Source: Streptomyces sp. NBC_00659 (GTDB taxonomy: Bacteria; Actinomycetota; Actinomycetes; Streptomycetales; Streptomycetaceae). Taken from it: DNA of 64,000 nt. Under the pieces are notes generated by a model. The model did no database searches. It worked only from the letters and a program-made list of their open reading frames with translations, and was not told where the DNA came from. Shown here in pieces: positions 1 to 64,000 of this stretch. Location: contig NZ_CP109031.1 in the NCBI RefSeq assembly GCF_036226925.1, positions 5,208,001-5,272,000 on the forward strand, in the 5' to 3' direction. Within the stretch, counting starts at the first letter, position 1. Each line of letters opens with the position of its first letter. The position numbers were made by a program, and so were the translations under genes.

Positions 1-957
1 GGCCAGCGGGTGGCCGGAGTAGGTGAGCCCGCCCGGGTAGGGCCGTCTGGCGAAGGTCTCGGCGATGGCGGCGGAGATCGCCACGCCGCCCAGCGGCACA
101 TAGCCGGAGTTCACGCCCTTGGCGAAGGTCATCAGGTCCGGCGTCACCTCGTAGTGGTCCGCGGCGAACCACCTGCCGGTGCGGCCGAACCCGGCCATGA
201 CCTCGTCCAGGATGAAGACGATCCCGTAGCGGTCGCAGATCTCCCGCACCCCGGCCAGGTAGCCGGCCGGCGGCGTCATGATCCCCGCGGTGCCCGGGAT
301 CGTCTCCAGGATCAGGGCCGCTATGGTCCCCGGTCCCTCGAAGGCGATGGTGTCCTCCAGGTGCTGGAGCGCGCGCTCGCACTCCTGCCGCTCGCTGTCG
401 GAGTGGAAGGGGCTGCGGTACAGGAACGGCGCCCAGAAGTGGACGACACCGGCCGCGCCGCTGTCGTTCGGCCAGCGCCGGGGGTCGCCCGTGAGGTTGA
501 TCGCCGTGGAGGTGGACCCGTGGTAAGAGCGGTAGGCGGAGAGCACCTTCGGACGGCCGGTGTGCAGCCGGGCCATCCGCGTGGCGTTCTCGACGGCCTC
601 CGCGCCGCCGTTGGTGAAGAAGATCTTGTCCAGATCGCCCGGGGTCCGCTCGGCGATCAGCCGGGCCGCCTCCGAACGCGCCTCGACGGCGAACGCCGGC
701 GCGAACGTGGACAGGGTCGCGGCCTGTTCCTGGATCGCGGCGACGACCTTCGGGTGCTGGTAGCCGATGTTGGTGAAGACGAGCCCGCTGGTGAAGTCCA
801 GATACCGCTTGCCTTCGTAGTCCCAGAAGTACGACCCCTCGGCGCCGGCGACGGCGAGCGGGTCGATGAGCTCCTGCGCGGACCAGGAGTGGAACACGTG
901 CGCGCGGTCCGCGGCCTTCACGGCGGCGCCGGCCTGGGGGTTGGGCTGAGGGGTCAT
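1..957 (-). CDS. Class III (PLP-dependent) aminotransferase, 3' end outside window
   Basis: Reverse-strand frame open from the ATG at 957 to the window edge, so the C-terminus is missing. The visible part has the class III aminotransferase signature: an early FTSGL..NIGY..P stretch, FTNGGAEAVENATRMAR (cofactor phosphate region), YRSYHGST, and ILDEVMAGFGRTGRWFA with the aspartate that contacts the PLP ring. FAKGVNSGYVPLGG follows and carries the lysine that should form the Schiff base. Such enzymes move amino groups between an omega-amino compound or aspartate-like donor and a keto acid in the cytoplasm. The donor cannot be told from sequence; the family is usually annotated aspartate or 4-aminobutyrate aminotransferase. 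The kinase gene starts divergently at 1219. Confidence 0.9.
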   Translation of the reverse strand, partial: MTPQPNPQAGAAVKAADRAHVFHSWSAQELIDPLAVAGAEGSYFWDYEGKRYLDFTSGLVFTNIGYQHPKVVAAIQEQAATLSTFAPAFAVEARSEAARLIAERTPGDLDKIFFTNGGAEAVENATRMARLHTGRPKVLSAYRSYHGSTSTAINLTGDPRRWPNDSGAAGVVHFWAPFLYRSPFHSDSERQECERALQHLEDTIAFEGPGTIAALILETIPGTAGIMTPPAGYLAGVREICDRYGIVFILDEVMAGFGRTGRWFAADHYEVTPDLMTFAKGVNSGYVPLGGVAISAAIAETFARRPYPGGLTYSGHPLA

Positions 958-1218
958 GCGGCGAAGCGTAAATGTCCGCCGGCCGGGCGCGATATCGGCG
1001 TCCTGTCTGCGGTCGGGGGCTTTCCGCGACAGTCTGTCGGGCTTGGCCGGGAGGCCGCTCGGGGCGGTCCCCGGCGGGGGACGCCAAGGACAACGGTGGG
1101 ACCCGTTACCAAAACGGCACCAGTCGTGACGGAACCGTGGACACTGCCCCGCCCGATGCCCGGTACGGCGCACTATCCTCGGTCTGTTGCACACGTACGG
1201 GGGAGGGTGGGCACTGCC

Positions 1219-3327
1219 ATGGAGAACCTGGGGGCGGGGGATCCTCAGCAGATCGGGGCGTACCGGCTGCTGGCGAGACTCGGTGCCGGAGGGATGGGCC
1301 ACGTCTATCTCGCACGGTCCGACCGGGGACGTACCGTCGCGGTCAAACTCGTCCGGCCGGAACTCGCCGAGCAGGAGGAGTTCCGGGCCCGCTTCCGCCA
1401 GGAGGTGCGGGCCGCCCGCCGGGTCGGCGGGCTGTGGACCGCACCCGTCCTGGACGCGGACACCGAGGCCCCGATCCCGTGGGTGGCCACCGGCTATGTC
1501 GCGGGGCCCTCGCTCCAGGCCGTCGTCGGACGCGACCACGGCGCCCTGCCCGAGCGTTCCGTGCGCATCCTCGCCGCGGGCCTCGCGCACGCGCTGAAGG
1601 ACATTCACTCCGCGGGCCTCATCCACCGCGACCTCAAGCCCTCGAACGTCCTCGTCACCATCGACGGCCCCCGCGTCATCGACTTCGGCATCGCGCGCGC
1701 CCTGGAGACGGTGACGGACGGCGGCCTCACCCACACCGGGGCGCTCGTCGGCTCGCCGGGATTCATGGCTCCCGAGCAGGTGCGCGGCGACCGTGTCACG
1801 CCCGCGTGCGACATCTTCTGCCTCGGCTCGGTCCTGTCGTACGCGGCCACCGGCGCCCTTCCGTTCGGCGCGGCCAACAGCGGTGTGCACGCCATGATGT
1901 TCCGCATCGCGCAGGAGGAGGCCGACCTCACGGGGGTGCCCGAGGGGCTCGCCGACCTCGTGCGGGACTGTCTGCGCAAGGATCCCGGAGCCCGGCCCGG
2001 GCTCGACGAGATCCTGGAGCGCACGGGCGCGGAGGAGACCGTCGCGGAGGGACGCACCCTCGACCCCTGGCTGCCCGGCTCGCTGGTGGCCCAGCTCGGG
2101 CGGCACGCCGTGCGGCTGCTGGACACGGAGAATCCGGACAGGGGACCGGAGCGGCCCCGGGCGGGTGCTCCGGCCGCCCTCCCGCCCGTGCCCGGTGCCG
2201 CTCCCGCCCTCCCGCCCTCGCATGGTGCCGCTCCCGCTCTGCCGCCGGCACCCGTCGCCGCCCCCGATTTCTCCAAGCCGCCCACCGGCTCGCCCGCCGC
2301 CTCGTCCTCCTCCTCGGCTTCCGCCGCCTCCTCGACGCCCTCGTCCTCCTCCTCGGCGCCCGCCGCGTCCAGCGAGGCCTCCCCGGAGCACGCGCCCGCG
2401 CCCGCCGAGGGGGGCGCCACCCCGCCCCTTCCGGGGCAGCCCGGCCCCGTGAACCACCTCCCGACCGTGATCGCCGGCCCGGGCACGACGCCTCCCCCGG
2501 CGGCGCCGGCCGGCCCGCACCCCGCGTACGGCTATCCGCAGCAGCACCCGCGGCCCCCCGGCCAGGGCCCGGCCCACCCCGCCTACGGCTACCCCCAGGC
2601 AGGCTGGGGCTCGGCCCAGCCGCCCTACGGCGCGACGCCTCCCTACGGACCGGGAGTGGCCGCCCATCCGTACGGGCCCGGCGGCGCGACCCCGCCCTAC
2701 GGCGCGACCCCTCCGTACGGTCCCGGCGTCGCCCCGCCCGGCCCGCAGCCCCCGCACAGGAGCGGCCGGTCCACGGCGCTGCTCGTGGTCGTGGCCCTGG
2801 TCGTCGCGCTCGGCGCGGGCGGCAGCGTGTTCGCGCTGCTGAACGGCCGGGGCGGCGGAGGCGGCCAGGACGACCCCAAGGCGTCCACCACGGCCTCCGG
2901 CGCGACGACACCGGGGCAGAGCGCGTCGCAGCCGCCGGCCACCACCTCCGATTCGCCCAGCGACCCGGCGACACAGGGTGGCACCGTCCCGGAGGCGTTC
3001 GTCGGGACCTGGGACGCGGTCATCGACAACGACAGCGGACACCACACCCGGCGGATGACCATCCAGCAGGGCGAGGTCGGAGACACGGTGCTGACGGTCA
3101 CGGCGGACGGAAGCGACTACCACTGTGTCTTCCAGGCCGCCCTCGCCACGGCGCCGGGAGCCGGCGGTCCGCTGGAGATCGGCCCCTCCCAGGTCACCGT
3201 CGGGGAACCGCCGTCCTGCAAGCCGGGCGACGCCTCCGAGGTCACCCTCCTGCCGGACGGCCGGCTGCGGCGGGCGAAGACCGGCTCGGCGGCCGAGGCC
3301 GCTCTGACGTACACGAAGAGCGGCTGA
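1219..3327 (+). CDS. Membrane-anchored Ser/Thr protein kinase (PknB-like)
   Basis: 702 aa from the ATG at 1219, preceded by a GGGAGGG ribosome-binding site. The Hanks kinase domain fills about residues 12-265: glycine loop GAGGMG, ATP lysine K43 in AVKLV, catalytic loop HRDLKPSN at 136-143 and DFG at 155-157. A long Pro/Ala/Ser and PYG-rich linker follows, then one membrane segment near 517-543 (ALLVVVALVVALGAGGSVFALL). The outer domain is about 160 residues with paired cysteines. The predicted layout is kinase inside and a small sensor domain outside, as in the actinobacterial PknB type, but without PASTA repeats. The ligand is unknown. A hairpin terminator follows at 3360. Confidence 0.93.
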   Translation: MENLGAGDPQQIGAYRLLARLGAGGMGHVYLARSDRGRTVAVKLVRPELAEQEEFRARFRQEVRAARRVGGLWTAPVLDADTEAPIPWVATGYVAGPSLQAVVGRDHGALPERSVRILAAGLAHALKDIHSAGLIHRDLKPSNVLVTIDGPRVIDFGIARALETVTDGGLTHTGALVGSPGFMAPEQVRGDRVTPACDIFCLGSVLSYAATGALPFGAANSGVHAMMFRIAQEEADLTGVPEGLADLVRDCLRKDPGARPGLDEILERTGAEETVAEGRTLDPWLPGSLVAQLGRHAVRLLDTENPDRGPERPRAGAPAALPPVPGAAPALPPSHGAAPALPPAPVAAPDFSKPPTGSPAASSSSSASAASSTPSSSSSAPAASSEASPEHAPAPAEGGATPPLPGQPGPVNHLPTVIAGPGTTPPPAAPAGPHPAYGYPQQHPRPPGQGPAHPAYGYPQAGWGSAQPPYGATPPYGPGVAAHPYGPGGATPPYGATPPYGPGVAPPGPQPPHRSGRSTALLVVVALVVALGAGGSVFALLNGRGGGGGQDDPKASTTASGATTPGQSASQPPATTSDSPSDPATQGGTVPEAFVGTWDAVIDNDSGHHTRRMTIQQGEVGDTVLTVTADGSDYHCVFQAALATAPGAGGPLEIGPSQVTVGEPPSCKPGDASEVTLLPDGRLRRAKTGSAAEAALTYTKSG

Positions 3328-3359
3328 GCCCAGAAGGCGCCGGAGGTCCCGAACGCGCC

Positions 3360-3393
3360 GGGGGTCCCGCGGGCGGTGGCCCACGGGACCCCC
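3360..3393 (+). terminator. Hairpin terminator after the kinase gene
   Basis: A 15-bp stem with one mismatch (3360-3374 with 3379-3393) and a GGTG loop lies 32 bp after the kinase stop codon. Confidence 0.7.
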
Positions 3394-3515
3394 GGGGAAC
3401 GCTCCAGCGCCGCCGTACCGTTCACGGCCGCCGCCGAAGTTCACTTCCCGTATGTGGGTTGTTTCCGGCCAGAGTCGTACGGTGACCGCACCGCAGGCTC
3501 GGGGGAGTGGCTCAC

Positions 3516-5051
3516 GTGGAGTGGCTGAGCGCAGAGAACGTCGTGGCCGTCGGGACGGCCGCCATCGGTGTCGTCGCCTCCGCCGTGATGGTCTGGTACG
3601 AGCGCAGGGTGCCGCGCCGCAAGACGGTCGGCTACCGCGTCCAGATGGACAATCCCATCGGCGACGACGTGCGCTCGGGACGCGCGAACGTACGGCTCGG
3701 GCTGTTCGACGAGGCCCCCGGCATGTCCGACGCCACCCTCGTGCTGCTGCGGATCGAGAACGACGGCTCGCAGAGCATCGCCGGGGACGACTACACCAGC
3801 CGTGAACGGCACGGACTGACCGCGGTGTTCACCGACCGCACCATCCGCGGTGTGTCCGTGACCCAGCCGCCCGGCACCGACCACCTGATGGACCACTTCA
3901 CCCCGGCCGCCGGGCTCGGCTACGAGGACGGCACGCTGCGCATCCCGCGGGTCCCGCTCAACCGGGGCGAGCACTTCAAGCTGCTCGTCCTGCTGTCGGG
4001 CGGCGACGTGGGATGTCCGATACGGATCGTCGGCGGCATCCGGGACGGCGAGGTCCGGCCCAACCGCAGTACGGCACCGGACGACCAGCCACCGCTGTTC
4101 AGCCGCGCGGCCCGGCTGATCACCGTGCTCCTGACGGTCTGCGTCGTCACCCTCGCCCTGATCGTCGTCCTGCGCGACGACTCCCCGCCGCCGCCGATCG
4201 GCTGCGCGCAGGGCACGCTGACCGTCACCGGCTCGACCGCCTTCGAGCCCGTGATGCGCGAGCTGGCCAAAAAGTACGAGCACGCCTGCCAGGGCTCCGC
4301 GATCACGGTGGACGCCCACGGCAGCACGGCCGGCGTGCGCGAACTCGACGCGGCGGGGCAGGCGTCGAAGAAGGGGTCCCCGGCCCTCGTCGCCCTCTCC
4401 GACGGTCCCAAGCCGGGCGCCTTCCCGCAGTTGCGGGAGAACCGGATCGCGGTGTCGGTCTTCGCGCTGGTCGTCAACGACTCCGTCCCGGTCAGGAACC
4501 TGTCGCTGACCGACGTACGGCGTCTGTACCGCGGCGAGATCAGGAACTGGAAGCAGCTGGGCGGACCCGACCGGCCCGTCCTGCTGGTCAGCCGGGACGC
4601 CGACTCCGGTACGCGGCAGGTGTTCCAGCGCCGGGTGCTCGGGCGCGGCGAGATCGCCAACTCCTCGCTGGACTGCGTCCACAAGGACGACGCGACGGCA
4701 CCGGTCGTGCGGTGCGAACTCGACTCCACCGAGCAGGTGCTGGACGTGGTGGCCAAGCTGCCCGGCGCGATCGGCTACAGCGAGCTCAACAGCGCCGCCG
4801 GCCACAAGGGGCTGCACAGGATCGGCCTCGACGGCCACACCGCCTCCGTCGAGGACCTGGAGCGCGGCACCTCGGACTATCCGTACCGCGAGATCGAGTA
4901 CGCCTACACCTACGGACAGCCGCCCGCCGACTCCCTCGCCTCCGGCTTCCTCTCCTACATCACCCGGGGCAGCGGCCAGGACGTCGTCCGCACCCATGGC
5001 CACCTCCCCTGCGGGACGCCGGTCGGGCTGAAGATCTGCGGAGCCGGCTGA
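3516..5051 (+). CDS. PstS-like phosphate-binding-type protein with membrane anchors
   Basis: 511 aa. I prefer the GTG at 3516, because GGGGGAG at 3501-3507 sits 8 nt before it; a GTG at 3507 overlaps that site. Near the N-terminus is a hydrophobic segment (VVAVGTAAIGVVASAVMVWY), then a soluble region of about 180 residues, a second membrane segment (LITVLLTVCVVTLALIVVL, near residue 205), and a periplasmic-binding-protein domain. That domain starts GCAQGTLTVTGSTAFEPVM and includes SRDADSGTRQVFQRRVLG, as in PstS-type phosphate binders. Ordinary PstS proteins are lipoproteins without the front half, so this is an unusual two-pass form. No transporter genes adjoin it, so sensing or partner recruitment is as likely as uptake. 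Confidence 0.8.
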   Translation: MEWLSAENVVAVGTAAIGVVASAVMVWYERRVPRRKTVGYRVQMDNPIGDDVRSGRANVRLGLFDEAPGMSDATLVLLRIENDGSQSIAGDDYTSRERHGLTAVFTDRTIRGVSVTQPPGTDHLMDHFTPAAGLGYEDGTLRIPRVPLNRGEHFKLLVLLSGGDVGCPIRIVGGIRDGEVRPNRSTAPDDQPPLFSRAARLITVLLTVCVVTLALIVVLRDDSPPPPIGCAQGTLTVTGSTAFEPVMRELAKKYEHACQGSAITVDAHGSTAGVRELDAAGQASKKGSPALVALSDGPKPGAFPQLRENRIAVSVFALVVNDSVPVRNLSLTDVRRLYRGEIRNWKQLGGPDRPVLLVSRDADSGTRQVFQRRVLGRGEIANSSLDCVHKDDATAPVVRCELDSTEQVLDVVAKLPGAIGYSELNSAAGHKGLHRIGLDGHTASVEDLERGTSDYPYREIEYAYTYGQPPADSLASGFLSYITRGSGQDVVRTHGHLPCGTPVGLKICGAG

Positions 5052-5068
5052 CGCCGTGGCGCCGGCCG

Positions 5069-5812
5069 CTACCGGGGCTCGGGCGGGCGCTGGCGGGGCA
5101 TGTTCGGGCGGGTGCCCGGCGGCAGCGGGGTGCGCCCGTTCAGCGGCGGTCCCTCGGGCCGGGGCGCTCCCGCCGACGACGACTGGATCCCCAGTGGCGC
5201 CGGTCCCGTGCGGAACTCCACCATCCAGTCCGCCGTCTCGGTGCGCACCAGCTCCGTGATGTCCTCCGAGAACCTCCGCAGCACCCCGATGCACCGGTCG
5301 GCCGCCTCGCTGGCCGTTCCGTCGGCGGGTCCGAGGACCTCCCGGACGCTCTCGGAGGCCCAGTCGAACTGAATTGCCTGGAGCCGCCGTTGTACGGCCT
5401 GCGCCGTGGCCACGTCCCTTATCCATCCGGAGGTCACACCGAAGAACCGGTCGACGGCGATACAGGAGACCGCGAGCAGCAGTGCCAGATAGCCCCACGG
5501 AGCCGCCCCCCGCACCGCTCCGGCGAGGTCGAGCAGCGGCAGCGCGGCCCCGGCGACGGCCCCCAGCGTCGCGCCGGACCGCAGCACCCGCGCCGTCCGT
5601 CGCTTCCACACGCGGTCGGAGAGATACCAGGCGGCCGTGTCGAGCGCCCCCTGCTCCACCCAGCGGTAGAGCTCGTGGAGCCGCTCGGCGGGCTCCCCCC
5701 AGTCGCCGAGCGGAAACGGCCGACCGGTCAGGTCACCCGGCCGGGGCCCCGCCGCGCCCTCGTTCCGCCCGTCCTGGAGCGGCCCCTCCGGCTGCATCTC
5801 CGGCTGACTCAC
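5069..5812 (-). CDS. SLATT-type two-helix membrane protein
   Basis: 247 aa. The GTG at 5812 (MSQPEMQPEG) is chosen because GGGAG lies 7 nt upstream. A Pro-rich tail of about 60 residues ends the protein. In the middle are two adjacent hydrophobic helices (LRSGATLGAVAGAALPLLDLAG and YLALLLAVSCIAVDRFFG), each flanked by charged amphipathic helices, with WYLSDRVWKRRTARVLR just before. This arrangement matches the SLATT domain, proposed in the literature to form membrane effectors in nucleotide-signalled conflict systems. The assignment is by pattern, not by search. The gene converges on the PstS-like gene with 17 bp between stops, so the two are not one operon. Confidence 0.7.
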   Translation of the reverse strand: MSQPEMQPEGPLQDGRNEGAAGPRPGDLTGRPFPLGDWGEPAERLHELYRWVEQGALDTAAWYLSDRVWKRRTARVLRSGATLGAVAGAALPLLDLAGAVRGAAPWGYLALLLAVSCIAVDRFFGVTSGWIRDVATAQAVQRRLQAIQFDWASESVREVLGPADGTASEAADRCIGVLRRFSEDITELVRTETADWMVEFRTGPAPLGIQSSSAGAPRPEGPPLNGRTPLPPGTRPNMPRQRPPEPR

Positions 5813-6118
5813 CCGGCACTCCCTAGTTGACGACGGTGATGGGGACGACGCTGACGACCGTGACGACGGCGACGGCACCGACAGCGCGTGACGTCGTGTG
5901 ACGCGTGGTGCGAATGCGCGGCCCCCTTCCTACCGCTCAATGGGTGGCGATGGACCGGCTTTACCGGCTTTTCCGCCCGGAAGTGGGCCTTGATCAGGTA
6001 TAGGCGCCGCTGTGATGTCACTCGAAAGAGTGCTTGGGCGACGGGCCCGTCGACCACGTAGGCTCATGCTGGACAGGAGAAAACGCTCGGACAGCCGTAC
6101 TCGAACCAGGAGCTGATC
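5813..6118. other. Intergenic: divergent promoter region, no gene
   Basis: About 300 bp separate the divergent SLATT gene and ybaB. The first third is a GAC-rich low-complexity stretch (5828-5888). I see no convincing coding frame or RNA gene; promoters for both flanking genes should lie here. Confidence 0.5.
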
Positions 6119-6463
6119 GTGATTCCCGGTGGTGGCCAGCCCAATATGCAGCAGTTGTTGCAGCAGGCCCAGAAGATGCAGCAGGACCTGGCGAACGCGC
6201 AGGAGGAGCTGGCGCGGACCGAGGTCGGGGGCCAGGCGGGCGGCGGCCTGGTGAAGGCGACCGTGACGGGCTCCGGAGAGCTCCGCGCCCTGGTGATCGA
6301 CCCGAAGGCGGTCGACCCCGAGGACACCGAGACACTCGCCGACCTGATCGTCGCGGCCGTCCAGGCGGCGAACGAGAACGCGCAGGCGCTCCAGCAGCAG
6401 ACGCTCGGCCCGCTCACCCAGGGGCTCGGCGGCGGCAGCGGTATCCCCGGTCTGCCCTTCTAA
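6119..6463 (+). CDS. YbaB/EbfC family nucleoid-associated protein
   Basis: 114 aa from the GTG at 6119, with CCAGGAG 6 nt upstream. It begins [20 protein letters not shown], an N-terminal coiled coil of glutamine-rich helices. This runs into the YbaB core ([24 protein letters not shown]) and ends LPF, all typical of the family, whose small dimers bind DNA. The gene lies directly before recR, the usual bacterial pairing, and is probably co-transcribed with it. The length is normal for the family. Confidence 0.93.
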
Positions 6464-6493
6464 GACCGGCGGCATCCAACTACCGTACGCACC

Positions 6494-6534
6494 AGGAAGA
6501 AACAGTAGGAAGAACAGCAGGAAGAACAGCAGGA
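6494..6534 (+). repeat. 12-bp tandem repeat between ybaB and recR
   Basis: Three consecutive units of AGGAAGAACAGC (6494-6506 with one extra A and a T end, 6507-6518, 6519-6530) and the start of a fourth. The purine-rich units resemble ribosome-binding sites but lie 40-80 nt before the recR start. Confidence 0.8.
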
Positions 6535-6573
6535 CGGGACCAGGCGGTACCGGAGCACTCGAAAGGCAGTCCG

Positions 6574-7173
6574 TTGTACGAAGGCGTTGTTCAGGACCTC
6601 ATCGACGAACTGGGGCGGCTCCCCGGCGTCGGTCCCAAGAGCGCGCAGCGGATCGCCTTCCACATCCTGCAGGCGGAGCCGACGGACGTCCGCCGGCTCG
6701 CGCAGTGCCTGATGGAGGTCAAGGCGAAGGTCCGCTTCTGCGCGACCTGCGGCAATGTGGCGCAGGAGGAACTGTGCAACATCTGCCGCGACCCGCGCCG
6801 CGACCTCTCGGTGATCTGTGTGGTGGAGGAGCCCAAGGACGTCGTCGCGGTCGAGCGCACCCGTGAGTTCCGGGGCAAGTACCACGTGCTCGGCGGCGCG
6901 ATCAGCCCGATCGAGGGCGTCGGCCCGGACGACCTGCGGATCAGGGAACTCCTGACCCGTCTCGCCGACGGGGCGGTCACCGAGCTCATCCTGGCCACGG
7001 ACCCGAACCTGGAGGGCGAGGCCACGGCCACGTATCTCGCCCGCATGATCAAGCCCATGGGCCTCAAGGTCACCCGCCTGGCCAGCGGCCTCCCGGTGGG
7101 TGGCGACCTGGAATACGCGGACGAGGTCACGCTCGGCCGCGCCTTCGAGGGGAGACGACTTCTAGATGTCTGA
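6574..7173 (+). CDS. recR: Recombination mediator RecR
   Basis: 199 aa from a TTG start (residues [21 protein letters not shown]), with AAAGG about 8 nt upstream. The N-terminal helix-hairpin-helix [17 protein letters not shown] is followed by a four-cysteine zinc finger (C56, C59, C68, C71) and a Toprim domain ([33 protein letters not shown]). The full-length family layout is present. RecR acts with RecF/RecO to load RecA on gapped DNA. The stop codon overlaps the next gene by 8 nt, so translation is probably coupled. Confidence 0.96.
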
Positions 7174-7825
7174 CGCCACGCTGCACGCGACCAGCCCGGA
7201 CCCCGACGACTTCGTGGTCCAGATCGCGGACCAGGTAGAGAGCTTCCTGGTCGCCGTCACCGAGGTGGCCAAGGGCGACGAGCCGGACTCTGCCGTGCCC
7301 TTCCTCCTCCTGGAGGTCTCCCAGCTCCTCCTGGCCGGCGGCCGTCTCGGCGCGCACGAGGACATCGTCCCCGACGAGCGCTACGAGCCGGACCTCGGCC
7401 CGGAAGCGGATGTGGACGAAATCCGTGAGCGTCTCGCGGTGATGCTCGAACCGATCGACGTCTACTCCGAGGTCTTCGACCCCTACGAGCCCCGCAAGGC
7501 ACCCGTCCCGGCCCGTATCTCCGACGATCTGGCCGATGTCATGGCCGACCTGCGCCACGGCATGGCGCACTACCGCGCGGGCCGCACCACGGAGGCCCTG
7601 TGGTGGTGGCAGTTCTCCTACTTCTCCAACTGGGGTTCCACCGCCTCCGCGGCCCTGCGCGCGCTCCAGTCCGTGGTGGCCCACGTCCGGCTGAACCAGC
7701 CCCTGGAGGAGCTCGACGGCCTGGACACCGACCAGGACCTCGGCGAGGAGGTCCTCGCGGAAGAGGCGGGCAAGGTGATGGCGGAGGAGATCGCCGGGCC
7801 GCTGGGCCTGCGCGCGGTCAAGTGA
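7166..7825 (+). CDS. DUF5063 domain protein
   Basis: 219 aa from the ATG at 7166, overlapping the end of recR by 8 nt. It is acidic and mostly helical, with the conserved tracts [29 protein letters not shown] and [14 protein letters not shown] that mark the DUF5063 family downstream of recR in Streptomyces. No catalytic motif, signal peptide or membrane segment is visible, so a soluble protein of unknown role is all that can be said. Constant linkage to recR hints at DNA metabolism, but that is inference. Confidence 0.85.
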
Positions 7826-8128
7826 CCGACCGCGCTCCGGCGGGGGCCCGCCGTGCCGACGGGCGCGGGAGAGGGCCCGCCGTGCCGACGGCCGCGTCCC
7901 GACCGTCCGTGGTGTGACCTGGGGCACGTTCGGAGTGGCGGGGCTCCGGCACGGGCAGGTGCCGTCTCGGAGCGGCCGGATCTCCCTTACCGACCTGACA
8001 GCCCGGAGTGATCACGTCGTGAGCGGGACATCTCACGATGCGATACCCCGGAAGGGAAATCCGGCCGCTCGTTAGACTGAGCCGACCGCAGTAGTGCGGT
8101 GCAGAGACGGACTGAGCGAGGAGCGCAC
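7826..8128. promoter_or_regulatory. Leader/promoter region of ask-asd
   Basis: About 300 bp without a gene. TAGACT at 8073-8078 is a good -10 candidate about 50 nt before the ask start, and a small hairpin (CCGCA/TGCGG, 8086-8099) sits in the predicted leader. I see no recognisable lysine riboswitch. Confidence 0.45.
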
Positions 8129-9421
8129 GTGGGCCTTGTCGTGCAGAAGTACGGAGGTTCCTCCGTAGCCGATGCCGAGGGCATCAAGCGCGTCGCCAAG
8201 CGGATCGTGGAAGCGAAGAAGAACGGCCACCAGGTGGTCGTGGTCGTTTCCGCGATGGGCGACACGACGGACGAGCTGATCGATCTCGCCGAGCAGGTGT
8301 CTCCGATGCCCAGCGGCCGGGAGTTCGACATGCTGCTGACCGCCGGAGAGCGGATCTCCATGGCCCTGCTGGCGATGGCGATCAAAAACCTGGGCCACAG
8401 CGCCCAGAGCTTCACCGGCAGCCAGGCCGGCGTCATCACCGACTCGGTCCACAACAAAGCCCGGATCATCGACGTCACCCCGGGCCGTATCCGTACGGCG
8501 CTCGACGAGGGCAACATCGCCATCGTCGCCGGCTTCCAGGGCGTCTCGCAGGACAAGAAGGACATCACCACGCTGGGCCGCGGCGGGTCCGACACCACGG
8601 CCGTCGCGCTGGCCGCGGCGCTCGACGCCGAGGTGTGCGAGATCTACACCGACGTGGACGGCGTGTTCACCGCCGACCCGCGCGTGGTGAAGAAGGCGAA
8701 GAAGATCGACTGGATCGCCTTCGAGGACATGCTGGAGCTCGCCGCCTCCGGCTCGAAGGTGCTGCTCCACCGCTGTGTGGAATACGCCCGCCGCTACAAC
8801 ATCCCGATCCACGTGCGGTCGTCCTTCAGCGGACTTCAGGGCACCTGGGTCAGCAGCGCACCACTCGTTCGAAAGACACAGCAGCAAGGGGACCAGAAGG
8901 TGGAGCAGGCCATCATTTCCGGTGTCGCTCACGACACCTCCGAGGCCAAGGTCACGGTCGTCGGCGTCCCGGACAAGCCGGGCGAGGCCGCCGCGATCTT
9001 CCGGGCCATCGCCAACGCCGAGATCAACATCGACATGATCGTGCAGAACGTGTCGGCGGCGACCACGGGCCTGACGGACATCTCCTTCACCCTCCCCAAG
9101 ACCGAGGGCCGCAAGGCCATCGACGCCCTGGAGAAGGCGAAGAGCGTGATCGGCTTCGAGTCCCTGCGCTACGACGACCAGATCGGCAAGATCTCGCTCG
9201 TCGGCGCCGGCATGAAGACGAACCCGGGTGTCACGGCCGGCTTCTTCGAGGCGCTCACCGACGCCGGGGTCAACATCGAGCTGATCTCGACCTCCGAGAT
9301 CCGTATCTCCGTGGTCACCCGCGCCGACGACGTCAACGAGGCCGTACGCGCTGTGCACACCGCCTTCGGGCTCGACTCCGACAGCGACGAGGCCGTCGTC
9401 TACGGAGGCACCGGGCGATGA
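8129..9421 (+). CDS. ask: Aspartate kinase (alpha chain; internal beta-chain start)
   Basis: 430 aa from the GTG at 8129, preceded by GAGGAG. It phosphorylates L-aspartate, the first step toward lysine, threonine, methionine and diaminopimelate. The kinase domain begins with [11 protein letters not shown] and contains [13 protein letters not shown] and [15 protein letters not shown]. Two ACT domains follow from about residue 265 ([17 protein letters not shown] and [19 protein letters not shown]) and are the feedback sites. A GTG at 8900, after AAGGGGA, is in frame and would give a 173-aa beta subunit, as known in Corynebacterium and other Gram-positive bacteria. The stop overlaps asd by 4 nt. 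Confidence 0.97.
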
Positions 9422-10479
9422 CCCGACGACCGACGCTCGCGGTCGTGGGAGCGACCGGAGCCGTCGGCACGGTCATGCTCCAGATCCTGTCCCAGCACGC
9501 GGACATCTGGGGTGAGATCCGACTGATCGCCTCGCCGCGCTCGGCCGGCCGCAAGCTGGCCGTGCGCGGTGTGGAGGTCGAGGTGACGGCCCTGTCGGAG
9601 GACGCCTTCGACGGGGTCGACATCGCCATGTTCGACGTCCCGGACGAGGTGGCCGCCCAGTGGGCGCCGATCGCCGCCGCCAAGGGCGCCGTCGTGGTCG
9701 ACAACTCCGGCGCCTTCCGCATGGACCCGGAAGTGCCCCTGGTCGTCCCCGAGGTGAACCCGCACGCCGCGCGTGTGCGCCCGCGCGGGATCGTCTCCAA
9801 CCCGAACTGCACGACCCTGTCCATGATCGTGGCGCTGGGTGCCCTGCACGCCGAGTTCGGGCTGCTTGAACTCGTCGTCTCCTCGTACCAGGCGGTCAGC
9901 GGTGCGGGCCGCGCGGGTGTCGACACCCTGCGCCGGCAGATGTCCCTCGTCGCGGGCACGGAACTGGGGAACAGCCCCGGTGACGTACGCCGGGCCGTGG
10001 GCGACGACACGGGCCCGTTCCCGGAGCCGGTCGCCCTGAACGTGGTGCCGTGGGCCGGGTCGCTCGCCGAGGACGGCTGGTCCTCGGAGGAGATGAAGGT
10101 ACGCGACGAGACCCGCAAGATCCTCGGGCTGCCCCGGCTGAAGGTCGCCGTGACCTGCGTCCGCGTTCCGGTCGTCACCACGCACTCCCTGACGGTGCAC
10201 GCCCGCTTCCAGGACGAGGTGACCGTCGACAAGGCCCGGGAGATCCTGGACACCGCGCCCGGCGTCGTGCTCTTCGACAACCCGGCCGCCGGCGAGTTCC
10301 CCACGCCCGCCGACGTGGTGGGCACCGACCCGACCTGGGTGGGCCGGGTCCGCCGGGCACTGGACGACCCGACGGCCCTCGAACTGTTCGTGTGCGGGGA
10401 CAACCTGCGCAAGGGCGCCGCCCTGAACACCGCTCAGATCGCCGAGCTGGTGGCGGCGGAGATCGGCAGGGCCTCGTAG
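9418..10479 (+). CDS. asd: Aspartate-semialdehyde dehydrogenase
   Basis: 353 aa from the ATG at 9418, which overlaps the ask stop (ATGA), so the pair is one operon. It reduces aspartyl phosphate to the semialdehyde with NADPH. The cofactor loop [11 protein letters not shown] lies near the start. The catalytic cysteine is in [10 protein letters not shown], and [13 protein letters not shown] and a [11 protein letters not shown] segment with the active-site histidine region follow. Length and order are normal for the family. The supply of diaminopimelate for the cell wall makes it essential in most bacteria. Confidence 0.96.
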
Positions 10480-11026
10480 ACCGTTACGGCCCGATGTCTC
10501 GGCAGGACCCGATGTCCCATCAGGACCCGGGGGATCGTCAAGAGCTGGGGGACCGTCGGGACCCGGGGGGATCATCCGGACCCTGTGGATCCGGTTCTCC
10601 GCCGGGGCGTAGACTCCGCAGGTTCTGCGCCGCCGGCGCCTTCCGGCCGTAAACCTGGTGCCCCGCGGAGAGCGGGTTTGTAAGATTCCTGTCGGTTCAG
10701 TGATCAACTTAATGGTCCTGACCACTTGAACGGACCCGTATCGGCGTTCGAAGATTTTGCTACTGCCCCGCCGCAACCGCGCGCGGGGCCGTGAGCGTCT
10801 TCGCCGTCGCCATTGAGGGGCGTCCGGGGGGCGGCAGAGCATTGGGCACAGGGGAAGAACTGTTACGCATGAGGACATCTGGTGCACTGCCGCGCGCGCG
10901 GGTCCGTGTGACGGCGGGGGGTCCAGGCGGCGTTCCTAAGGGCGTGACTCCGGCGGATGTGGCACACGGCACGAATGTGATGACGTTCGCGTACAACCCT
11001 CCCGGGGGGACGTGTGTCCAACTGGC
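10480..11026. other. Long intergenic region before the sigma-factor gene
   Basis: About 550 bp. The first 110 bp is a loose repeat of GACCCGATGTC/GACCCGGGGGAT-like units (10488-10575). After 10670 the sequence is visibly less G+C-rich around 10675-10760 (TTGTAAGATTCC, TGATCAACTTAATGG) and probably holds the sigma gene promoter. Frames crossing 10760-11000 do not look like real proteins. Confidence 0.45.
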
Positions 11027-11695
11027 GTGGCAGAGGTACTCGAATTCACCGCGGTCCAGACAAGGGGCATGGCCCTGCGTCCACCCCGCCGACTCCGCAG
11101 CCCCGGCGCGCCCGGCGGCATGCCGGTGATCGCGCCCATGCCCTCAGCGCGGCCCGCCCGCATCCCGAGTCAGCGTGACGGCGCCGAGGGCAGCCTGGCG
11201 GCGGGCACGACCGTCGACCATTTGACCGAGACCTACCGGGCGCACTACCGGTCGCTCCTCGGTCTCGCGGCGCTCCTCCTCGACGACACGGCCTCCTGCG
11301 AGGACGTCGTCCAGGAGGCCTTCATCCGGGTGCACTCGGCGCGCAAACGCGTCCGGGACCCCGAGAAGACGCTCGCCTATCTGCGCCAGACCGTCGTCAA
11401 CCTGTCGCGTTCGGCCCTGCGCCGGCGCATCCTCGGCCTCAAGCTCCTCTCGAAGCCGATGCCCGACATGGCGAGCGCCGAAGAAGGCGCGTACGACCAG
11501 TTGGAGCGCGACGCCCTGATCAAGGCGATGAAGGGACTCCAGCGGCGCCAGCGCGAGGTCCTGGTGCTGCGCTACTTCGCGGACATGACCGAGGCCCAGG
11601 TCGCCGAGACGCTCGGTGTCTCCCTGGGTTCGGTGAAGGCGTACGGCTCGCGGGGCATCGCCGCGCTCCGCGTCGCCATGGGGGCTTCGGCATGA
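11027..11695 (+). CDS. Sigma-70 family RNA polymerase sigma factor, SigE-type
   Basis: 222 aa from the GTG at 11027 (MAEVLEFTAVQ); this start is uncertain, since GTG 11012 and ATG 11069 are in frame. After a disordered Pro-rich N-terminus of about 45 residues comes region 2 (YRAHYRSLLGLAALLLDD, CEDVVQEAFIRVHS) and region 4 with its helix-turn-helix (RQREVLVLRYFADMTEAQ, LGVSLGSVKAYGSRG). There is no region 1 or 3, as in ECF/SigE-type factors. It overlaps the next gene by 4 nt (ATGA). That gene's membrane protein is probably its controller. Confidence 0.9.
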   Translation: MAEVLEFTAVQTRGMALRPPRRLRSPGAPGGMPVIAPMPSARPARIPSQRDGAEGSLAAGTTVDHLTETYRAHYRSLLGLAALLLDDTASCEDVVQEAFIRVHSARKRVRDPEKTLAYLRQTVVNLSRSALRRRILGLKLLSKPMPDMASAEEGAYDQLERDALIKAMKGLQRRQREVLVLRYFADMTEAQVAETLGVSLGSVKAYGSRGIAALRVAMGASA

Positions 11696-12822
11696 GCGAG
11701 CACGACGACCGGCGGAACCCCGAGGACGAGGGGCGCCCGGACCACGAGCACAAGCAATCGCACGCTGGGAACGGAAATGTGAACCACGGCCCCGACGAAC
11801 AGCCCGGAACACCGGACATGGACGGACTGGGACCCGAAGGGCTCGGCAGTGACGAGCTGGCACTGCGCCGGCTGTTGCACCAGGCCGTTCAGGAGATCGA
11901 ACCCTCCGACGGCACCCTGGACCATCTGCGCCGGGCGGTACCGGCACGGCGCGCCCGCAAGCGGCAGGCCGTGGTCGGCATGGCGGCGGCGGCGCTCTTC
12001 ATGGGCACGGCGATTCCGGCGTTCGTCCACGTCTCCAACTCCTCGGGGTCGAACCCCGACCCGTCCATCGCGGCCAACAGCTCACAGGCCCAGGGCGGCG
12101 TGAGCCAGGGCAAGAGCTCGGGCGGCAACTCCGGAAAGGACACGGGCGGCTCGGCCGGCACGTCCGCGGGCGACGGCGACAGCGGCAAGACCGAGTCGCC
12201 TGGCGACAAGGGCAAGAACGCGGGCGGCTCCGGCGCGGGCGGCACCGATCCCTCGGCCTCCGCCCCGGCCGCCCTCACCTGCACCGCGGACCAGCTCGGC
12301 GGGGCTTCCGGCACGTCCGCGGCACCGGACGCCACCGGCGCGGTCTACGGCTCCTTCACCGTCTCGAACATCTCCGCCTCCGCCTGCACGGTCACGGGCG
12401 CCGGCACGGTCAACGCGTTCGCCCAGGGCGCGGCGGACGGCGCCAACGTCGGAGTGGCGACGCACGTGGGGGGCGACGCGGCAGCCGGGCTGCCCGACCC
12501 CTCCACGGAGGTCACCTCCCTGGTGCTCCAGCCGGGCACCTCGTACGTGGTGAAGTTCGCCTGGGTGCCCTCGTCGACGTGCCCGACCGCGGCGGAGCCC
12601 ACACCGGACCCGACCCCGACGCAGGGCACCGGCGAAACCGGCGGCACGACCGACTCCGCGGTGGCCGGCACCTCGCCCCAGCTTGTCGTCGAGGACGGCA
12701 CGCTGGACGGCAGCGTCGTCGTCTCCAGCACGGCGGCTACGGGTGGCGCGACGGCATCGGTCACCGTGGCCAACGCCTGCGCGGGCACGGTGTATCACAC
12801 GGGGATCCTGGCCTCGTCCTGA
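11692..12822 (+). CDS. Single-pass membrane protein paired with the sigma factor (putative anti-sigma partner)
   Basis: 376 aa from the ATG at 11692, overlapping the sigma stop by 4 nt. The first 100 residues are hydrophilic and charged, with LALRRLLHQAVQEIEPSDGTLDHLRRAVPARRARKR as a helical core. One membrane helix follows (VVGMAAAALFMGTAIPAFV, about residues 103-121). A long Gly/Ser/Lys spacer then leads to an exported beta-rich domain with four cysteines (LTCTADQ, SACTVTG, SSTCPTA, NACAGT). No HxxxCxxC zinc anti-sigma motif is present. The position and orientation suggest control of the sigma factor from the membrane, but this is inferred from context only. Confidence 0.75.
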   Translation: MSEHDDRRNPEDEGRPDHEHKQSHAGNGNVNHGPDEQPGTPDMDGLGPEGLGSDELALRRLLHQAVQEIEPSDGTLDHLRRAVPARRARKRQAVVGMAAAALFMGTAIPAFVHVSNSSGSNPDPSIAANSSQAQGGVSQGKSSGGNSGKDTGGSAGTSAGDGDSGKTESPGDKGKNAGGSGAGGTDPSASAPAALTCTADQLGGASGTSAAPDATGAVYGSFTVSNISASACTVTGAGTVNAFAQGAADGANVGVATHVGGDAAAGLPDPSTEVTSLVLQPGTSYVVKFAWVPSSTCPTAAEPTPDPTPTQGTGETGGTTDSAVAGTSPQLVVEDGTLDGSVVVSSTAATGGATASVTVANACAGTVYHTGILASS

Positions 12823-12846
12823 CGGACCGGTGACCAGCACGGCATC

Positions 12847-12874
12847 GGGCGGCGGCGCTTGTGCGACGCCGCCC
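12847..12874. terminator. Bidirectional hairpin terminator
   Basis: An 11-bp stem with one mismatch (12847-12857 with 12864-12874) and a 6-nt loop sits between the convergent membrane-protein and SURF1 genes. Confidence 0.65.
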
Positions 12875-12876
12875 TG

Positions 12877-13734
12877 TCAGGCCCTGGTCGAGGGCTCGAC
12901 CGTGGTGACGCCGGCCTCCTCGGCCCCGTTCTCCGGGGTGTCCGGGGTTTCGGGGGCGCCCGAGGTCTCCTGGGTGTCCGGGAGCAGTCCCAGTTCGGCG
13001 TCGCGGACGAACTCCACCTCGCGGCGCAGCAGGCGGAACCACATGAAGACGACGAAGCCCGCGAAGACGAACCACTCGCCGGTGTAGCCGAGGTTCTGGA
13101 ACGCCTTGAGATCGAGGCCGGTGTTCGCCGGCGCGGACGGAGGCACCGCCTTCATTCCGGCGTCGGCCTTGTCGAGCGTGATCCACGCGTCGTACGGGGT
13201 GTACGGCACGAGGTTGACCAGCGACGAGGCGCTGATCGCGGCCGTCTGCCCCGGGGGAAGCCCGCCGACCGCGCTGACACCGTTCGAACCGGGGCTCTCG
13301 GACGCCTGGAGGGCGCCCGTGACCGTGACCTCGCCGGTCGGCGCGGCCGGGGCCTTCGCCGCGTCCGCCGTACCGGGCAGCCAGCCCCGGACGACGGGCA
13401 GCGCCTTGCCGCCGTCGACCCGCAGCATCGTCAGTACGTAGTAGCCGTTCCTGCCGTCCAGTTCCCGGCCCGGCACCAGCAGCTGCTTGTCGTACCGGCC
13501 CTTCGCGGTGGTCTGCCTGCCGGACGTCTGCGTGGTCACGGGCAGCATCGAGGCCAGCGGCCGGGCCGGGTCCGTCTTGGCCGACGAGGCCGCCGCGTCC
13601 GCCGTCCGGTGGTCCTGCACCCGGTCCTCGAACCGCCCCAACTGCCACGACCCCATGAAGACACAGAAGGGGATGGCCAACAGCACGAAGACGTTGATCC
13701 CCCACCAGCGGGGCGTCAGCAGGAACCGGTACAC
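12877..13734 (-). CDS. SURF1 family cytochrome oxidase assembly protein
   Basis: 285 aa. The GTG at 13734 (VYRFLLTPRWWGINVFVLL) is chosen because it gives the usual short cytoplasmic start before the first membrane helix. SURF1 proteins help assemble haem-copper cytochrome c oxidase in the membrane. The hallmarks are both present: an N-terminal helix followed by GSWQLGRFEDR, and a C-terminal helix (WFVFAGFVVFMWFRLLRREV) after NLGYTGEW. Between them lies the extracellular domain with RYDKQLLVPGRELDGRNGYYVLTML and VVRGWLP. An acidic/Pro tail ends the chain. The gene is 49 bp after the NTF2-like gene on the same strand. Confidence 0.9.
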   Translation of the reverse strand: MYRFLLTPRWWGINVFVLLAIPFCVFMGSWQLGRFEDRVQDHRTADAAASSAKTDPARPLASMLPVTTQTSGRQTTAKGRYDKQLLVPGRELDGRNGYYVLTMLRVDGGKALPVVRGWLPGTADAAKAPAAPTGEVTVTGALQASESPGSNGVSAVGGLPPGQTAAISASSLVNLVPYTPYDAWITLDKADAGMKAVPPSAPANTGLDLKAFQNLGYTGEWFVFAGFVVFMWFRLLRREVEFVRDAELGLLPDTQETSGAPETPDTPENGAEEAGVTTVEPSTRA

Positions 13735-13783
13735 GCCGTCCACGGTACGGGGCCCCCGAGCCGGACTCGCCCGTGGGGCCCGC

Positions 13784-14158
13784 TCAGTACCGCTCGGCAA
13801 GATGCTCCCGGCCCGCCGGGGGCTCGTACGGCTCGGGCCAGAAATCGGTCACCGTGGCGATACGGCCCGTCGCGTCCGCCGTGAAGAACGTGATCGCGTG
13901 CATCTCCTCCAGGCCCACCGTGACGTGGGTCCAGGTGACGGCCTGACCGGTTTCGGCTATGACCCGCTCGATCTGGACACGCCAGTCGCCCGGATACTCG
14001 CGGTTGAACTCGACGTACCGCTCCCGGCCGCTGATCCGCTCCCGTGTCTGCGGCAGGGTGTAGACGACGTCCTCGGCGAGCAGTTCCGCGAACGCTTCCC
14101 AGTCCCGGGCGTCCGCGGCGGCCCAGTAGCTCTCGACGGCCTTGCGTAGATCGGTCAT
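13784..14158 (-). CDS. NTF2-like (SnoaL-type) protein
   Basis: 124 aa from the ATG at 14158. It has the nuclear transport factor 2 fold pattern: the helix AVESYWAAADARDWEAFAELLAEDVVY, the strand pair GRERYVEFNREYPGDWRVQIERV, and the closing strands AITFFTADATGRIATVTDFW. Such small cone-shaped proteins act as enzymes (isomerases, cyclases) or binding proteins; no catalytic residue set is evident. It lies just upstream of the SURF1 gene and is divergent from the S9 peptidase. Confidence 0.85.
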   Translation of the reverse strand: MTDLRKAVESYWAAADARDWEAFAELLAEDVVYTLPQTRERISGRERYVEFNREYPGDWRVQIERVIAETGQAVTWTHVTVGLEEMHAITFFTADATGRIATVTDFWPEPYEPPAGREHLAERY

Positions 14159-14365
14159 GCGGAAAAGTCTGCACCCCGCCACTGACAACGGCCCTGACCT
14201 GCGCACACGGCCCTGCGGAACGACCGGAACCGACCTCGTTCCCGGAGCGCCGGGGCGGCTTCGCGTGCCGTTCGGAGGCTTGTCGAGTACGCGGGGGCCG
14301 CGAGGTTGTCCACAGGCCGGGGACCTCTCCGGCGCGAGGCGGGCCGGGCCAGGCACTATGGGGCC

Positions 14366-16195
14366 ATGACTGAGAGCACCAGGTCCATCGAGCCGCAGCA
14401 GGCAGACATGCCCGACTGGGAGAAGCGCTTCCGGGCACCGCGGGTGTCGCTGCCGGACTGGGCGGAGGACGCCCCGCACCGTTCCCTGTTCGTCTCGAAC
14501 GCGACGGGGACGTACGAGCTGTACGCATGGGACCGCGCGACGGGGGAGCAGCGCCAGGTCACCCACCGGGCGAACGGCACGACGGACGGGGTGCTCGCGC
14601 CCGACGGCGAGTGGATCTGGTGGTTCGACGACAAGGACGGCGACGAGTTCGGCGTCTGGCGTCGCCGCCCGTTCGGCGCCGCCCTGGTCGTGGGCGGTGC
14701 CGACGAGCCGGCGGTTCCCGGCCTCGACCCCTCCTACCCGGCGGGCCTGGCCATCGGCCGCGACGGGCGTACGGCCGTCGTGGGCCGCTCGACGGACGAC
14801 GACGGATCGACGATCCATGTGGCCCGCGCCGGTGAGGCCACGGTGGAGATCTACCGGCACCGCGAGTCGGCCGGGGTCGGCGACCTCTCGCACGACGGCT
14901 CGCTGATCGCCGTCGAACACACCGAGCACGGCGACGCGATGCACTCCGCGCTCAGGGTGCTGCGTCCGGACGGTTCGGCGGTCGCCGAGCTCGACGACAC
15001 CGAGGGCGGCACGGTCGAGCTGGGCCTCGAGGTGCTGGGCTTCGCCCCCGTCGACGGGGACAGCCGACTGCTCATCGGGCACCAGAGGCGTGGCCGCTGG
15101 GAACCCCTGGTGTGGGACGTGGTCACCGGCGAGCAGACCGACCTGGGCCTCGACCTGCCCGGTGACGTGGCGGCGGAGTGGTATCCGGACGGCTCCGCCC
15201 TTCTCGTCGCCCACAGCTTCGAGGCGCGCAGCGACCTGTGGCGCTACGACCTCGCCTCCGGTGACCTGACCCGGGTCCCGACCCCGCCCGGCACGGTGTC
15301 AGGGGCGACGGCCCGCCCGGACGGCACGGTGGAGTACCTGTGGTCGTCGGCGGCCGAGCCCTCGGCCGTCCGTTCGACGACCGGTGAGATCGTCCTGGAC
15401 CCGCCCGGCCAGAAGTCCCCGGGATCCGTCCCGGTGGAGGACGTCTGGGTCGAGGGCCCCGGCGGCCGCGTCCACGCCCTGATCCAGAAGCCGGCCGGCA
15501 CCACCGGCCCGCTGCCCACCGTCTTCGAGATCCACGGCGGTCCGACCTGGCACGACAGCGACGCGTTCGCGGCAGGCCCGGCGGCCTGGGTCGACCACGG
15601 CTACGCGGTGGTCCGGGTCAACTACCGCGGCTCCACCGGCTACGGCCGCGCGTGGACCGACGCGCTCAAGCACCGCGTCGGCCTCATCGAGCTGGAGGAC
15701 ATCGCGGCGGTCCGCGAATGGGCGGTCACGTCCGGCCTGGCCGATCCCGACCGGCTGATCCTCACCGGCGGTTCCTGGGGCGGCTACCTCACCCTTCTCG
15801 GCGTCGGCACCCAGCCCGAGGCCTGGGCACTCGGCATCGCCGCCGTCCCGGTCGCCGACTACGTCACGGCGTACCACGACGAGATGGAGGCGCTGAAGGC
15901 CATGGACCGCACGCTCCTCGGCGGCACCCCGGAGGAGGTCCCCGAACGCTTCGAGGCGTCCTCCCCGCTGACCTACGTCGACGCGGTCAAGGTCCCCGTG
16001 TACATCTCGGCCGGTGTCAACGACCCCCGCTGCCCCATCCGCCAGATCGACAACTACGTCACCCGCCTCGCCGCCCGCGAAGCCGTCCACGAGGTCTACC
16101 GCTACGACGCGGGCCACGGCTCCCTGGTCGTCGACGAACGCATCAAGCAGGTCCGCCTGGAACTCGACTTCGCGGAACGCCACTTGGGCAAGTGA
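14366..16195 (+). CDS. Prolyl oligopeptidase family serine peptidase (S9)
   Basis: 609 aa from the ATG at 14366. The N-terminal half is a beta-propeller with repeated strands (VSNATGTYELYAWDRATGE, DGSALLVAHSFEARSDLWRYD). The C-terminal third is the alpha/beta hydrolase domain: HGGPTWHD (oxyanion region), nucleophile S470 in GGSWGG, D553 in GVNDPRCP and H584 in DAGHGS. There is no signal peptide, so it is cytoplasmic and cleaves short peptides, most like acylaminoacyl-peptidases. A perfect hairpin terminator follows. Confidence 0.94.
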   Translation: MTESTRSIEPQQADMPDWEKRFRAPRVSLPDWAEDAPHRSLFVSNATGTYELYAWDRATGEQRQVTHRANGTTDGVLAPDGEWIWWFDDKDGDEFGVWRRRPFGAALVVGGADEPAVPGLDPSYPAGLAIGRDGRTAVVGRSTDDDGSTIHVARAGEATVEIYRHRESAGVGDLSHDGSLIAVEHTEHGDAMHSALRVLRPDGSAVAELDDTEGGTVELGLEVLGFAPVDGDSRLLIGHQRRGRWEPLVWDVVTGEQTDLGLDLPGDVAAEWYPDGSALLVAHSFEARSDLWRYDLASGDLTRVPTPPGTVSGATARPDGTVEYLWSSAAEPSAVRSTTGEIVLDPPGQKSPGSVPVEDVWVEGPGGRVHALIQKPAGTTGPLPTVFEIHGGPTWHDSDAFAAGPAAWVDHGYAVVRVNYRGSTGYGRAWTDALKHRVGLIELEDIAAVREWAVTSGLADPDRLILTGGSWGGYLTLLGVGTQPEAWALGIAAVPVADYVTAYHDEMEALKAMDRTLLGGTPEEVPERFEASSPLTYVDAVKVPVYISAGVNDPRCPIRQIDNYVTRLAAREAVHEVYRYDAGHGSLVVDERIKQVRLELDFAERHLGK

Positions 16196-16201
16196 GACGG
16201 A

Positions 16202-16229
16202 GGCCCGGGGCTCGACCGAGCCCCGGGCC
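16202..16229. terminator. Hairpin terminator after the S9 peptidase
   Basis: A perfect 12-bp stem, GGCCCGGGGCTC with GAGCCCCGGGCC, and a GACC loop lie 6 bp after the stop codon. It also serves the convergent gene ending at 16271. Confidence 0.75.
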
Positions 16230-16270
16230 ACGTACCCGAGCGCTGCTGCCGCTGTCGGCCGAGTCCCGGG

Positions 16271-18265
16271 CTACGCCCCCGCCCGCTGCCGGGGCCGACG
16301 GCCGAGCAGTTCCGCCAGCCCTCGTCGCGTCGCGGCGAGGACCACGCGGTCCTCGGGCCGCAGGACATAGGTGGAGGGCAGGTCCCACACCAGCCGGGGA
16401 CCGCGCGCGCCGGACGCCTGGTCCGCCCGGCGCTCCTCGGGAGTCGCCGTGTCCAGCGCGAGCACGCGCCAGGCCCCCGCCCGGAACGCCTCACCCACCG
16501 TGCGCTCCTCCAGCTGCGGATGCCCGCCCACGTCCACCGCGGCGAACAGCAGCACCCGCCGCTCGACGGGAATCGCCCCGAGGATCTGTCTCCCCAGCAT
16601 CGCTCCGGCGAACGCGGGCGCGGCGAGATGGGACACGCTGCGGCTCCGGGTGAGCGCGCCGGGATGCGCGGCCCGGAGGGTGCGGTAGACCGCGGTCGCG
16701 AAGTCGTCGTCGTACAGCCGAAGTACGACGCGCAGGTCGGGGTTCAGGGTGCGGGCGGAGAGTACGGCTTCCAGGTTCATGGTGTCCGCGCTGGTCAACG
16801 CGAGCAGCGCGTGCGCACGGTGGATCTTGGCGGCCTCCAGCACCCCTTCCTGCGTGACGTCCCCCAGCACCACGGGCACCCGCAGACTCCGTGCCAGCGC
16901 GAGCCCCCGGGCCTCCGGATCGGCCTCCACGCACACCACGGGGATACGCAGCTCACGCAGCCGCGCCAGCACCCGCGTACCGATCTTGCCGACCCCGAGC
17001 AGCACCACATGTCCGGACAGCCCGCGGGGCGGCTTCCGCAGGGCGGTCCCGCTGCGGAAGGTGCCGAGCGCCTCCAGCACGGCGGCGAGCAGCACCGGCA
17101 GGAGCAGCAACCCGACCAGCCCCGAGCAGAGTTGGAGGATCTGCCGCCCGAGCGACTGCCCGATGGCCGGATCGTTGATGGCGAAGAGATCGAGCAGCGT
17201 CAGATAGGTCGCCTGGAGCGGGGGCTCCCCGGTGACCAGCATCGAGGCCACGGCGAGTCCGACCACACACGAGACGAGCCCCACGAACGACCAGCGCAGC
17301 CGCCGGGACAGCAGTGAGCCGAACCACGGGACGACCCCTCGTCCGGGGTTCAGTTCGGGACCGGAGTACGACACGTTCTCCAGGACGACGGTGCCGCGCC
17401 CGGTGGCGGCGGCCACCGCCCTTTCGTCGGGCAGGAGTTGGGGTCCCTGCGCGCCACTGCTCTCGGAACCGTCGGCGCCGGCGGGGTCGTTGGTCGTGGC
17501 GGAGAGCAACGCCAGTGTGCACAGACCCGGATCGGCGACTTCGCCCGGACGGGGCGGTGGCCGCTCCACCGCGCGCAGCATCAGCCCGTCGGTCTGGACG
17601 ACCTTGCTGGTACCGGTCATGGCGGTCGCGGCGAGAGCGGGCGCGGCCGTGTCGGCGTCGGACAGCACGGTGGTGGAGGTGTCGTAGACCTCGGTGTTCC
17701 CGCCCGCGGGGGAGGCGTCCGCCCCTGGGGCGCCCCCGGCGGCCAGGGCCGAGGCCTGGTCGAGGAGGGCTTCGATGTGCTGTCCGAGACGCCGGTTGTA
17801 GAGCCGCAGAACCAGCCGGATCCGCGGGTTGAGCCGCCGGGCGATGAGGGCGGAACGGATGTTGGTCTCGTCGTCGTCGTACACGAGGGCGAGCGCGGTG
17901 GCCCGATCGACACCCGCGTGGGCGAGCGTGAGTTCGGTGAGCTCGGCGACCTCCACGACCCGCTCGGATCCGGGCGGCTCGTCGCCCGCGCCGGTTCCTC
18001 CCCCGGCCCCTGCCCCTCCCCCGTTCCCGTTGCCGGAGGCCCGGTTGACCGCCGCGGACACCCGGTCGAGCAGGGCGGTGGCCCGCGCCCGCCCGACGAC
18101 CGGCAGCCGCACGCCGCCCTGCGCGGGCGGCACCACAAGGGTCACCCGCTCGCCGTACACCCCACGCAACTCGGCGGCCAGCCGCTGGGCCAGGGCGTCG
18201 TCCCCGGCCACCACCATGTGCTCGGCGGCGTCGCTCGACGCGCTCTGAGACGGAAGATTCCCCAC
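16271..18265 (-). CDS. Membrane protein with two TrkA-type Rossmann (RCK) domains
   Basis: About 664 aa if the GTG at 18265 is used; the ATG at 18217 (MVVAGDDAL) is an equally possible start and neither has a strong ribosome site. Order: an N-terminal TrkA-N-like domain (HMVVAGDDALAQRLAAEL, ALVYDDDETNIRSALIARRL), two membrane segments (WSFVGLVSCVVGLAVASML and LCSGLVGLLLLPVLLAAVL) around a pore-loop-like stretch, and a second Rossmann domain (GVGKIGTRVLARLRE, LVLGDVTQEGVLE pattern). It ends with an RCK-C-like region. This resembles ligand-gated potassium channels or CASTOR/POLLUX-type channels. The deleted IS3 copy ends only 85 bp upstream, so its native promoter may be lost. Confidence 0.82.
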   Translation of the reverse strand: MGNLPSQSASSDAAEHMVVAGDDALAQRLAAELRGVYGERVTLVVPPAQGGVRLPVVGRARATALLDRVSAAVNRASGNGNGGGAGAGGGTGAGDEPPGSERVVEVAELTELTLAHAGVDRATALALVYDDDETNIRSALIARRLNPRIRLVLRLYNRRLGQHIEALLDQASALAAGGAPGADASPAGGNTEVYDTSTTVLSDADTAAPALAATAMTGTSKVVQTDGLMLRAVERPPPRPGEVADPGLCTLALLSATTNDPAGADGSESSGAQGPQLLPDERAVAAATGRGTVVLENVSYSGPELNPGRGVVPWFGSLLSRRLRWSFVGLVSCVVGLAVASMLVTGEPPLQATYLTLLDLFAINDPAIGQSLGRQILQLCSGLVGLLLLPVLLAAVLEALGTFRSGTALRKPPRGLSGHVVLLGVGKIGTRVLARLRELRIPVVCVEADPEARGLALARSLRVPVVLGDVTQEGVLEAAKIHRAHALLALTSADTMNLEAVLSARTLNPDLRVVLRLYDDDFATAVYRTLRAAHPGALTRSRSVSHLAAPAFAGAMLGRQILGAIPVERRVLLFAAVDVGGHPQLEERTVGEAFRAGAWRVLALDTATPEERRADQASGARGPRLVWDLPSTYVLRPEDRVVLAATRRGLAELLGRRPRQRAGA

Positions 18266-18349
18266 GAAGGAGAAGACTGCCGTACGGATACGGGTGGTTC
18301 CAGAGAGAAGCCCCGGCAGCAACGGCCGCCGCCCCTCCCGGAAGAGAGG

Positions 18350-18908
18350 TGAGCTTGTTCCGCTTTGACGGACACCGTCGGTGTGGTGGTCACGCTGCGA
18401 GTACGGTCTCGTATTCGGCGGGACTGCGGTGGCCGAGGCTGCTGTGCAGTCGGTGCAAGTTGTACCAGCCCTCGATGAAGTCGAAGATCTCGGTGCGGGC
18501 GGCGGCCCGGCTGGGCCAGGGTCTCGCGTCGAGCAACTCCCTTTTGATGGTGACGAAGAAAGCCGTGGCCCGCTTGAGAATGTCCACGTCCTCCCGCAGC
18601 CGGTGGTTCTCCCGCCGCAGGGCGGCCGACTCTTCGCGTTCAGTGCTGGTCAGGCCGTCGCGCTCGCCCGCGTCGGCCTCGGCCTGGCCGATCCACAGCC
18701 GCACCGCGGTCTCGGTCAGGCCGAAGTCTTTGGCCACCTGGCCGACCGAGCGGTCACCGCGTCGGCACAGCTCGACGATCCCGGCCTTGAACTCCGGCGT
18801 GAACGAACGCCGAGGCCGAGGCTTCTTCTTCCCCATGCTCTCCATGATGGACATCCTTCCGGGGCAGAACCCCTGCTCTCAGATGTCCGTCAAAGCGAAT
18901 CAAGCCCA
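18350..18908 (-). mobile_element. Internally deleted IS3-family insertion sequence
   Basis: 559 bp bounded by 25-bp imperfect inverted repeats (22 of 25 identical): TGAGCTTGTTCCGCTTTGA... at 18350-18374, and the complement of TGGGCTTGATTCGCTTTGA... at 18884-18908, with the TG...CA ends of IS3 elements. Flanking triplets AGG and ACG are close to, but not, a perfect 3-bp target duplication. Full IS3 elements are about 1.2-1.5 kb. Here the middle is gone, so the copy cannot move unless a relative supplies transposase. Confidence 0.85.
18390..18845 (-). pseudogene. IS3-family OrfA fused to the OrfB tail by internal deletion
   Basis: The frame reads OrfA (RSFTPEFKAGIVELCRRGDRSVGQVAKDFGLTETAVR with its helix-turn-helix, then the leucine zipper SAALRRENHRLREDVDILKRATAFF). 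It jumps without a stop to the last 55 residues of OrfB (IFDFIEGWYNLHRLHSSLGHRSPAEYE). The whole DDE catalytic core of OrfB is missing except the C-terminal end. The ATG at 18845 is chosen because GGAAGG lies 9 nt upstream. The 151-aa product could still bind the element's ends and act as an inhibitor, but not cut DNA. Confidence 0.88.
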
Positions 18909-19130
18909 ACGCCTCCTCGGCGTTTGCCCGCCTCGGCTCCGGCTGCGCCACGGCGTGGCTGACGGTGACGCCGATCGCGGCCATGCGGTTCACGACGCCC
19001 GCCCCGGCGTGTGGTCCTCCCCCGGGAGGACGGCGAGAGTGCCGACGGTGAGGTCGTACGGCTTCCAACTCATCGACAGTTGTAGGGGACTGCCGACCAC
19101 CAGGAACTCGTACACCGTCCGGCCCATGAC
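18909..19130 (-). pseudogene. GntR-family regulator fragment (UTRA domain), frameshifted
   Basis: Reading the reverse strand gives MGRTVYEFLVVGSPLQLSMSWKPYDL and GTLAVLP in one frame. After a frame shift near 19020 it continues GGPHAGAGVVNRMAAIGVTVSHAVAQPEPRRANAEEA. Together this is the middle of a GntR/HutC-type UTRA effector domain. The DNA-binding N-terminus is absent, and the C-terminus is cut off exactly where the IS3 copy begins. It is therefore a broken gene interrupted by the insertion. Similar regulators control conjugative elements in Streptomyces, so it may be a remnant of an older element. Confidence 0.72.
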
Positions 19131-19309
19131 TCTCATCCCGACAACCTGCGACGACGACCGCTGTCGTCCCTTGGTGCGGTGTCGCCGTTCGTCTACTTAC
19201 TCCGACTCCTGAAAAGCAGACAGATTCCATTACCAGTAGACGGTGTAGTGGACTGTCTGTCAGGCTTATGGTGTCAACAGGTCGTCCACTGCCGGAGTTT
19301 GGGGGAGTC

Positions 19310-19798
19310 GTGTCTCAGCAGCAGTTCATCTCCGTACCCGTCCCTGCTCAGTACGTCACTCGTGTCTATGCCCTGCTCGCCGAACTCGATCTGAAGGAGG
19401 GGGGGATGAGTAGTCCTCTGCCTGGTGGTACCCAGGGTGCCGAATCGAACGGAGACTGGCCGGTGGTGGAGTGGACCGTCGAGAATTTCAAGTCTCTGAT
19501 CAGCACGGATCTTCCATCGGTCCAGCGAGTCACGGCCCTGCTGGACGTCCTCGCCGTCGAGCCGGAGCGCTTGTACAGCACAACCGCCGTCGTGGAGCGC
19601 CTTAATCTCGACCGCAGCCAGATCAAGGGTGCCCTGGCCGCCTTCACTCGGCACCTGCACGCTCACTACGAGCGCGGCAACTGGCCGATGAAGTGGGAGT
19701 GGGGTACCGACCCAGACTCCACCTACCAGGCTGAGGCGTTCTACGGCCTTGACAAGGTCAACGCCGCTCGCTGGCAAGAGGCTCGCACCGCGGCGTAG
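19310..19798 (+). CDS. Hypothetical protein, 162 aa
   Basis: The GTG at 19310 is chosen because GGGGGA lies 4-9 nt before it. The protein begins MSQQQFISVPVPAQYVTRVYALLAEL, has a Gly/Ser linker, and then a mostly helical domain (NFKSLISTDLPSVQRVTALLDVL, TTAVVERLNLDRSQIKGALAAFTRHLHAHY) that looks like a winged-helix or DNA-binding fold. It ends with an acidic aromatic tail. I do not recognise the family. It lies 14 bp from a tRNA-Trp-like gene on the opposite strand, in the accessory zone. Confidence 0.65.
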   Translation: MSQQQFISVPVPAQYVTRVYALLAELDLKEGGMSSPLPGGTQGAESNGDWPVVEWTVENFKSLISTDLPSVQRVTALLDVLAVEPERLYSTTAVVERLNLDRSQIKGALAAFTRHLHAHYERGNWPMKWEWGTDPDSTYQAEAFYGLDKVNAARWQEARTAA

Positions 19799-19811
19799 TG
19801 CGTTCAGCGGA

Positions 19812-19886
19812 CGAAGCCGACCGGATTCGAACCGGCGTCCTCGCGATTTTGGAGACCGCGCGCGACTACCTCTGCGCTACGACTTC
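19812..19886 (-). tRNA. tRNA-Trp (anticodon CCA), extra or element-borne
   Basis: On the reverse strand a cloverleaf can be drawn. The acceptor GAAGTCG pairs with CGGCTTC (one G-T pair). D-stem GCGC/GCGC has a GG-containing loop. The anticodon arm GCGGT-CTCCAAA-ATCGC has U33 and anticodon CCA. The T-arm is GCCGG-TTCGAAT-CCGGT. Base 26 is missing or the D-stem is one pair short, and CCA is not encoded. The sequence differs widely from the usual Streptomyces tRNA-Trp, so it may be a mobile-element tRNA or one in decay. Confidence 0.65.
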
Positions 19887-20139
19887 GCCCGACCGGGATC
19901 CTAGTCCCGCCGGCAGTACACGAGGCGTACGGGCGCTCTTCGTCAGGCCTCCCACGGGCCTCCCCAGCCTGTTGGTCGCGTGTGAGGCCTGATGCAGGTC
20001 TGTTCACTCGCGTTCGTATGAGGACCGCTGGCCCATGCCGGGATGGGTAAGAACGGCGTTGGACCTTGGCGAATGAGACGGAAACTGAGACGGCTCGGGG
20101 TCAGCCTCGTTGCGGAGGTTGACCCGGCTTCGTTGCCGA

Positions 20140-20928
20140 TTACCTCACGTCGAGGAGGTCACCGCTGGAGTTGGCTGCTGGTGTTGTCGAGGTGCCCGCG
20201 AAGGAGTAGCGGTAGTACCCGTCGACTGAAGCCTTCACTGTGGTCTTCAGTGTGCCGGTGCTGCTTGTCGTGACGGTCTTGATCGTGCTGTATGTGGTGC
20301 TGCCCTTCTTGCGGAACTGCAGCTTGACGGGCTGGCCTGAGTAGCCCGCGTACTTGTGGGTGTCCCAGTTCGCGCGCGAGAGCTTTCCCGTGACCGTGAC
20401 GGTCTTGCCCTTCGTCACTGGCTCGGGCGTGGCATTGACGGTGAGCTGAGAGGCGCGCTGCACCTTGACAGTGCTGTAGGAATCCTCCCAGGACTGGACC
20501 CGGTTGCCGGAGATGGCGCCGGGGCGGACGTGCCAGATGCCTGCGAACGCGTTGGTCACTTCGTTGGTGTAGGCCCTGGCATCGGCTTTGACCTGGAAGG
20601 AGCTTGTGCAGGTGGTTGTAGTGGAGCTCGATGCGGCGCACTTGAGCTCGCCAGACCGGGCGATCCCGCCGTCGTGGTCGTCGTAGGAGCCGCTGCCATG
20701 CCAAATGTCGAGCCATGTCTCCTTCACGCCGGCGGGGTCGGAGGCGGTCACCGATACGGTGAAGTACGTGACGGCGGTGGGGCCCACCACGATGTTCTTG
20801 CCTCCGTTGACGACCACCTTGGTGATCTTCGGTCCGTCGCCGGCCGCACTTGCGTCGGGGGCCATGAGTCCGCCCAAAGCCAGAGAACCGCATATCGCCA
20901 CAACTGCGGGCGTGACCCGTCTATGCAT
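20140..20928 (-). CDS. Secreted beta-rich (Ig-like repeat) protein
   Basis: 262 aa from the ATG at 20928 (MHRRVTPAVVAICGS), with TTGAGGAAG upstream. The N-terminus is a Sec signal peptide: an arginine pair, the hydrophobic AVVAICGSLALGGLMA, and a cleavage site near ASA-AGD. The mature part is beta-rich with many Thr/Ser/Val and one CAAS...TTC cysteine pair. The C-terminal 100 residues (VTKGKTVTVTGKLSRANWD, YYRYSFAGTSTTPAANS) match the bacterial repeat domain found in Streptomyces surface and secreted proteins. No enzyme motif is seen. Codon use is less G+C-rich than the flanking core genes. Confidence 0.75.
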   Translation of the reverse strand: MHRRVTPAVVAICGSLALGGLMAPDASAAGDGPKITKVVVNGGKNIVVGPTAVTYFTVSVTASDPAGVKETWLDIWHGSGSYDDHDGGIARSGELKCAASSSTTTTCTSSFQVKADARAYTNEVTNAFAGIWHVRPGAISGNRVQSWEDSYSTVKVQRASQLTVNATPEPVTKGKTVTVTGKLSRANWDTHKYAGYSGQPVKLQFRKKGSTTYSTIKTVTTSSTGTLKTTVKASVDGYYRYSFAGTSTTPAANSSGDLLDVR

Positions 20929-21261
20929 GTGCTTCCTCAAGTAGGGATGAGGGCCCGCCGTGCTTTTCTCCACGCTGGACCGAGCGATTCGATCAATCTC
21001 TTGACCTGCGTGATCAGACGACCGGTGCAGCAGGATGGTTACCGGCGGAGCCGAAAAGGCCGGCAGAAGGGCCGGGCCGAAGCAGCCGGGTTGTCACCTG
21101 GAAGGCGGGCTACTTGTCACAGACGCTCGGTGCCTTTCGATCCCTCACCTCGTGGTCCGCCGGCGGCTCGGGCTCGACGGCCGTACCGACATGGCGTGAC
21201 GGCGCCGGTCACGAGGATGTGCATGCGCCATCTCCGCGGGGTGACGCGAACCGGAAGCGCG
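20929..21261. other. Intergenic between secreted protein and SDR genes
   Basis: About 330 bp with no supported gene. The SDR gene ends at 21262, and the secreted-protein promoter should lie in the first part. I see no repeat or RNA here. Confidence 0.4.
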
Positions 21262-22005
21262 TCACCAGGGCACCTCTCCCTCGTCGTCGAAGAAGCGGCC
21301 CGTCGGCCCGTCGGCCGATACGGTGGCCAGCCGGATCGCGGCGGCTGCGCCCTGCTGGGGGGTGCGCACTCCCCGGAAGCCGTTGAGGTCGGTCGCCGTG
21401 AAGCCGGGGCAGACGGCGTTGATCAGGATGTGGGTGTCGGCCAGTTCCTTGGCGTACTGCACGGTGACGGCGTTGAGGAACGTCTTCGACGGAGAGTAGG
21501 CGACGGCGATGGGCCCCGTCTCGGCGCCGGGCGTGGTCTGGAGCGTGAGGGAGCCGACGCTGCTGGAGACGTTCACAATCCGCGGCGACGACGAGCGGCG
21601 CAGCAGAGGGAGCAGGGCGTTGGTGACGCGGATGACACCGATCACGTTGGTCTCCACGGCCGCCCGTACCCGGTTCACGTCGACCGTGGTGGGCTCCTGC
21701 GGTCCGCCGCCGGTGATCCCCGCATTGTTGACGAGCGCGTCGAGCCGCCCGGCCCGCTCCTTCACCAGCCGAGCCGCCGCTGTCACGCTGGCGTCGTCGG
21801 TCACATCCAGCGGCACGCCGAACGCGTCGGCTCCGGCCGCGCGCAGCTTGTCCACAGCGGCCTCGCGCCGCTCCTCGTTCCGCGCGCCGATTCCGACGGA
21901 CCAGCCGAGGGCGCCGAGCCCGGCGGCGATCTCGTACCCGATGCCCTTGTTGGCCCCGGTCACCAGCGCGACCTTGTGGTGGTTCACGGTGTTCGTCTCA
22001 CTCAT
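21262..22005 (-). CDS. Short-chain dehydrogenase/reductase (SDR)
   Basis: 247 aa from the ATG at 22005 (MSETNTVNHHKVALVTGANKG). Classical SDR features appear in order: NAD(P) loop TGANKGIGYEIA, GARNEERR (arginines after the second strand favour NADPH), LVNNAGITGG, the catalytic serine region NVSSSVGSL, and then an active-site YSPSK motif in which Tyr and Lys take the YxxxK places. ICPGF-like NAVCPGFTATDLN follows. It reduces or oxidises a small carbonyl or alcohol. The LysR gene starts divergently 104 bp away and probably regulates it. Confidence 0.93.
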   Translation of the reverse strand: MSETNTVNHHKVALVTGANKGIGYEIAAGLGALGWSVGIGARNEERREAAVDKLRAAGADAFGVPLDVTDDASVTAAARLVKERAGRLDALVNNAGITGGGPQEPTTVDVNRVRAAVETNVIGVIRVTNALLPLLRRSSSPRIVNVSSSVGSLTLQTTPGAETGPIAVAYSPSKTFLNAVTVQYAKELADTHILINAVCPGFTATDLNGFRGVRTPQQGAAAAIRLATVSADGPTGRFFDDEGEVPW

Positions 22006-22109
22006 GACATCGATACTTCTCCCCCGCCGGGCAGGGCGTCCAAGACCGACTGGGTGGACGGCGATACCGCCCGGGTATCGTTCCTGGCCGTCCCGGTTAG
22101 GCTGGCGGG

Positions 22110-22958
22110 GTGGAGACACGTGAGCTGCGGTACTTCGTCGCGGTCGCCGAAGAGCTGCACTTCGGCCGGGCCGCGCAGCGGCTCGGGATCACCCAACCCC
22201 CGCTGTCGCGGGCGATCGGCGGGCTCGAACGGCGCCTGGGCACCCTCCTGCTGGAGCGCGGCAGCCGGGGTGTCGCCCTGACCGGGGCAGGGGCGGTGCT
22301 GCTGCGGGAGGCGCGGGCGGCGCTGGACGCCGTCGAGGCCGCCGAACGGCGCACCCGCCGGGCCGCCCTCGCGGCGACCGGCCGCCCCGCCGTGGTCCTG
22401 GCCGCGAAGGCGGGAGCCTCCGGTGAACTGCTGGCGAAACTCCTCGACGCCTACGCCGCCGAGCCCGGCGCCGTCGCCGTGGACGTCGTGCTGTGCGGGC
22501 CGGGCGAGCAGACACGGTTGCTGCACGACGGCCGGGCCGACGTAGCCCTGCTGCATCGGCCGTTCGACGACACGGCCGGCTTCGACACCGAGGACCTGCA
22601 CTCCGAGGGTCAGGTCGCGATCATCCCGGCGGGCCACCCTCTCAGCGCCCGCCCCCACGTGCGGCTCGCCGAGGTCACCGACCTTCCCGACCTGCCCCTG
22701 CCCCGCTGGCCTCACCCTGACGGCACCTTCCCGGACGGCCCCGGACCGCAGGTGCGCGACCACACGCAACTCACCCAGCTCATCGCCCTCGGCCGCGCCT
22801 GCGCGGTCGTGCCGGAGTCGGGCCGCGCCGGCCTGCGCGAGGACCTCACCGCCGTACCGGTCCCCGACGCCCCCCACGTCACCACGGTCATCGCCTGGCC
22901 CCCACACAGCCGCTCAACGGCGGTCGCGGGGCTGGTCCGCGCCGCCACTGCCCTGTGA
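22110..22958 (+). CDS. LysR-family transcriptional regulator
   Basis: 282 aa from the GTG at 22110. The N-terminal helix-turn-helix reads ELRYFVAVAEELHFGRAAQRLGITQPPLSRAI, the standard LysR start. An effector domain follows, with the linker helix AALDAVEAAERR and the two-lobed periplasmic-binding fold (LHDGRADVALLHRPF, DLHSEGQVAIIPAGHPLS). It is divergent from the SDR gene. LysR proteins usually bind the shared promoter and activate the neighbour in response to a small molecule. Confidence 0.93.
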   Translation: METRELRYFVAVAEELHFGRAAQRLGITQPPLSRAIGGLERRLGTLLLERGSRGVALTGAGAVLLREARAALDAVEAAERRTRRAALAATGRPAVVLAAKAGASGELLAKLLDAYAAEPGAVAVDVVLCGPGEQTRLLHDGRADVALLHRPFDDTAGFDTEDLHSEGQVAIIPAGHPLSARPHVRLAEVTDLPDLPLPRWPHPDGTFPDGPGPQVRDHTQLTQLIALGRACAVVPESGRAGLREDLTAVPVPDAPHVTTVIAWPPHSRSTAVAGLVRAATAL

Positions 22959-23201
22959 CCGACGGCGGTGAACGCCGGGACACCGTGCTGGATTTCGGGG
23001 ACAGCGTCCGGTCTGCCATCAGCTCCCGACACATCGTGCGGTACGAGGTGACTGGCCTGCACCGGCGCTGCCGGAACCGCGCCCCCGGCACAGCCAGGCT
23101 CCGACGCGAAGTGACAAAAAGCCTGCCTTGGTGACACCTATCGCGCCTCGGCTCACCAACACGCGGGCACCATCGGCAGGTTGGAAAGGCTCAGTGACCC
23201 T

Positions 23202-23738
23202 TTAGGGCTGATCAACGGCGTGTTCCCTCAGGAAGGCCCCTGCGTAGGCTGCCGCCTCTTCCTTCGTCGCGTACGAGGTGTCGCCGTCGGGCGTGCCGTG
23301 TGTTCCGTCGGCGCCCTCGCCTGTCCACCTCCAGCCGCCGGACGAAGGCTCTTGCGTCAGTTCGGCCGTTCCATCGAACAGTTCGAGTACGGCGCTCGTG
23401 TGCGCTGCGGTGGCCGGCGGGCGGCTGATGGCATCAGGCCATTTCTTGCGGGCGCCTTGCCGGGTGATGCCCCAAACGGCGCCCAGCTGCTCGTAGCTCG
23501 CGCCGTAAGCCCCGGCAGTTCCCGCTGCGATCGCCGTCAACCGTTTGGCCTCCGTGTCCATCACCTTCCATGCGGCAAGGACGGACAGCGCCACTTCGAC
23601 CGGGTCCGCCTCCCACATTCGGTCCCCTGGCAGCCCTGACGCGCGGGAGCGCATGGCCGATGCGAGCGGATTCAGGGCGTCGTATAGAGCCTTGTCGAGC
23701 TCTACCTGTTCTTCGGGGGTGATCTCAAGCAAAGCCAT
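23202..23738 (-). CDS. Hypothetical protein with a possible helix-turn-helix
   Basis: 178 aa from the ATG at 23738. It is mainly helical (ITPEEQVELDKALYDALNPLASAM), with a conserved-looking block YEQLGAVWGITRQGARKKWP near residues 82-101 that fits a helix-turn-helix. A Gly-rich linker and a small C-terminal domain (TSYATKEEAAAYAGAFLREH) follow. I do not recognise the family; similar proteins with a predicted DNA-binding centre occur in Streptomyces accessory regions. No operon partner. Confidence 0.65.
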   Translation of the reverse strand: MALLEITPEEQVELDKALYDALNPLASAMRSRASGLPGDRMWEADPVEVALSVLAAWKVMDTEAKRLTAIAAGTAGAYGASYEQLGAVWGITRQGARKKWPDAISRPPATAAHTSAVLELFDGTAELTQEPSSGGWRWTGEGADGTHGTPDGDTSYATKEEAAAYAGAFLREHAVDQP

Positions 23739-24078
23739 GCGACAACTTTAGTTACCCGTGATGGGGATTGTAAACAATAGTTTCCAGCCGAGGCTGTGGT
23801 CATGCACCATCAGCTTTGAACTGAGGGCCAGACCGGACCGTCGCAGCAGCTTGCCAGCCCTGCGGCTTCAAGTAGACAGGCTCTGGTGACGAGCAGCAGA
23901 CACCACAGCCCACGGCCACCGCTCGCGCCCCCTCGATGCGAACTATGGGCGGGGCGGTCGCTGAGGTCTGCTTTGCTGAGCGGACGGTCATGCGGGGCTG
24001 CTGGCGGTTGGGACCGGTCGCGATGGTTGCTGTACCTCGCTGCGGGTACGGCAGGAAGGCGTGAGGTACAACTACGCC
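23739..24078. other. Intergenic, no gene seen
   Basis: About 340 bp, A+T-richer near 23750-23790 (GTAAACAATAGTTTCC), which is probably the promoter of the leftward hypothetical gene. The remainder is unremarkable. Confidence 0.4.
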
Positions 24079-24327
24079 ATGACGACTCGACCGACGCAGG
24101 CAATGTGGTGGGCTGAAATGGCCATCTTCCTTGCCGTAGCCGCCGTGACTTTCGCCGGGATCAGCGCCTTTCTGGTGGCATCGGCACCCCAGGGTCGCCA
24201 CGTCACAGTGGAGGGCGGGGCCTCCATCGTGCTGATTGCGCTGTCCGTCGGCGTCGGCATCTTCGTGAGCGGCCGGTTCAGGGCATGGGGGCTGCGTCGG
24301 CAAGCCGTGTCCTGCACGCGGTCTTGA
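24079..24327 (+). CDS. Small two-helix membrane protein
   Basis: 82 aa from the ATG at 24079; a GTG at 24061 is also in frame. Two membrane helices are clear: MAIFLAVAAVTFAGISAFLV and GGASIVLIALSVGVGIFVSG. The last residues run into the tRNA-Ser fragment, so the natural C-terminus may have been replaced when that sequence arrived. Function unknown. Confidence 0.5.
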   Translation: MTTRPTQAMWWAEMAIFLAVAAVTFAGISAFLVASAPQGRHVTVEGGASIVLIALSVGVGIFVSGRFRAWGLRRQAVSCTRS

Positions 24328-24377
24328 AAACCGTCGTGGCGCGAGTCACCGTGGGTTCACATCCCACACCCACCGCA
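24318..24377 (+). pseudogene. 3' fragment of tRNA-Ser (UGA), old attachment site
   Basis: The anticodon arm (GCGGT, loop with TGA, ACCGT), the long variable arm, the T-arm GTGGG-TTCACAT-CCCAC, the 3' acceptor strand ACCCACC and G-CA are intact. The matching 5' acceptor strand GGTGGGT and D-arm are absent: the bases before 24318 do not pair. A tRNA 3' piece without its 5' half is the usual trace of tRNA-directed integration. It lies 19 bp before the open frame of the truncated integrase. Confidence 0.72.
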
Positions 24378-24395
24378 CACGTGAACTGCCTCTGA

Positions 24396-25286
24396 CCAGG
24401 TATCTCGGTCAAGGTCCAGCGGGCCCGGCGGAAGCGGCCGGAACCCTGGTCGGTGGAGGAAGCCTGCGCCTTCCTGGAGAACGCCCAGATCTGGCGGGAC
24501 TACCTCTACCCGGCGTACGTCCTGATCCTCGTTCTCGGCCTGCGCAAGGGCGAGGTTCTTGGCCTCACCTGGTCGGACGTGAACCTTGATACGGGGGAGC
24601 TGCACATTCGCCACCAGCTACAGCGGGTCCGCCGGCGGCTGCTGCACACCGACACGGCCAAGACGGAGGCCTCGGAGGCGGTGCTCCCGCTGCCTGACAT
24701 CTGCCTGACTGCCCTCCGGCTCCGCCAGAAGGAGCAGCAGGCCGCGAAGGAGCGGGCCAAGGATCTGTGGACGGAGTCAGATCTCGTCTTCACCACCCGC
24801 TACGGCACCCCGGTCGAGCCGAGGAACTTCACCCGCGAGTTCGACCGCCGCTGCGAGCGCGCCGACGTCCGCCGTATCCGTGTCCACGACACCCGCCACA
24901 CCTGCGCATCGCTCCTGGCGGCCCTCGACGTCCACCCCCGGATCGCGATGCAGATTCTCCGCCACTCGGAGATCGCGGTCACGATGGAGGTCTACACGCA
25001 CGTGCCCTCTGCCGAGACCCGTCGGGCGCTCCGCAAGCTAGGCAAGGCGCTGGGTGGCGGCGGCAAGCAGAAGAAGGAAAAGAAGGGGAAGCGCAAGCAG
25101 CAAGAGGGGGCGGAAGAGCCGTCGCCGAGGGCGGCCAGCGAGAGCCATAGCGGTTGCTGTACTCCGCTGCTGTACGCACGACAGAGGCCCATTCGCGATC
25201 AAGCGAATGGGCCTCTGACCTGTGTCGGGGTGGCGGGATTTGAACCCACGACCTCTTCGTCCCGAACGCGGTCAGCCCCCTCGTGA
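24396..25286 (+). pseudogene. Tyrosine integrase remnant, N-terminus missing
   Basis: The frame opens after a TGA at 24393 and reads SVKVQRARRKRPEPWS..., with no good start codon at the family's usual place; a GTG at 24453 gives only the catalytic half. The catalytic residues are all present: Arg in LGLRKGEVLGLTW, HDTRHTCASLL, HSEIAVTMEVYTHV with the nucleophile Tyr. The arm-binding and core-binding domains (about 150-200 residues) are gone. The frame then runs into attL of the intact element. It is the int gene of an earlier element that used the same tRNA-Pro site. Confidence 0.85.
25177..25269. repeat. attL: 93-bp direct repeat with the 3' part of tRNA-Pro
   Basis: Contains the last 44 nt of tRNA-Pro (25226-25269, reverse strand) plus the downstream terminator hairpin (15-bp stem, 25183-25197 with 25204-25218). 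Identity to attR stops at CCCGAACG, inside the anticodon arm. The single mismatch falls in the hairpin loop. Confidence 0.92.
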
Positions 25287-25368
25287 CCTTGTTCCGGGGC
25301 CACGGGCCTGATTGTTCGGCTCCGACACTGTCCACTACCGTCCGGGACGGTCTTCGTGCGGTTGCCTC

Positions 25369-25391
25369 GTTTGGCCCCCCGTTTGGCCCCC
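25369..25391. promoter_or_regulatory. Tandem GTTTGGCCCCC repeats near attL (candidate Int arm sites)
   Basis: Two 11-bp units at 25369-25379 and 25381-25391. A matching degenerate pair lies beside attR at 44343-44365. Paired short repeats on both inner flanks are what integrase arm-binding sites look like. Confidence 0.5.
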
Positions 25392-25749
25392 GTACCCCGA
25401 CCTGATCGCACGAGTGCGCCACTCGCCAACCCCTTAGTAACCTCGCTATCTCATAACTGTTGTTTCGTCAAATCCATTTTTGCTTAAGCCAATTGGGTTG
25501 CACGGGTCATCTGAGTGGGTGAAGCTTCTCAGCAGTGACGCGAGACACGCGTGACTGCGCCCTCCCCAGAAGCGCCGACTTCTCCGGGGGGGAACAGCGA
25601 GGCCCACCCCAACGCCATTGTTTTGAGCGTCGAGGCCGGACTAACGCAGTGCTAGATGTGTCTCTTGCCGCTCTCACCGAAGCGGGCCAGATCCGCGGAG
25701 TGTGGGTGCGAGGGCTGGTTCGGCGTCTCCGGCTCCCGTGTGTTGTGCT

Positions 25750-25772
25750 CCGCGGGAGAGTGTCTCCCGCGG
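25750..25772 (+). promoter_or_regulatory. Strong hairpin in the leader of the ParB-like gene
   Basis: A perfect 10-bp stem CCGCGGGAGA/TCTCCCGCGG with a 3-nt loop ends 28 nt before the GTG start at 25801, just ahead of the AGGAGG ribosome site. It could be an operator dyad or an mRNA structure. The rest of 25287-25800 holds no supported gene; it is A+T-richer around 25435-25500. Confidence 0.5.
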
Positions 25773-25800
25773 TACAGGGAGCCCAATAGGAGGCTTTCTC

Positions 25801-27810
25801 GTGGTTTCCCCCGCCAAGAACAGCGGCGAGCCAACCGTCAACGGCGAGCGGACTGAGCTGTCCAAGCCCATCCGCCGCGTGCCCTCCATTCCGGACCCGG
25901 CTCATCACAAGGCGCTGCGTGCCGCGCTGAAGAAGCGCGGCATGGCAGACCGGGTGGCCGGAGCGATCTCCACCATCTGGACTGACCCGGATGCCGTGCT
26001 GCCGCAGATTGCCAATCCTCAGCGCCGACGCATCCCCGGCGCGTACCTGTTGGTGATCTCCGGCTCGGTGTACACATCGCGCCTCGTTCCCGACCCGCTC
26101 AATCCCCGCAACGCCGATCACGTCCCGTTTGCCCTTGCGCAGGCCATCGGCGCCCCGCCGGCCACCTTTGTCCCCGCCGTACAGGAAGGGGAGGGCGAAC
26201 TGGCAATCCACGTCGAAAGCCGAGAAGCGCTGATCGAGCAGGTTGACTGGGCGATCGAGACGACTCGGAACCGCAACAGCCCGGTCCCGGACATCGCCGA
26301 GCAGGGGATCATGGACCCGCCGATCGGTGTCGCCACCACCGTCTACTATGACGCCGCTGATGAGAGCCCGACCACACACATCGTGGTCCGCGAGGGTTCG
26401 AGCCGCACCAGCCACGGACTGTTCAACCTTGGGATGGAGGCCGAGAAGGTCCTGTTCGCCCTCCCCCGCACCGCCAGCGTGATGCAGGCTCATATCGATG
26501 ACATCAACAGCTACGTAGGCAAACCCGCCGAGGACATTCTCACCCATGAGAAGGCTGCGGTCCGCTGCGCAGTCACAGACTTTGAGCTCATCATCGGCGT
26601 TGTCCCGGACGTCCCGGGGGCGGTCGACCTGTCCCAGGCCATCAAGGCCCGTGTGGCGCAAGATCACCTCAACACCAAGGAGCCCTGGACCGACGCGGCG
26701 AAGCACACCGCGCTCGCCGAGGAGTGCCTCATCTCCGCGCGTGCGGCAGGCGTCATCCGGAGCAACGCCGAGTCGGACTGGCTGGCCGGCCGCCTCACCC
26801 CCAAGGAGGCCGCAGCCCATAAGCTCACGCACTTCGGCGACGACCGCGCGGCCCAGGCTGTGTACCTGTTCACCACCAACGAGCCTCAGGTCCACCAGGC
26901 AGTGCGCCAGCCAATCGCTCTCGTGCTCACCAACGAGCCGACTGGGCGCCGCAAGCGCACTCGCATCACCACCAAAACCAAGCTCCCGCTGGCTGTTGAA
27001 CTGATCATTAGGGAGAAGCGCGGCTCCGTCGCGGACGCCGAGCTCACCCGTTTCCGAAAGGCCCTCACGGACGCTCTGCCCGACGACCTGCAGAAGGCTG
27101 CATGGCAGCCCACCAAGCGGTCTCCTGAGGATCTCTACCAAGCCGCTTTGAAGGAGATGCAAGCAGGAAAGGAGGAGCGGCCGTCAAGCACCGAACTCCT
27201 GGTCCGTGCCGCGTACGTCCTGGCCAAGCGCAACGCGATCGGCGGCCCTCGCAACGACTTGGGGCCCGGCAGCGACCGCCGGAGCGCACGTGTGGTTTTG
27301 GAGGCCCTGGCCGACACGGAGTCGGGACTCCGCCATCTGCGCCAGGCGATTGAGGACGACCGGGCTGGCGATGAGCCCCGCCAGGTTGATGATCAGGGTC
27401 AGCCGCGCAAGGACGGAGAGGGCAGCGACCTGCCCATCACCAACGATTTCCTCCGCACTAGCCTCGCTCCGAAGGGCGGAGTGGCCCCGCAGCCCCTGTC
27501 CCCCACCGCGGCAGTACACGACCACTACAAACGCGGAGTCCAGGTCACCAAGGAAGCTCTCCGGAACCTGGAGATGGAGATGCGCAACCTTGCGGGTCTC
27601 AAGGATGGCAGCGGCATGCCGCTGATCGAGCGCGAGGGCCGTGCCCACGCCCGCCTGCTGATGGACAAGCTGCAGGATCTGGCCGCGGAAGCCCAGGAGT
27701 GGTGGGAGAAGGCCGTCGAGGCCCAGAGTACGACTGCCAACACGAACGCATCCGACGACGAGGAGAGTGACGCGGAGAGCGACGAGGAAGACGAAGGCGA
27801 GGCGGCCTGA
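25801..27810 (+). CDS. Large ParB-like-fold cargo protein, 669 aa
   Basis: The GTG at 25801 has ATAGGAGG 8 nt upstream. Residues about 85-210 resemble a divergent ParB/sulfiredoxin-type domain: RLVPDPLNPRN (95-104), EQGIMDPPIGVATTVYYD (167-184) and VVREGSSRTSHGL (195-207), where ParB has NPR, EQG.QPLVV and GERR. The remaining 450 residues are helical, with a long basic segment (RRKRTRITTKTK) and an acidic Asp/Glu tail. ParB itself is half this size, and no ParA is nearby. The gene overlaps the GIY-YIG gene by 1 nt (TGATG), so the two proteins probably work together. Exact role unknown; a DNA-targeting or defence module is my inference. Confidence 0.65.
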   Translation: MVSPAKNSGEPTVNGERTELSKPIRRVPSIPDPAHHKALRAALKKRGMADRVAGAISTIWTDPDAVLPQIANPQRRRIPGAYLLVISGSVYTSRLVPDPLNPRNADHVPFALAQAIGAPPATFVPAVQEGEGELAIHVESREALIEQVDWAIETTRNRNSPVPDIAEQGIMDPPIGVATTVYYDAADESPTTHIVVREGSSRTSHGLFNLGMEAEKVLFALPRTASVMQAHIDDINSYVGKPAEDILTHEKAAVRCAVTDFELIIGVVPDVPGAVDLSQAIKARVAQDHLNTKEPWTDAAKHTALAEECLISARAAGVIRSNAESDWLAGRLTPKEAAAHKLTHFGDDRAAQAVYLFTTNEPQVHQAVRQPIALVLTNEPTGRRKRTRITTKTKLPLAVELIIREKRGSVADAELTRFRKALTDALPDDLQKAAWQPTKRSPEDLYQAALKEMQAGKEERPSSTELLVRAAYVLAKRNAIGGPRNDLGPGSDRRSARVVLEALADTESGLRHLRQAIEDDRAGDEPRQVDDQGQPRKDGEGSDLPITNDFLRTSLAPKGGVAPQPLSPTAAVHDHYKRGVQVTKEALRNLEMEMRNLAGLKDGSGMPLIEREGRAHARLLMDKLQDLAAEAQEWWEKAVEAQSTTANTNASDDEESDAESDEEDEGEAA

Positions 27811-28175
27811 TGAAGAAGGCAACCTATATGGCGCTCGCAGAGCTATGCGGCCCTCACCTGCTCCGCGCCGTGCCCTACGAGCTGTCTCCGACCCCCGAAC
27901 TGATGCCCGACGCCTCATGTGCCGTCTACATCGCCATCGATGCCCGCGGCGGCGTCTGCTATGTCGGCTCCGTGTGCAGGCCTGGCAACAACCAGGGCCT
28001 GGCCAGTCACGTCAAGGAGTACCTCCACAACCTCCCCAAGACGGATAAGTGGAGCGGCGTGTACATCGTTCTCCTTCGGCCGGACACGCCGGAACCCGAG
28101 GTGAGGCGTATCGGTGGTGATGTCGCCGGCTGGCTGCTCCCGTACGACCGGGAGCGATGGCCGCGCGCGAGCTGA
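27810..28175 (+). CDS. Small GIY-YIG-like nuclease
   Basis: 121 aa from the ATG at 27810, overlapping the previous stop by 1 nt. The GIY-YIG pattern is visible: VYIAID at 39-44 in place of GIY, YVGSVCR at 51-57 (YIG plus the conserved Arg), His67, W81..VYIVLL, and Glu97 in PEVRRIGG as the possible metal-binding glutamate. The GIY-YIG core is normally about 90 residues, so this protein is little more than the nuclease domain. It would need a partner for target choice, most likely the upstream ParB-like protein. Confidence 0.6.
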   Translation: MKKATYMALAELCGPHLLRAVPYELSPTPELMPDASCAVYIAIDARGGVCYVGSVCRPGNNQGLASHVKEYLHNLPKTDKWSGVYIVLLRPDTPEPEVRRIGGDVAGWLLPYDRERWPRAS

Positions 28176-28329
28176 CACGACACAACGGTGCCCGGCAATC
28201 ACGTATGCCGGGCACCGCAGCCACGTTCGGGTTGCCATCCAAGGTCGGTCGTGTGGCGCCCCTACTCCTCCACCGCGTCATCCGTCACGGCTTCGACGTA
28301 CCTAGCCAGATCATCTACAGCCTTGCGCC

Positions 28330-29544
28330 TTACTGGGTGTGCGCAAAGCTCTGGTGTAGCCAGTCCCGCACTGACGCGGGCGTGGTCCGGCCGTGCTGCC
28401 GGAGCGCGTCGATGATGTCCCGCCCGCAGACGAGGGCGATCGGGTGTCCGTCCTCGTGCACCTCGCTCTGGACCTGTCGGTTGAAGTGTGAGGTGGTGAC
28501 GAGCACCCCGAAGTTGCGGTGCCGGATGCGGGAGATGAGGCGTGAGACTTCCCGGACACCGACGCTGTTGTCGGGCTTGTAGCACTTGGCTTCTAGGGCG
28601 AAGTCGATGCGGATCGGGGCTGCTGACGGTCCTAGCACGTATGAGCCCACGGCGTCTCGTCCGCCGTCGCGGCTCGGCCGCGTCACGTCCACGGTCCCGG
28701 TGGACGGGGCGATCAACCGCCAGATGGCTACGGCGCACTCTTCGAAGTCTGTCTCCCGCCCACGGAAGTAATCCCGGATCTCTGCCAGCATGGCTTCACC
28801 GGCCGGGTCATCAGGAAACTGCTGGGCAGTTGAGCGTATGACCGTCGTGGCCGGTGCGAGCAGCGGCCGGTAGACGCGGCTTTCGACCCACGTCCTCCAG
28901 ACGTCGGGGCATTCGCCCTCCAGTGGATTGCCGCCGGCCAGCACATGCCGGATCCAAGCACGTGGGATGCAGGCCTGGTCCAGCACGGTGAATCGCGCCC
29001 GATAGTTCTGGAACCGCGTCGGCCCGGTCGCACGCCAGATGGCCGAGAGTTCGTCATCGGGTGCCAGCGTCGGCCCGCCGGGGGCGAGCAACCCGCGGAA
29101 GCGCACTGCCCGGCCAGGCGCCGCCCTCTCAAACAATAGGAAAGGCGGAACGCCGCTCCCCCGTTCATGGGCTGTGCCATGAGAGAAGGCGAAGGCATCC
29201 CGCAGCAGTACGTTTCCCTTGCGCGGCGTTTCATGCAGCCCCGTGCCCGGGGTCCGGTTGTCGCCGTAGTAGGTGAAGGTGCCTGTCTCAACATCCAGGT
29301 AGTCCGGCCAGTCCACCGCTCCACCGCTGGTGTACAGCACGGCCAGACGAACCGTGCCCTTCGCCGGGGAACCGGCGTAGCGGAACCCTCCCTGGTTTCC
29401 GGTCCCGGGCAGCAACTTGCCGATGGGGTCATCGCCGGAGTGCCCAAGCGATCCACCGGCGTAGACAGCATCGACGAGCAAGTCGGCCTCACCGAGGTCT
29501 CCAAAGGAAACTTCAAGTGCAGCTGAGCGCGGAGCAGGGATCAT
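28330..29544 (-). CDS. AspBHI/MspJI-type modification-dependent restriction endonuclease
   Basis: 404 aa from the ATG at 29544. Residues 1-200 match the AspBHI N-terminal (SRA-like) module, e.g. LYTSGGAVDWPDYLD, FTYYGDNRTPG, RKGNVLLRDAF. The C-terminus is an Mrr-like nuclease: FEECAVAIWRLIAP, DGGRDA (D297) and EAK (E318, K320), the D-ExK metal site, then SRIRHRNFGVLVTTSHF. Relatives cut DNA at a distance from 5-methylcytosine and act alone as type IV restriction enzymes. No methylase adjoins it, as expected. It is cargo of the element, transcribed toward the GIY-YIG gene. Confidence 0.85.
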   Translation of the reverse strand: MIPAPRSAALEVSFGDLGEADLLVDAVYAGGSLGHSGDDPIGKLLPGTGNQGGFRYAGSPAKGTVRLAVLYTSGGAVDWPDYLDVETGTFTYYGDNRTPGTGLHETPRKGNVLLRDAFAFSHGTAHERGSGVPPFLLFERAAPGRAVRFRGLLAPGGPTLAPDDELSAIWRATGPTRFQNYRARFTVLDQACIPRAWIRHVLAGGNPLEGECPDVWRTWVESRVYRPLLAPATTVIRSTAQQFPDDPAGEAMLAEIRDYFRGRETDFEECAVAIWRLIAPSTGTVDVTRPSRDGGRDAVGSYVLGPSAAPIRIDFALEAKCYKPDNSVGVREVSRLISRIRHRNFGVLVTTSHFNRQVQSEVHEDGHPIALVCGRDIIDALRQHGRTTPASVRDWLHQSFAHTQ

Positions 29545-29888
29545 GACCTACGTTTACCAGATGCCTGTGACAGCAGCGTCACCCAAAGGACTTCCAGCAA
29601 GGGAGGCAGTTCCCCCGCGACAGTTCCCCGAGCCGTGCTGATCGGCAGCTTTACAGTCTTCTCAGGTCGACGCGAACAATCTTCGTCTGACCAGCGGAAA
29701 CGAGTATCCCCCGCTAAAGGGCACCTGTTGCCGTCCACGTGTCGTCCACGACGCGAGGTGCAACCTCTGACGCACCTCATCACAGCGCAGGAACGTGAAG
29801 GTAACGGGATTGGGCAACTCCAGTCACAAGACTGGACAACTTGGCTACGCTCAGCACACCGATCAAGGATGAGGGGGGATCGGCTATC
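29545..29888. other. Divergent promoter region between restriction enzyme and NTase genes
   Basis: About 340 bp, with G+C visibly below the core genome. A short dyad CCAGTC-ACAA-GACTGG is at 29820-29835. No coding frame looks real apart from extensions of the NTase frame. Confidence 0.45.
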
Positions 29889-30431
29889 TTGACGTGCTTG
29901 CCCGGGCTTGACCCGACCACGGGCCTGCTGCCGCCCGGCCGTTACGCAGTGTCCCTGGACGAGTTGTACACAGCGCTTGTGGAATCCACAGGCTCCGATG
30001 TTCGGCGGGCAATCTGGGAAGAATGGACTCGGCACCGGACGGCAGTCGAGGCGTTCACAGGGGGGATTAGCCGCATGTGGGTCGGAGGAAGCTTCGTCAG
30101 CAGCAAGCCTGACCCCAGCGACGTAGATGTGACGTACCTGCTGAGCGCCCAAGCCTACGATCGCCTGGATCGAGAGACCCTGGCCGACCTAGACGATCTG
30201 ACGCTCCGGGCGTGGTGCGTAGAGCAGAAGATGCGCGTCGATGCCCATCTGGTTCGGCTCCCCGAGAGGGTTCCTGTCTCACAGATGGTGCCTAGCCTCC
30301 TCAGCCAGGAGTCAAAACAGTCCTTCCGAGACTTGGGCCTCTACGATGAGGTGTGGCAGTGCATCAAGCCATCGTCTGCCCAGTCGGTTCCTGATGTATT
30401 GCGTCGAGGGTACGTGGAGGTGCTGCTGTGA
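29889..30431 (+). CDS. DUF6932-like nucleotidyltransferase-fold protein
   Basis: 180 aa from the TTG at 29889, chosen because GAGGGGGGA (29871-29879) sits 9 nt upstream and the product then begins MTCLPGLDPTTGLLPPGR, near the family's usual start. The pol-beta nucleotidyltransferase signature is clear: WVGGSFVSSKP at 64-74 followed by D78-V-D80, the GGS and DxD metal-binding elements. Many toxins, antitoxins and defence proteins use this fold to attach nucleotides to proteins or tRNA. The stop overlaps the next gene by 4 nt (GTGA), so the two are one unit. G+C is lower than in flanking genes. Confidence 0.75.
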   Translation: MTCLPGLDPTTGLLPPGRYAVSLDELYTALVESTGSDVRRAIWEEWTRHRTAVEAFTGGISRMWVGGSFVSSKPDPSDVDVTYLLSAQAYDRLDRETLADLDDLTLRAWCVEQKMRVDAHLVRLPERVPVSQMVPSLLSQESKQSFRDLGLYDEVWQCIKPSSAQSVPDVLRRGYVEVLL

Positions 30432-31417
30432 CACCGACACCGAACGTGCCCATGCCCGATCCATCAGACAAGATCGCGCTTCGCGCATGGATGAGACTTA
30501 TCCGAAACAGCCAAGCGCATGAATCTCGCGAGAAACCGAGCAATCCAGCAGAATTCGCCGCGATTCAACGTAATCGGCTGCTCAAATCTGTAGAGACAAC
30601 GGTAGAGCAGAGGCGGAGACGCCTTGAGGTGGCGTTGACTGGAGAGGTGACCGCCGAACATACGGTACCGGTCTCCACGCTCGGGTCATTTCTAACCAAC
30701 CTCCAAGAATCCGTTTCTGCTGTCGCTCAAGCCCTAACGGGACGACCGACAAGGTTTGCGTCGATTCCACGAGACATTCGCGAAGCAACTGCCCTGAGCG
30801 CAGCCGCTACCTTCCCATCATCTTTCGGTGTAGCGATGTTCGGACCGCCAGTTGAATCAGGAGAAGAAAACCTCTTCGGAGACATGTTCGGCGATCTGCG
30901 AACCGTCCTCGACGAGGCCGTGGACAAGGTACTTGACATCGCCGACCTTTCGGAGGGTGCAAGCCTGTCGGACGAACTCTTGGCGGAGCAACTTGCCCCG
31001 CTCGGACAAAGAGCAACGAAACACATCGGCCTGCTCACTGCCGGACTTACCGATGCGGGTGTCGGAGTGCGCGTTCACTGGCATACACAGCAAGGCCGTA
31101 TCCGCGAAAGCAACTGGACCCCTTCCGGCGTTCAAAGAGTGCGCTACCTGTGCGAGCACAGCGAGTTTACCGAGGCTGAGACCATCACTGTCGCAGGCTG
31201 GCTAGGCTCAGCGAGTTCGTTTCAAGGGAAGGTTGAGATCCGCACTGACAGCGGCGAACTAATCCGGGCAAGCACTGATGATGAGCTAACCGGCCAGCTC
31301 GAAAGGTATCTCAACAGGCGAGTTGAGGCCGAAGTAGAGGCAACGAGAGTAATATTCGCTGGCGGGCGTGAGCGCAATATTTATTCCGTCCTCAATCTGC
31401 GAACGGTATCCGAGTAA
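30428..31417 (+). CDS. Unrecognised 329-aa partner of the nucleotidyltransferase
   Basis: The GTG at 30428 overlaps the NTase stop by 4 nt, so translation is coupled. The N-terminal 110 residues are charged and helical (LRAWMRLIRNSQAHESREK, TTVEQRRRRLEVAL). A central helical region follows (LFGDMFGDLRTVLDEAVDKVLDIA), then a beta-rich end (GVGVRVHWHTQQGRIRESNW, TITVAGWLGSASSF). There is no membrane segment, signal peptide or known catalytic motif. This gene has the lowest apparent G+C in the window, which marks recent arrival. It may be the sensor, substrate or effector of the NTase; I cannot tell which. Confidence 0.7.
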   Translation: MTPTPNVPMPDPSDKIALRAWMRLIRNSQAHESREKPSNPAEFAAIQRNRLLKSVETTVEQRRRRLEVALTGEVTAEHTVPVSTLGSFLTNLQESVSAVAQALTGRPTRFASIPRDIREATALSAAATFPSSFGVAMFGPPVESGEENLFGDMFGDLRTVLDEAVDKVLDIADLSEGASLSDELLAEQLAPLGQRATKHIGLLTAGLTDAGVGVRVHWHTQQGRIRESNWTPSGVQRVRYLCEHSEFTEAETITVAGWLGSASSFQGKVEIRTDSGELIRASTDDELTGQLERYLNRRVEAEVEATRVIFAGGRERNIYSVLNLRTVSE

Positions 31418-31518
31418 GGGGTCTCTTGTTTATGCCGCAGGCGGGCATACAGCATGCGGCCGCGGCTCGCACTCCCGAACGTCGCCGCCATCAAAAACCA
31501 CCGTCAGGCAAAAGCTAG

Positions 31519-31546
31519 AGGCCCTGCGGAGCGATCTGCGGGGCCT
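31519..31546. terminator. Imperfect hairpin between convergent cargo and GNAT genes
   Basis: AGGCCCTGCGG pairs with CTGCGGGGCCT with one G-T and one mismatched pair. It lies in the 234-bp gap between the convergent genes ending at 31417 and 31652. Confidence 0.45.
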
Positions 31547-31651
31547 GGTCTGATGTTGCATTCGGTAGAATTTGAACCCGCAATCCGATAGAGGGAGAAG
31601 AAGGCGAGGGGTACGGCTGACAACGGCCGCAGCAAGCCGTGCCGACCCTGG

Positions 31652-32221
31652 TCAAGCCGCAAACGGAAGCCTCTCGGGCGCAGGCGTACGGTCCGTGAAA
31701 CCGTGGTCAGCCAACCGTGCCGCCCGCTGTGCGAGCCACCCGGAAACTCGAGGGCCGCCGTTCACTGCCCCACCCTCCCGGACAGTGCGAACGTGTGTAA
31801 AACCGTGGGCAAGGTAGTACTGCTGAAGCCCCTCGTTCGTCGTCCATGCGTCCAGGCGGAGCCACCGTGCGCCCGCACGTTGCGCACGGTCGCCAGCCCA
31901 GTCGAGCAGCCGACCCCCGAGGTCCTGCCCCGCGTACTCGCGAGCGACAGTGAGCTTGTTGACGAACATTGACGGTTCGGCCAGTTCGCCGTCCGTCCAC
32001 AGGCCCTCTTCGGCGTCCGGCGTGAGCGTGATCGTGCCGGCGGTCGTGTGCCCGTCCCGGAGCATGAACACGGTGCCTGCCTCGATCGTGGCCAACAGCT
32101 TGGCAGCAGGATAAGGGCGGCTCCACTGGTCGGACCCCAGATCACGCAACCAGGCTGCCGCTTCCTCGCGAAAGGTGAGCAACTTTGTCACGTCGTGCGG
32201 TTCTGCCGGAGCGATGATCAC
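31652..32221 (-). CDS. GNAT-family N-acetyltransferase
   Basis: 189 aa from the GTG at 32221, overlapping the end of the GntR gene by 4 nt (GTGA), hence one operon. The GNAT core is evident: EAAAWLRDLGSDQW, then FVNKLTVAREYAGQDLGGRLLDWAGDRA, where the acetyl-CoA loop Q/R-x-x-G-x-G/A reads AGQDLGG, and LRLDAWTTNEGLQQYYLAHGF. It would transfer an acetyl group to an amine. Linkage of a GNAT gene to the element's GntR regulator is common in Streptomyces AICEs, but its substrate is not known. Confidence 0.88.
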   Translation of the reverse strand: MIIAPAEPHDVTKLLTFREEAAAWLRDLGSDQWSRPYPAAKLLATIEAGTVFMLRDGHTTAGTITLTPDAEEGLWTDGELAEPSMFVNKLTVAREYAGQDLGGRLLDWAGDRAQRAGARWLRLDAWTTNEGLQQYYLAHGFTHVRTVREGGAVNGGPRVSGWLAQRAARLADHGFTDRTPAPERLPFAA

Positions 32222-32985
32222 GCGTTCTCGTTTCGGGCGGACAGCTCGCCGATCTCGTAGTTCATGCGGTTCAGGTCCCCCCGGAACGTCGTAATCGTGC
32301 ACCGGATAGGGCGATCCGCGGAGTAGCCGGTACGCATCCAGAGCATCACTGGCACGCCCGCGCCAATCTCCAGGAGTCGTGCCTCATCTGGCGTGGGCAT
32401 CCGGGCGGCGATCTCGTCGAAGTACCCGACCTGCTCGATCCCTCGCGATGCGAGATAGCGGGTCGTGCCCTCCTCTATGTCCCCTGGCTCAGCCAGTCGT
32501 GGTGAGGCGTCAATCAGCCAGGACGGATAGTAAGTCGCCTGAGTGGACCACGGAACGTCGTCCACGTACCGATGACAGAACCGCAGTACAGCCTTCGCGC
32601 CTGCGGATACATCGAGTCGTTTAGCAATATCAGTTGGAGCGGGAAGCATCTCAACGCGGAATGTCTGATGGGGCCGGCGTCCAGCGTTCGTGACGTCAGT
32701 TCTGTAGGCATCCCCGTTCTGCGGGAAGGTCAGATCCTCAAACCGTGTCGCGTTCAGCTCGAACACCTCGTGCGACTTGACCTCATACCCAAGCCCCTGG
32801 CTGGACGAGATCAGACCCTCGCTGACCAGCAGGCTTAGCCCATTGCGGACCGTGTTCCTGGACGCGTCGAATCGCTGCTGCAAGTCGTTCTCCGAAGGCA
32901 GCCGCGAGCCCGGCGCATAGGTGCCGTTGTCGATCTCGCGGCGCAGGACGTCAGCGACTTGGCGGTACTTCGGCTGCTTGGTCAT
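32218..32985 (-). CDS. GntR-family (HutC/UTRA) repressor of the element, KorSA-like
   Basis: 255 aa. I use the ATG at 32985 (MTKQPKYRQVADVLRREI) because GATGGGG lies 4 nt upstream; ATGs at 32994 and 32997 are in frame. The N-terminal winged helix (YAPGSRLPSENDLQQRFDASRNTVRNGLSLL) is followed by a UTRA effector domain (FEDLTFPQNGDAYRTDV, AKAVLRFCHRYVDDVPW, YFDEIAARMPTPDEARLLEIGAGVPVMLWMRTGY). Such regulators (KorSA in pSAM2) repress the transfer and replication genes and their own promoter. Two 17-bp operators lie just upstream. Confidence 0.88.
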   Translation of the reverse strand: MTKQPKYRQVADVLRREIDNGTYAPGSRLPSENDLQQRFDASRNTVRNGLSLLVSEGLISSSQGLGYEVKSHEVFELNATRFEDLTFPQNGDAYRTDVTNAGRRPHQTFRVEMLPAPTDIAKRLDVSAGAKAVLRFCHRYVDDVPWSTQATYYPSWLIDASPRLAEPGDIEEGTTRYLASRGIEQVGYFDEIAARMPTPDEARLLEIGAGVPVMLWMRTGYSADRPIRCTITTFRGDLNRMNYEIGELSARNENA

Positions 32986-33010
32986 AGACCCCATCATGAC
33001 GCACTCGCGC

Positions 33011-33027
33011 AGCTTGTTGGTACATGT
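33011..33027. promoter_or_regulatory. GntR operator site 1
   Basis: AGCTTGTTGGTACATGT. Its reverse complement matches site 2 at 14 of 17 positions, including the shared TGTACCAACAAG core. It lies 26 bp upstream of the GntR start, suited to autorepression. Confidence 0.65.
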
Positions 33028-33080
33028 TCGACCTAACCCCTTGACGGCTCACCGTCCGCGGGTGCAGCATCACTGCATCG

Positions 33081-33097
33081 ACTTGTACCAACAAGTT
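33081..33097. promoter_or_regulatory. GntR operator site 2
   Basis: ACTTGTACCAACAAGTT contains the perfect dyad ACTTGT-ACCA-ACAAGT. Together with site 1 it forms an exact 12-bp inverted pair (CTTGTTGGTACA...TGTACCAACAAG) 60 bp apart. A TTGACG at 33041 may be the -35 of a rightward promoter held between the two sites. Confidence 0.65.
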
Positions 33098-33220
33098 GAG
33101 CAGGTGGTGCAATGCCATCGTGTTAGCTCGATCTGCACTTACGACGCCCAGAGGAAAGCCCGCAGGGGTGAGTACGAAGGAAGCGTTCGTTGGTTGATAA
33201 CTCAACAGGGTGACTAGATC

Positions 33221-33530
33221 GGCGGGGTGAGCCCCGCCCCCGTGGCGACCGGGTCAGGTTCGCCGGCGGCCACTTCCCCGCACACCGGCTCTGGAGAACA
33301 GTCCTCGGGATCATCTCTCCCTCACGGGAGGTCAGCCCGTCGGATGCCACCTGGTGTGCGCCGCTCTGCTGGCGTCAGAGCAGTGACGATGACGCGCCCG
33401 ATTCCCCGGCTCGGGACCTGCCCGCCACGCAATGGCGGACCGGTGAAGCCGTGTCCCTGCGATCTGCGGGAGGTCGGTTGTGAACCGACGCCAACGACAG
33501 GCGCCGCCGACCGGACCCGCGGCCGGCGCC
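33221..33530 (+). ncRNA. Hairpin-rich leader, candidate structured RNA
   Basis: Between the GntR operators and the DUF6284 gene lie 630 bp without a convincing protein. Stems include GGCGGGG-TGAG-CCCCGCC (33221-33238), CTCCC-TCAC-GGGAG (33317-33330), GCTCTG/CAGAGC near 33362-33382, GTCGGTT-GTG-AACCGAC (33473-33489) and GGCGCCG/CGGCGCC around 33500-33530. The rightward promoter by the operators could transcribe it. It may be a long untranslated leader or an independent RNA. Function unknown. Confidence 0.4.
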
Positions 33531-33669
33531 TGAACCATCTGGGTCCACTTCTTGGCTCGCAGCCTCTTTGCTGCGGCCGGCTGCCTCTCCCGCCCGTCCG
33601 GTCGTCGCTTCGCGCGGTGGTCGTACGGACGGGAGCGCGGGGAGCCGGATCGTCCGACTTCAACGGCGC

Positions 33670-33699
33670 GCGGCCCCGGTGCTCGAACACCGGGGCCGC
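33670..33699 (+). terminator. Perfect 12-bp hairpin before DUF6284
   Basis: GCGGCCCCGGTG pairs with CACCGGGGCCGC across a CTCGAA loop, 36 bp before the ATG at 33735. It would end the leader transcript or act as an attenuator. Confidence 0.6.
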
Positions 33700-33734
33700 T
33701 TCGGGCCGTTCCTTCGCGAGAGGAACACGACCCA

Positions 33735-34004
33735 ATGAATCCCATCGTCACTGTTCAGGAAGCTGTTACCGCGTTCGCCGACTGGATCGAGCCGACGGAT
33801 GCGGAGCTGGACGCGATCGAGCGGGAGATGCCCGTCATCACGGCGGACGTCGACCTGTTGGACGCGCAGATCATCACGCTGGACCGCACGCCGACCGAAC
33901 TGGACATCCGGCGTATCCGCCGGGTCCGCAACCGCGTGCTGACGGCCCGCCGGGACCTGGCCAACCGCATCGCCGACGCGAGCAAGTCGGGTGGTGCGGC
34001 ATGA
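33735..34004 (+). CDS. DUF6284 family protein
   Basis: 89 aa from the ATG at 33735 with a GAGAGGAA site upstream. It is wholly helical and acidic at the start (VTAFADWIEPTDAELDAIEREMP), then basic (RRIRRVRNRVLTARRDLANRIAD), a pattern I recognise as DUF6284, a small protein standard in Streptomyces AICEs between the regulator and the spread genes. It overlaps the next gene by 4 nt (ATGA). Role unknown. Confidence 0.78.
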   Translation: MNPIVTVQEAVTAFADWIEPTDAELDAIEREMPVITADVDLLDAQIITLDRTPTELDIRRIRRVRNRVLTARRDLANRIADASKSGGAA

Positions 34005-34858
34005 AGGCGAAGACCGCTCTGCCCGCCGTCGCGATGACGGCGGTGTCCATGGTCCTCACCCTGGCCGTGGTCGTCATATGGCTCGGTACCGCGATGCCGT
34101 GGCCGGTCGCCCTGGTCGTCGGTCTCGGGATCGACGGCGGATGGCTGGCCACCCTCGCCTACGAACGCCGCCTCGCTGCGCAGGGCGACCACAGCCGCAC
34201 GGTGACCGGCGTCGGCTGGTCCTTCGGCCTCATCGCGGCCGGCGTCCTGGTGGCGCACGCGCTCACCGCCGAGGAGTCCACCGGCGCGTGGCTGGCCGTG
34301 GCATGGCTGCCCATCGCGGCCAAAGCCCTCTGGCTGGTCCACGGGATGTGGGAGCGCACCGCACTCACCCCCAGGGCCCTGGACGCGATCCAGGGGATCC
34401 AGCAGGAAGCCCGTGACGAGGCGGCCGTGGCTCGTGCCCGGCTGCGGGCGGAAGCGGGCACCGAGGAGACCCGGTTGACGGCCGTGACGGAGGCCGGCGC
34501 CCGCGTCGCCCGCGTCCAGGCCAGGACCGCACAGGCCCTCTCCCGGGCCTGGTCGACGCTGGAATCGGCACGGAACGGTGAGGACACCGGTAGGGCGCTC
34601 ACCAGTGTGACGAACCGCGTCACACCCGACGTCACACCCCGCTGGGAACTCCCCGTCTGGGGACCCGCCGAACCCGTGGCACCCGCCCTGAACGCAGCAC
34701 CCGCGCTCACCGACACTGCCCTCGACGACCTGGTCGACGAGATCCGGCACAGCGAGGTTCCGGCCCTGTCCTACCGGGAGATGGCCCTGCGGTTCCGCGC
34801 GGCCGGCCACTCCGCCTCCGAGGTCCGCCTGAGGGCCGCGTGGAAGCGTGTCGCCTGA
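34001..34858 (+). CDS. DUF2637 membrane protein (conjugation/spread-type)
   Basis: 285 aa from the ATG at 34001. The first 125 residues hold three to four membrane helices (PAVAMTAVSMVLTLAVVVIWLG, WPVALVVGLGIDGGWLATLAY, WSFGLIAAGVLVAHALTA, WLAVAWLPIAAKALWLVHG), as in DUF2637 proteins. A cytoplasmic Ala/Arg-rich coiled coil and a Pro-rich linker follow. The C-terminal domain DLVDEIRHSEVPALSYREMALRFRAAGHSASEVRLR resembles a helix-turn-helix. Such genes accompany TraB-type transfer and may help plasmid spread in the mycelium; this is inferred from family context. Confidence 0.82.
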   Translation: MKAKTALPAVAMTAVSMVLTLAVVVIWLGTAMPWPVALVVGLGIDGGWLATLAYERRLAAQGDHSRTVTGVGWSFGLIAAGVLVAHALTAEESTGAWLAVAWLPIAAKALWLVHGMWERTALTPRALDAIQGIQQEARDEAAVARARLRAEAGTEETRLTAVTEAGARVARVQARTAQALSRAWSTLESARNGEDTGRALTSVTNRVTPDVTPRWELPVWGPAEPVAPALNAAPALTDTALDDLVDEIRHSEVPALSYREMALRFRAAGHSASEVRLRAAWKRVA

Positions 34859-35241
34859 TGTCCGCAGCCTGGGGTAAGTGCTTCGACCCGACCGGCACCC
34901 GCTACGGCATCCCCACCTACCCGTGGTGCCTGGCCCCGGACGGGCTCGCCACCCGCCGCCAGTTACGTGCCAAGGGGCTGCGTCCGGGCGGGCAGGACAT
35001 CGCGGCGCAGGTCATGCGCGTCAACCGGCGCGCGGGCGGGGTCCGGGTCTCCTACCTCTACCGCCTCGACCTCGCCAAGCCGGTACGGCCGATGACCTCG
35101 CGGAAGTGGGGCGCGCTCGCCCTGGCGATGCTCGCCCGCCGCACCTGCCCGAAGTGCCAGGTCATTTACGGCTACTGCATGCCTCGCTCGCTCGGCATGT
35201 GCGTGCTCTGCGCCTACCCCGACGACCAGCGCGCCGCCTAA
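34858..35241 (+). CDS. RRQRL-motif zinc-binding protein
   Basis: 127 aa from the ATG at 34858 (overlaps the previous stop, TGATG). It has TRRQLRAKGLRPGGQDIAAQ, the RRQ-x-L signature of this AICE family, and a C-terminal zinc knuckle made of RRTCPKCQVIYGYCMPRS and GMCVLCAYPD. It is probably a small DNA- or RNA-binding helper of replication or transfer. The function is not established. Confidence 0.82.
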   Translation: MSAAWGKCFDPTGTRYGIPTYPWCLAPDGLATRRQLRAKGLRPGGQDIAAQVMRVNRRAGGVRVSYLYRLDLAKPVRPMTSRKWGALALAMLARRTCPKCQVIYGYCMPRSLGMCVLCAYPDDQRAA

Positions 35242-35270
35242 ACACCCCGATCGCACCTTGGAGTTCCGCT

Positions 35271-35501
35271 GTGACCAGCATCAACGCTGCTCCGAGCACC
35301 ATCGACTACGCGTGGCACGCCTGGGTGACTGTCCCCGGCGAGGGCCGCGCGTTCGCCCACGGCACCGTCACCGTTCCCGTCTCCTTCTGCTGGGACCGCG
35401 TCACCTGCGAAGTCGCGGCCTGGCTCGGCTCGCAGGGCACGACCGGGCGGCTCGCTGACATCCACCTCATCCTCGCCCCGCACGCCGGAAGGACGGACTG
35501 A
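35271..35501 (+). CDS. Small hypothetical AICE protein, 76 aa
   Basis: From the GTG at 35271 with TTGGAG 6 nt upstream. It reads as a single small alpha/beta domain (DYAWHAWVTVPGEGRAFAHG, RVTCEVAAWLGSQG). No family recognised. It is co-directional with the element's spread genes and 2 bp from the next gene. Confidence 0.6.
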   Translation: MTSINAAPSTIDYAWHAWVTVPGEGRAFAHGTVTVPVSFCWDRVTCEVAAWLGSQGTTGRLADIHLILAPHAGRTD

Positions 35502-35503
35502 CC

Positions 35504-35821
35504 ATGTCCAAGCCCGACACCCGACGCCTGGACCGTGCGATCCGCCAGACGAACCGCAAGCTCGAAGCGGTCCGCCGCGGCGAGCAGTGGCCGCTGACCG
35601 GCTCGGAGCGGCGCCAGATGCTCGCCGCGCTCGCCGGCGGCTCGTACCGGGTCATGCGCGGCAAGAGCACCACCCGCGCCGACAACCGGGTCGACGCCAT
35701 CTCCACCTCCGCCGAGACCCGGCTGATCGCCGAGATGACCGCGTTGCAGATCGAGCGTCAGCGCATCGTCACCGAGACGGCCCGCGCCAAGGCCGCCAAG
35801 AAGTCCTCGGGCTGGTGGTGA
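35504..35821 (+). CDS. Small basic helical hypothetical protein, 105 aa
   Basis: From the ATG at 35504. Highly basic and helical (TRRLDRAIRQTNRKLEAVRRGEQW, MTALQIERQRIVTETARAKAAKK), so nucleic-acid binding or coiled-coil pairing is likely. It overlaps the next frame by 4 nt (GTGA). Family not recognised. Confidence 0.6.
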   Translation: MSKPDTRRLDRAIRQTNRKLEAVRRGEQWPLTGSERRQMLAALAGGSYRVMRGKSTTRADNRVDAISTSAETRLIAEMTALQIERQRIVTETARAKAAKKSSGWW

Positions 35822-36135
35822 GCGTGGCCCCGCCGGGCCCGCGTTGTCCCGCGGCTCACCCCGACGACCCCACACCCTGCACCGGGCCGGTCGCGGTGAC
35901 CGTGCTGGACGCCGAGGGCGCCGGGGCCGACGGGTGCGAGCACCACGGCGCCCGGCTCCTCGCCTCCCTCGACCGGGGCCGCGTCTACGCCCTGCCTGAC
36001 GCCCCGGACGGCGCCGCCATCCGCACCTTCACCGCCGCCGACGGCACCCGCCCGTTCTGCTGGCTCGACGGCCCCCGCATCGACCCGTCCCAGCTCAGCA
36101 ACGCCGAAACCCGCCGCGCCCGGCACCGCCGCTGA
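35818..36135 (+). CDS. Small Cys/His-containing hypothetical protein, 105 aa
   Basis: The GTG at 35818 overlaps the previous stop (GTGA); a GTG at 35824 is also possible. CPAAHPDDPTPC and CEHHGARLLASL give a likely metal site at the N-terminus. The centre (ALPDAPDGAAIRTF) and the basic tail are unremarkable. It sits just before the translocase gene. No known family. Confidence 0.55.
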   Translation: MSVAPPGPRCPAAHPDDPTPCTGPVAVTVLDAEGAGADGCEHHGARLLASLDRGRVYALPDAPDGAAIRTFTAADGTRPFCWLDGPRIDPSQLSNAETRRARHRR

Positions 36136-36227
36136 TCAGCGCAACCCCTGCCCGCGCCACCGCCGGGCGGGGCCGCTGTCCCCTCATCTTCCGCCCCGTT
36201 CTCGGGGTAGTCAGGAGCCTTACCGCC

Positions 36228-38354
36228 ATGGGCGACACCGTCGTTCACCTGCACAAGAACACCGAAACCCCGGCCGAACCGGCCCCGGAGCCGGCCGCCG
36301 TGACCACGTTGACCGTGGTCCCTGACCCGGCACCTGCCGCACCCGTTCCGCTGTGGGTCCGCTCCGGGCACGCCATACAGACCGCGGTCACGCACGAGAC
36401 GACCAGGACGACCGCCCGCGCGGTCGCCCGGCACACCCTGTACGTCGTCGGCGGGGCGAGGATCGCGGCGAAGCGGACGTGGGACGGCCGCACGGCATCC
36501 CGGTACGAGCGGATGTTCCGCGCGGCCGAAGCCGCCGGGAACCACGAGATGGCCGCCGAGTGGGAGGAGCGGGGGCAGCACTTCCGCGAGGCCCGCCACC
36601 GCCGCCGCATGGACCTGCTCCACTCGCCCCTCGACGCCGCCAAGGGCGTAGCGGTCGGCACCGGAATGGGTATCGGGTCACTGGTCGCCCTCGGCATCGT
36701 CATGGCGGTCGCGACGAAGGACGTCACGCACGTCGTCACGCCGTTGATGGCCACGGTCGACTTCATCAACCTGCTGATCACCATCGTTCAGGTGGTGTGG
36801 GGCCCGGCCCTCGCGATCGGCCCGTTCCTCGCTCTGCTCGCCTTATGGGCCATCGGCAGCAAGCAGCAGGCCGCACCGGCATGGGCCCTGCCCGACAACG
36901 CCTGCAGCAGTGAAGGCGAGCCCATCACCCCGTCGATCGTGGTCAAGGCCCTGCGCGACCTCGGAGTCCCCGCGCTCCGCAACGCCATCAAGGAGATGGG
37001 CGACGCCGGCGCGAGCATGCTGGGTCCGATCCGGATCGCCGGATGCGGCGTGGAAGTCGACGCGACCCTGCCCTCCGGGGTGTCGACGATCGAGGTGCAG
37101 AACCGGCGGCGCAAGCTCGCCGAGAACCTGACCCGGCACGAGCACGAGGTGTTCATCACCATCCCGACCGCCGCCCGCACCGTGCGGCTGTGGGTAGCGG
37201 ACTCGGGGGCGCTGGACGAGCCGATCGGGCCGTCCCCGCTCATGACGGACGAGACGATGACCGCCGACTACACCAAGGGCCGCGCTCCCTGGGGCCAGGA
37301 TCTGCGCGGCGACGCAGCGACGATCAGCCTGTACCAGCGCCACCTGTTGATCACGGGGTTGTCGAACCAGGGCAAGACCGCCGCGCTGCGTGCGCTCGCG
37401 CTGTGGCTCGCGCTGGACCGGTCGGTCGAGTTCTGGGTGGGTGACCTGAAGGGTGTGGGGGACTGGGCCATGTTCGACGGTCTCGCTTCCCGGTTCGTCC
37501 AGGGGCCGACCGACGACCACGTCATCGAGGTCACCGAGCTGGTCGAGGACGCGGTCGAGGAGATGAACCGCCGCATCCAGGCCCCGCCGGGCACCGTCTT
37601 CCCTCTGCTGGTCGTCATCGTGGACGAGGCGCAGGTCGCGTTTATGTGCCCGGCCAAGGACGAGGCCAAGCGCCCGTACGGCGGGGCGAAGGCCAACTCC
37701 CTTTACTTCATGGGCGTCCGCAAGATCCACAACCAGGGGCGGGCGGTCAACGTCCTGATGTGGCAGGGCACCCAGGACCCCACGGATCAGAACCTTCCCA
37801 AGCTGGTCCGCGAGGGCGCCCACACCCGCGCCTCCCTCGCGCTGGGCACCGAGTCACAGGCCCGGATGGCGCTGGGGGACAAGGCGGTCGACGGCGGCGC
37901 CGCCCCAAACCTGCTGCGCCCGGGGCTGGACCGGGGAACCCTGGTCGTCGCGTCCGACGGGATCGCCATTCCGGTCGGCCAAGCATCCATCACCGTGCGC
38001 ACGCACTACATCAGCACCGACGATGCCAAGGAGATCGCCGACCGCGCGAAGGCAATGCGGGACGGGGTCACCACCCTGCGCACCGTCGACCGCAGGGAGG
38101 TCCGCGACGCGCTCGCCGACGTCGCATCCGTCCTCGGGGACGCGAAGCGCTTGCACACCCAGGACATCGTCAAGCGGCTCAGCATCCTCGACGCGGACGC
38201 CTACGGCGACTGGTCGTTCATCGACCTCAAGCGCGTCCTGGAGGCCGCCGGGGTGGAGCCGTACAAGTCGCACGGCCGCATGGTCGTCCGTGCCGACGAC
38301 GTCACTCGCGCCCTTACCAACCGCGACAGCGACGGTTCCGCTTCCGTCTCCTGA
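36228..38354 (+). CDS. FtsK/SpoIIIE (TraB-type) DNA translocase
   Basis: 708 aa from the ATG at 36228 with CAGGAG upstream. It has a Pro-rich N-terminus, two membrane regions (GMGIGSLVALGIVMAVAT; ATVDFINLLITIVQVVWGPALAIGPFLALLALWAI), and an FtsK motor with Walker A GLSNQGKT (K383) and Walker B VVIVDEAQ (D466-E467). The C-terminal 80 residues form a small winged-helix-like domain (DIVKRLSILDADAYGDWSFIDLKRVLEAAG), where TraB proteins read the clt repeats. It should pump double-stranded DNA between hyphae. The repeat array directly downstream fits as its recognition site. Confidence 0.9.
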   Translation: MGDTVVHLHKNTETPAEPAPEPAAVTTLTVVPDPAPAAPVPLWVRSGHAIQTAVTHETTRTTARAVARHTLYVVGGARIAAKRTWDGRTASRYERMFRAAEAAGNHEMAAEWEERGQHFREARHRRRMDLLHSPLDAAKGVAVGTGMGIGSLVALGIVMAVATKDVTHVVTPLMATVDFINLLITIVQVVWGPALAIGPFLALLALWAIGSKQQAAPAWALPDNACSSEGEPITPSIVVKALRDLGVPALRNAIKEMGDAGASMLGPIRIAGCGVEVDATLPSGVSTIEVQNRRRKLAENLTRHEHEVFITIPTAARTVRLWVADSGALDEPIGPSPLMTDETMTADYTKGRAPWGQDLRGDAATISLYQRHLLITGLSNQGKTAALRALALWLALDRSVEFWVGDLKGVGDWAMFDGLASRFVQGPTDDHVIEVTELVEDAVEEMNRRIQAPPGTVFPLLVVIVDEAQVAFMCPAKDEAKRPYGGAKANSLYFMGVRKIHNQGRAVNVLMWQGTQDPTDQNLPKLVREGAHTRASLALGTESQARMALGDKAVDGGAAPNLLRPGLDRGTLVVASDGIAIPVGQASITVRTHYISTDDAKEIADRAKAMRDGVTTLRTVDRREVRDALADVASVLGDAKRLHTQDIVKRLSILDADAYGDWSFIDLKRVLEAAGVEPYKSHGRMVVRADDVTRALTNRDSDGSASVS

Positions 38355-38358
38355 CCCT

Positions 38359-38536
38359 GGGGAGGCGGACCCTCCCGGCGCGGGGAGGCGGGGAGAACTC
38401 CCCAACCGCCTCCCCGTGCAACCTCCCCCGCGTTGATCAGCGAAAACATTGTTTCGGGGAGGCGGGGAGGCCCAGCAGCTCACACCCCCGAAACCCCCTC
38501 CACAGTCCACCCCCAAGGGGGTGGCTCCGCCTCCCC
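38359..38536. repeat. Five GGGGAGGCGG repeats after the translocase gene (clt candidate)
   Basis: Exact copies on the + strand at 38359-38368, 38382-38391 and 38456-38465, and inverted at 38406-38415 and 38527-38536. In Streptomyces plasmids TraB recognises clusters of short repeats (clt) near its gene. The array fills the 207-bp gap before the next gene. Confidence 0.6.
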
Positions 38537-38561
38537 AACCGTGCACCGGAAGGGATTCCGC

Positions 38562-39032
38562 ATGTACCCCGAGCAGTCCGGATACCTGCCCGCAGAGCGG
38601 GCCGTGACCGTCCACCAGCCGCAGCCCCTCGCCCCCTATGACCCCGGTCCGTCGATCGCGTTGGACCCGTACGGCGAGCGTCAGCCGGTGGTGTGGGTGC
38701 CCGACGCCTACGGGCGCATGGTCCCCATGCCCAAGCACCTCGCCCCCGCCCCCGTCCTCGCCCCCGAGCCGCGCGACCTCACCCCGCTCCCGCTCCTGGA
38801 CCCCGTCGCCCAGCGCTTCATGGGCGCCGGACTCGGAGGCGGCGCCCTCGCCGCCGGCGTCGGCTACGGCGTGGGCGAGATCGTCAGCGCCGCCGCCGGA
38901 ATCAGCGGCGGAGCCCTCGTGTGGGTCGCCGTCATCGTCCTCGCCCTGCGCGCCCCCGCCATCACTGGCGGCAAGGGCAGCACGGTCAACATCCGCAAAG
39001 CCGTGATCAAACGGAACAAGTTCTACGGCTGA
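38562..39032 (+). CDS. Small membrane protein, Spd-like
   Basis: 156 aa from the ATG at 38562, ribosome site GGAAGGG. The N-terminal 85 residues are proline-rich and hydrophilic. Two hydrophobic stretches follow (GAGLGGGALAAGVGYGVGEIVSAAAG and GGALVWVAVIVLALRAP), then a basic tail. Its place after the translocase and its layout match the spread (spd) proteins of Streptomyces plasmids, though I see no specific signature. Confidence 0.65.
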   Translation: MYPEQSGYLPAERAVTVHQPQPLAPYDPGPSIALDPYGERQPVVWVPDAYGRMVPMPKHLAPAPVLAPEPRDLTPLPLLDPVAQRFMGAGLGGGALAAGVGYGVGEIVSAAAGISGGALVWVAVIVLALRAPAITGGKGSTVNIRKAVIKRNKFYG

Positions 39033-39047
39033 CAAGGAGCCGCACCC

Positions 39048-39311
39048 ATGCGACTGCGCATCGAACGAACCGACTGGCTGCGCCCCGGCCTGTACCTGAC
39101 CGACACCCCACGGCCGCACTGCCGTGACTGCGGCGGCCACGGGGTCCAGGAGCGGGACTACGGCGACGAGACGGGCGAGTACGTCGGCACCAACTGGGCC
39201 TACTACGCGTGCTGGAACGCCAACGGCCGCTGGCTGCTCCTGCCCATCCCGCGCAAGCCGCTGCCCCGCCCGGGTCCCGACCCGTGGGCCAGCAACGAAC
39301 CGCCCCTCTAG
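39048..39311 (+). CDS. Small zinc-ribbon-like protein, 87 aa
   Basis: From the ATG at 39048 with AAGGAG 9 nt upstream. One CRDCGG half-ribbon and a lone Cys (YYACWNANG) follow a basic start; the end is proline-rich. Likely a small nucleic-acid binder. A strong terminator follows at once, closing this gene group. Confidence 0.6.
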   Translation: MRLRIERTDWLRPGLYLTDTPRPHCRDCGGHGVQERDYGDETGEYVGTNWAYYACWNANGRWLLLPIPRKPLPRPGPDPWASNEPPL

Positions 39312-39318
39312 CCACGCC

Positions 39319-39358
39319 AAGGGCGGCCCCCACTCCGCCAAGAACCGGGGCCGCCCTT
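39319..39358 (+). terminator. 12-bp hairpin terminator
   Basis: AAGGGCGGCCCC (39319-39330) pairs perfectly with GGGGCCGCCCTT (39347-39358), 8 bp after the stop at 39311. Confidence 0.75.
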
Positions 39359-39397
39359 GCTCGCCAGCATCCGTCCAAGGAACTGGAGACATCCAGC

Positions 39398-40087
39398 ATG
39401 ACGCAACCTACCGACATCCGGCGAGTGCGCGGCTTACGGCCGCGACTGCTGGATCTGTTCTGCTGCCAGGGCGGCGCAGCCAAGGGCTACGACGACGCCG
39501 GGTTCGACGTGACCGGCGTCGACAAGGACCCCCAGCCCCGCTACCCGTACGCGTTCGTCCAGGCCGACGCCATCGCGTTCGTCCTCGCCCACGGCGGAGA
39601 GTTCGACTTCATCCACGCCTCGCCCCCGTGCCAGTTCGACAGTGACTGTCAGCGCATCCAGGGCAACCCCCATCCCGACCTGATCGCCCCGACCCGTGCC
39701 GCCCTCGAACTGACGGGACGGCCTTGGGTGATTGAGAACGTGGGCGGGGCGGTGCCCAAACTTCGTGCCCCGGTGATGCTGTGCGGGCCGATGTTCCACG
39801 TGGCTACCTACCGGCACCGGTTCTTGGAGCCCGGGGGAGGCTTCAGCCTCCCTCAGCCCTACCACCCGGCACACACCGTTCCGCAGGCCAAGATGGGCCG
39901 CCCCATCCCGCCGGGCCACTACGGCCAGTTCGTCGGGAACTTCTCCGGTGTCGACCACGCCCGCCGCGTCATGGGCGTGCCGTGGATGAACCGCGACGGC
40001 ATCCGCGAGTGCATCCCGCCCGCCTACGCCCGTTGGACTGGCACTCACGCCCGCTACAGCCTTCGTGCCAAGGCGGTGGCCGCATGA
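39398..40087 (+). CDS. Small DNA cytosine-methyltransferase-like protein
   Basis: 229 aa from the ATG at 39398. It has the motifs of 5-methylcytosine methylases: LLDLFCCQGGAAKGYDDAGF (motif I, AdoMet), GVDKDPQ (II), SPPCQ at 75-79 with catalytic C78 (IV) and VIENVGG with E113 (VI). It is much shorter than typical enzymes (over 300 aa) and lacks a clear target-recognition region and motifs IX-X. It may have loose specificity or be an AICE helper. It overlaps the primase gene by 4 nt (ATGA). The element's own 5mC-dependent nuclease makes its specificity interesting. Confidence 0.82.
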   Translation: MTQPTDIRRVRGLRPRLLDLFCCQGGAAKGYDDAGFDVTGVDKDPQPRYPYAFVQADAIAFVLAHGGEFDFIHASPPCQFDSDCQRIQGNPHPDLIAPTRAALELTGRPWVIENVGGAVPKLRAPVMLCGPMFHVATYRHRFLEPGGGFSLPQPYHPAHTVPQAKMGRPIPPGHYGQFVGNFSGVDHARRVMGVPWMNRDGIRECIPPAYARWTGTHARYSLRAKAVAA

Positions 40088-40923
40088 GCGAGCATCTGCG
40101 CACTGCCCTCCGGCTCGCGGCCGACGGCGTGCCCGCCCTGCCGCTGCGCCGGGGGAAGCTGCCGTTCGGGAACTGCCCAGCCTGCGCGCACAACGCGTGC
40201 GGTGGTCGGCCGAACATGAAGACTCCCGGACCCTGCGTCTGTCCGCAGCCGTGCCACGGCTGGGCCGCCGCGGCCACCGACCCGCGCGTCCTCAACTCCC
40301 TTGCGTGGGCTTCGGCGTGGCAGCATGCGGCGACGGTCGCCTACCACCCCGGCGGCGCCGGGGTGACCGTGGTCGACCTGGATGACCTCGCGGCCATCGC
40401 GTGGGCCCGTGAGACTCTGCCCGCCACCCGGACCGTGACCACCACCCGGGGTGAGCACTGGATCTACCGGGGCACCATGCAGTCCGCCAACGCCGTGCGG
40501 CCCGGAGTCGACATCAAGTCCCTTATGCAGTATGCCCGTTGGCTCGGACTCGGCACCGGCGTCACGGCTGCTCTCCCGGATGCTGCGCGCGCGTTGACAG
40601 TAAAGGAACCGTCCACGGCTGGCAGGGCACCACAGACGTTCTCAGTACCCCTGAGCGGCCAGCGGGGGGAGTGCCCGCACCGCACGCCGGCCTATCTGGC
40701 CCGTGGCATCGCCATGGCAGAACAGCGCATCACCGAAGCCCGCGGGGCGGTGCACGCCACCGTGTACCGGACGTTCCTCGCCGTGCTGTCCACGCACGGC
40801 CGGTGCGGCTGCCTCACCGAGGAGCACACCGCGCGGCTGTTCACCGCGGCGCAGGCCAAGGGCGAATCACCGAGGCACTGCACCGACGCGTGGACCAACG
40901 CCCTGACCACGTTGGGACTGTGA
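40084..40923 (+). CDS. Bifunctional DNA primase/polymerase (Prim-Pol)
   Basis: 279 aa from the ATG at 40084. It opens with LRTALRLAADGVPALPLRRGKLPFG, the usual Prim-Pol N-terminus. A cysteine cluster follows (NCPACAHNAC, PCVCPQPCHGW), then VTVVDLDD with the catalytic acidic residues, and TTTRGEHWIYRG. It makes primers and may extend them for the element's autonomous replication. It is translationally coupled to the methylase upstream and to the ATPase gene 2 bp downstream. Confidence 0.87.
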   Translation: MSEHLRTALRLAADGVPALPLRRGKLPFGNCPACAHNACGGRPNMKTPGPCVCPQPCHGWAAAATDPRVLNSLAWASAWQHAATVAYHPGGAGVTVVDLDDLAAIAWARETLPATRTVTTTRGEHWIYRGTMQSANAVRPGVDIKSLMQYARWLGLGTGVTAALPDAARALTVKEPSTAGRAPQTFSVPLSGQRGECPHRTPAYLARGIAMAEQRITEARGAVHATVYRTFLAVLSTHGRCGCLTEEHTARLFTAAQAKGESPRHCTDAWTNALTTLGL

Positions 40924-40925
40924 CC

Positions 40926-42398
40926 ATGTCCGACGACGAAAAGAACCCTGCCCGCGAGGTCATCACCGACTACGCACAGGCGCACTTCCGGTACTTCCGC
41001 ACCGCCGACGGGACCGTGTACGCGCAGAAGAACGGCCACCCCGTCGCCCGTCCGATCCGCTCCCAGGGCACCACGGGAAGCCACCGCCAGGAACTCATGG
41101 TCGGCCTGTTCAAGGACGGAATCGGCGTGTTCAACGGGACCGCCCTCAAGGAGGCGTTGGACTTGATCGAAGCGCTCGCGCTGTACGAGGACACGCACGC
41201 CGTGCACATCCGCGTGGCTCCCGGGTTCGACGGGGCGACGTGGCTGGACCTGGGCCGCAACGACGGGCAGTCCGTCCGCATCCACCCCACCGGATGGGAC
41301 ATCACCGTTCCCGACCCTCGGGAAGTGTGCTGGCGGCGGACTCAGCTCACCGGGGAACTGCCGCTGCCGGCCAAGGACACCGACGGCAAGGGCATCGACC
41401 TGCTGATGCGGCTCTGCAACTTTGCCAATGCGGAGACGGAATGCCTGGCCATCGCGTGGCTGATCGGTTGCCTCGGTCCGTCCGTGCCGGTACCTGCGCC
41501 GTTCCTCACCGGACCGCAGGGAGCGGGCAAGTCGACTGGTGGGCGGATGCTCGTGCGGATCGTCGAGGGTATGAGCGGTGACTTGCGCCGGGCCCCGAAG
41601 GACGAGGAGAACCTGATCGCGGCGGTGGCGGCGGGATGGGTCACCGCGCTGGACAACCTCTCCCACATGACGCCGGATCTGTCCGATGCGATGTGCTGCA
41701 TCGTCACGGGAGCCGAGAGCGTCAAGCGGGCCCTGTTCACCGACGGGGACGTCTTCCGTGCCCGCTACCGACGGCCGCTCCTGCTGACCGGTATCGACGT
41801 CGGCGTCATCCGGCCCGACCTCGCGGAACGGCTCTTGCCGCTGCGGTTGGAGCGGCCCCGTGTCCGGCGCACTGAGGCGGAGCTGTGGGCGGAGTACGCG
41901 GACGTGCTGCCCGTCGTCCTCGGCTCGCTCCTGGATCTCACGGTCAAGGTCCGCGCAGCCGAGGCGGAGACGCCCAGCGATCTGCGGATGGCGGACTTCG
42001 CGCACCTGTGTGCGCAGCTCGACGCGGCCACCGGCCTCGGAGCGCTCCCCGCCTACCGGGCCAGTCTGGACGACCTGAACGACGACGTTATTGAGGGCGA
42101 CTTGCTGGCGCAGACCGTCCTTCGGCACGCCGCGGACATCGAGCCGGGCGCGGCGCAGCAGATGACGTCCACGGAGTGGCTGCACTGCCTTAGTCGCCTC
42201 TACGGCGGCGAGGAACTGCGGCCCCTGCCCAAGGGGTGGCCGACCACCGGCAAAGTCCTCTCCGACCGGCTCAAGCGTCTCCAGCCGACGCTTGCCGCGC
42301 GGGGCGTCCTCATCGACTCGGGCCGCACCAGGGAGGGCCGCTACATCGAGGTGACTCGCTCGTCGGCTCCGCCCTCGCACGAGCAGCAGGCTTTCTGA
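40926..42398 (+). CDS. Replication ATPase/helicase of the AICE
   Basis: 490 aa from the ATG at 40926. The middle has a P-loop, FLTGPQGAGKST with K202, followed by DNLSHMTPDLSDAMCCIVTG (Walker B-like region with sensor) and RRPLLLTGIDVGVIRPDLAERLLPLRL, the pattern of DUF927/D5-type replication helicases. The C-terminal part looks like a winged helix (KVLSDRLKRLQPTLAARGVLIDSGRTREGRYIEV). With the Prim-Pol protein it forms the RepSA-equivalent module. A terminator follows at 42422. Confidence 0.85.
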   Translation: MSDDEKNPAREVITDYAQAHFRYFRTADGTVYAQKNGHPVARPIRSQGTTGSHRQELMVGLFKDGIGVFNGTALKEALDLIEALALYEDTHAVHIRVAPGFDGATWLDLGRNDGQSVRIHPTGWDITVPDPREVCWRRTQLTGELPLPAKDTDGKGIDLLMRLCNFANAETECLAIAWLIGCLGPSVPVPAPFLTGPQGAGKSTGGRMLVRIVEGMSGDLRRAPKDEENLIAAVAAGWVTALDNLSHMTPDLSDAMCCIVTGAESVKRALFTDGDVFRARYRRPLLLTGIDVGVIRPDLAERLLPLRLERPRVRRTEAELWAEYADVLPVVLGSLLDLTVKVRAAEAETPSDLRMADFAHLCAQLDAATGLGALPAYRASLDDLNDDVIEGDLLAQTVLRHAADIEPGAAQQMTSTEWLHCLSRLYGGEELRPLPKGWPTTGKVLSDRLKRLQPTLAARGVLIDSGRTREGRYIEVTRSSAPPSHEQQAF

Positions 42399-42421
42399 CC
42401 GGCACCGACCTCGAACGTACG

Positions 42422-42461
42422 AGCAAGAGGAGCACCATCGGCCCGGCGTGCTCCTCTTGCT
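42422..42461 (+). terminator. 14-bp perfect hairpin terminator after the replication gene
   Basis: AGCAAGAGGAGCAC (42422-42435) pairs with GTGCTCCTCTTGCT (42448-42461), 24 bp after the stop codon. Confidence 0.8.
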
Positions 42462-42576
42462 GTTCGGCGGCGGCGCCGCCCTGCGATGAACGCGCCGCGA
42501 AGCGGCTCCTTCTTCATGCTCTGAGCCGCACCGCACCACCACAGACATCTCCCTCTTTTTCCTAAGTAGGAAGCGC

Positions 42577-42783
42577 TGCGTCACCTGCGTCACGGCGGCC
42601 CGCAAAACGGCGGGTGACCTGGGCATACAGCAGTGACGCAGACGGCCCCCGGCTGCGTCACGCCGCGTCACCCGCGTCACGGATGACGGACAGCCTGCGT
42701 CACCCGTGACGCACCCTTGCCCCTCTGCGTCACCAAAAACCGCAGGTCAGAAGCCTGAATGACGCAGGTGACGCTGTGACGCA
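42577..42783. repeat. GCGTCA-core iteron array, candidate origin or control region
   Basis: Twelve copies of the core GCGTCA/TGACGC in 207 bp, most as TGCGTCAC: + strand at 42577, 42586, 42654, 42665, 42674, 42696 and 42726; - strand at 42633, 42706, 42760, 42768 and 42776. It lies between the replication ATPase and xis. Spacing is irregular but many neighbours are 9-10 bp apart, about one helical turn. No gene is encoded between 42462 and 42855. Confidence 0.75.
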
Positions 42784-42855
42784 GAAATCCACACCTCGGA
42801 CAGGCGCGCCCCCCTGACAAGCACTCATGACCCTCCCGCTAGGAGGCACTCCGGA

Positions 42856-43077
42856 ATGAGCGTCACGCTCGCCCCTCACCTTGAGCGGCTCTTGTACCGG
42901 CCGGAAGAAGCAGCGGCCACGCTCGGCATCGGCCGGTCGCTGATCTACGAGGAAATCCGCCTCGGACGACTCCGGACGGTCCGCATCGGTCGTCGCCGAC
43001 TTGTCCCGCCTGAGTACGTCGCGCAGTACGTCGAACTCCTTAAGCGCGAAGCGGAAGCCGTCGCCCGAACCGCCTGA
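42856..43077 (+). CDS. xis: Excisionase (MerR-like helix-turn-helix, Xis)
   Basis: 73 aa from the ATG at 42856, with CTAGGAGG about 9 nt upstream. The winged-helix signature RLLYRPEEAAATLGIGRSLIYEEIRLGRLRTVRIGRRRLVPPEYVAQYVELL is the typical excisionase-family domain with almost nothing else. It bends DNA at the att sites so that Int excises the element. It lies directly before int, separated by a hairpin. Confidence 0.9.
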   Translation: MSVTLAPHLERLLYRPEEAAATLGIGRSLIYEEIRLGRLRTVRIGRRRLVPPEYVAQYVELLKREAEAVARTA

Positions 43078-43101
43078 ACACCGTTCCACCCCTACGCACT
43101 T

Positions 43102-43136
43102 CGGCAGGGCCGCGCTTCCATAGCGCGGCCCTGCCG
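43102..43136 (+). terminator. 15-bp perfect hairpin between xis and int
   Basis: CGGCAGGGCCGCGCT pairs with AGCGCGGCCCTGCCG across a TCCAT loop. It lies in the 74-bp gap, so int may have its own supply of transcripts or be attenuated relative to xis. Confidence 0.75.
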
Positions 43137-43151
43137 TTTGGAGAGCACCAC

Positions 43152-44333
43152 ATGACCGAGACGCCGAAGCGTGCCCGCAGAGCTGGCCACGGTGAAGACA
43201 CGATCTATTGGGACGCCGCGAAGAATCGCTACGTCGGCGCGGTATCTCTGGGGTACGCCCCGAACGGCAAGCGTCGTCGCCCGAAGGTCTACGGCAAGAC
43301 CAAGACCGAGGTGCGCCAGAAGATCCGTGACCTGAAGAAGGAAGTGCAATCCGGCGTCAAAGCGCCGGCCAACTACACCGTGACCGATGCAGTGAACGAC
43401 TGGCTTGAGCGCGGGCTCAAGGGACGCGATGAGAAGGGCACCATCGGCAAGAACCGCTCGATGGCGAACAAGCACCTCATCCCATTCATCGGCAAGGCAA
43501 AACTGAAAGACCTCAGCGCGGACGATGTCGACGACTGGCTGGACGACAGGGCTGAGTTCCTCGCGACGCGCAGCCTTCGCGACCTCCTCGCCGTTCTCCG
43601 TCGCTCCATCGAGCAGGCACAGCGAAGGGACAAGGCCGCGCGGAACGTCGCCCTACTCGTCACCGCGCCGGAAGGGCGGCCCGGACGTCCGAGCAAGGCA
43701 CTGAACTTGAAGCAGGCGGAAGCTGTGCTTGCTGCCGCTCGCCCGTCACGGCTGTACGCCTACCTTGTGCTCTCGCTACTCGGCGGTGTGCGGACGGAAG
43801 AGGCGCGGCCCCTCACCTGGGACCACGTCTTCTTGGAGACAGGGGATGGTGTGCCGTCGCACGTCGCTGTATGGCGGTCGGTGCGCAAGCACGGCGAGAC
43901 AAAGACCAGGAAGAGCCGCCGGACCATCGCCCTGCCGCAACAGGTGGTCGACGTGCTCGAAGAGCACAAGCGGTGGCAGAAGCAGGAGCGGGCGTCGAAG
44001 GGGATGGAGTGGAGTCCGGCCGGCCGCGTATTCACCACCCGGAGCGGTGAGCCGCTGGACGCGGCAAACGTGCGGCGTGACTTCAAAGCCATAGTGAGGA
44101 AGGCAGGACTCGCGCCTGAGTGGACTCCGCGGGAGCTGAGGCACAGCTTCGTCTCGCTGCTCTCGGACCACGGCATCCCGTTGGAGCGCATCGCGCAGCT
44201 TGTCGGACACACCAGCCAGGCGACGACGGAAGCCGTCTACCGCAAACAGCTCCGGCCGGTCATCACTGAGGGTGCGGAAGCGATGGACGAGATCTTTGCC
44301 CAGCGGCGCGAGGCGCCCGTTCGCGAGGCTTGA
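43152..44333 (+). CDS. int: Tyrosine-type site-specific integrase of the AICE
   Basis: 393 aa from the ATG at 43152. The arm-binding N-terminus is GHGEDTIYWDAAKNRYVGAVSLGY...GKTKTEVRQKIRDLKK. The core-binding helical domain follows (TVTDAVNDWLERGLKG, LKDLSADDVDDWLDD), then the catalytic domain: R214 in GGVRTEEARPLTW, LRHSFVSLL, GHTSQATTEAVYRKQL with nucleophile Y363. It cuts within the tRNA-Pro sequence at attB/attP. The gene ends 34 bp before attR, the usual position. Confidence 0.95.
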   Translation: MTETPKRARRAGHGEDTIYWDAAKNRYVGAVSLGYAPNGKRRRPKVYGKTKTEVRQKIRDLKKEVQSGVKAPANYTVTDAVNDWLERGLKGRDEKGTIGKNRSMANKHLIPFIGKAKLKDLSADDVDDWLDDRAEFLATRSLRDLLAVLRRSIEQAQRRDKAARNVALLVTAPEGRPGRPSKALNLKQAEAVLAAARPSRLYAYLVLSLLGGVRTEEARPLTWDHVFLETGDGVPSHVAVWRSVRKHGETKTRKSRRTIALPQQVVDVLEEHKRWQKQERASKGMEWSPAGRVFTTRSGEPLDAANVRRDFKAIVRKAGLAPEWTPRELRHSFVSLLSDHGIPLERIAQLVGHTSQATTEAVYRKQLRPVITEGAEAMDEIFAQRREAPVREA

Positions 44334-44367
44334 TCAGAATCCGTTGGCCCCCTGTTTGGCTCCCCAA

Positions 44368-44460
44368 GCACGACAGAGGCCCATTCGCGATCACGCGAAT
44401 GGGCCTCTGACCTGTGTCGGGGTGGCGGGATTTGAACCCACGACCTCTTCGTCCCGAACG
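44368..44460. repeat. attR: 93-bp direct repeat within tRNA-Pro and its terminator
   Basis: Identical to attL (25177-25269) at 92 of 93 positions. It covers the 3' 44 nt of the intact tRNA-Pro and the downstream terminator hairpin (44374-44388 with 44395-44409, 15-bp stem). Confidence 0.92.
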
Positions 44461-44490
44461 AAGCGCGCTGCCAAGCTGCGCTACACCCCG
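44417..44490 (-). tRNA. tRNA-Pro (anticodon CGG)
   Basis: 74 nt, reverse strand: acceptor CGGGGTG with CACCCCG, D-stem GCGC/GCGC, anticodon stem CTTCG/CGAAG with loop TTCGGGA (U33, anticodon CGG, G37), T-arm GTGGG-TTCAAAT-CCCGC. CCA is not encoded. It is the integration target: the element restored the 3' half on insertion, so the tRNA stays functional. Confidence 0.95.
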
Positions 44491-44518
44491 ATTGTCGCTG
44501 CTCTCGCGGCGACGTCGT

Positions 44519-45319
44519 TTACTTTAGCCCACCGGTGGCCTGAGACGAAATCCGGTTTTCTGGGCGTCGGAGGCGGCGTCGGACGGGGTCGGGGCGCACG
44601 TGGTCGAGGACGACGATGAGGAGGGCCAGGACGTAGAAGGCGACGCCGAGGATGGCGGTGTTGCCGAGGACGCCTCCGTAGCCGTGCCGTTCCGCGTCGA
44701 CGAAGGAGTAGAGGTAGCGCGCCGGGGTTCCGGGCGTCAGCATCGCGCCCCGGGCGAGGCAGAACGCCAGGTAGGCGAGGGGGTAGATCAGCCACGTCGC
44801 CGCGTTGCGCAGTGCCAGCGGGGTCGGGCGGGTCAGCAGCAGCCAGTCGAGGACCACGGCGATCGGCGTGACCGTGTGGAGGAGCTGATTGGCGACCGCG
44901 TGCCAGCCGGAGAGCGCATCGTTGCCTCCGGTCATGGAGAACGGGGTCGACTGGTCCGCCAGGATGAGGTGGTAGACCAGGCCCGTGATCGAGATGTAGA
45001 TCAATGTGCCGCCGGTCAGCACCCCGGGCAGGGGCCTGCGCGCCGACCAGGCCCGGCGGGCGGATGCCGCGAAGACCACGGCGACGAGCAGGTTGGTCTG
45101 GATCGTGAAGTAGCTCAGCACGCGGGCCGGGGAGCCCAGCTTCATCTCGATGGCCACGCCTGTCATCGCCGCGAGGGCCGCCAGGGCGCGGTAGGCCGCC
45201 ACGGCCGGGCGGGGGGAGGGGGCCACCACCGCCGTCGCGGGGACGAAGGAGCGGGTCGACGGGAGGATGCCCGGTATCGCGGGGAGATCGGGTATGTCCC
45301 TGGGCATAGGGGTGATCAT
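44519..45319 (-). CDS. Pr6Pr family integral membrane protein
   Basis: 266 aa from the ATG at 45319; an ATG at 45307 is also possible. About six to seven hydrophobic helices are seen, with [38 protein letters not shown] and [18 protein letters not shown] matching the Pr6Pr (FAR-17a/AIG1-like) family of six-helix proteins. The histidines and aspartate in the loops are conserved features. Function in bacteria is unknown. Confidence 0.85.
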
Positions 45320-45400
45320 GCCCTCACGCTAAGCGGATCGGGGCATTCGGGCGATATGGGTCGACTAGGTGGGTTACGCGGCCGTTCGGTGACGTTTTGC

Positions 45401-45480
45401 GGTGACGACGTCCAGCGGTGACGTCCTACGTCCAGCGGTGACGTCCTACGTCCGGCGGTGACGTCCTACGTCCGACGGTG
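45401..45480. repeat. 20-bp tandem repeat upstream of the Pr6Pr gene
   Basis: Three near-identical units (ACGTCCTACGTCCAGCGGTG and two variants at the 14th-15th bases, 45421-45480), with a partial copy at 45401-45420 and decay into 45481-45500. They lie about 100-160 bp upstream of the leftward gene. Confidence 0.85.
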
Positions 45481-45811
45481 ATGTCGCCCGGTGGCGTCGC
45501 CACACCGGCGTCGGCGCCGTCCGCCGCGCCCCGCGGTGACGGTTCGTGTCGGCGGGACTCTGTGGCGTCTTCGGTCTGTGCAGTCGAGCCCGCGTCTTCA
45601 CGGGTCGGCCCGGTCCGGCGGAATTCATCCCCGTTCCGGGCCGCCCGGCCATGACGTGACCGGGCGCCGGGCCGGCCATGGCGCGCCCTCGACCCCGATC
45701 CCGACCAGGGCACCGCCCCCGAACCAGACCGGGACATCGGCTGCCGCCCACCGGCCGCCGACCCTCGGCCGTAGCCCGCGACCGGCTTCGCCCCTATGCC
45801 CCCTGGAACCC
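45481..45811. other. Intergenic, G+C-rich, no gene
   Basis: About 330 bp between the repeats and the phosphoesterase stop codon. Long frames cross it on both strands but their composition is proline/arginine noise. Confidence 0.45.
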
Positions 45812-46738
45812 CTACGCCCGCTCCACCAGCGTCAGCAGTGACGCCTCCGGCGGGCAGGCGAAGCGGACCGGTGTGTAGCGGCTCGCGCCGCAGCCCGCCG
45901 AGACGTGCATGTACGAGGTCCGGCCCTCCGCCGTATGCCTGGAGAGGCCCTTGACGCGGTCCGTGTCCAGGTCGCAGTTGGTGACGAAGGCGCCGTAGAA
46001 GGGGAGGCAGATCTGGCCGCCGTGGGTGTGGCCGGCCAGGATCAGGGGGTAGCCGTCGGCCGTGAAGGCGTCCAGGCAGCGCAGGTACGGGGCGTGTACG
46101 ACGCCCATCGAGAAGTCGGCGGACGCGGACGGGCCGCCGGCCACGCGGGCGTAGCGGTCGCGCTTGATGTGCGGGTCGTCGAGGCCGGTCAGCTCGATCT
46201 CCGTGCCCTCTATCTTCAGCGTCCCCCGCGTGTTCGTCAGGTTCAGCCAGCCCGCGGTGTCGAAACCGTCGCGCAGGTCCTCCCACGGGTTGTGGACGGC
46301 GCCCACGACCGGCTTGTTGCCGTTCAGCCCGTGACGGCCCGCCGCCTTCTCGAACAAGTAGCGGGCGGGGTTGCGGAGTGTGGGGCCGTAGTAGTCGTTC
46401 GAACCGAAGACATAGGCGCCGGGGAGCTCCATCAGGGGGCCGAGTGCGTCCAGCACCTCGGGCACGCCCTCCGGGTCCGAGAGGTTGTCCCCGGTGTTGA
46501 GCACGAAGTCGGGGCGCAGTCCGGCCAGGGAGCGCAGCCAGCGCTGCTTCTTGCGCTGTCCGCTCACCATGTGGATGTCCGAGACCTGAAGAATGCGCAA
46601 CGGCCGCATACCCGGCGGCAGGACCGGAACGGTCACCCGCCGCAGGCGGAAGGAACGGGCCTCGAACCCCGCCGAGTACAGCAGACCGGCGGCGCCCACC
46701 GCCGTGATTCCCAGGGGTACTCCGTATCGCGCGCGCAT
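45812..46738 (-). CDS. Metallophosphoesterase with N-terminal membrane anchor
   Basis: 308 aa from the ATG at 46738. A hydrophobic start (YGVPLGITAVGAAGLLYSAG) precedes the calcineurin-like domain: ILQVSDIHMV (first metal D-x-H), NTGDNLSD (GDN), FGSNDYYGP (GND variant), and GHTHGGQICLPFYG (GHTHGG). The metal-site set is complete, so it is an active phosphoesterase, probably acting on a lipid or nucleotide at the membrane, as in YkuE-type enzymes. Length is normal. Confidence 0.93.
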   Translation of the reverse strand: MRARYGVPLGITAVGAAGLLYSAGFEARSFRLRRVTVPVLPPGMRPLRILQVSDIHMVSGQRKKQRWLRSLAGLRPDFVLNTGDNLSDPEGVPEVLDALGPLMELPGAYVFGSNDYYGPTLRNPARYLFEKAAGRHGLNGNKPVVGAVHNPWEDLRDGFDTAGWLNLTNTRGTLKIEGTEIELTGLDDPHIKRDRYARVAGGPSASADFSMGVVHAPYLRCLDAFTADGYPLILAGHTHGGQICLPFYGAFVTNCDLDTDRVKGLSRHTAEGRTSYMHVSAGCGASRYTPVRFACPPEASLLTLVERA

Positions 46739-46911
46739 ACTCCCATCGTGTCAGACTCCGGTGAGCGCTCTTGACCGCCTGTGGACAGCCCCGGCAACCC
46801 CGTCCGGGGCAGCGGGAGAAGATGGTTCCGGACAGGCCGCCGGCCCTCGGTCGGGGCGGCGCCGCGAAATCAACAGGCGTCCGCATCACCGCACCTGCGA
46901 CACTTGACGGC

Positions 46912-47376
46912 ATGACCACGCTCAAGTCGAAGTTGCAGGAAGACCTCAACGCCGCGATCAAGGGGCGCGACGAGCTCCGCTCCTCGACGATCCGGCTGAC
47001 CCTCTCCGCGATCACCAATGAGGAGGTCGCGGGCAAGACCAAGCGCGAACTCTCCGACGAGGAAGTGCAGAAGGTGATCGCCCGCGAGGCGAAGAAGCGT
47101 CGTGAGGCCGCCGAGGCCTTCACGCAGGGCGGGCGTCCCGAGTCGGCCGAGCGTGAGCGGGCGGAGGGCGAGATCCTCGCCGTGTATCTGCCCAAGCAGC
47201 TTTCCGACGAGGAGCTTCAGCAGATCGTCGCCCAGGCCGTCGAGGAGGCCAAGGCGGCCGGCGCCGAGGGGCCGCGCGCGATGGGCGCCGTCATGAAGAT
47301 CGTGAACCCGAAGGTGGCCGGGCAGGCCGAGGGCGGCCGCGTCGCCGCCGTCGTGAAGCAGTTGCTCGCGGGCTGA
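46912..47376 (+). CDS. GatB/YqeY domain protein
   Basis: 154 aa from the ATG at 46912. All-helical with the family blocks LKSKLQEDLNAAIKGRDELRSSTIRLTLSAI, REAKKRREAAEAF and YLPKQLSDEEL, then MGAVMKIVNPKVAGQAEGGRVAAVVK. The same fold forms the tail of GatB, which binds tRNA in the transamidosome, so tRNA contact is likely. It converges on the PBP gene, with a long bidirectional terminator between. Confidence 0.93.
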   Translation: MTTLKSKLQEDLNAAIKGRDELRSSTIRLTLSAITNEEVAGKTKRELSDEEVQKVIAREAKKRREAAEAFTQGGRPESAERERAEGEILAVYLPKQLSDEELQQIVAQAVEEAKAAGAEGPRAMGAVMKIVNPKVAGQAEGGRVAAVVKQLLAG

Positions 47377-47447
47377 CGCCATCGCCGATGGGGCCTGTAC
47401 GGGTCCGGTCGCGCCCGCCGCGCGACACCCGAGAAGCCCTTGACGCC

Positions 47448-47492
47448 GAACGCCCCGTGGGCCAGGAATCGATCCTGGCCCACGGGGCGTTC
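47448..47492. terminator. 20-bp perfect bidirectional terminator
   Basis: GAACGCCCCGTGGGCCAGGA (47448-47467) pairs exactly with 47473-47492 across a 5-nt loop, between the convergent YqeY and PBP genes. Confidence 0.88.
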
Positions 47493-47516
47493 GCGCGTCT
47501 GCTCCCGGCGTACGGG

Positions 47517-49802
47517 TCAGCGTTGGCCGCCGTCGCCTCCGTTGCCGCTGTTCGTGTTGCCCTGGATGAACCCGTCGGGGAGGGAGAAGGAAGGAGTCGG
47601 GAACACCACTCCGCCGTCGCTCTGGCCGCTGATGGTGCTGCCGTCGGTGGTGCTGCCGTTTCCGTTGCCGCCGTGCCGGCCGCGGCCGCGGTTGTCGTCG
47701 TCCTGGCCCTTGTCCTTGTCCTTGTCCCTGTCCGGGTCGGGAATGTTGACCAGGTTGAAGGACGGGGCGTCCTTGCCCGTGAGAGCGCCCGTCATCAGGT
47801 CCCGCCAGATCGGGCCGGGGACCTGACCGCCGTACACCTTGTCGTGCCAGACGCCGCCGATCTTGATGTTCCTCATCTGGACCTGCTGGGTGGCGCTGCC
47901 GACCCAGACGGCGCCGGACAGGTTCGGCGTGTAGCCGACGAACCAGGCGTTCTTGCGCTCGTCGGTGGTACCGGTCTTGCCGGCGTTGGCGCGGTCGGTG
48001 AGACCGGCCTGCTGGCCCGTACCGGAGTCGATCACGCCGCTCAGCAGGCTGTTGACGGTGTCCGCGGTCGTCTCGGACATGGCCCGCGAGCAGGTCGACT
48101 TGGGCACGTCCAGGGACTTCTCACGGCCGCCGATCTGCTGGCTGATCGACTCGATGGCGACCGGGGTGCAGTACATGCCGCGGGAGGCGAAGGCGGCGTA
48201 GGCCGTGGCCATGGTGAGCGGTGAGATGCCCCTGGCGCCCAGGGCGATGGAGGGCACCTGGGGGAGCTTGTCGCCGTTGCCCTGGACCACGCCGAGCTTG
48301 CCGATCTGGTTCATGACCGGGCACAGGCCGATGTCGGAGATCATCTGCACGAAGTAGGTGTTGACCGATTTGGCCATCGCCTCCTTCAGCTGATAGGGGC
48401 CCTGCTCGGACTCGCTCTCGTTCGGGACCTTCTCGTTCCTCTGGTTCGTCCACGGCTTGCTGCCGCAGGTCTGCACCGGGCTGGGGTAGGGCATCGAGTT
48501 CGGCGAGGAGTACTCCTGCGTCGCCGGCCGGCCCTGCTCCAGCGCGGCCGCTGCCACGAACGGCTTGAACGTCGAGCCGGTCGGGAAGCCGAAGTTCGAG
48601 CCGCCCATGTCGTAGTTGACCGAGTAGTTGTACTCGGTCTCGTTCGTTCCGGTACCGAACGCCTTCGACTGGCCCATCCCGAGGATCTTCCCGGTGCCGG
48701 GCTCGACCAGGGTGGCCGCCGCCGCGACCTTGTCGGACTTGTAGACGTGGTCCTTCAGCGACGCCTGGATCGACGCCTGGGACTGCGGGTCGAGCGTCGT
48801 ACGGATCGTCAGGCCGCCCTGGTTCCAGACCTTCGCCCGATCCTCCCTGGTCTTGCCGAAGACCGGGTCGCTCAGGAAGACCTTCTCCACGTACTTGCAG
48901 AAGAAGCCGGCGCCCTTGACGGCCGTGATGCAGCCGTTCTTCGGCCGGCTGACGTGCAGCCCGAGCTTCGTCGCCTTGGCGGCGTCGGCCTGCTCCTGGG
49001 AGATGTCGTGCACCTCGGCCATGCGCTGCAGCACGGTGTTGCGGCGCTTGAGGGCCTCCTCCTCGTCGTTCACCGGGTCGTACCGGCTCGGCGACTGGAC
49101 GATGCCCGCGAGCAGCGCGGACTCCTGGAGGTTCAGCTTCTTGGCGGGCTTGGAGAAGTAACGCTGGGAGGCGGCCTCGACGCCGTACGCCTGCTCCCCG
49201 AAGAACGTGATGTTCAGGTAGTTCTCGAGGATCTTCTTCTTGCCCAGCTTCTCTTCCAGCTGGATCGCGTACTTGAGCTCGCGGATCTTGCGGCCGATGG
49301 TCTGCTGGGTGGCCTGGGCGACCTTCGTCGGGTCGTCGCCGGCCTCCTCGACGAAGTAGTTCTTCACCAGCTGCTGGGTCAGGGTGGAGGCACCCTGGGA
49401 CACCCCGCCGTTCTGCGCGTTCTGGTTGACCGCGCGGAGGATGCCCTTCAGGTCGATCGCGCCGTGCTGGTAGAAGCGCGAGTCCTCGATCGCGACGATC
49501 GCCTTCTGCATGTAGGGCGAGATGTTCTTGAGGTCGAGCACCGTGCGGTCGCGCGAGTAGACCGTCGCGATCTGCCCGCCCTTGCTGTCCAGGATCGTGG
49601 TCCGCTGACTCAGCGACGGACTCTTCAGATTGTCTGGAATGTCGTCGAACCCCTGGACCGAGCCCTTGGCCGCCAGGCCGAGCGCGCCCGCGGCGGGCAG
49701 CGCGATTCCGGCCATGACGGCGCCCGCGAGCACGCTGACACCGAGGAACTTGGCGGCCTGCTGCGTAGAGGACAGACCACCGCCCGAGCGCTTCTTTGGC
49801 AT
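47517..49802 (-). CDS. Bifunctional penicillin-binding protein (class A, transglycosylase/transpeptidase)
   Basis: 761 aa from the ATG at 49802. It has a short cytoplasmic start, a membrane helix (AKFLGVSVLAGAVMAGIALPAAGALG), and a GT51 glycosyltransferase domain with E106 in EDSRFYQHGA, GASTLTQQLVKNYF and KKILENYLNITFFG. The transpeptidase domain follows: S410-TFK, S479-VN, K609-TGT. A Gly/Asp/Lys-rich disordered tail of about 75 residues ends the chain. It polymerises and cross-links peptidoglycan outside the membrane. Divergent from wblA; the same neighbourhood is known from Streptomyces coelicolor. Confidence 0.96.
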   Translation of the reverse strand: MPKKRSGGGLSSTQQAAKFLGVSVLAGAVMAGIALPAAGALGLAAKGSVQGFDDIPDNLKSPSLSQRTTILDSKGGQIATVYSRDRTVLDLKNISPYMQKAIVAIEDSRFYQHGAIDLKGILRAVNQNAQNGGVSQGASTLTQQLVKNYFVEEAGDDPTKVAQATQQTIGRKIRELKYAIQLEEKLGKKKILENYLNITFFGEQAYGVEAASQRYFSKPAKKLNLQESALLAGIVQSPSRYDPVNDEEEALKRRNTVLQRMAEVHDISQEQADAAKATKLGLHVSRPKNGCITAVKGAGFFCKYVEKVFLSDPVFGKTREDRAKVWNQGGLTIRTTLDPQSQASIQASLKDHVYKSDKVAAAATLVEPGTGKILGMGQSKAFGTGTNETEYNYSVNYDMGGSNFGFPTGSTFKPFVAAAALEQGRPATQEYSSPNSMPYPSPVQTCGSKPWTNQRNEKVPNESESEQGPYQLKEAMAKSVNTYFVQMISDIGLCPVMNQIGKLGVVQGNGDKLPQVPSIALGARGISPLTMATAYAAFASRGMYCTPVAIESISQQIGGREKSLDVPKSTCSRAMSETTADTVNSLLSGVIDSGTGQQAGLTDRANAGKTGTTDERKNAWFVGYTPNLSGAVWVGSATQQVQMRNIKIGGVWHDKVYGGQVPGPIWRDLMTGALTGKDAPSFNLVNIPDPDRDKDKDKGQDDDNRGRGRHGGNGNGSTTDGSTISGQSDGGVVFPTPSFSLPDGFIQGNTNSGNGGDGGQR

Positions 49803-50207
49803 GAGGGCAGCCTACGTTCTCATTCGCCGGACACGCGTATATGCCTTGGCCTAAGCTGCTCTCAACTGTCACAGCAGTGCGGCCACGTATCAATACGTCC
49901 GGCGACCCCGAATCGTTCCGGAGGTTCCGCGTTCTTGTGGAGCGCGTGTCCGAATCAACCTTGTGTGTCACATGGTGCCCGTTGTGACTCGACCCAACTG
50001 TCCTGGTTTGCCGGGATGGTCGCGCATGTCCTCGGCTCACTCCCCCGGGTGATCTGCCGCTTACGCATAGTCCGTTCGGGCCATTCAAGATTGGGCCCGA
50101 AGGGGGTGTTGCGCTGTGCCCACCTTCCGTAACGTCCTCAACTGGCGGCGGTGAATATGCCGCTGCCGCCGTGGGGGAGCCTCGATTCGGGAGAGGACGG
50201 CGCCGGT
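49803..50207. promoter_or_regulatory. Long regulatory region upstream of wblA
   Basis: About 400 bp without a gene. It contains a dyad GTCACA-N10-TGTGAC at 49967-49988, a possible operator, 220 bp before the wblA start. wblA promoters are developmentally controlled in Streptomyces; which factor binds here cannot be said from sequence. Confidence 0.5.
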
Positions 50208-50546
50208 ATGGGCTGGGTAACCGACTGGAGTGCGCAGGCGGCCTGCCGCACTACCGATCCAGATGAACTGTTCGTTCAAGGAGCAGCGCAGAACAGGGCC
50301 AAGGCAGTGTGCACCGGATGTCCGGTTCGCACGGAGTGCCTCGCCGACGCGCTCGACAACCGCGTCGAATTCGGCGTGTGGGGTGGCATGACCGAGCGTG
50401 AGCGCCGCGCATTGCTGCGCCGGCGGCCGACCGTCACCTCGTGGCGTCGCCTGCTCGAGACCGCGCGTACGGAGTACGAGCGCGGGGCGGGCCTGCTGCC
50501 CCTCGACGAGGAAGAGGTGTACGAGCGCTACGCGGCCGTGGGGTGA
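50208..50546 (+). CDS. wblA: WhiB-like [4Fe-4S] regulator WblA
   Basis: 112 aa from the ATG at 50208, ribosome site GAGAGGA; this start gives the known protein MGWVTDWSAQAACRTT. The cluster cysteines are C13, C35, C38 and C44 (CxxC within VCTGCPVRTEC), then FGVWGGMTERERRALLRRR, the WhiB turn and basic DNA-contact stretch. WblA in Streptomyces controls the switch to sporulation and represses antibiotic production; I infer the same here because gene and neighbours match. Downstream is a 31-bp direct repeat. Confidence 0.95.
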   Translation: MGWVTDWSAQAACRTTDPDELFVQGAAQNRAKAVCTGCPVRTECLADALDNRVEFGVWGGMTERERRALLRRRPTVTSWRRLLETARTEYERGAGLLPLDEEEVYERYAAVG

Positions 50547-50677
50547 GGGGAGCCGCCCGGCGCGGCCAGGACGCCGCTCTCGGGCCCCTCAAGCCCGCCA
50601 GGGCCCTTCCCGGGCCCGCTCGGTGGTCGCGGGGACCGGGCAGGGACTGAAGCGTCCCCGCGGGGTCTCCGTACTCG

Positions 50678-50744
50678 GCTTTCGGGGAGCTCCGGCCGGT
50701 GGGCCGCGGCTCAGCTTTCGGGGAGCTCCGGCCGGTGGGCCGCG
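50678..50744. repeat. 31-bp direct repeat at the end of the ArsA-type gene
   Basis: Exact copies at 50678-50708 and 50714-50744 (GCTTTCGGGGAGCTCCGGCC and 11 more bases). The right copy encodes the last 10-11 residues of the ATPase. The left copy lies just after its stop, as if the gene end was duplicated. Confidence 0.85.
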
Positions 50745-52150
50745 AGCCGGTTCCCGATGTCCCGCAGCCCCGCGAGATCGTGCACGTCGCCGGGCAGCGC
50801 GGCCACTTCGGCCACCGGCACCTCCGGGTGGCGCGCGGCGAAGCGGTCACGCGTGCGCTGCTCGCGGGAGAGCAGCTGCATGCGCTCGGCGTGCAGTCTC
50901 AGCAGGCCTGCGGTGAGCTGGTCGATGGATCGCTCGGGGTCCGTAGCGGTGGTGTGGTCCGTGCCGGCCGTTCTGTCCGTGATGGCGGGGGAGCCTTCGT
51001 CGGGAGCTGATGCACCGGAAGCCGGTGATTCTGAACTGCCGTACGTGCCGGGAGCGTTACGAAGTCCAGCTTTCCCGTCCGCCTGATCCACAATGCGGGC
51101 CTCGGCAAGATTTTCCGCGGTGGAGGTTTCCGGGTTTTCCGCTGCGGCGGACTCAGCGGTCTCCCCGGTGGATTCCGGGTTCTCCGGGTCGGCGGAGCCG
51201 TTGGCGGAGTCGTTGGCGGAATCGAGATCTTCCGCGGCGGCGAGCGCCCGCTCGGCGGACAGCTGGGTGGCTCCGCTGCCGTGCACCCGGTTGAGCACCA
51301 GCCCGGCGAACGGCATCTCCTCCGCGGCCAGCCGCTGCACGAAGTACGCGGCCTCGCGCAGCGCGTCCCGCTCGGGCGCCGCCACCACCAGGAACGCGGT
51401 GCCGGGTGCCTGGAGCAGCTTGTACGTGGCGTCGGCCCGCGTACGGAAACCGCCGAAGGTGGTGTCCATGGCCGCGACGAACGTCTGCACGTCCTTGAGG
51501 AGTTGGCCCCCGAGCAGCTTGCCCAGGGTGCCCGTCATCATCGACATCCCGACGTTCAGGAACTTCATGCCCGCCCGGCCGCCCAGCTTCGCCGGAGCCG
51601 TCAGCAGCCGGATCAGCCGCCCGTCGAGGAACGAACCGAGCCGCTTCGGGGCGTCCAGGAAGTCCAGTGCCGAGCGCGACGGGGGCGTGTCGACCACGAT
51701 CAGGTCCCACTCGTCGCGTGCCCGCAACTGGCCCAGCTTCTCCATCGCCATGTATTCCTGCGTGCCCGCGAAGCCCGCCGAAAGCGACTGGTAGAAGGGG
51801 TTGCCGAGGATGGCAGCCGCCCGGTCGCCGTCCGCGTGCGCCTCGACGATCTCGTCGAACGTGCGCTTCATGTCGAGCATCATGGCGTGCAGCTCGCCGC
51901 TCCCCTCGACGCCCTTCACCCGGCGCGGAGTGTTGTCCAGAGAGTCGATTCCCATGGACTGCGCCAGCCTGCGCGCGGGGTCGATGGTGAGCACGACCAC
52001 CTTGCGGCCGCGCTCCGCGGCCCGCAGCCCGAGAGCCGCCGCCGTGGTCGTCTTGCCGACGCCGCCCGAGCCGCAGCACACCATGATGCGGGTCTCAGGG
52101 TCGTCGAGCAGCGGGTCGAGATCGAGGACGCGGGCGGGGTCCAGACTCAT
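50711..52150 (-). CDS. ArsA/GET3-type ATPase with a long acidic linker
   Basis: 479 aa from the ATG at 52150. Deviant Walker A CCGSGGVGKTTTAAALGL, switch I LTIDPARRLAQSMG, and VVDTPPSRSALDFLDAP (Walker B) define the ArsA/GET3 family. After residue 300 comes an Asp/Ser/Glu/Pro-rich insertion of about 100 residues without structure, then a helical end (LRLHAERMQLLSREQRTRDRFAARHPEVP). Such paired ATPases are standard next to wblA in actinobacteria; arsenite transport is unlikely, as the ArsA metal cysteines are absent. It overlaps the next ATPase gene by 4 nt. Confidence 0.92.
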   Translation of the reverse strand: MSLDPARVLDLDPLLDDPETRIMVCCGSGGVGKTTTAAALGLRAAERGRKVVVLTIDPARRLAQSMGIDSLDNTPRRVKGVEGSGELHAMMLDMKRTFDEIVEAHADGDRAAAILGNPFYQSLSAGFAGTQEYMAMEKLGQLRARDEWDLIVVDTPPSRSALDFLDAPKRLGSFLDGRLIRLLTAPAKLGGRAGMKFLNVGMSMMTGTLGKLLGGQLLKDVQTFVAAMDTTFGGFRTRADATYKLLQAPGTAFLVVAAPERDALREAAYFVQRLAAEEMPFAGLVLNRVHGSGATQLSAERALAAAEDLDSANDSANGSADPENPESTGETAESAAAENPETSTAENLAEARIVDQADGKAGLRNAPGTYGSSESPASGASAPDEGSPAITDRTAGTDHTTATDPERSIDQLTAGLLRLHAERMQLLSREQRTRDRFAARHPEVPVAEVAALPGDVHDLAGLRDIGNRLAAHRPELPES

Positions 52151-53124
52151 GACATCCCTTGCTTACGCAGCTGTGCGGCCAGTTCGTACAGTCCCGCCAG
52201 ATCCAGGCCCTCGGCGAGCAGCGGGAGTTCGTGCGACGGCAGGCCCTGTTCGGCCAGCACGCTCCGCTGCTCGGTCTCCAGCGTGTACCGCTCCGCGTAC
52301 TCGTCGGCCTGCTGGAGCAGCGGGTCCACCAGCCGTTCGGCGAGCCCGCCGCGACGCGCGCCGCCGAGGCCGGCCGAGGAGAGCGACTTGGCGATCGCCG
52401 AACGGGGAGCCGCCTTCGCCAGCTCCAGGTCGACGCCGTCGAGGAGTGCCGGGCGCACCATGTTCACGATGATCCGGCCCACGGGAAGCTTCGCCGCGCG
52501 CAGCTCCGCGATCCCGTCCGCGGTCTCCTGTACGGGCATCTCCTCCAGCAGCGTCACCAAGTGGACCGCCGTCTCCGGCGACTTGAGGACGCGCATGACG
52601 GCCTGGGCCTGATTGTGTATCGGGCCGATCTTCGCGAGGCCGGCGACCTCGTCGTTGACGTTCAGGAAGCGGGTGATGCGGCCGGTGGGCGGCGCGTCCA
52701 TCACCACGTAGTCGTACGTGAAGCGGCCGCTCTTCTCCTTGCGCCGCACCGCCTCGCAGGCTTTGCCGGTCAGGAGGACGTCCCGCAATCCGGGCGCGAT
52801 GGTGGTCGCGAAGTCGATAGCGCCGAGCTTCTTGAGCGCCCGGCCGGCTCCGCCCAGTTTGTAGAACATCTGGAGGTAGTCCAGCAGCGCCAGTTCGGGG
52901 TCGATGGCGAGGGCGTACACCTCCCCGCCCCCCGGAGCGACGGCGATCTTCCGCTCCTCGTAGGGCAGCGCTTCTGTTTCGAAGAGCTGCGCGATGCCCT
53001 GTCTGCCCTCGACCTCGACGAGGAGGGCGCGCTTGCCCTCTGTCGCGAGGGCGAGCGCGAGGGCCGCGGCCACCGTGGTCTTGCCGGTACCGCCCTTGCC
53101 GCTGACGACCTGGAGCCTGCTCAC
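52147..53124 (-). CDS. ArsA/GET3-type ATPase, first of the pair
   Basis: 325 aa from the GTG at 53124 (MSRLQVVSGKGGTGKTTVAAAL). It has the signature KGGTGKTT Walker A, VEVEGRQGIAQLF switch I, and VVMDAPPTGRITRFLNV Walker B. Compact, without the linker of the second ATPase. The stop overlaps the second gene (ATGA), so the two are probably made in equal amounts and form a heterodimer like GET3 or ArsA halves. Client proteins or role are unknown. Confidence 0.93.
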   Translation of the reverse strand: MSRLQVVSGKGGTGKTTVAAALALALATEGKRALLVEVEGRQGIAQLFETEALPYEERKIAVAPGGGEVYALAIDPELALLDYLQMFYKLGGAGRALKKLGAIDFATTIAPGLRDVLLTGKACEAVRRKEKSGRFTYDYVVMDAPPTGRITRFLNVNDEVAGLAKIGPIHNQAQAVMRVLKSPETAVHLVTLLEEMPVQETADGIAELRAAKLPVGRIIVNMVRPALLDGVDLELAKAAPRSAIAKSLSSAGLGGARRGGLAERLVDPLLQQADEYAERYTLETEQRSVLAEQGLPSHELPLLAEGLDLAGLYELAAQLRKQGMS

Positions 53125-53250
53125 GTATTCGAGCCTAACCAGTCCGGCGCCGGAGTAAGCAGGAGGCTGTGGACAAGTGGTGCCGACGGCGGCGGGGCGG
53201 CGGGTGGCTAGGGCGGGAGCCGGTGGTCGCCAGCGGCTACAGTCGGCCAC

Positions 53251-53412
53251 ATGACCAAATGGGAATACTCCACCGTGCCGCTGCTCGTCCACGCCACGAA
53301 GCAGATTCTGGACACCTGGGGCGAGGACGGCTGGGAGCTGGTGCAGGTGGTGCCCGGCCCCAACAACCCCGAGCAGCTCGTGGCCTACCTGAAGCGCGAG
53401 AAGTCCGCGTGA
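53251..53412 (+). CDS. DUF4177-like small protein, 53 aa
   Basis: From the ATG at 53251 (MTKWEYSTVPLLVHATKQIL). The single alpha/beta unit WGEDGWELVQVVPGP is the mark of DUF4177. It is divergent from the ATPase pair, and its stop overlaps the RidA start (GTGA), so it heads a two-gene operon. Function unknown. Confidence 0.85.
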   Translation: MTKWEYSTVPLLVHATKQILDTWGEDGWELVQVVPGPNNPEQLVAYLKREKSA

Positions 53413-53879
53413 GCGGGGCTGTCGAGGCGAAGCTCGCCGAACTCGGACTGAGCCTTCCGGGCGTCGTTCCGCCGCTGGCCGCGTATCAGCCCGCGGTGCA
53501 GTCGGGCGTGTACGTGTACACCGCGGGGCAGCTTCCGATGGTGGACGGAAAGCTTCCGGTCACCGGGAAGGTGGGGGCCGAGGTCACGGCCGAAGAGGCC
53601 AAGGAACTCGCCCGTACGTGCGCGCTGAACGCCCTGGCGGCGGTGAAGTCGGTCGTGGGCGACCTCGATCGCATCGCGCGTGTCGTCAAGGTCGTGGGCT
53701 TCGTGGCCTCGGCGTCGGACTTCACCGGGCAGCCGGGTGTGCTGAACGGCGCGAGTGAGCTGCTGGGCGCGGTTCTGGGCGACAAGGGTGTGCACGCGCG
53801 GAGCGCGGTCGGTGTGGCCGTGCTGCCGCTGGACGCGCCGGTCGAGGTCGAGATCCAGGTGGAGCTGACGCACGCGTAG
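53409..53879 (+). CDS. RidA family (YjgF-like) protein
   Basis: 156 aa from the GTG at 53409, overlapping the previous stop. The RidA fold is shown by YQPAVQSGVYVYTAGQLPMVDGKL, NALAAVKSVVGDLDRIARVVKVVGFV and ARSAVGVAVLPLDAPVEVEIQVEL. The arginine of the deaminase pocket is replaced within the HARSAVGVA block only at neighbouring positions, with R in place, so imine/enamine deaminase activity is plausible. The N-terminus is about 20 residues longer than E. coli RidA. Confidence 0.88.
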   Translation: MSGAVEAKLAELGLSLPGVVPPLAAYQPAVQSGVYVYTAGQLPMVDGKLPVTGKVGAEVTAEEAKELARTCALNALAAVKSVVGDLDRIARVVKVVGFVASASDFTGQPGVLNGASELLGAVLGDKGVHARSAVGVAVLPLDAPVEVEIQVELTHA

Positions 53880-54239
53880 CCCTCCGGGGTGTCACCGGGT
53901 GCGGTGTCGCTCCGGTGGGTGGGTCGGGGCCGTGCCGGTACATCCGCCCGTCGCCGCTGGATCAGACGTGGGTTTCGTAGGGAACCGCTGCTCGATCCGG
54001 ACGTGAGCGACGGGCATCTGATGTACCGGCACGGCCCCTTCCCGTGCGCTCCCGGCTGCGGGTGCGTGGTGGCTCGGGTGCCGTCCCTCACGTGCGTGAA
54101 ATTCAGCCCCTCCGACGTTTGAGGAGTGGGGTCCGGGGCGGAGCCCCGGGTATGGGTCGGTCAGGGGCGGAGGGGGCGAAAAGGGCTTGTCGGGCGCTGA
54201 GGCCTCGAACATCCGCCCGGCTCGGGATAGCCTCCGGCC
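53880..54239. other. Intergenic with a small hairpin, no gene
   Basis: 360 bp. CCGGGGC-GGA-GCCCCGG at 54134-54150 is a hairpin of a kind often seen between Streptomyces genes and probably ends the RidA transcript or starts a leader. No coding frame is supported. Confidence 0.45.
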
Positions 54240-55109
54240 ATGGGGAATGGGCAATGGTTTCCGGCGGAGTGGCCGGAGCGGATTCGGGCGCTCGCCGAGG
54301 GCACGCTGACGCCGGTCACGCCCCGGCGCGCCGCCACGGTGATGCTGGTCAAGGACGACGAGGCCGGCCCCGTGGTCCACATGCTGCGCCGACGCGCCTC
54401 CATGGCCTTCGCCGGAGGCGCGTACGCGTATCCGGGCGGCGGCGTGGACCCGCGCGACGACGAGCAGCAGATCCGCTGGGCGGGTCCCACGCGCGCGTGG
54501 TGGGCGCGGCGGCTCGGCGTGGACGAGACCTCCGCGCAGGCCATCGTCTGCGCGGCCGTACGGGAGACGTACGAGGAGGCGGGCGTCCTGCTCGCCGGCC
54601 CCAGCCCGGACAGCGTGGTCGGTGACACCACGGGGGACGACTGGGAGGCGGACCGGGCGGCTCTGGTCGCCAGGGATCTGTCCTTCGCGGAGTTCCTCGA
54701 CCGCAGAGGGCTCGTGCTCCGCTCGGACCTGCTCGGGGCCTGGGCCCGCTGGATCACTCCGGAGTTCGAGTCCCGCCGCTACGACACGTGGTTCTTCGTG
54801 GCCGTCCTCCCGGAGGGCCAGCGCACGCGGAACGCCTCCACGGAGGCCGACCGCACCGTGTGGATCCGTCCCGCCGACGCGGCGGCGGGCTACGACAAGG
54901 GCGAGCTGCTGATGATGCCGCCCACCATCGCGACCCTGCGCGGGCTCGTGGAGTACGAGAGCTCAGCCGACGCCCTCGCCGGCGCGGCCGCCCGGGATCT
55001 GACCCCCGTCCTGGCCGAGGCGCGCCTGGAGGGCGGCGAGATCGTCCTCTCCTGGCCCGGACACGACGAGTTCACCAAGCACATCCCGACCGGCGGAGCA
55101 TCCGCATGA
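54240..55109 (+). CDS. NUDIX hydrolase (NUDT19-like)
   Basis: 289 aa from the ATG at 54240. The Nudix box is split by an insertion, GGAYAYPGG near residue 60 and RETYEEAGVLL near 117, the spacing found in NUDT19/NUDT7-like CoA or nucleotide pyrophosphatases. RWITPEFESRRYDTWFFVAVLPEG is the typical central block. It is soluble. Substrate not determined; CoA derivatives are the family guess. It overlaps the MBL gene by 4 nt. Confidence 0.9.
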   Translation: MGNGQWFPAEWPERIRALAEGTLTPVTPRRAATVMLVKDDEAGPVVHMLRRRASMAFAGGAYAYPGGGVDPRDDEQQIRWAGPTRAWWARRLGVDETSAQAIVCAAVRETYEEAGVLLAGPSPDSVVGDTTGDDWEADRAALVARDLSFAEFLDRRGLVLRSDLLGAWARWITPEFESRRYDTWFFVAVLPEGQRTRNASTEADRTVWIRPADAAAGYDKGELLMMPPTIATLRGLVEYESSADALAGAAARDLTPVLAEARLEGGEIVLSWPGHDEFTKHIPTGGASA

Positions 55110-55936
55110 CCGACGCAGCGGCGCTCCCCGGCCAGCCGCGAGGAACGGTCCTCTCCGGCCCCGCCACCGCGCGCGCGGTGAACGTCCTCGCCCCCAACGC
55201 CTCCGCGATGACCCTGGACGGCACGAACACGTGGATCGTGTCCGAGCCCGACTCCGAGCTCGCGGTCGTCATCGACCCGGGCCCTCTGGACGACGTCCAT
55301 CTGCGCACGGTGCTGGACACGGCCGAGAAGGCGGGAAAGCGGGTCGCGCTGACCCTGCTCACGCACGGGCATCCCGACCACGCTGAGGGCGCGTCGCGCT
55401 TCGCCGAGCTGTCGGGGACCGCCGTCCGCGCCCTGGATCCCGCGCTGCGGCTCGGGGACGAGGGGCTGGCCGCGGGAGACGTGATCAGCCTCGGCGGGCT
55501 CGAACTGCGTGTCGTGCCGACTCCCGGGCACACCGCCGACTCGCTGTGCTTCCATCTCCCGGCCGATCGGGCCGTGCTGACCGGGGACACCGTCCTGGGG
55601 CGCGGGACGACCGTGGTGGCCCACCCGGACGGGCGTCTGGGCGACTATCTCGACTCCCTGCGCCGCCTCCGCTCGCTGACGGTCGACGACGGCGTCCACA
55701 CCGTCCTGCCCGGTCACGGACCGGTCCTCGACGACGCGCAGGGCGCGGTCGAGTTCTATCTGGCCCACCGTGCCCACCGGCTAGCCCAGGTCGAGACCGC
55801 CGTCGAGAGCGGCCTCCGGTCGCCCGAAGAGGTCGTCGCCCGCGTCTACGTGGACGTGGACCGGTCGTTGTGGCCCGCGGCCGAGCTGTCGGTGCGGGCC
55901 CAGATGGACTATCTGCGGGAGCACGGCCTCATCTAG
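55106..55936 (+). CDS. MBL-fold metallo-hydrolase (LACTB2-like)
   Basis: 276 aa from the ATG at 55106, which overlaps the Nudix stop (ATGA). The metal motif is THGHPDHAEG, with VPTPGHTADSLCFHL, LTGDTVLGRG and VLPGHGPVLDD supplying the other ligands. A C-terminal helical part (HRAHRLAQVETAVESG, WPAAELSVRAQMDYLREHG) resembles the winged-helix end of LACTB2-type endoribonucleases. It is coupled to the Nudix gene, so they may serve one pathway. Confidence 0.92.
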   Translation: MTDAAALPGQPRGTVLSGPATARAVNVLAPNASAMTLDGTNTWIVSEPDSELAVVIDPGPLDDVHLRTVLDTAEKAGKRVALTLLTHGHPDHAEGASRFAELSGTAVRALDPALRLGDEGLAAGDVISLGGLELRVVPTPGHTADSLCFHLPADRAVLTGDTVLGRGTTVVAHPDGRLGDYLDSLRRLRSLTVDDGVHTVLPGHGPVLDDAQGAVEFYLAHRAHRLAQVETAVESGLRSPEEVVARVYVDVDRSLWPAAELSVRAQMDYLREHGLI

Positions 55937-56001
55937 GGGCATGGGTCCGTGGCCAGGGGGCTGTGTCCGTGGCGCCGTTTTCCGGGGTTCCGGAGGAGGC
56001 C

Positions 56002-56820
56002 TTAGGGGCGGGGCGCCTTGACGCCGTGCACGCGCGCGTACTCCCCGGCAAGCCATGGCCCCAGGTCGTCCGAGTACGAGCGGAGCACGGCGGAGTCGCC
56101 GGTCGGCTCGTACCCGCGTACGGCCGCGCCGCGCAGGTCGGCTGCCCGCTCCGGGTAGTACGCGCCGAACGCCTCGGCCATCTCCCCGAGGTCGCTGGTC
56201 CAGCCGTTCCAGCGCGGCATGACGAGCGTGAAGCCGGTGCGCACGAGATGCCGGGACATCGAGCGGACCAGCGGGCGCCTGGCGTCGTCGGTGTCCGCGG
56301 CCGTGGCGATCCGCTCGCGCCAGCGCGGCAGGAGCAGGGCGAGGCCGCCGTTCGTCTCGCGGGCCAGCAGCGTGTCGGGGCGGTAGCGCGGCAGGTGTCC
56401 GGCCAGGTCCTCGCCCAGGAGAGGGGTGCAGAGGCAGGCGACGAACCAGCCGAGGTCGTGGGTCTCCAGGTCGCTCAGCAGCCGTGCCCGGCTGAACAGC
56501 AGGGTTCCCACGCCATCGATCTCGGCGAACTCCTTGTCGAGCGCCGCTTCGAGCGCGCGGGCGGCGGCGCGGTCGGTGTCGGTCGGCTCCTCACGCAGCG
56601 ACAGCAGCAGGTCGAGATCGGAGCGTCCCACGCGCGCGGTGCCGCGCGGGATCGAGCCGTAGAGGTACGCGCTGTCCAGCCGTGCCCCGAACATGTCCTG
56701 GACCCGGTCGCGGGCCGCCGCGACGACGGTCCTGAAGGCGTACGGGACGAGCGCGAGCGACCCCTCGCGCTCGATGTACCCCTGGGCGTCGAGCCCTCTG
56801 CGGTGCCCCTGTGCGGCCAT
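56002..56820 (-). CDS. Nucleotidyltransferase-domain protein
   Basis: 272 aa from the ATG at 56820 (MAAQGHRRGLDAQGYIEREGS). The pol-beta nucleotidyltransferase motif SAYLYGSIPRGTARVGRSDLDLLL (GS...D-L-D) lies near residues 50-73. A long all-helical C-terminus follows (RYRPDTLLARETNGGLALLLPRW, RHLVRTGFTLVM). This two-domain form is like aminoglycoside-type transferases and other small-substrate enzymes, but the target is unknown. It converges on the MBL gene. Confidence 0.88.
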   Translation of the reverse strand: MAAQGHRRGLDAQGYIEREGSLALVPYAFRTVVAAARDRVQDMFGARLDSAYLYGSIPRGTARVGRSDLDLLLSLREEPTDTDRAAARALEAALDKEFAEIDGVGTLLFSRARLLSDLETHDLGWFVACLCTPLLGEDLAGHLPRYRPDTLLARETNGGLALLLPRWRERIATAADTDDARRPLVRSMSRHLVRTGFTLVMPRWNGWTSDLGEMAEAFGAYYPERAADLRGAAVRGYEPTGDSAVLRSYSDDLGPWLAGEYARVHGVKAPRP

Positions 56821-56870
56821 GCGCCCACTGTGCGGGGAAGGGCTGCCGCGGCGCAGGTCATTTACGGGTG

Positions 56871-56917
56871 ACGACGACGGGGTCCCGCCTCGGTGGAAGG
56901 CGGGACCCCGTCGTCGT
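56871..56917. terminator. 20-bp perfect terminator after crp
   Basis: ACGACGACGGGGTCCCGCCT (56871-56890) pairs with 56898-56917 across a 7-nt loop, just 13 bp after the crp stop codon on the reverse strand. Confidence 0.88.
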
Positions 56918-56930
56918 ACGGCCAAAGGAG

Positions 56931-57605
56931 TCAGCGCGAGCGCTTGGCGAGCCTCTCGACGTCCAGGAGGATCACCGCGCGGGCCTCCAGGCGGAGCCAG
57001 CCGCGGCCCGCGAAGTCGGCGAGCGCCTTGTTGACGGTCTCGCGGGAGGCGCCGACCAGCTGGGCCAGCTCCTCCTGCGTGAGGTCGTGCACCACGTGGA
57101 TGCCCTCTTCGGACTGCACACCGAAGCGGCGCGACAGGTCGAGCAGGGCGCGCGCGACACGGCCGGGCACGTCGGAGAAGACCAGGTCGGACATCTGGTC
57201 GTTGGTCTTGCGCAGGCGCCGGGCGACGGCGCGCAGCAGGGCGGCGGCCACCTCGGGGCGGGCGTTCAGCCAGGGCTGGAGGTCGCCGTGGCCGAGGCCG
57301 AGCAGCTTGACCTCGGTGAGCGCGGTGGCGGTCGCCGTGCGCGGGCCCGGGTCGAACAGCGACAGTTCGCCGATCAGCTCCCCGGGGCCGAGGACGGCGA
57401 GCATGTTCTCGCGCCCGTCGGGGGAGGTGCGGTGGAGCTTCACCTTGCCCTCGGTGACCACATAGAGGCGGTCGCCGGGGTCGCCTTCATGGAAGAGGGC
57501 GTCGCCTCGCGCGAGGGTCACCTCACTCATGGAGGCGCGGAGCTCCGCGGCCTGCTCGTCATCGAGCGCCGCGAAGAGCGGGGCGCGCCGCAGAACGTCG
57601 TCCAC
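56931..57605 (-). CDS. crp: CRP-family cyclic-nucleotide-type regulator
   Basis: 224 aa from the GTG at 57605, with AAGGAGAG 6 nt upstream. The cNMP-binding barrel (LARGDALFHEGDPGDRLYVV, GPGELIGELSLFDPGPRTATATA with the GELSLF phosphate cassette) is joined by helix C (ALLRAVARRLRKTNDQMSDLV) to the winged helix (LTQEELAQLVGASRETVNKAL). In Streptomyces, Crp controls germination and antibiotic production. A site fitting its GTGN6GNCAC motif lies 91 bp upstream, implying self-control. Confidence 0.95.
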   Translation of the reverse strand: MDDVLRRAPLFAALDDEQAAELRASMSEVTLARGDALFHEGDPGDRLYVVTEGKVKLHRTSPDGRENMLAVLGPGELIGELSLFDPGPRTATATALTEVKLLGLGHGDLQPWLNARPEVAAALLRAVARRLRKTNDQMSDLVFSDVPGRVARALLDLSRRFGVQSEEGIHVVHDLTQEELAQLVGASRETVNKALADFAGRGWLRLEARAVILLDVERLAKRSR

Positions 57606-57695
57606 GAGTTCTCTCCTTGTCGACCTGCTCAGGGGACCGTGCTCCCCCTTGGTACCAGGGGACCGTGTTCCCCATCTTGCCGGACGGTCCAAACA

Positions 57696-57709
57696 GTGTG
57701 ATCAGTCAC
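57696..57709. promoter_or_regulatory. Crp-binding box upstream of crp
   Basis: GTGTGATCAGTCAC exactly fits the reported Streptomyces Crp motif GTG(N6)GNCAC and extends to the dyad TGTGATCAGTCACA. It lies in the 207-bp divergent region between crp and nth and could serve both. Confidence 0.6.
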
Positions 57710-57812
57710 AAGTCTGCCGCACTGGCGTCCCGACGAGTGCGGCAGGGGGCCAATTGGGGGCCGATCTTCAGGGTCCGGGGCGGATGTCGGTGCCGGGCTT
57801 TAGGCTGGCCGG

Positions 57813-59003
57813 GTGTCCAAATCGCCGGTGAGAGCACAGGCCAAGGGGGCTGGACGGGTGGGTGTACGTCGCGATTCCGCTGTGGGCGAACAGGCCTCCG
57901 ACGGAACCGAAGAACAGGCGAAAGCGGCAAAGTCGGCGCCGGTGAAGGCGGTGCCGAGGGCGGCGTCGAAGGCGGCATCGACGACCGTCGGCGGGAAGAG
58001 CGCGAAGAAGGCGGCCCCTCGGACCGCCAAGAAGGTGACACCCGCGAGAACGGCTGCCAAGAAGGCGACGCCAGCCGAAGCGACCCCGGCCGAGGCGTCC
58101 TCCGGAAGGACGGCCTCCGGGAAATCTGCCTCGAAGAAGGCCGTTCCGGTGAAAGCCGCGTCCAAGAAGGTGTCGCCCGGCGCGGCCGTCTCCAAGAAGA
58201 CGACGACCGCCGCCTCCGTGCCGCCGCGGAACGAGTCGCACACCGCCCTCGTCCGCCGTGCCCGCCGGATCAACCGCGAACTCGCCGAGGTGTACCCGTA
58301 CGCCCACCCGGAGCTGGACTTCGAGAACCCCTTCCAGCTCGTCGTCGCCACGGTCCTGTCCGCCCAGACCACCGACCTGCGGGTGAACCAGACGACGCCG
58401 GCGCTCTTCGCCAAGTACCCGACCCCCGAGGACCTCGCCGAGGCCAACCCGGAGGAGGTCGAGGAGATCCTGCGTCCGACCGGGTTCTTCCGGGCCAAGA
58501 CCAAATCCGTCATAGGGCTCTCCAGGGCCCTGAGGGACGACTTCGGGGGCGAGGTGCCCGGCCGCCTCGAAGACCTCGTGAAACTGCCCGGAGTGGGCCG
58601 CAAGACCGCCTTCGTCGTGCTCGGCAACGCCTTCGGGCGGCCCGGGATCACCGTGGACACCCATTTCCAGCGGCTGGTGCGGCGCTGGCAGTGGACCGCG
58701 GAGACCGACCCGGACAAGATCGAGACGGCCGTCGGCGGGCTCTTCCCGAAGAACGAGTGGACCATGTTGTCCCACCACGTGATCTTCCACGGCCGCCGTA
58801 TCTGCCACGCCCGCAAGCCCGCCTGCGGCGCCTGCCCCATCGCCCCCCTCTGTCCGGCGTACGGGGAGGGCGAGACGGACCCCGAGAAGGCGGAGAAGCT
58901 CCTGAAGTACGAGAAGGGCGGCTTCCCCGGGCAGCGGCTCAACCCCCCGCAGGCCTATCTGGACGCGGGCGGCAGGCCCGCACCCCCGCTGGGCGCCGGA
59001 TGA
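57813..59003 (+). CDS. nth: Endonuclease III with a histone-like N-terminal tail
   Basis: 396 aa from the GTG at 57813; a GTG at 57858 is also in frame. Residues 1-140 are a lysine/alanine-rich repeat tail ([35 protein letters not shown]). The enzyme follows: [11 protein letters not shown], helix-hairpin-helix LPGVGRKTA with catalytic K264, VDTHFQR with D282, and the FeS cluster cysteines C331, C338, C341 and C347 (CX6CX2CX5C). It removes oxidised pyrimidines and nicks DNA at abasic sites. The bacterial enzyme normally has about 210-260 residues, so the tail is an extra DNA-binding arm. Confidence 0.95.
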
Positions 59004-59055
59004 CGGAACGAACACGGTCCCGGCGGGCGTTGGGAACAGCAGAACGGGGGTGGCG

Positions 59056-59766
59056 ATGAAGCACGCAGGCAACACGCAGAACACGAGCGACGCGGCGGGT
59101 GGGCCGGTGCTCAGCAAGGACGGTCTGCCCGGCTGGCTGGACCCGGTCGCGCAGGTCGCGGAGACCGTGGAACCGCTCCAGCTGAGCCGCTTCCTGCCGC
59201 CGGCGAACGGCGCGGGCCGCCAGTCCGCGGTGCTCATCCTCTTCGGCGAGGGCCCGCGCGGCCCCGAACTGCTGCTCATGGAACGGGCGGGCACTCTCAG
59301 ATCGCACGCCGGGCAGCCGTCCTTCCCCGGTGGCGCCCTCGACCCCGAGGACGGCGACCCGAGGACCGACGGGCCGCTGAACGCCGCCCTGCGCGAGGCC
59401 GAGGAGGAGACCGGCCTCGACCCGAGCGGCGTCCAGCTCTTCGGCGTACTGCCCAAGCTGTACATCCCGGTCAGCCGGTTCGTGGTCGCCCCCGTCCTCG
59501 GCTGGTGGCGCCGCCCGACGCCGGTCGGCGTCGTCGACCCGGGCGAGACGGCTCGGGTCTTCACCGTCCCCGTGGTGGATCTCACGGATCCCGCCAACCG
59601 CGCGACCACCGTCCACCCCAGCGGCCACCGAGGCCCGGCATTTCTGGTCGAATCGGCCCTGGTCTGGGGTTTTACGGCCGGAGTGATCGACAAGATCCTG
59701 CACTTCGCGGGCTGGGAGCGTCCGTGGGACCGCGAGAAGCAGGTCCCGCTCGACTGGCGCGCGTGA
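59056..59766 (+). CDS. NUDIX hydrolase, CoA pyrophosphatase type
   Basis: 236 aa from the ATG at 59056; GGGGG lies 6 nt upstream, better than for the GTG at 59050. The CoA-type Nudix signature is present: LMERAGTLRSHAGQPSFPGGALDPEDG, with the Nudix box running into LREAEEETGLDPSGVQLFGVLPKLYIPVS, the tract LPxLYIPVS being typical of NudL-like CoA pyrophosphatases. It should split CoA into phosphopantetheine and 3',5'-ADP. Followed by the protease gene 13 bp on. Confidence 0.93.
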   Translation: MKHAGNTQNTSDAAGGPVLSKDGLPGWLDPVAQVAETVEPLQLSRFLPPANGAGRQSAVLILFGEGPRGPELLLMERAGTLRSHAGQPSFPGGALDPEDGDPRTDGPLNAALREAEEETGLDPSGVQLFGVLPKLYIPVSRFVVAPVLGWWRRPTPVGVVDPGETARVFTVPVVDLTDPANRATTVHPSGHRGPAFLVESALVWGFTAGVIDKILHFAGWERPWDREKQVPLDWRA

Positions 59767-59779
59767 CAAGGTGACCTTC

Positions 59780-60979
59780 GTGAATGTGCTGGACATCCTG
59801 TTGCTGGTCGCCGCCGTGTGGTTCGCGATCGTGGGCTATCGCCAGGGCTTCGTCGTCGGCATCCTGTCGGTGATCGGCTTCCTGGGCGGTGGTCTCGTCG
59901 CCGTCTACCTGCTCCCGGTCATCTGGAGCTGGACGACCGACGACAGCAAGGTGAGTACGACCGCCGCCGTCGTCGCCGTGGTCGTCGTGATCGTCTGCGC
60001 CTCCGTCGGCCAGGCCCTCACCACCCACCTCGGCAACAAGCTCCGGCGGCACATCACCTGGTCCCCGGCCAGAGCCCTGGACGCGACCGGCGGCGCCCTG
60101 GTGAACGTCGTGGCGATGCTGCTCGTCGCCTGGCTCATCGGCTCCGCCCTCGCCGGCACGACGCTGCCGACGCTCGGCAAGGAGGTCCGCAGCTCCAAGG
60201 TGCTGCTCGGGGTCTCCCGCGCGCTGCCCGCCCAGGCCAACACCTGGTTCGCCGACTTCTCCTCGGTCCTCGCGCAGAACGGCTTCCCGCAGGTCTTCAG
60301 CCCGTTCGCCAACGAACCCATCACCGAGGTCCGGCCGCCCGACCCCCAGCTCGCTGCCGGCCCCGTCGCCACCCGCTCGCAGAACTCCATCGTCAAGGTC
60401 ATGGGCACCGCCCAGAGTTGCGGCAAAGTCCTCGAAGGCACCGGTTTCGTCTTCGGCGACCGCCGTGTGATGACCAACGCGCACGTGGTCGGCGGAGTCG
60501 ACGAACCCACCGTCCAGATAGGCGGCGAGGGCAAGAAGTACGACGCCACGGTCGTCCTGTACGACTGGGAGCGCGACATCGCCGTACTCGACGTACCGAA
60601 TCTGAAGGCGCCCGCGCTGCGGTTCAGCACCCAGGACGCGGCCAGCGGCGACAGCGCGATCGTCGCCGGGTTCCCGCAGAACGGCTCGTACAACGTCCAG
60701 CCCGCGCGCGTGCGAGGCCGCATCACGGCCACCGGCCCGGACATCTACCACCGCAAGACGGTGCGCCGCGACGTCTACTCGCTCTACGCGACGGTCCGTC
60801 AGGGCAACTCCGGCGGACCGCTGCTGACACCCGACGGCAAGGTGTACGGCGTGGTCTTCGCGAAGTCGCTCGACGACGCCGAGACCGGTTACGCGCTCAC
60901 CGCGGACGAGATCCGGCAGGACATCGTCAAGGGGCGGACGGCCAACCAGCAGGTGGACAGCGACAGCTGCGCGCTCTGA
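59780..60979 (+). CDS. MarP-like membrane serine protease (CvpA + trypsin-like)
   Basis: 399 aa. The GTG at 59780 (MNVLDILLLVAAVWFAIVG) has AAGGTGA 8 nt upstream; a GTG at 59771 is also in frame. Four membrane helices form a CvpA-like domain (GFVVGILSVIGFLGGGLVAVYL, VSTTAAVVAVVVVIVCASVGQAL, LVNVVAMLLVAWLIGSALAG). An extracellular chymotrypsin-fold protease follows: His in VMTNAHVVG, Asp in WERDIAVLD, Ser in RQGNSGGPLL. This is the layout of the actinobacterial protease MarP, which supports acid or stress resistance. Confidence 0.92.
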   Translation: MNVLDILLLVAAVWFAIVGYRQGFVVGILSVIGFLGGGLVAVYLLPVIWSWTTDDSKVSTTAAVVAVVVVIVCASVGQALTTHLGNKLRRHITWSPARALDATGGALVNVVAMLLVAWLIGSALAGTTLPTLGKEVRSSKVLLGVSRALPAQANTWFADFSSVLAQNGFPQVFSPFANEPITEVRPPDPQLAAGPVATRSQNSIVKVMGTAQSCGKVLEGTGFVFGDRRVMTNAHVVGGVDEPTVQIGGEGKKYDATVVLYDWERDIAVLDVPNLKAPALRFSTQDAASGDSAIVAGFPQNGSYNVQPARVRGRITATGPDIYHRKTVRRDVYSLYATVRQGNSGGPLLTPDGKVYGVVFAKSLDDAETGYALTADEIRQDIVKGRTANQQVDSDSCAL

Positions 60980-61389
60980 CCGGCGGGCGGGACCTCAGCC
61001 GGCCGCGTGTGCGGCGATGGCTGCCCGTTCTGACCGGTGGGCGGGATTCAGCCGCGTGGATGGCGCAGCCGCACGGATACCCAGCGAGCCCGGCGCCGCA
61101 GAATATGCGGAATCCCCACACGCGGATCCGTGCCCGTCATTTGCGGGTCGCCCCCCTGACGAGAGCTCAGACCCGAGGCCGAGCGGCGATTGCGTGCTGC
61201 GTCACTGTAGTCGTGCGTCCAGCCCATACCCCGACGTCTGCCCCTGCCCCAAGGTCGATAACCTCGCCCCGGCCCCTCAATTGGCCTATGCGCCAGGCAA
61301 TTGGCCGTTCGGGGGACAGGTGTTCACCGTCCGCGTTCCGGACGCGACACCGGGCGCGTTCGCGCGGTCACGCCGGGGTGACCGAGGTG
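60980..61389. other. Intergenic, partial repeat, no gene
   Basis: About 410 bp. A phrase like TGACCGGCGGGCGGGA-CTCAGCCG recurs at 60978-61002 and 61031-61056, suggesting a short duplication. The middle (61140-61300) is visibly less G+C-rich. No coding frame is supported. Confidence 0.4.
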
Positions 61390-62340
61390 TCACCGATCGG
61401 GTTCCGGATCCTTCAGCCAGTTGATCAGTTCGGTGGAGAAAGCGACCGGATCCTCTTCGTGCGGGAAGTGGCCGAGCCCGTCGAACAGCCGCCAGCGGTA
61501 AGGCGCTTCGACGTACTCTCCCGAGCCCGCCGCGCTGCGCGTCCGCATCACAGGATCGAGTGAGCCGTGCAGATGCAGGGTCGGCACCCGCACCGGCGGC
61601 TTCATGCGCCGGTTGAACTGGATGCCGTCCGGGCGGGCCATGGACCGCACCATCCACCGGTACGGCTCGATGGAGCAGTGCGCGGTCGACGGGATGCGCA
61701 TGGCCCGCCGGTACGTCTCCAGGGTGTCCTCGTCCGGCTGCCGGGGGCCCGACCAGTCGCTCACCAGACGGCCCACCAGGGCGGCGTCCTCGGCGAGGAG
61801 TTGGCGTTCGGGGATCCAGGGGCGCTGGAACCCCCAGATGTACGAGCCGGCCGTCGTCTGCCTGATGTCGGAGAGCATCGCGGAGCGCCAGCGCCGCGGA
61901 TGCGGCATGGACGACACCGCGAGCCGGCGGACGAGCTTGGGCCGCATGGCGGCCGCCGTCCACGCGAGGTAACCGCCGAGGTCGTGCCCGACCAGAGCGG
62001 CGTCGGGCTCGCCGAGGGAACGTACGACCCCGGTGATGTCGAGAGCGAGGTTGGCGGGGTCGTAGCCGCGCGGGGTGCGGTCGCTGCCCCCGACGCCCCG
62101 CAGGTCCATGGCGACGGCCCGGAACCCGGCGTCGGCGAGCGCGACGAGCTGGTGCCGCCAGGTCCACCAGAACTGCGGGAAGCCGTGCAGCAACAGGACG
62201 AGCGGCCCGTCGCCGAGCTCGGCGATGTGGAAGCGCGCGCCGTTGGCGGCCACGTCCCGGTGCGTGACTTTGCGGCCGCCGGGAAGGTCGATCCGTACGA
62301 CCGAGGTGGGTTGCGCCGAAGATGTGGCGGGGTCCGTCAT
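61390..62340 (-). CDS. Epoxide-hydrolase-like alpha/beta hydrolase
   Basis: 316 aa from the ATG at 62340. It has HGFPQFWWTW (oxyanion HGFP), DLRGVGGSDRT, and the nucleophile elbow VGHDLGGYLAW with aspartate in the serine position, as in epoxide hydrolases and haloalkane dehalogenases. Cap-domain aromatic residues (YIWGFQRPW) and a C-terminal LDGLGHFPHEED with the catalytic histidine complete it. It starts where the holin-like gene ends (ATGA overlap), so the two share a transcript. Confidence 0.9.
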   Translation of the reverse strand: MTDPATSSAQPTSVVRIDLPGGRKVTHRDVAANGARFHIAELGDGPLVLLLHGFPQFWWTWRHQLVALADAGFRAVAMDLRGVGGSDRTPRGYDPANLALDITGVVRSLGEPDAALVGHDLGGYLAWTAAAMRPKLVRRLAVSSMPHPRRWRSAMLSDIRQTTAGSYIWGFQRPWIPERQLLAEDAALVGRLVSDWSGPRQPDEDTLETYRRAMRIPSTAHCSIEPYRWMVRSMARPDGIQFNRRMKPPVRVPTLHLHGSLDPVMRTRSAAGSGEYVEAPYRWRLFDGLGHFPHEEDPVAFSTELINWLKDPEPDR

Positions 62341-62813
62341 GAGGATGAGCGTGCCACAGCCTTGACGGCGTCCTCGACCGGTTCGGGCCGGGGGTGAGGC
62401 TTGGCGTTCGGCAGGACACCCGCCGTCTCCTTCACGGAGGCGGCCACCTTCTGCGGGCCCTGGCTCTTCTTGACCTTCTTCGCGAAGATCACGCCGATCA
62501 GCGCGAGCACGGCCGCGACCAGCACGTTCGCCGCGAACGACAGCAGGAAGCAGATCGCGAGATTCCAGTCGCTCCAGGTCCGGATGCCGTACGCGAGGGC
62601 GAAGCTGAGCATCGGCAGGGAGAAGATCAGGGTCATGCCGGCCGCCGAGAACGCCCCGCCGCTGACCGCACCGCGCTTGACGTCCTGCTTGAGCTGAGCC
62701 TTCGCCAGCGCGATCTCGTCGTGCACCAGCGCGGACATCTCGGTCGTCGCCGCGGCGACCAACTGGCCGATGCTGCGTTCGGCACCGACCGGGCTCCCGT
62801 CGGGTGCGCTCAT
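62337..62813 (-). CDS. Phage holin family / DUF1469-type membrane protein
   Basis: 158 aa from the ATG at 62813. The start SIGQLVAAATTEMSALVHDEIALAKAQLKQDV is followed by two membrane helices (GAFSAAGMTLIFSLPMLSFALAYGI and LAICFLLSFAANVLVAAVLALIGVIF) and a basic, proline-rich tail, the form of actinobacterial DUF1469 (holin superfamily III) proteins. They are named from the fold and are not proven holins. The stop overlaps the start of the hydrolase. Confidence 0.88.
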   Translation of the reverse strand: MSAPDGSPVGAERSIGQLVAAATTEMSALVHDEIALAKAQLKQDVKRGAVSGGAFSAAGMTLIFSLPMLSFALAYGIRTWSDWNLAICFLLSFAANVLVAAVLALIGVIFAKKVKKSQGPQKVAASVKETAGVLPNAKPHPRPEPVEDAVKAVARSSS

Positions 62814-62856
62814 CGCGATCTCCCTCTTCTGCATGTGTTTGTACGGTCCTGTCAGA

Positions 62857-64000
62857 TCATGCCGGACCGTCGTCCCCCTCGCTTGCCCCACCCGCCACTT
62901 CGGCAAGCCTGCGGTGTTCCGCGGCCTTCCGCTCGTAGATCGCGGCCATGCGCAGGTGGTACGCCGGCTTGTCCTCTTCGTAGATGTCGGGGATGCCGTC
63001 GTGGTCCTCGTCGCGCTCCTCGGCCTCGCACAGCGAGCGGTACTTGGAGTTGCGCATCTTCAGCAGCGCCGTGGCGAGTACGGCGGCGATGAACGAGCCG
63101 ATCAGGACGGCCGCCTTGGTCTCGTCGGTGAGGCTCGTATCGCCTTCGAAGGCGAGCTCGCCGATGAGCAGGGAGACGGTGAAGCCGATGCCGGCGAGGG
63201 TGGCGACGGCGGCGACGTCGGCCCATTCCAGGTCGTCGCTGAGCGAGGCCCGGGTGAACCGGGCCGTCAGCCATGTACCGCCGAAGATGCCGACCGCCTT
63301 GCCGACGACGAGTCCGAGCACCACGCCGAGCGTCTCGGGCCGGGTGAACACGTCGTGGATCGCGCCGCCGGAGACCACGACGCCGGCGCTGAACAGGGCG
63401 AACAGCGGCACGGCGAGTCCCGCCGACAGCGGGCGCACCAGGTGCTCGATGTGCTCGCCGGGGGAGTGCTCCTCGCCCTCGTGCGGATGGCAGCGCACCA
63501 TCAGGCCCATGGCGACACCGGCGATGGTGGCGTGGATGCCGCTGTTGTACATCAGGCCCCAGACGACCAGTGCGAGCGGCACGTACACGTACCAGCCGTG
63601 CACGCCCTTGCGCAGCAGCAGCCAGAAGAGGCCGAGGCCGACGAAGGCTCCGGCGAGCGCCGCGAAGTTGATGGTGTCGGTGAAGAAGAACGCGATGATC
63701 AGGATCGCGAACAGGTCGTCGACGACGGCGAGGGTGAGCAGGAAGGCGCGCAGGGCGGACGGCAGTGACGTCCCGATGACGGCGAGCACGGCGAGCGCGA
63801 AGGCGATGTCGGTGGCGGTGGGGACGGCCCATCCTTTGAGCGAGCCGCCGCCGGAGATGTTGGTCAGGACGTAGACGATCGCGGGCACGGCCATGCCGCA
63901 GACAGCGGCGACCACGGGCAGGACCGCGGCCTTCGGATCCCGAAGGTCCCCGGCCACGAGCTCGCGCTTCAGCTCGATGCCGGCGACGAAGAAGAAGATG
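62857..64000 (-). CDS. nhaA: Na+/H+ antiporter NhaA, 5' end outside window
   Basis: Reverse strand, stop at 62857; the frame is open at the window edge, so the N-terminus is missing. GIELKRELVAGDLRDPKAAVLPVVAAVCGMAVPA, TATDIAFALAVLAVIG and LAVVDDLFAILIIAFFF (the paired aspartates that carry ions) are diagnostic. At least eight membrane helices can be read. A C-terminal cytoplasmic tail of about 75 charged residues is longer than in the E. coli protein. It expels sodium in exchange for protons. Confidence 0.95.
   Translation of the reverse strand, partial: IFFFVAGIELKRELVAGDLRDPKAAVLPVVAAVCGMAVPAIVYVLTNISGGGSLKGWAVPTATDIAFALAVLAVIGTSLPSALRAFLLTLAVVDDLFAILIIAFFFTDTINFAALAGAFVGLGLFWLLLRKGVHGWYVYVPLALVVWGLMYNSGIHATIAGVAMGLMVRCHPHEGEEHSPGEHIEHLVRPLSAGLAVPLFALFSAGVVVSGGAIHDVFTRPETLGVVLGLVVGKAVGIFGGTWLTARFTRASLSDDLEWADVAAVATLAGIGFTVSLLIGELAFEGDTSLTDETKAAVLIGSFIAAVLATALLKMRNSKYRSLCEAEERDEDHDGIPDIYEEDKPAYHLRMAAIYERKAAEHRRLAEVAGGASEGDDGPA

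Follow-up and report, generated by a model that had tools for sequence, protein, structure and literature searches.

A ParB-fold-like protein with a GIY-YIG-fold partner behind a structured leader RNA on a Streptomyces mobile element

Gene layout and host element

The window analysed is a 64,000-nucleotide stretch of DNA from Streptomyces sp. NBC_00659. We found in it two plus-strand genes sharing one nucleotide: a GTG-started gene for P0001, a ParB-fold-like protein of 669 amino acids (25801-27810), and a gene for P0002, a GIY-YIG-fold partner of 121 amino acids predicted to be catalytically dead (27810-28175). An earlier note on this DNA had described both genes and their overlap; both are real, and the ParB-like tracts that it quoted are present in P0001. 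The ribosome-binding site AGGAGG can be read from the sequence at 25788-25793 (plus strand), with 7 nt spacing to the GTG.

The genes lie on an element framed by two att-type repeats of 81 bp, with one mismatch between the copies in the printed letters. The left copy (25188-25268) is the 3′ part of a tRNA-Pro and forms the left element end, the P0001 gene starting 532 bp inward of it; the right copy (44380-44460) overlaps the tRNA-Pro at 44416-44490 (minus strand). Adjoining that tRNA is a putative tyrosine-integrase-like protein of the element (43152-44333, plus strand), assigned from phmmer matches that it has in common with the PF00589 protein at 24453-25286. The repeat at tRNA-Pro bears out the mobile-element setting described earlier as AICE cargo, "AICE" being the earlier note's own name. 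Also as described there, a restriction enzyme sits beside the pair, an AspBHI_N/Mrr-type modification-dependent enzyme (28330-29544, minus strand; PADLOC mREase_II, E 3e-181; Pfam AspBHI_N, 7e-54), and ParA is lacking: a Walker-A pattern search in six frames of the element (25188-44460) found no ParA-type motif.

The two protein families

Profile and motif comparisons support a ParB-type nucleotide-binding core in P0001, made up of an NPR tract, a GI/GV loop and [ED]GxxR. The first is DPLNPR (residues 98-103; 26092-26109, plus strand), in which N101 and R103 are found in all 35 aligned family members. QGIMDPP (residues 168-174; 26302-26322, plus strand) would be the equivalent of the ParB C-motif loop, and falls within the positions (161-217) that hhalign aligned between our alignment A4 and ParB. 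EGSSR (residues 198-202; 26392-26406, plus strand) reads as the GxxR phosphate (P) motif, with GxxR kept in 33/35 members of A4, and R202 and the preceding acidic residue in 35/35; GxxR is Box II of the ParB-CTPase fold in the available text of PMC12704722. The hhalign score of A4 against ParB was 32.7, against a maximum of 20.7 in 60 column shuffles (probability 34%); alignment A2 alone scored 28.0 against 21.5, also with 60 column shuffles (probability 12%), its match being confined to 17 columns at the NPR tract. When a ParB profile was searched against 968 sequences, 11 of the best 13 were family members, all aligned inside residues 145-238, yet the best domain score was 9.6 bits, with an unrelated gene ranking 8th and a shuffled sequence 10th; the other 24 members ranked lower or were unscored. 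P0001 itself stood outside the top of this ranking, and its ParB case rests on its family. The ParB fold proposed in the earlier note is thereby upheld at the level of sequence profiles, by tests above shuffles and by the conservation of GxxR and R202.

Library searches returned little for this family. Pfam ParB_N matched none of the 35 members at E 1, and a PDB sequence search with A4 gave no ParB chain among its matches. Scans of P0001 against Pfam, PADLOC, NCBIfam and PHROGs gave nothing meaningful (one NCBIfam match, at E 0.19, is chance-level), neither protein matched any PADLOC 2.0.0 family at E 1, and PADLOC against A4 gave one weak WYL match (E 0.021), in one of the 35 members. Beyond the ParB-type core P0001 has a long C-terminal part. 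CdiA toxin chains in PDB matched this part at E 0.01 and were set aside as probable chance.

The GIY-YIG fold suggested earlier for P0002 also held. A P0002-family profile placed 30/30 UvrC proteins at ranks 1-30 of 828 ORFs, hhalign scores for GIY-YIG were 38.5 and 41.8 against null maxima of 15.6 and 17.7, and Y40, Y51 and G53 of the Y...YxG core occur in all 42 window-clade sequences. Pfam PF01541 matched 8 of 24 partners weakly (best E 0.0065), and a PDB sequence search with the partner listed UvrC at E 0.59, fifth of six matches; the four libraries scanned with P0001 likewise yielded nothing meaningful for P0002 itself (one PHROG match at E 0.2).

The active site is a different matter. 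All 18 distant partners retain the active-site R, H and E (12/12 in alignment A3, and six plasmid partners read by eye). In the window's clade H67 and Y71 (28008-28022, plus strand) stand at the Arg and His positions in 42/42 sequences, and the catalytic Glu position is taken by G102 (28113-28115, plus strand; G in 34, A in 5, C in 2 and T in 1 of the 42). A joint MAFFT alignment with UvrC put the C-terminal part of UvrC in the wrong place, so the Glu position was set by spacing (E, with P at +9 and N at +12 in UvrC, L059, L062 and L063) together with the family's own alignment. E97, one of the two residues that the earlier note had proposed to alter, is not at this position and is E in 28/42 sequences. 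The three replacements are held under strong conservation. With all three catalytic positions substituted in 42/42, the working nuclease of the earlier note is not supported for the window's clade; the active site is predicted dead, and the partner is probably not a nuclease.

Leader RNA, pairing and distribution

Directly 5′ of the ParB-like gene lies a structured leader RNA of about 265 nt and 10 helices (25530-25798, plus strand), detected by covariation in alignment A7. Over the nine loci of A7, 93.7% of cells are paired and 24 of 58 pairs have changed on both sides; covariation was 0.462, against 0.255 in shuffled alignments (0/500) and 0.08-0.10 in slid ones. RNA model R1 scores the window leader, itself a training sequence, at 235 bits (E 1e-60). 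Folded alone, the window leader has a z-score of -2.18, with 6/200 shuffles folding equally well; given this modest value, the case for the leader rests on covariation. The excess of G-U over A-C cells (67 vs 14) points to an RNA on the plus strand, and disfavours a DNA site such as an origin or clt. The leader contains mutually exclusive helices, and its end adjoins the ribosome-binding site. Rfam 15, applied to 25180-26000, gave no family at gathering score and four weaker matches, none inside 25530-25800. Tandem Repeats Finder, run over 25180-28400, listed three short repeats and no tandem array in the leader. The earlier note had missed this RNA.

The covarying leader of a second clade is a different one, also of 10 helices and with no Rfam match at gathering score; the range over both clades is about 265-320 nt, and neither clade's model finds the other clade. 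Column-shuffle nulls for the leaders of other clades were distrusted, since gaps had been shuffled as well. Nucleotide identity is 68.5% in the leader vs 65.1% in the coding gene for clade 1, and 91.3% vs 87.1% for clade 2, dropping to 38% and 49%, respectively, farther upstream. Among 199 genomes of the genus, the RNA model found the window's own copy and two weak matches that look like chance, with no ParB-like gene behind them.

The P0001 search gave 48 matches including itself (47 others), down to 34% identity, among 7999 candidates scored, and the P0002 search 42 including itself (41 others), down to 55% identity; a few fragments aside, lengths are near-constant in both. Within the genus, about 31 of 392 genomes have the P0001/P0002 family, which also occurs on the seven linear plasmids fetched; the only one of the 392 with a close relative is the window's own genome, as is the only positive among 396 genomes of a phylum-wide sample. 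Among phage records none matches both query proteins, and viral contigs yielded 7 pattern matches and no relatives. The ParB-like family on mobile elements is large and lies outside the four libraries searched (Pfam, PADLOC, NCBIfam and PHROGs).

A separate scan found a GIY-YIG match in 15 genomes, and in all 13 that were examined it lay directly behind the ParB-like gene (of the other two, one match was at a contig end and one outside the context set); the genes are not rarely together, as the earlier note had allowed they might prove to be. In 16 of 18 pairs the two ORFs share 1 or 4 nt, a Mantel test of the pair gave r 0.977 (0/5000 permutations), and an annotated partner is directly behind in 6 of the 7 Streptomyces plasmid loci fetched. 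The two-gene module proposed earlier therefore stands as regards the pair being a unit, but a covarying RNA precedes it and the second gene is not constant: a GIY gene is missing downstream of 16 ParB-like loci examined (three further by HMM only), as it is in L003 and L011, both on short contigs, and on a Mesorhizobium plasmid. These loci show that the partner is dispensable. The tree has 34 rows, with L003, L011, L047, L050, L051, L054, L056 and fragments omitted, and its L006 row begins at 9809, 52 codons ahead of the likely start. L003, GIY-less as it is, encodes a protein closely related to P0001.

Possible role, known systems and alternatives

The explanation that we tentatively prefer, somewhat short of an even chance as a whole, is that the locus is an operon carried by mobile elements of actinomycetes and encodes a ParB-fold switch led by an RNA, to which a GIY-YIG subunit may be added, and which probably serves in conflicts of mobile elements with one another. 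Binding of an NTP would switch P0001 so that it loads on DNA or senses it. Its DNA-engaging arm would be the GIY-YIG subunit, ancestrally a nuclease, which in the window would not cut but bind DNA or have a structural part. Expression would be controlled by the leader RNA, probably via alternative pairing CUCCCGCG/CGCGGGAG/CUCCCGCG shortly 5′ of the ribosome-binding site. The module may work much as GmrSD, the plasmid protein Osa and other systems built on the ParB/Srx fold do, and its most likely role would be restricting or excluding competing DNA between mobile elements; it is in this sense that we infer a defence function. The unit of P0001, P0002 and leader is conserved and apparently previously undescribed.

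Osa is a plasmid fertility-inhibition protein of the ParB/Srx superfamily, active in conflict between conjugative plasmids. Compared by description only, it and P0001 are alike as ParB/Srx-type proteins in element conflict; we know of no GIY-YIG partner or leader RNA for Osa. GmrSD (DUF262/DUF1524), a type IV restriction system described as having ParB/Srx-fold NTP-binding and nuclease subunits in one or two proteins (PMC4619093), is a works-like candidate for P0001/P0002. However, its nuclease is HNH where the partner here is GIY-YIG, neither GmrSD_N (PF03235) nor the HNH subunit has a Pfam match in P0001 or P0002, and the available text of PMC4619093 mentions no leader RNA, which the P0001 operon has. 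DndB of phosphorothioate systems is likewise described as a ParB-superfamily protein in DNA-conflict loci, and URI/GIY-YIG nucleases too are encoded in Dnd-type gene neighbourhoods (PMC10853773); P0001, for its part, has no family match in the four libraries beyond the NCBIfam one at E 0.19. Orphan ParB-CTPase-fold proteins share with P0001 the GxxR P motif, the lack of ParA and frequent residence on mobile elements, but the P0001 family matches no ParB Pfam, and "GIY-YIG" occurs 0 times in the text of PMC12704722 at hand. In TIGR-TasA with TasParB a ParB-like gene shares an operon with an RNA system, as here (PMC12045711, in part), whereas the six proteins scanned here gave no Nop-domain match and 25530-25798 holds no array. 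SNIPE uses a GIY-YIG domain in defence, a likeness to the P0002 fold, but is a membrane-anchored DUF4041 fusion with an essential catalytic Glu, and no ParB link is mentioned in the accessible part of PMC13190303. Neither the tandem-repeat RNA antitoxin that precedes the toxin gene in type III toxin-antitoxin systems (no tandem array in 25530-25798) nor the parA beside parB of ParABS (no ParA-type Walker A pattern in the element) was found.

The ParB fold is now regarded as a general NTP switch, and few partners beyond partition are known. The natural series of loci with an active, a dead or no partner suggests that the core is the ParB-like protein, with the RNA in the window's lineage, and offers built-in controls for studying the roles of a ParB-fold switch other than partition. 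If the module serves defence or exclusion, it would add a class overlooked by homology libraries. A stronger claim, rather unlikely in our estimation, is that of a new class of RNA-protein system, comprising a folded RNA of about 265-320 nt, a ParB-fold NTP switch and an exchangeable GIY-YIG arm that is nuclease, pseudo-nuclease or absent according to lineage. If so, the dead arm would bind and mark or block target DNA uncut, with cutting possibly left to adjoining restriction enzymes (AspBHI/Mrr, NaeI, HNH, Vsr/methyltransferase).

Other readings must be weighed. Besides regulating in cis, the leader could act in trans: as a guide, scaffold or inhibitor it would bind P0001, the GIY-YIG subunit or both, which would make the system an RNA-protein machine. 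Its length and the 10 covarying helices in each of two clades would fit this, as would nucleotide conservation a little higher than in the coding gene, its presence in A7 upstream of three GIY-less relatives (L008-L010), the large stretches without annotated genes ahead of the ParB-like gene on plasmids (in an incomplete gene table), and the operons that ParB-like genes share with TIGR-TasA RNA-guided loci (PMC12045711, as far as available). We consider it unlikely: an RNA end at the ribosome-binding site and mutually exclusive helices are as in a cis-regulator, the leader has no tandem array, and the Pfam, PADLOC, NCBIfam and PHROG scans of P0001 and P0002 revealed no RNA-binding domain. Quite unlikely, too, is an orphan ParB segregating or stabilising mobile elements, with the partner as a DNA-binding accessory. 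Residence on an integrated element and plasmids, without phage matches, suits such a role, and a ParA-type ATPase is encoded near L009 and on the Mesorhizobium plasmid L158. Against it, a ParA-type motif is absent from 38 of 41 other loci within the stretch covered per locus (the third match, in L057, is not clearly ParA), the ParA-binding motif LG[RK]GL occurs in 0/35 family members, and both the intact R, H and E of the distant-clade partners and the restriction-gene neighbourhood point elsewhere.

The same distribution on elements and plasmids but not phages could reflect a pair that processes or protects the element's own DNA in conjugation or replication, with no conflict role; the position of the gene just inside the left att repeat agrees with this, as does an integrase-like gene, just below the Pfam cut-off, that adjoins the pair in L006. 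We hold this improbable. Integrated elements are common in Streptomyces, though the window's own genome alone among the 392 has a close relative, and restriction- or defence-type genes are nearby in 8 of the 9 loci of the window's clade and its sister (a raw count). The "steered nuclease" of the earlier note would be valid for this clade if the active site had been rebuilt from E95, E70, H67 and Y71. Such an alternative site is conceivable, with H67, E70 and Y71 in 42/42 window-clade partners and E95 in 41/42. It is nevertheless improbable: the three positions are altered jointly, at exactly the sites where R, H and E are retained by the 12 distant A3 partners, and a Glu-to-Ala change in the GIY-YIG domain is reported, in the part of PMC13190303 available, to have abolished SNIPE defence.

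A coupled gene pair and its relatives

The ParB-like gene (25801-27810, + strand) opens with GTG behind an AGGAGG ribosome-binding site (25788-25793, +) and encodes 669 aa; the gene of its GIY-YIG-like partner (27810-28175, +; 121 aa) shares one base with it, both frames lying where the earlier note had placed them. The integrated element is recognised here by a flanking 81-bp repeat and tRNA-Pro, 'AICE' being the earlier note's label. The repeat copies lie at 25188-25268 and 44380-44460 (one mismatch in the printed letters), the right one overlapping tRNA-Pro, and the ParB-like gene starts 532 bp inside the element. As the earlier note had also read, a restriction enzyme (AspBHI_N/Mrr-type, opposite strand) adjoins the pair and ParA is absent, a pattern search of the element finding no ParA-type Walker motif. 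The frame at 24453-25286 (+) encodes a C-terminal stretch of tyrosine integrase (PF00589), and its 3′ end passes through the left att repeat; it was probably left behind by an earlier element inserted at this tRNA-Pro.

Database search with the large protein, scoring 7999 candidates, gave among the matches listed 48, itself and 47 relatives (34-88% identity); the small protein gave 42, itself and 41 relatives (55-79%). The NCBI names shown for relatives are all 'hypothetical', and one close small-protein relative is 'GIY-YIG domain-containing' in UniRef. The large-protein profile matched 33 of 392 genomes of the genus, nine of these matches spanning only some 50 residues and being excluded from the family count. 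A separate run with the small-protein profile on the same genus found 15 genomes (16 places). Counting seven genomes reached through the partner alone, at least about 31 of the 392 carry the family, few candidates having been scored per genome; among them a close relative occurs only in the window's own genome.

The earlier note held that rarity of co-occurrence would count against a module. We found the reverse: a ParB-like gene of 627-723 aa lies directly upstream of the GIY match in all 13 genomes examined for context (13 of the 15, one place being at a contig end in G152 and another, G097:C90, left out). Of 18 pairs, 16 are spaced by -1 or -4 nt, the others being L062 (+8) and L063 (-29, a value that depends on the start codon chosen), and distances among ParB-like proteins follow those among partners (r 0.977, reached by 0 of 5000 permutations). 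The seven Streptomyces plasmid loci covered (H4-H8, H10 and H12; H9, H13 and H3, whose record is that of H10, were left out) all belong to linear plasmids. In six of them a gene of 134-145 aa is annotated immediately behind the ParB-like gene, with a 1- or 4-nt overlap in five and a 23-nt gap in L167; at the seventh, L169, the partner is there but frameshifted (after 4914), which may explain the missing gene entry in its record.

The proposed two-gene module is supported where a GIY gene is present, but not as a fixed composition, since no partner was detected at 16 ParB-like loci (L008-L010, L042-L047, L052, L053, L055, L057, L058, L060 and L061) by HMM or by tblastn of 2 kb downstream (best E 0.038). 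The partner HMM was also without a match at L051, L054 and L056, and no partner was found at L003 (closely related, on a contig of 5 kb) or at L011. Host neighbours of the GIY-less L052, L055, L057 and L009 match the window at 8-16 kb and/or 44.5-53 kb, so that these loci possibly share its chromosomal hotspot. A 216-aa protein gene lies upstream of the ParB-like gene in L060 and L061; we take its product to resemble DUF3800, and RNA motifs linked to DUF3800 genes are known. Two copies represent decaying family members: L032 (genome G375) is in fragments, and G337:C24:4485-6386 carries an in-frame TAG.

The two proteins

No member of the 35-row ParB-like alignment matches a ParB Pfam family, and therefore the fold was tested by profiles. 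Chromosomal and divergent ParB proteins served to build an HMM, which was tested on 35 family members together with 233 other genes and 700 shuffled family members (968 sequences in all); family members were 11 of the best 13, each matched inside residues 145-238 around GxxR, at low scores (best domain 9.6 bits) with an unrelated gene 8th and a shuffled sequence 10th, and the remaining 24 members had lower rank or no score. Profile-profile comparison with ParB scored 32.7 for the whole alignment (positions 161-217) against a maximum of 20.7 from 60 column-shuffled ParB profiles, and 28.0 against 21.5 for the window's own subfamily (17 columns at the NPR tract), with low hhalign probabilities (34% and 12%). 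N101, R103, R202 and the acidic residue before G199 are conserved in 35/35 members, and G199 in 33/35. In a survey of the fold (PMC12704722), NTP binding needed the Arg of GxxR, the phosphate motif or Box II. The scores above shuffles and the retained GxxR argue for the ParB-like character put forward earlier. The ParA-binding motif is found in 0/35 members, and the locus does not classify as ParABS.

For the partner, a profile of 24 sequences gave the 30 UvrC proteins the top 30 places among 828 ORFs (30 loci), and a window-clade profile likewise put UvrC on top among the 447 of these ORFs reported; hhalign scores to UvrC were 38.5 and 41.8 against null maxima of 15.6 and 17.7 (60 shuffles each). 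These comparisons support a GIY-YIG-like fold, as had been suspected. Arg, His and Glu are catalytic residues of the GIY-YIG superfamily. UvrC has proline nine and asparagine twelve residues after its glutamate, a spacing shared by the partners of L059, L062 and L063, and the UvrC glutamate falls at G102 of the window partner. That position holds G in 34, A in 5, C in 2 and T in 1 of 42 window-clade sequences, the Arg position is His and the His position Tyr in 42/42, and all three catalytic residues are retained in 12 distant partners and, by eye, in six plasmid partners. The nuclease role assigned to the partner is therefore unsupported for the window clade, as is E97 as its key residue, E standing there in only 28 of 42. 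In the GIY-YIG protein SNIPE, a Glu-to-Ala change abolished defence (PMC13190303). The partner might instead be an active nuclease with a site rebuilt around E95 and E70, both conserved; against this stands the replacement of all three catalytic positions throughout the clade. Loss of the active site fits a single branch of the tree (100/100), sister to three partner-less loci, all nine grouping together at 100/100.

Two partner-like sequences occur elsewhere: a further GIY-YIG-like ORF in L005 (15873-16343, -), recognised by eye from VYTIW...VYAGMSGRG and located some 3.5 kb downstream of that locus's pair, and P0127 (274 aa, 1.2-kb contig), in which a partner-like stretch (55% identity) is joined to a cNMP-binding domain (PF00027).

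Leader RNAs in two clades

Nine loci from four families, three without a GIY partner, share a conserved stretch of 265 bp before the ParB-like gene; farther-upstream DNA is not conserved. Mean identity at the six loci of the window clade with a partner is 68.5% in the leader, 65.1% in coding DNA and 38.4% farther upstream. RNAalifold gave 58 pairs; in a separate count 93.7% of cells were paired and 24 pairs changed on both sides. Covariation was 0.462 against 0.255 shuffled (0/500 as high) and 0.08-0.10 when slid 1-3 columns, a partly favourable control, the structure coming from the same alignment. G-U cells outnumber A-C cells by far (67 to 14), and therefore an RNA of the + strand is indicated. 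Near the ParB-like gene CGCGGGAG can pair with CUCCCGCG or with a second CUCCCGCG that is conserved less strictly; eight consecutive pairs of the alternative helix are kept in nine sequences (columns 232-239 with 250-257). No Rfam 15 family matched this leader at gathering score.

The RNA evidence extends to a second clade of ten loci (five plasmids) with their own leader, 91.3% identical among the six closest loci (coding DNA 87.1%, farther upstream 48.7%). All ten together give 55 pairs, 19 changed on both sides, with covariation of 0.336 against 0.215 shuffled (0/500); a measure of further pair types was equalled by 4 of 500 shuffles. With the model of this second clade, an eleventh copy that was not among the training sequences turned up in L081 (283 bits). 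Neither clade's model recovers the other clade, and therefore the RNAs have diverged past recognition or have separate origins. L081 is a disrupted copy, because a transposase-like gene (462 aa, presumably IS110-like) sits between leader (4801-5120) and ParB-like gene, within 4801-6600, and the N-terminal part of the partner is out of frame.

Genomic setting and proposed working

A restriction- or defence-type gene lies near the pair in 8 of 9 loci of the window clade and its sister, a count leaving out L003 and L011: AspBHI/Mrr in the window, NaeI and HNH in L002, a DUF4365-NB-ARC-TPR protein in L004, HNH in L005, Vsr and C5 methyltransferase in L007, a type IV match limited to residues 4-89 of 357 in L008, NaeI in L009 and GmrSD_N in L010; L006 has an integrase-like gene instead. 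Among 57 neighbouring genes 25 PADLOC models matched at E 1e-5, most with one gene and not all located. By tblastn two query proteins gave no phage record, and four gave several plasmids, including one of Mesorhizobium (L158, NZ_AP023250.1). Its ParB-like gene (8836-10923; 44% identity to L044), without an adjoining partner, has an integrase/relaxase region on one side and a type IV secretion cluster on the other; its presence there implies transfer across phyla.

At the level of sequence, the module combines a leader RNA, a ParB-type nucleotide core, a coupled GIY-YIG partner, loss of catalytic residues in one clade and a mobile setting. The ParB-fold protein would load on, or sense, DNA under NTP gating; the partner would be the arm engaging DNA, cutting in distant clades and only binding in the window clade; the leader would control expression, and the module would act in conflict between elements. 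Among the nearest precedents that work in a like manner is Osa, a fertility-inhibition protein. The other is GmrSD, with a ParB-fold NTPase and an HNH partner (PMC4619093). By the features compared here, the pair falls outside GmrSD and the PADLOC models, and the locus outside type III toxin-antitoxin systems. As for TIGR-Tas, six proteins scanned gave no Nop-domain match and the leader (25530-25798) showed no tandem array. By title and abstract, the literature searched, outside subscription papers and preprints, gave no description of the pair or RNA. The component folds are known; joined to a large covarying RNA, and with a partner forming a natural series of active, dead and absent, they make a combination that is undescribed to the extent tested. 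The same cargo contains another candidate defence unit, two coupled genes (29841-31417, +; the first DUF6932) that match PDC-M63A and PDC-M63B, a candidate pair in PADLOC (E 7e-11 and 4e-11).
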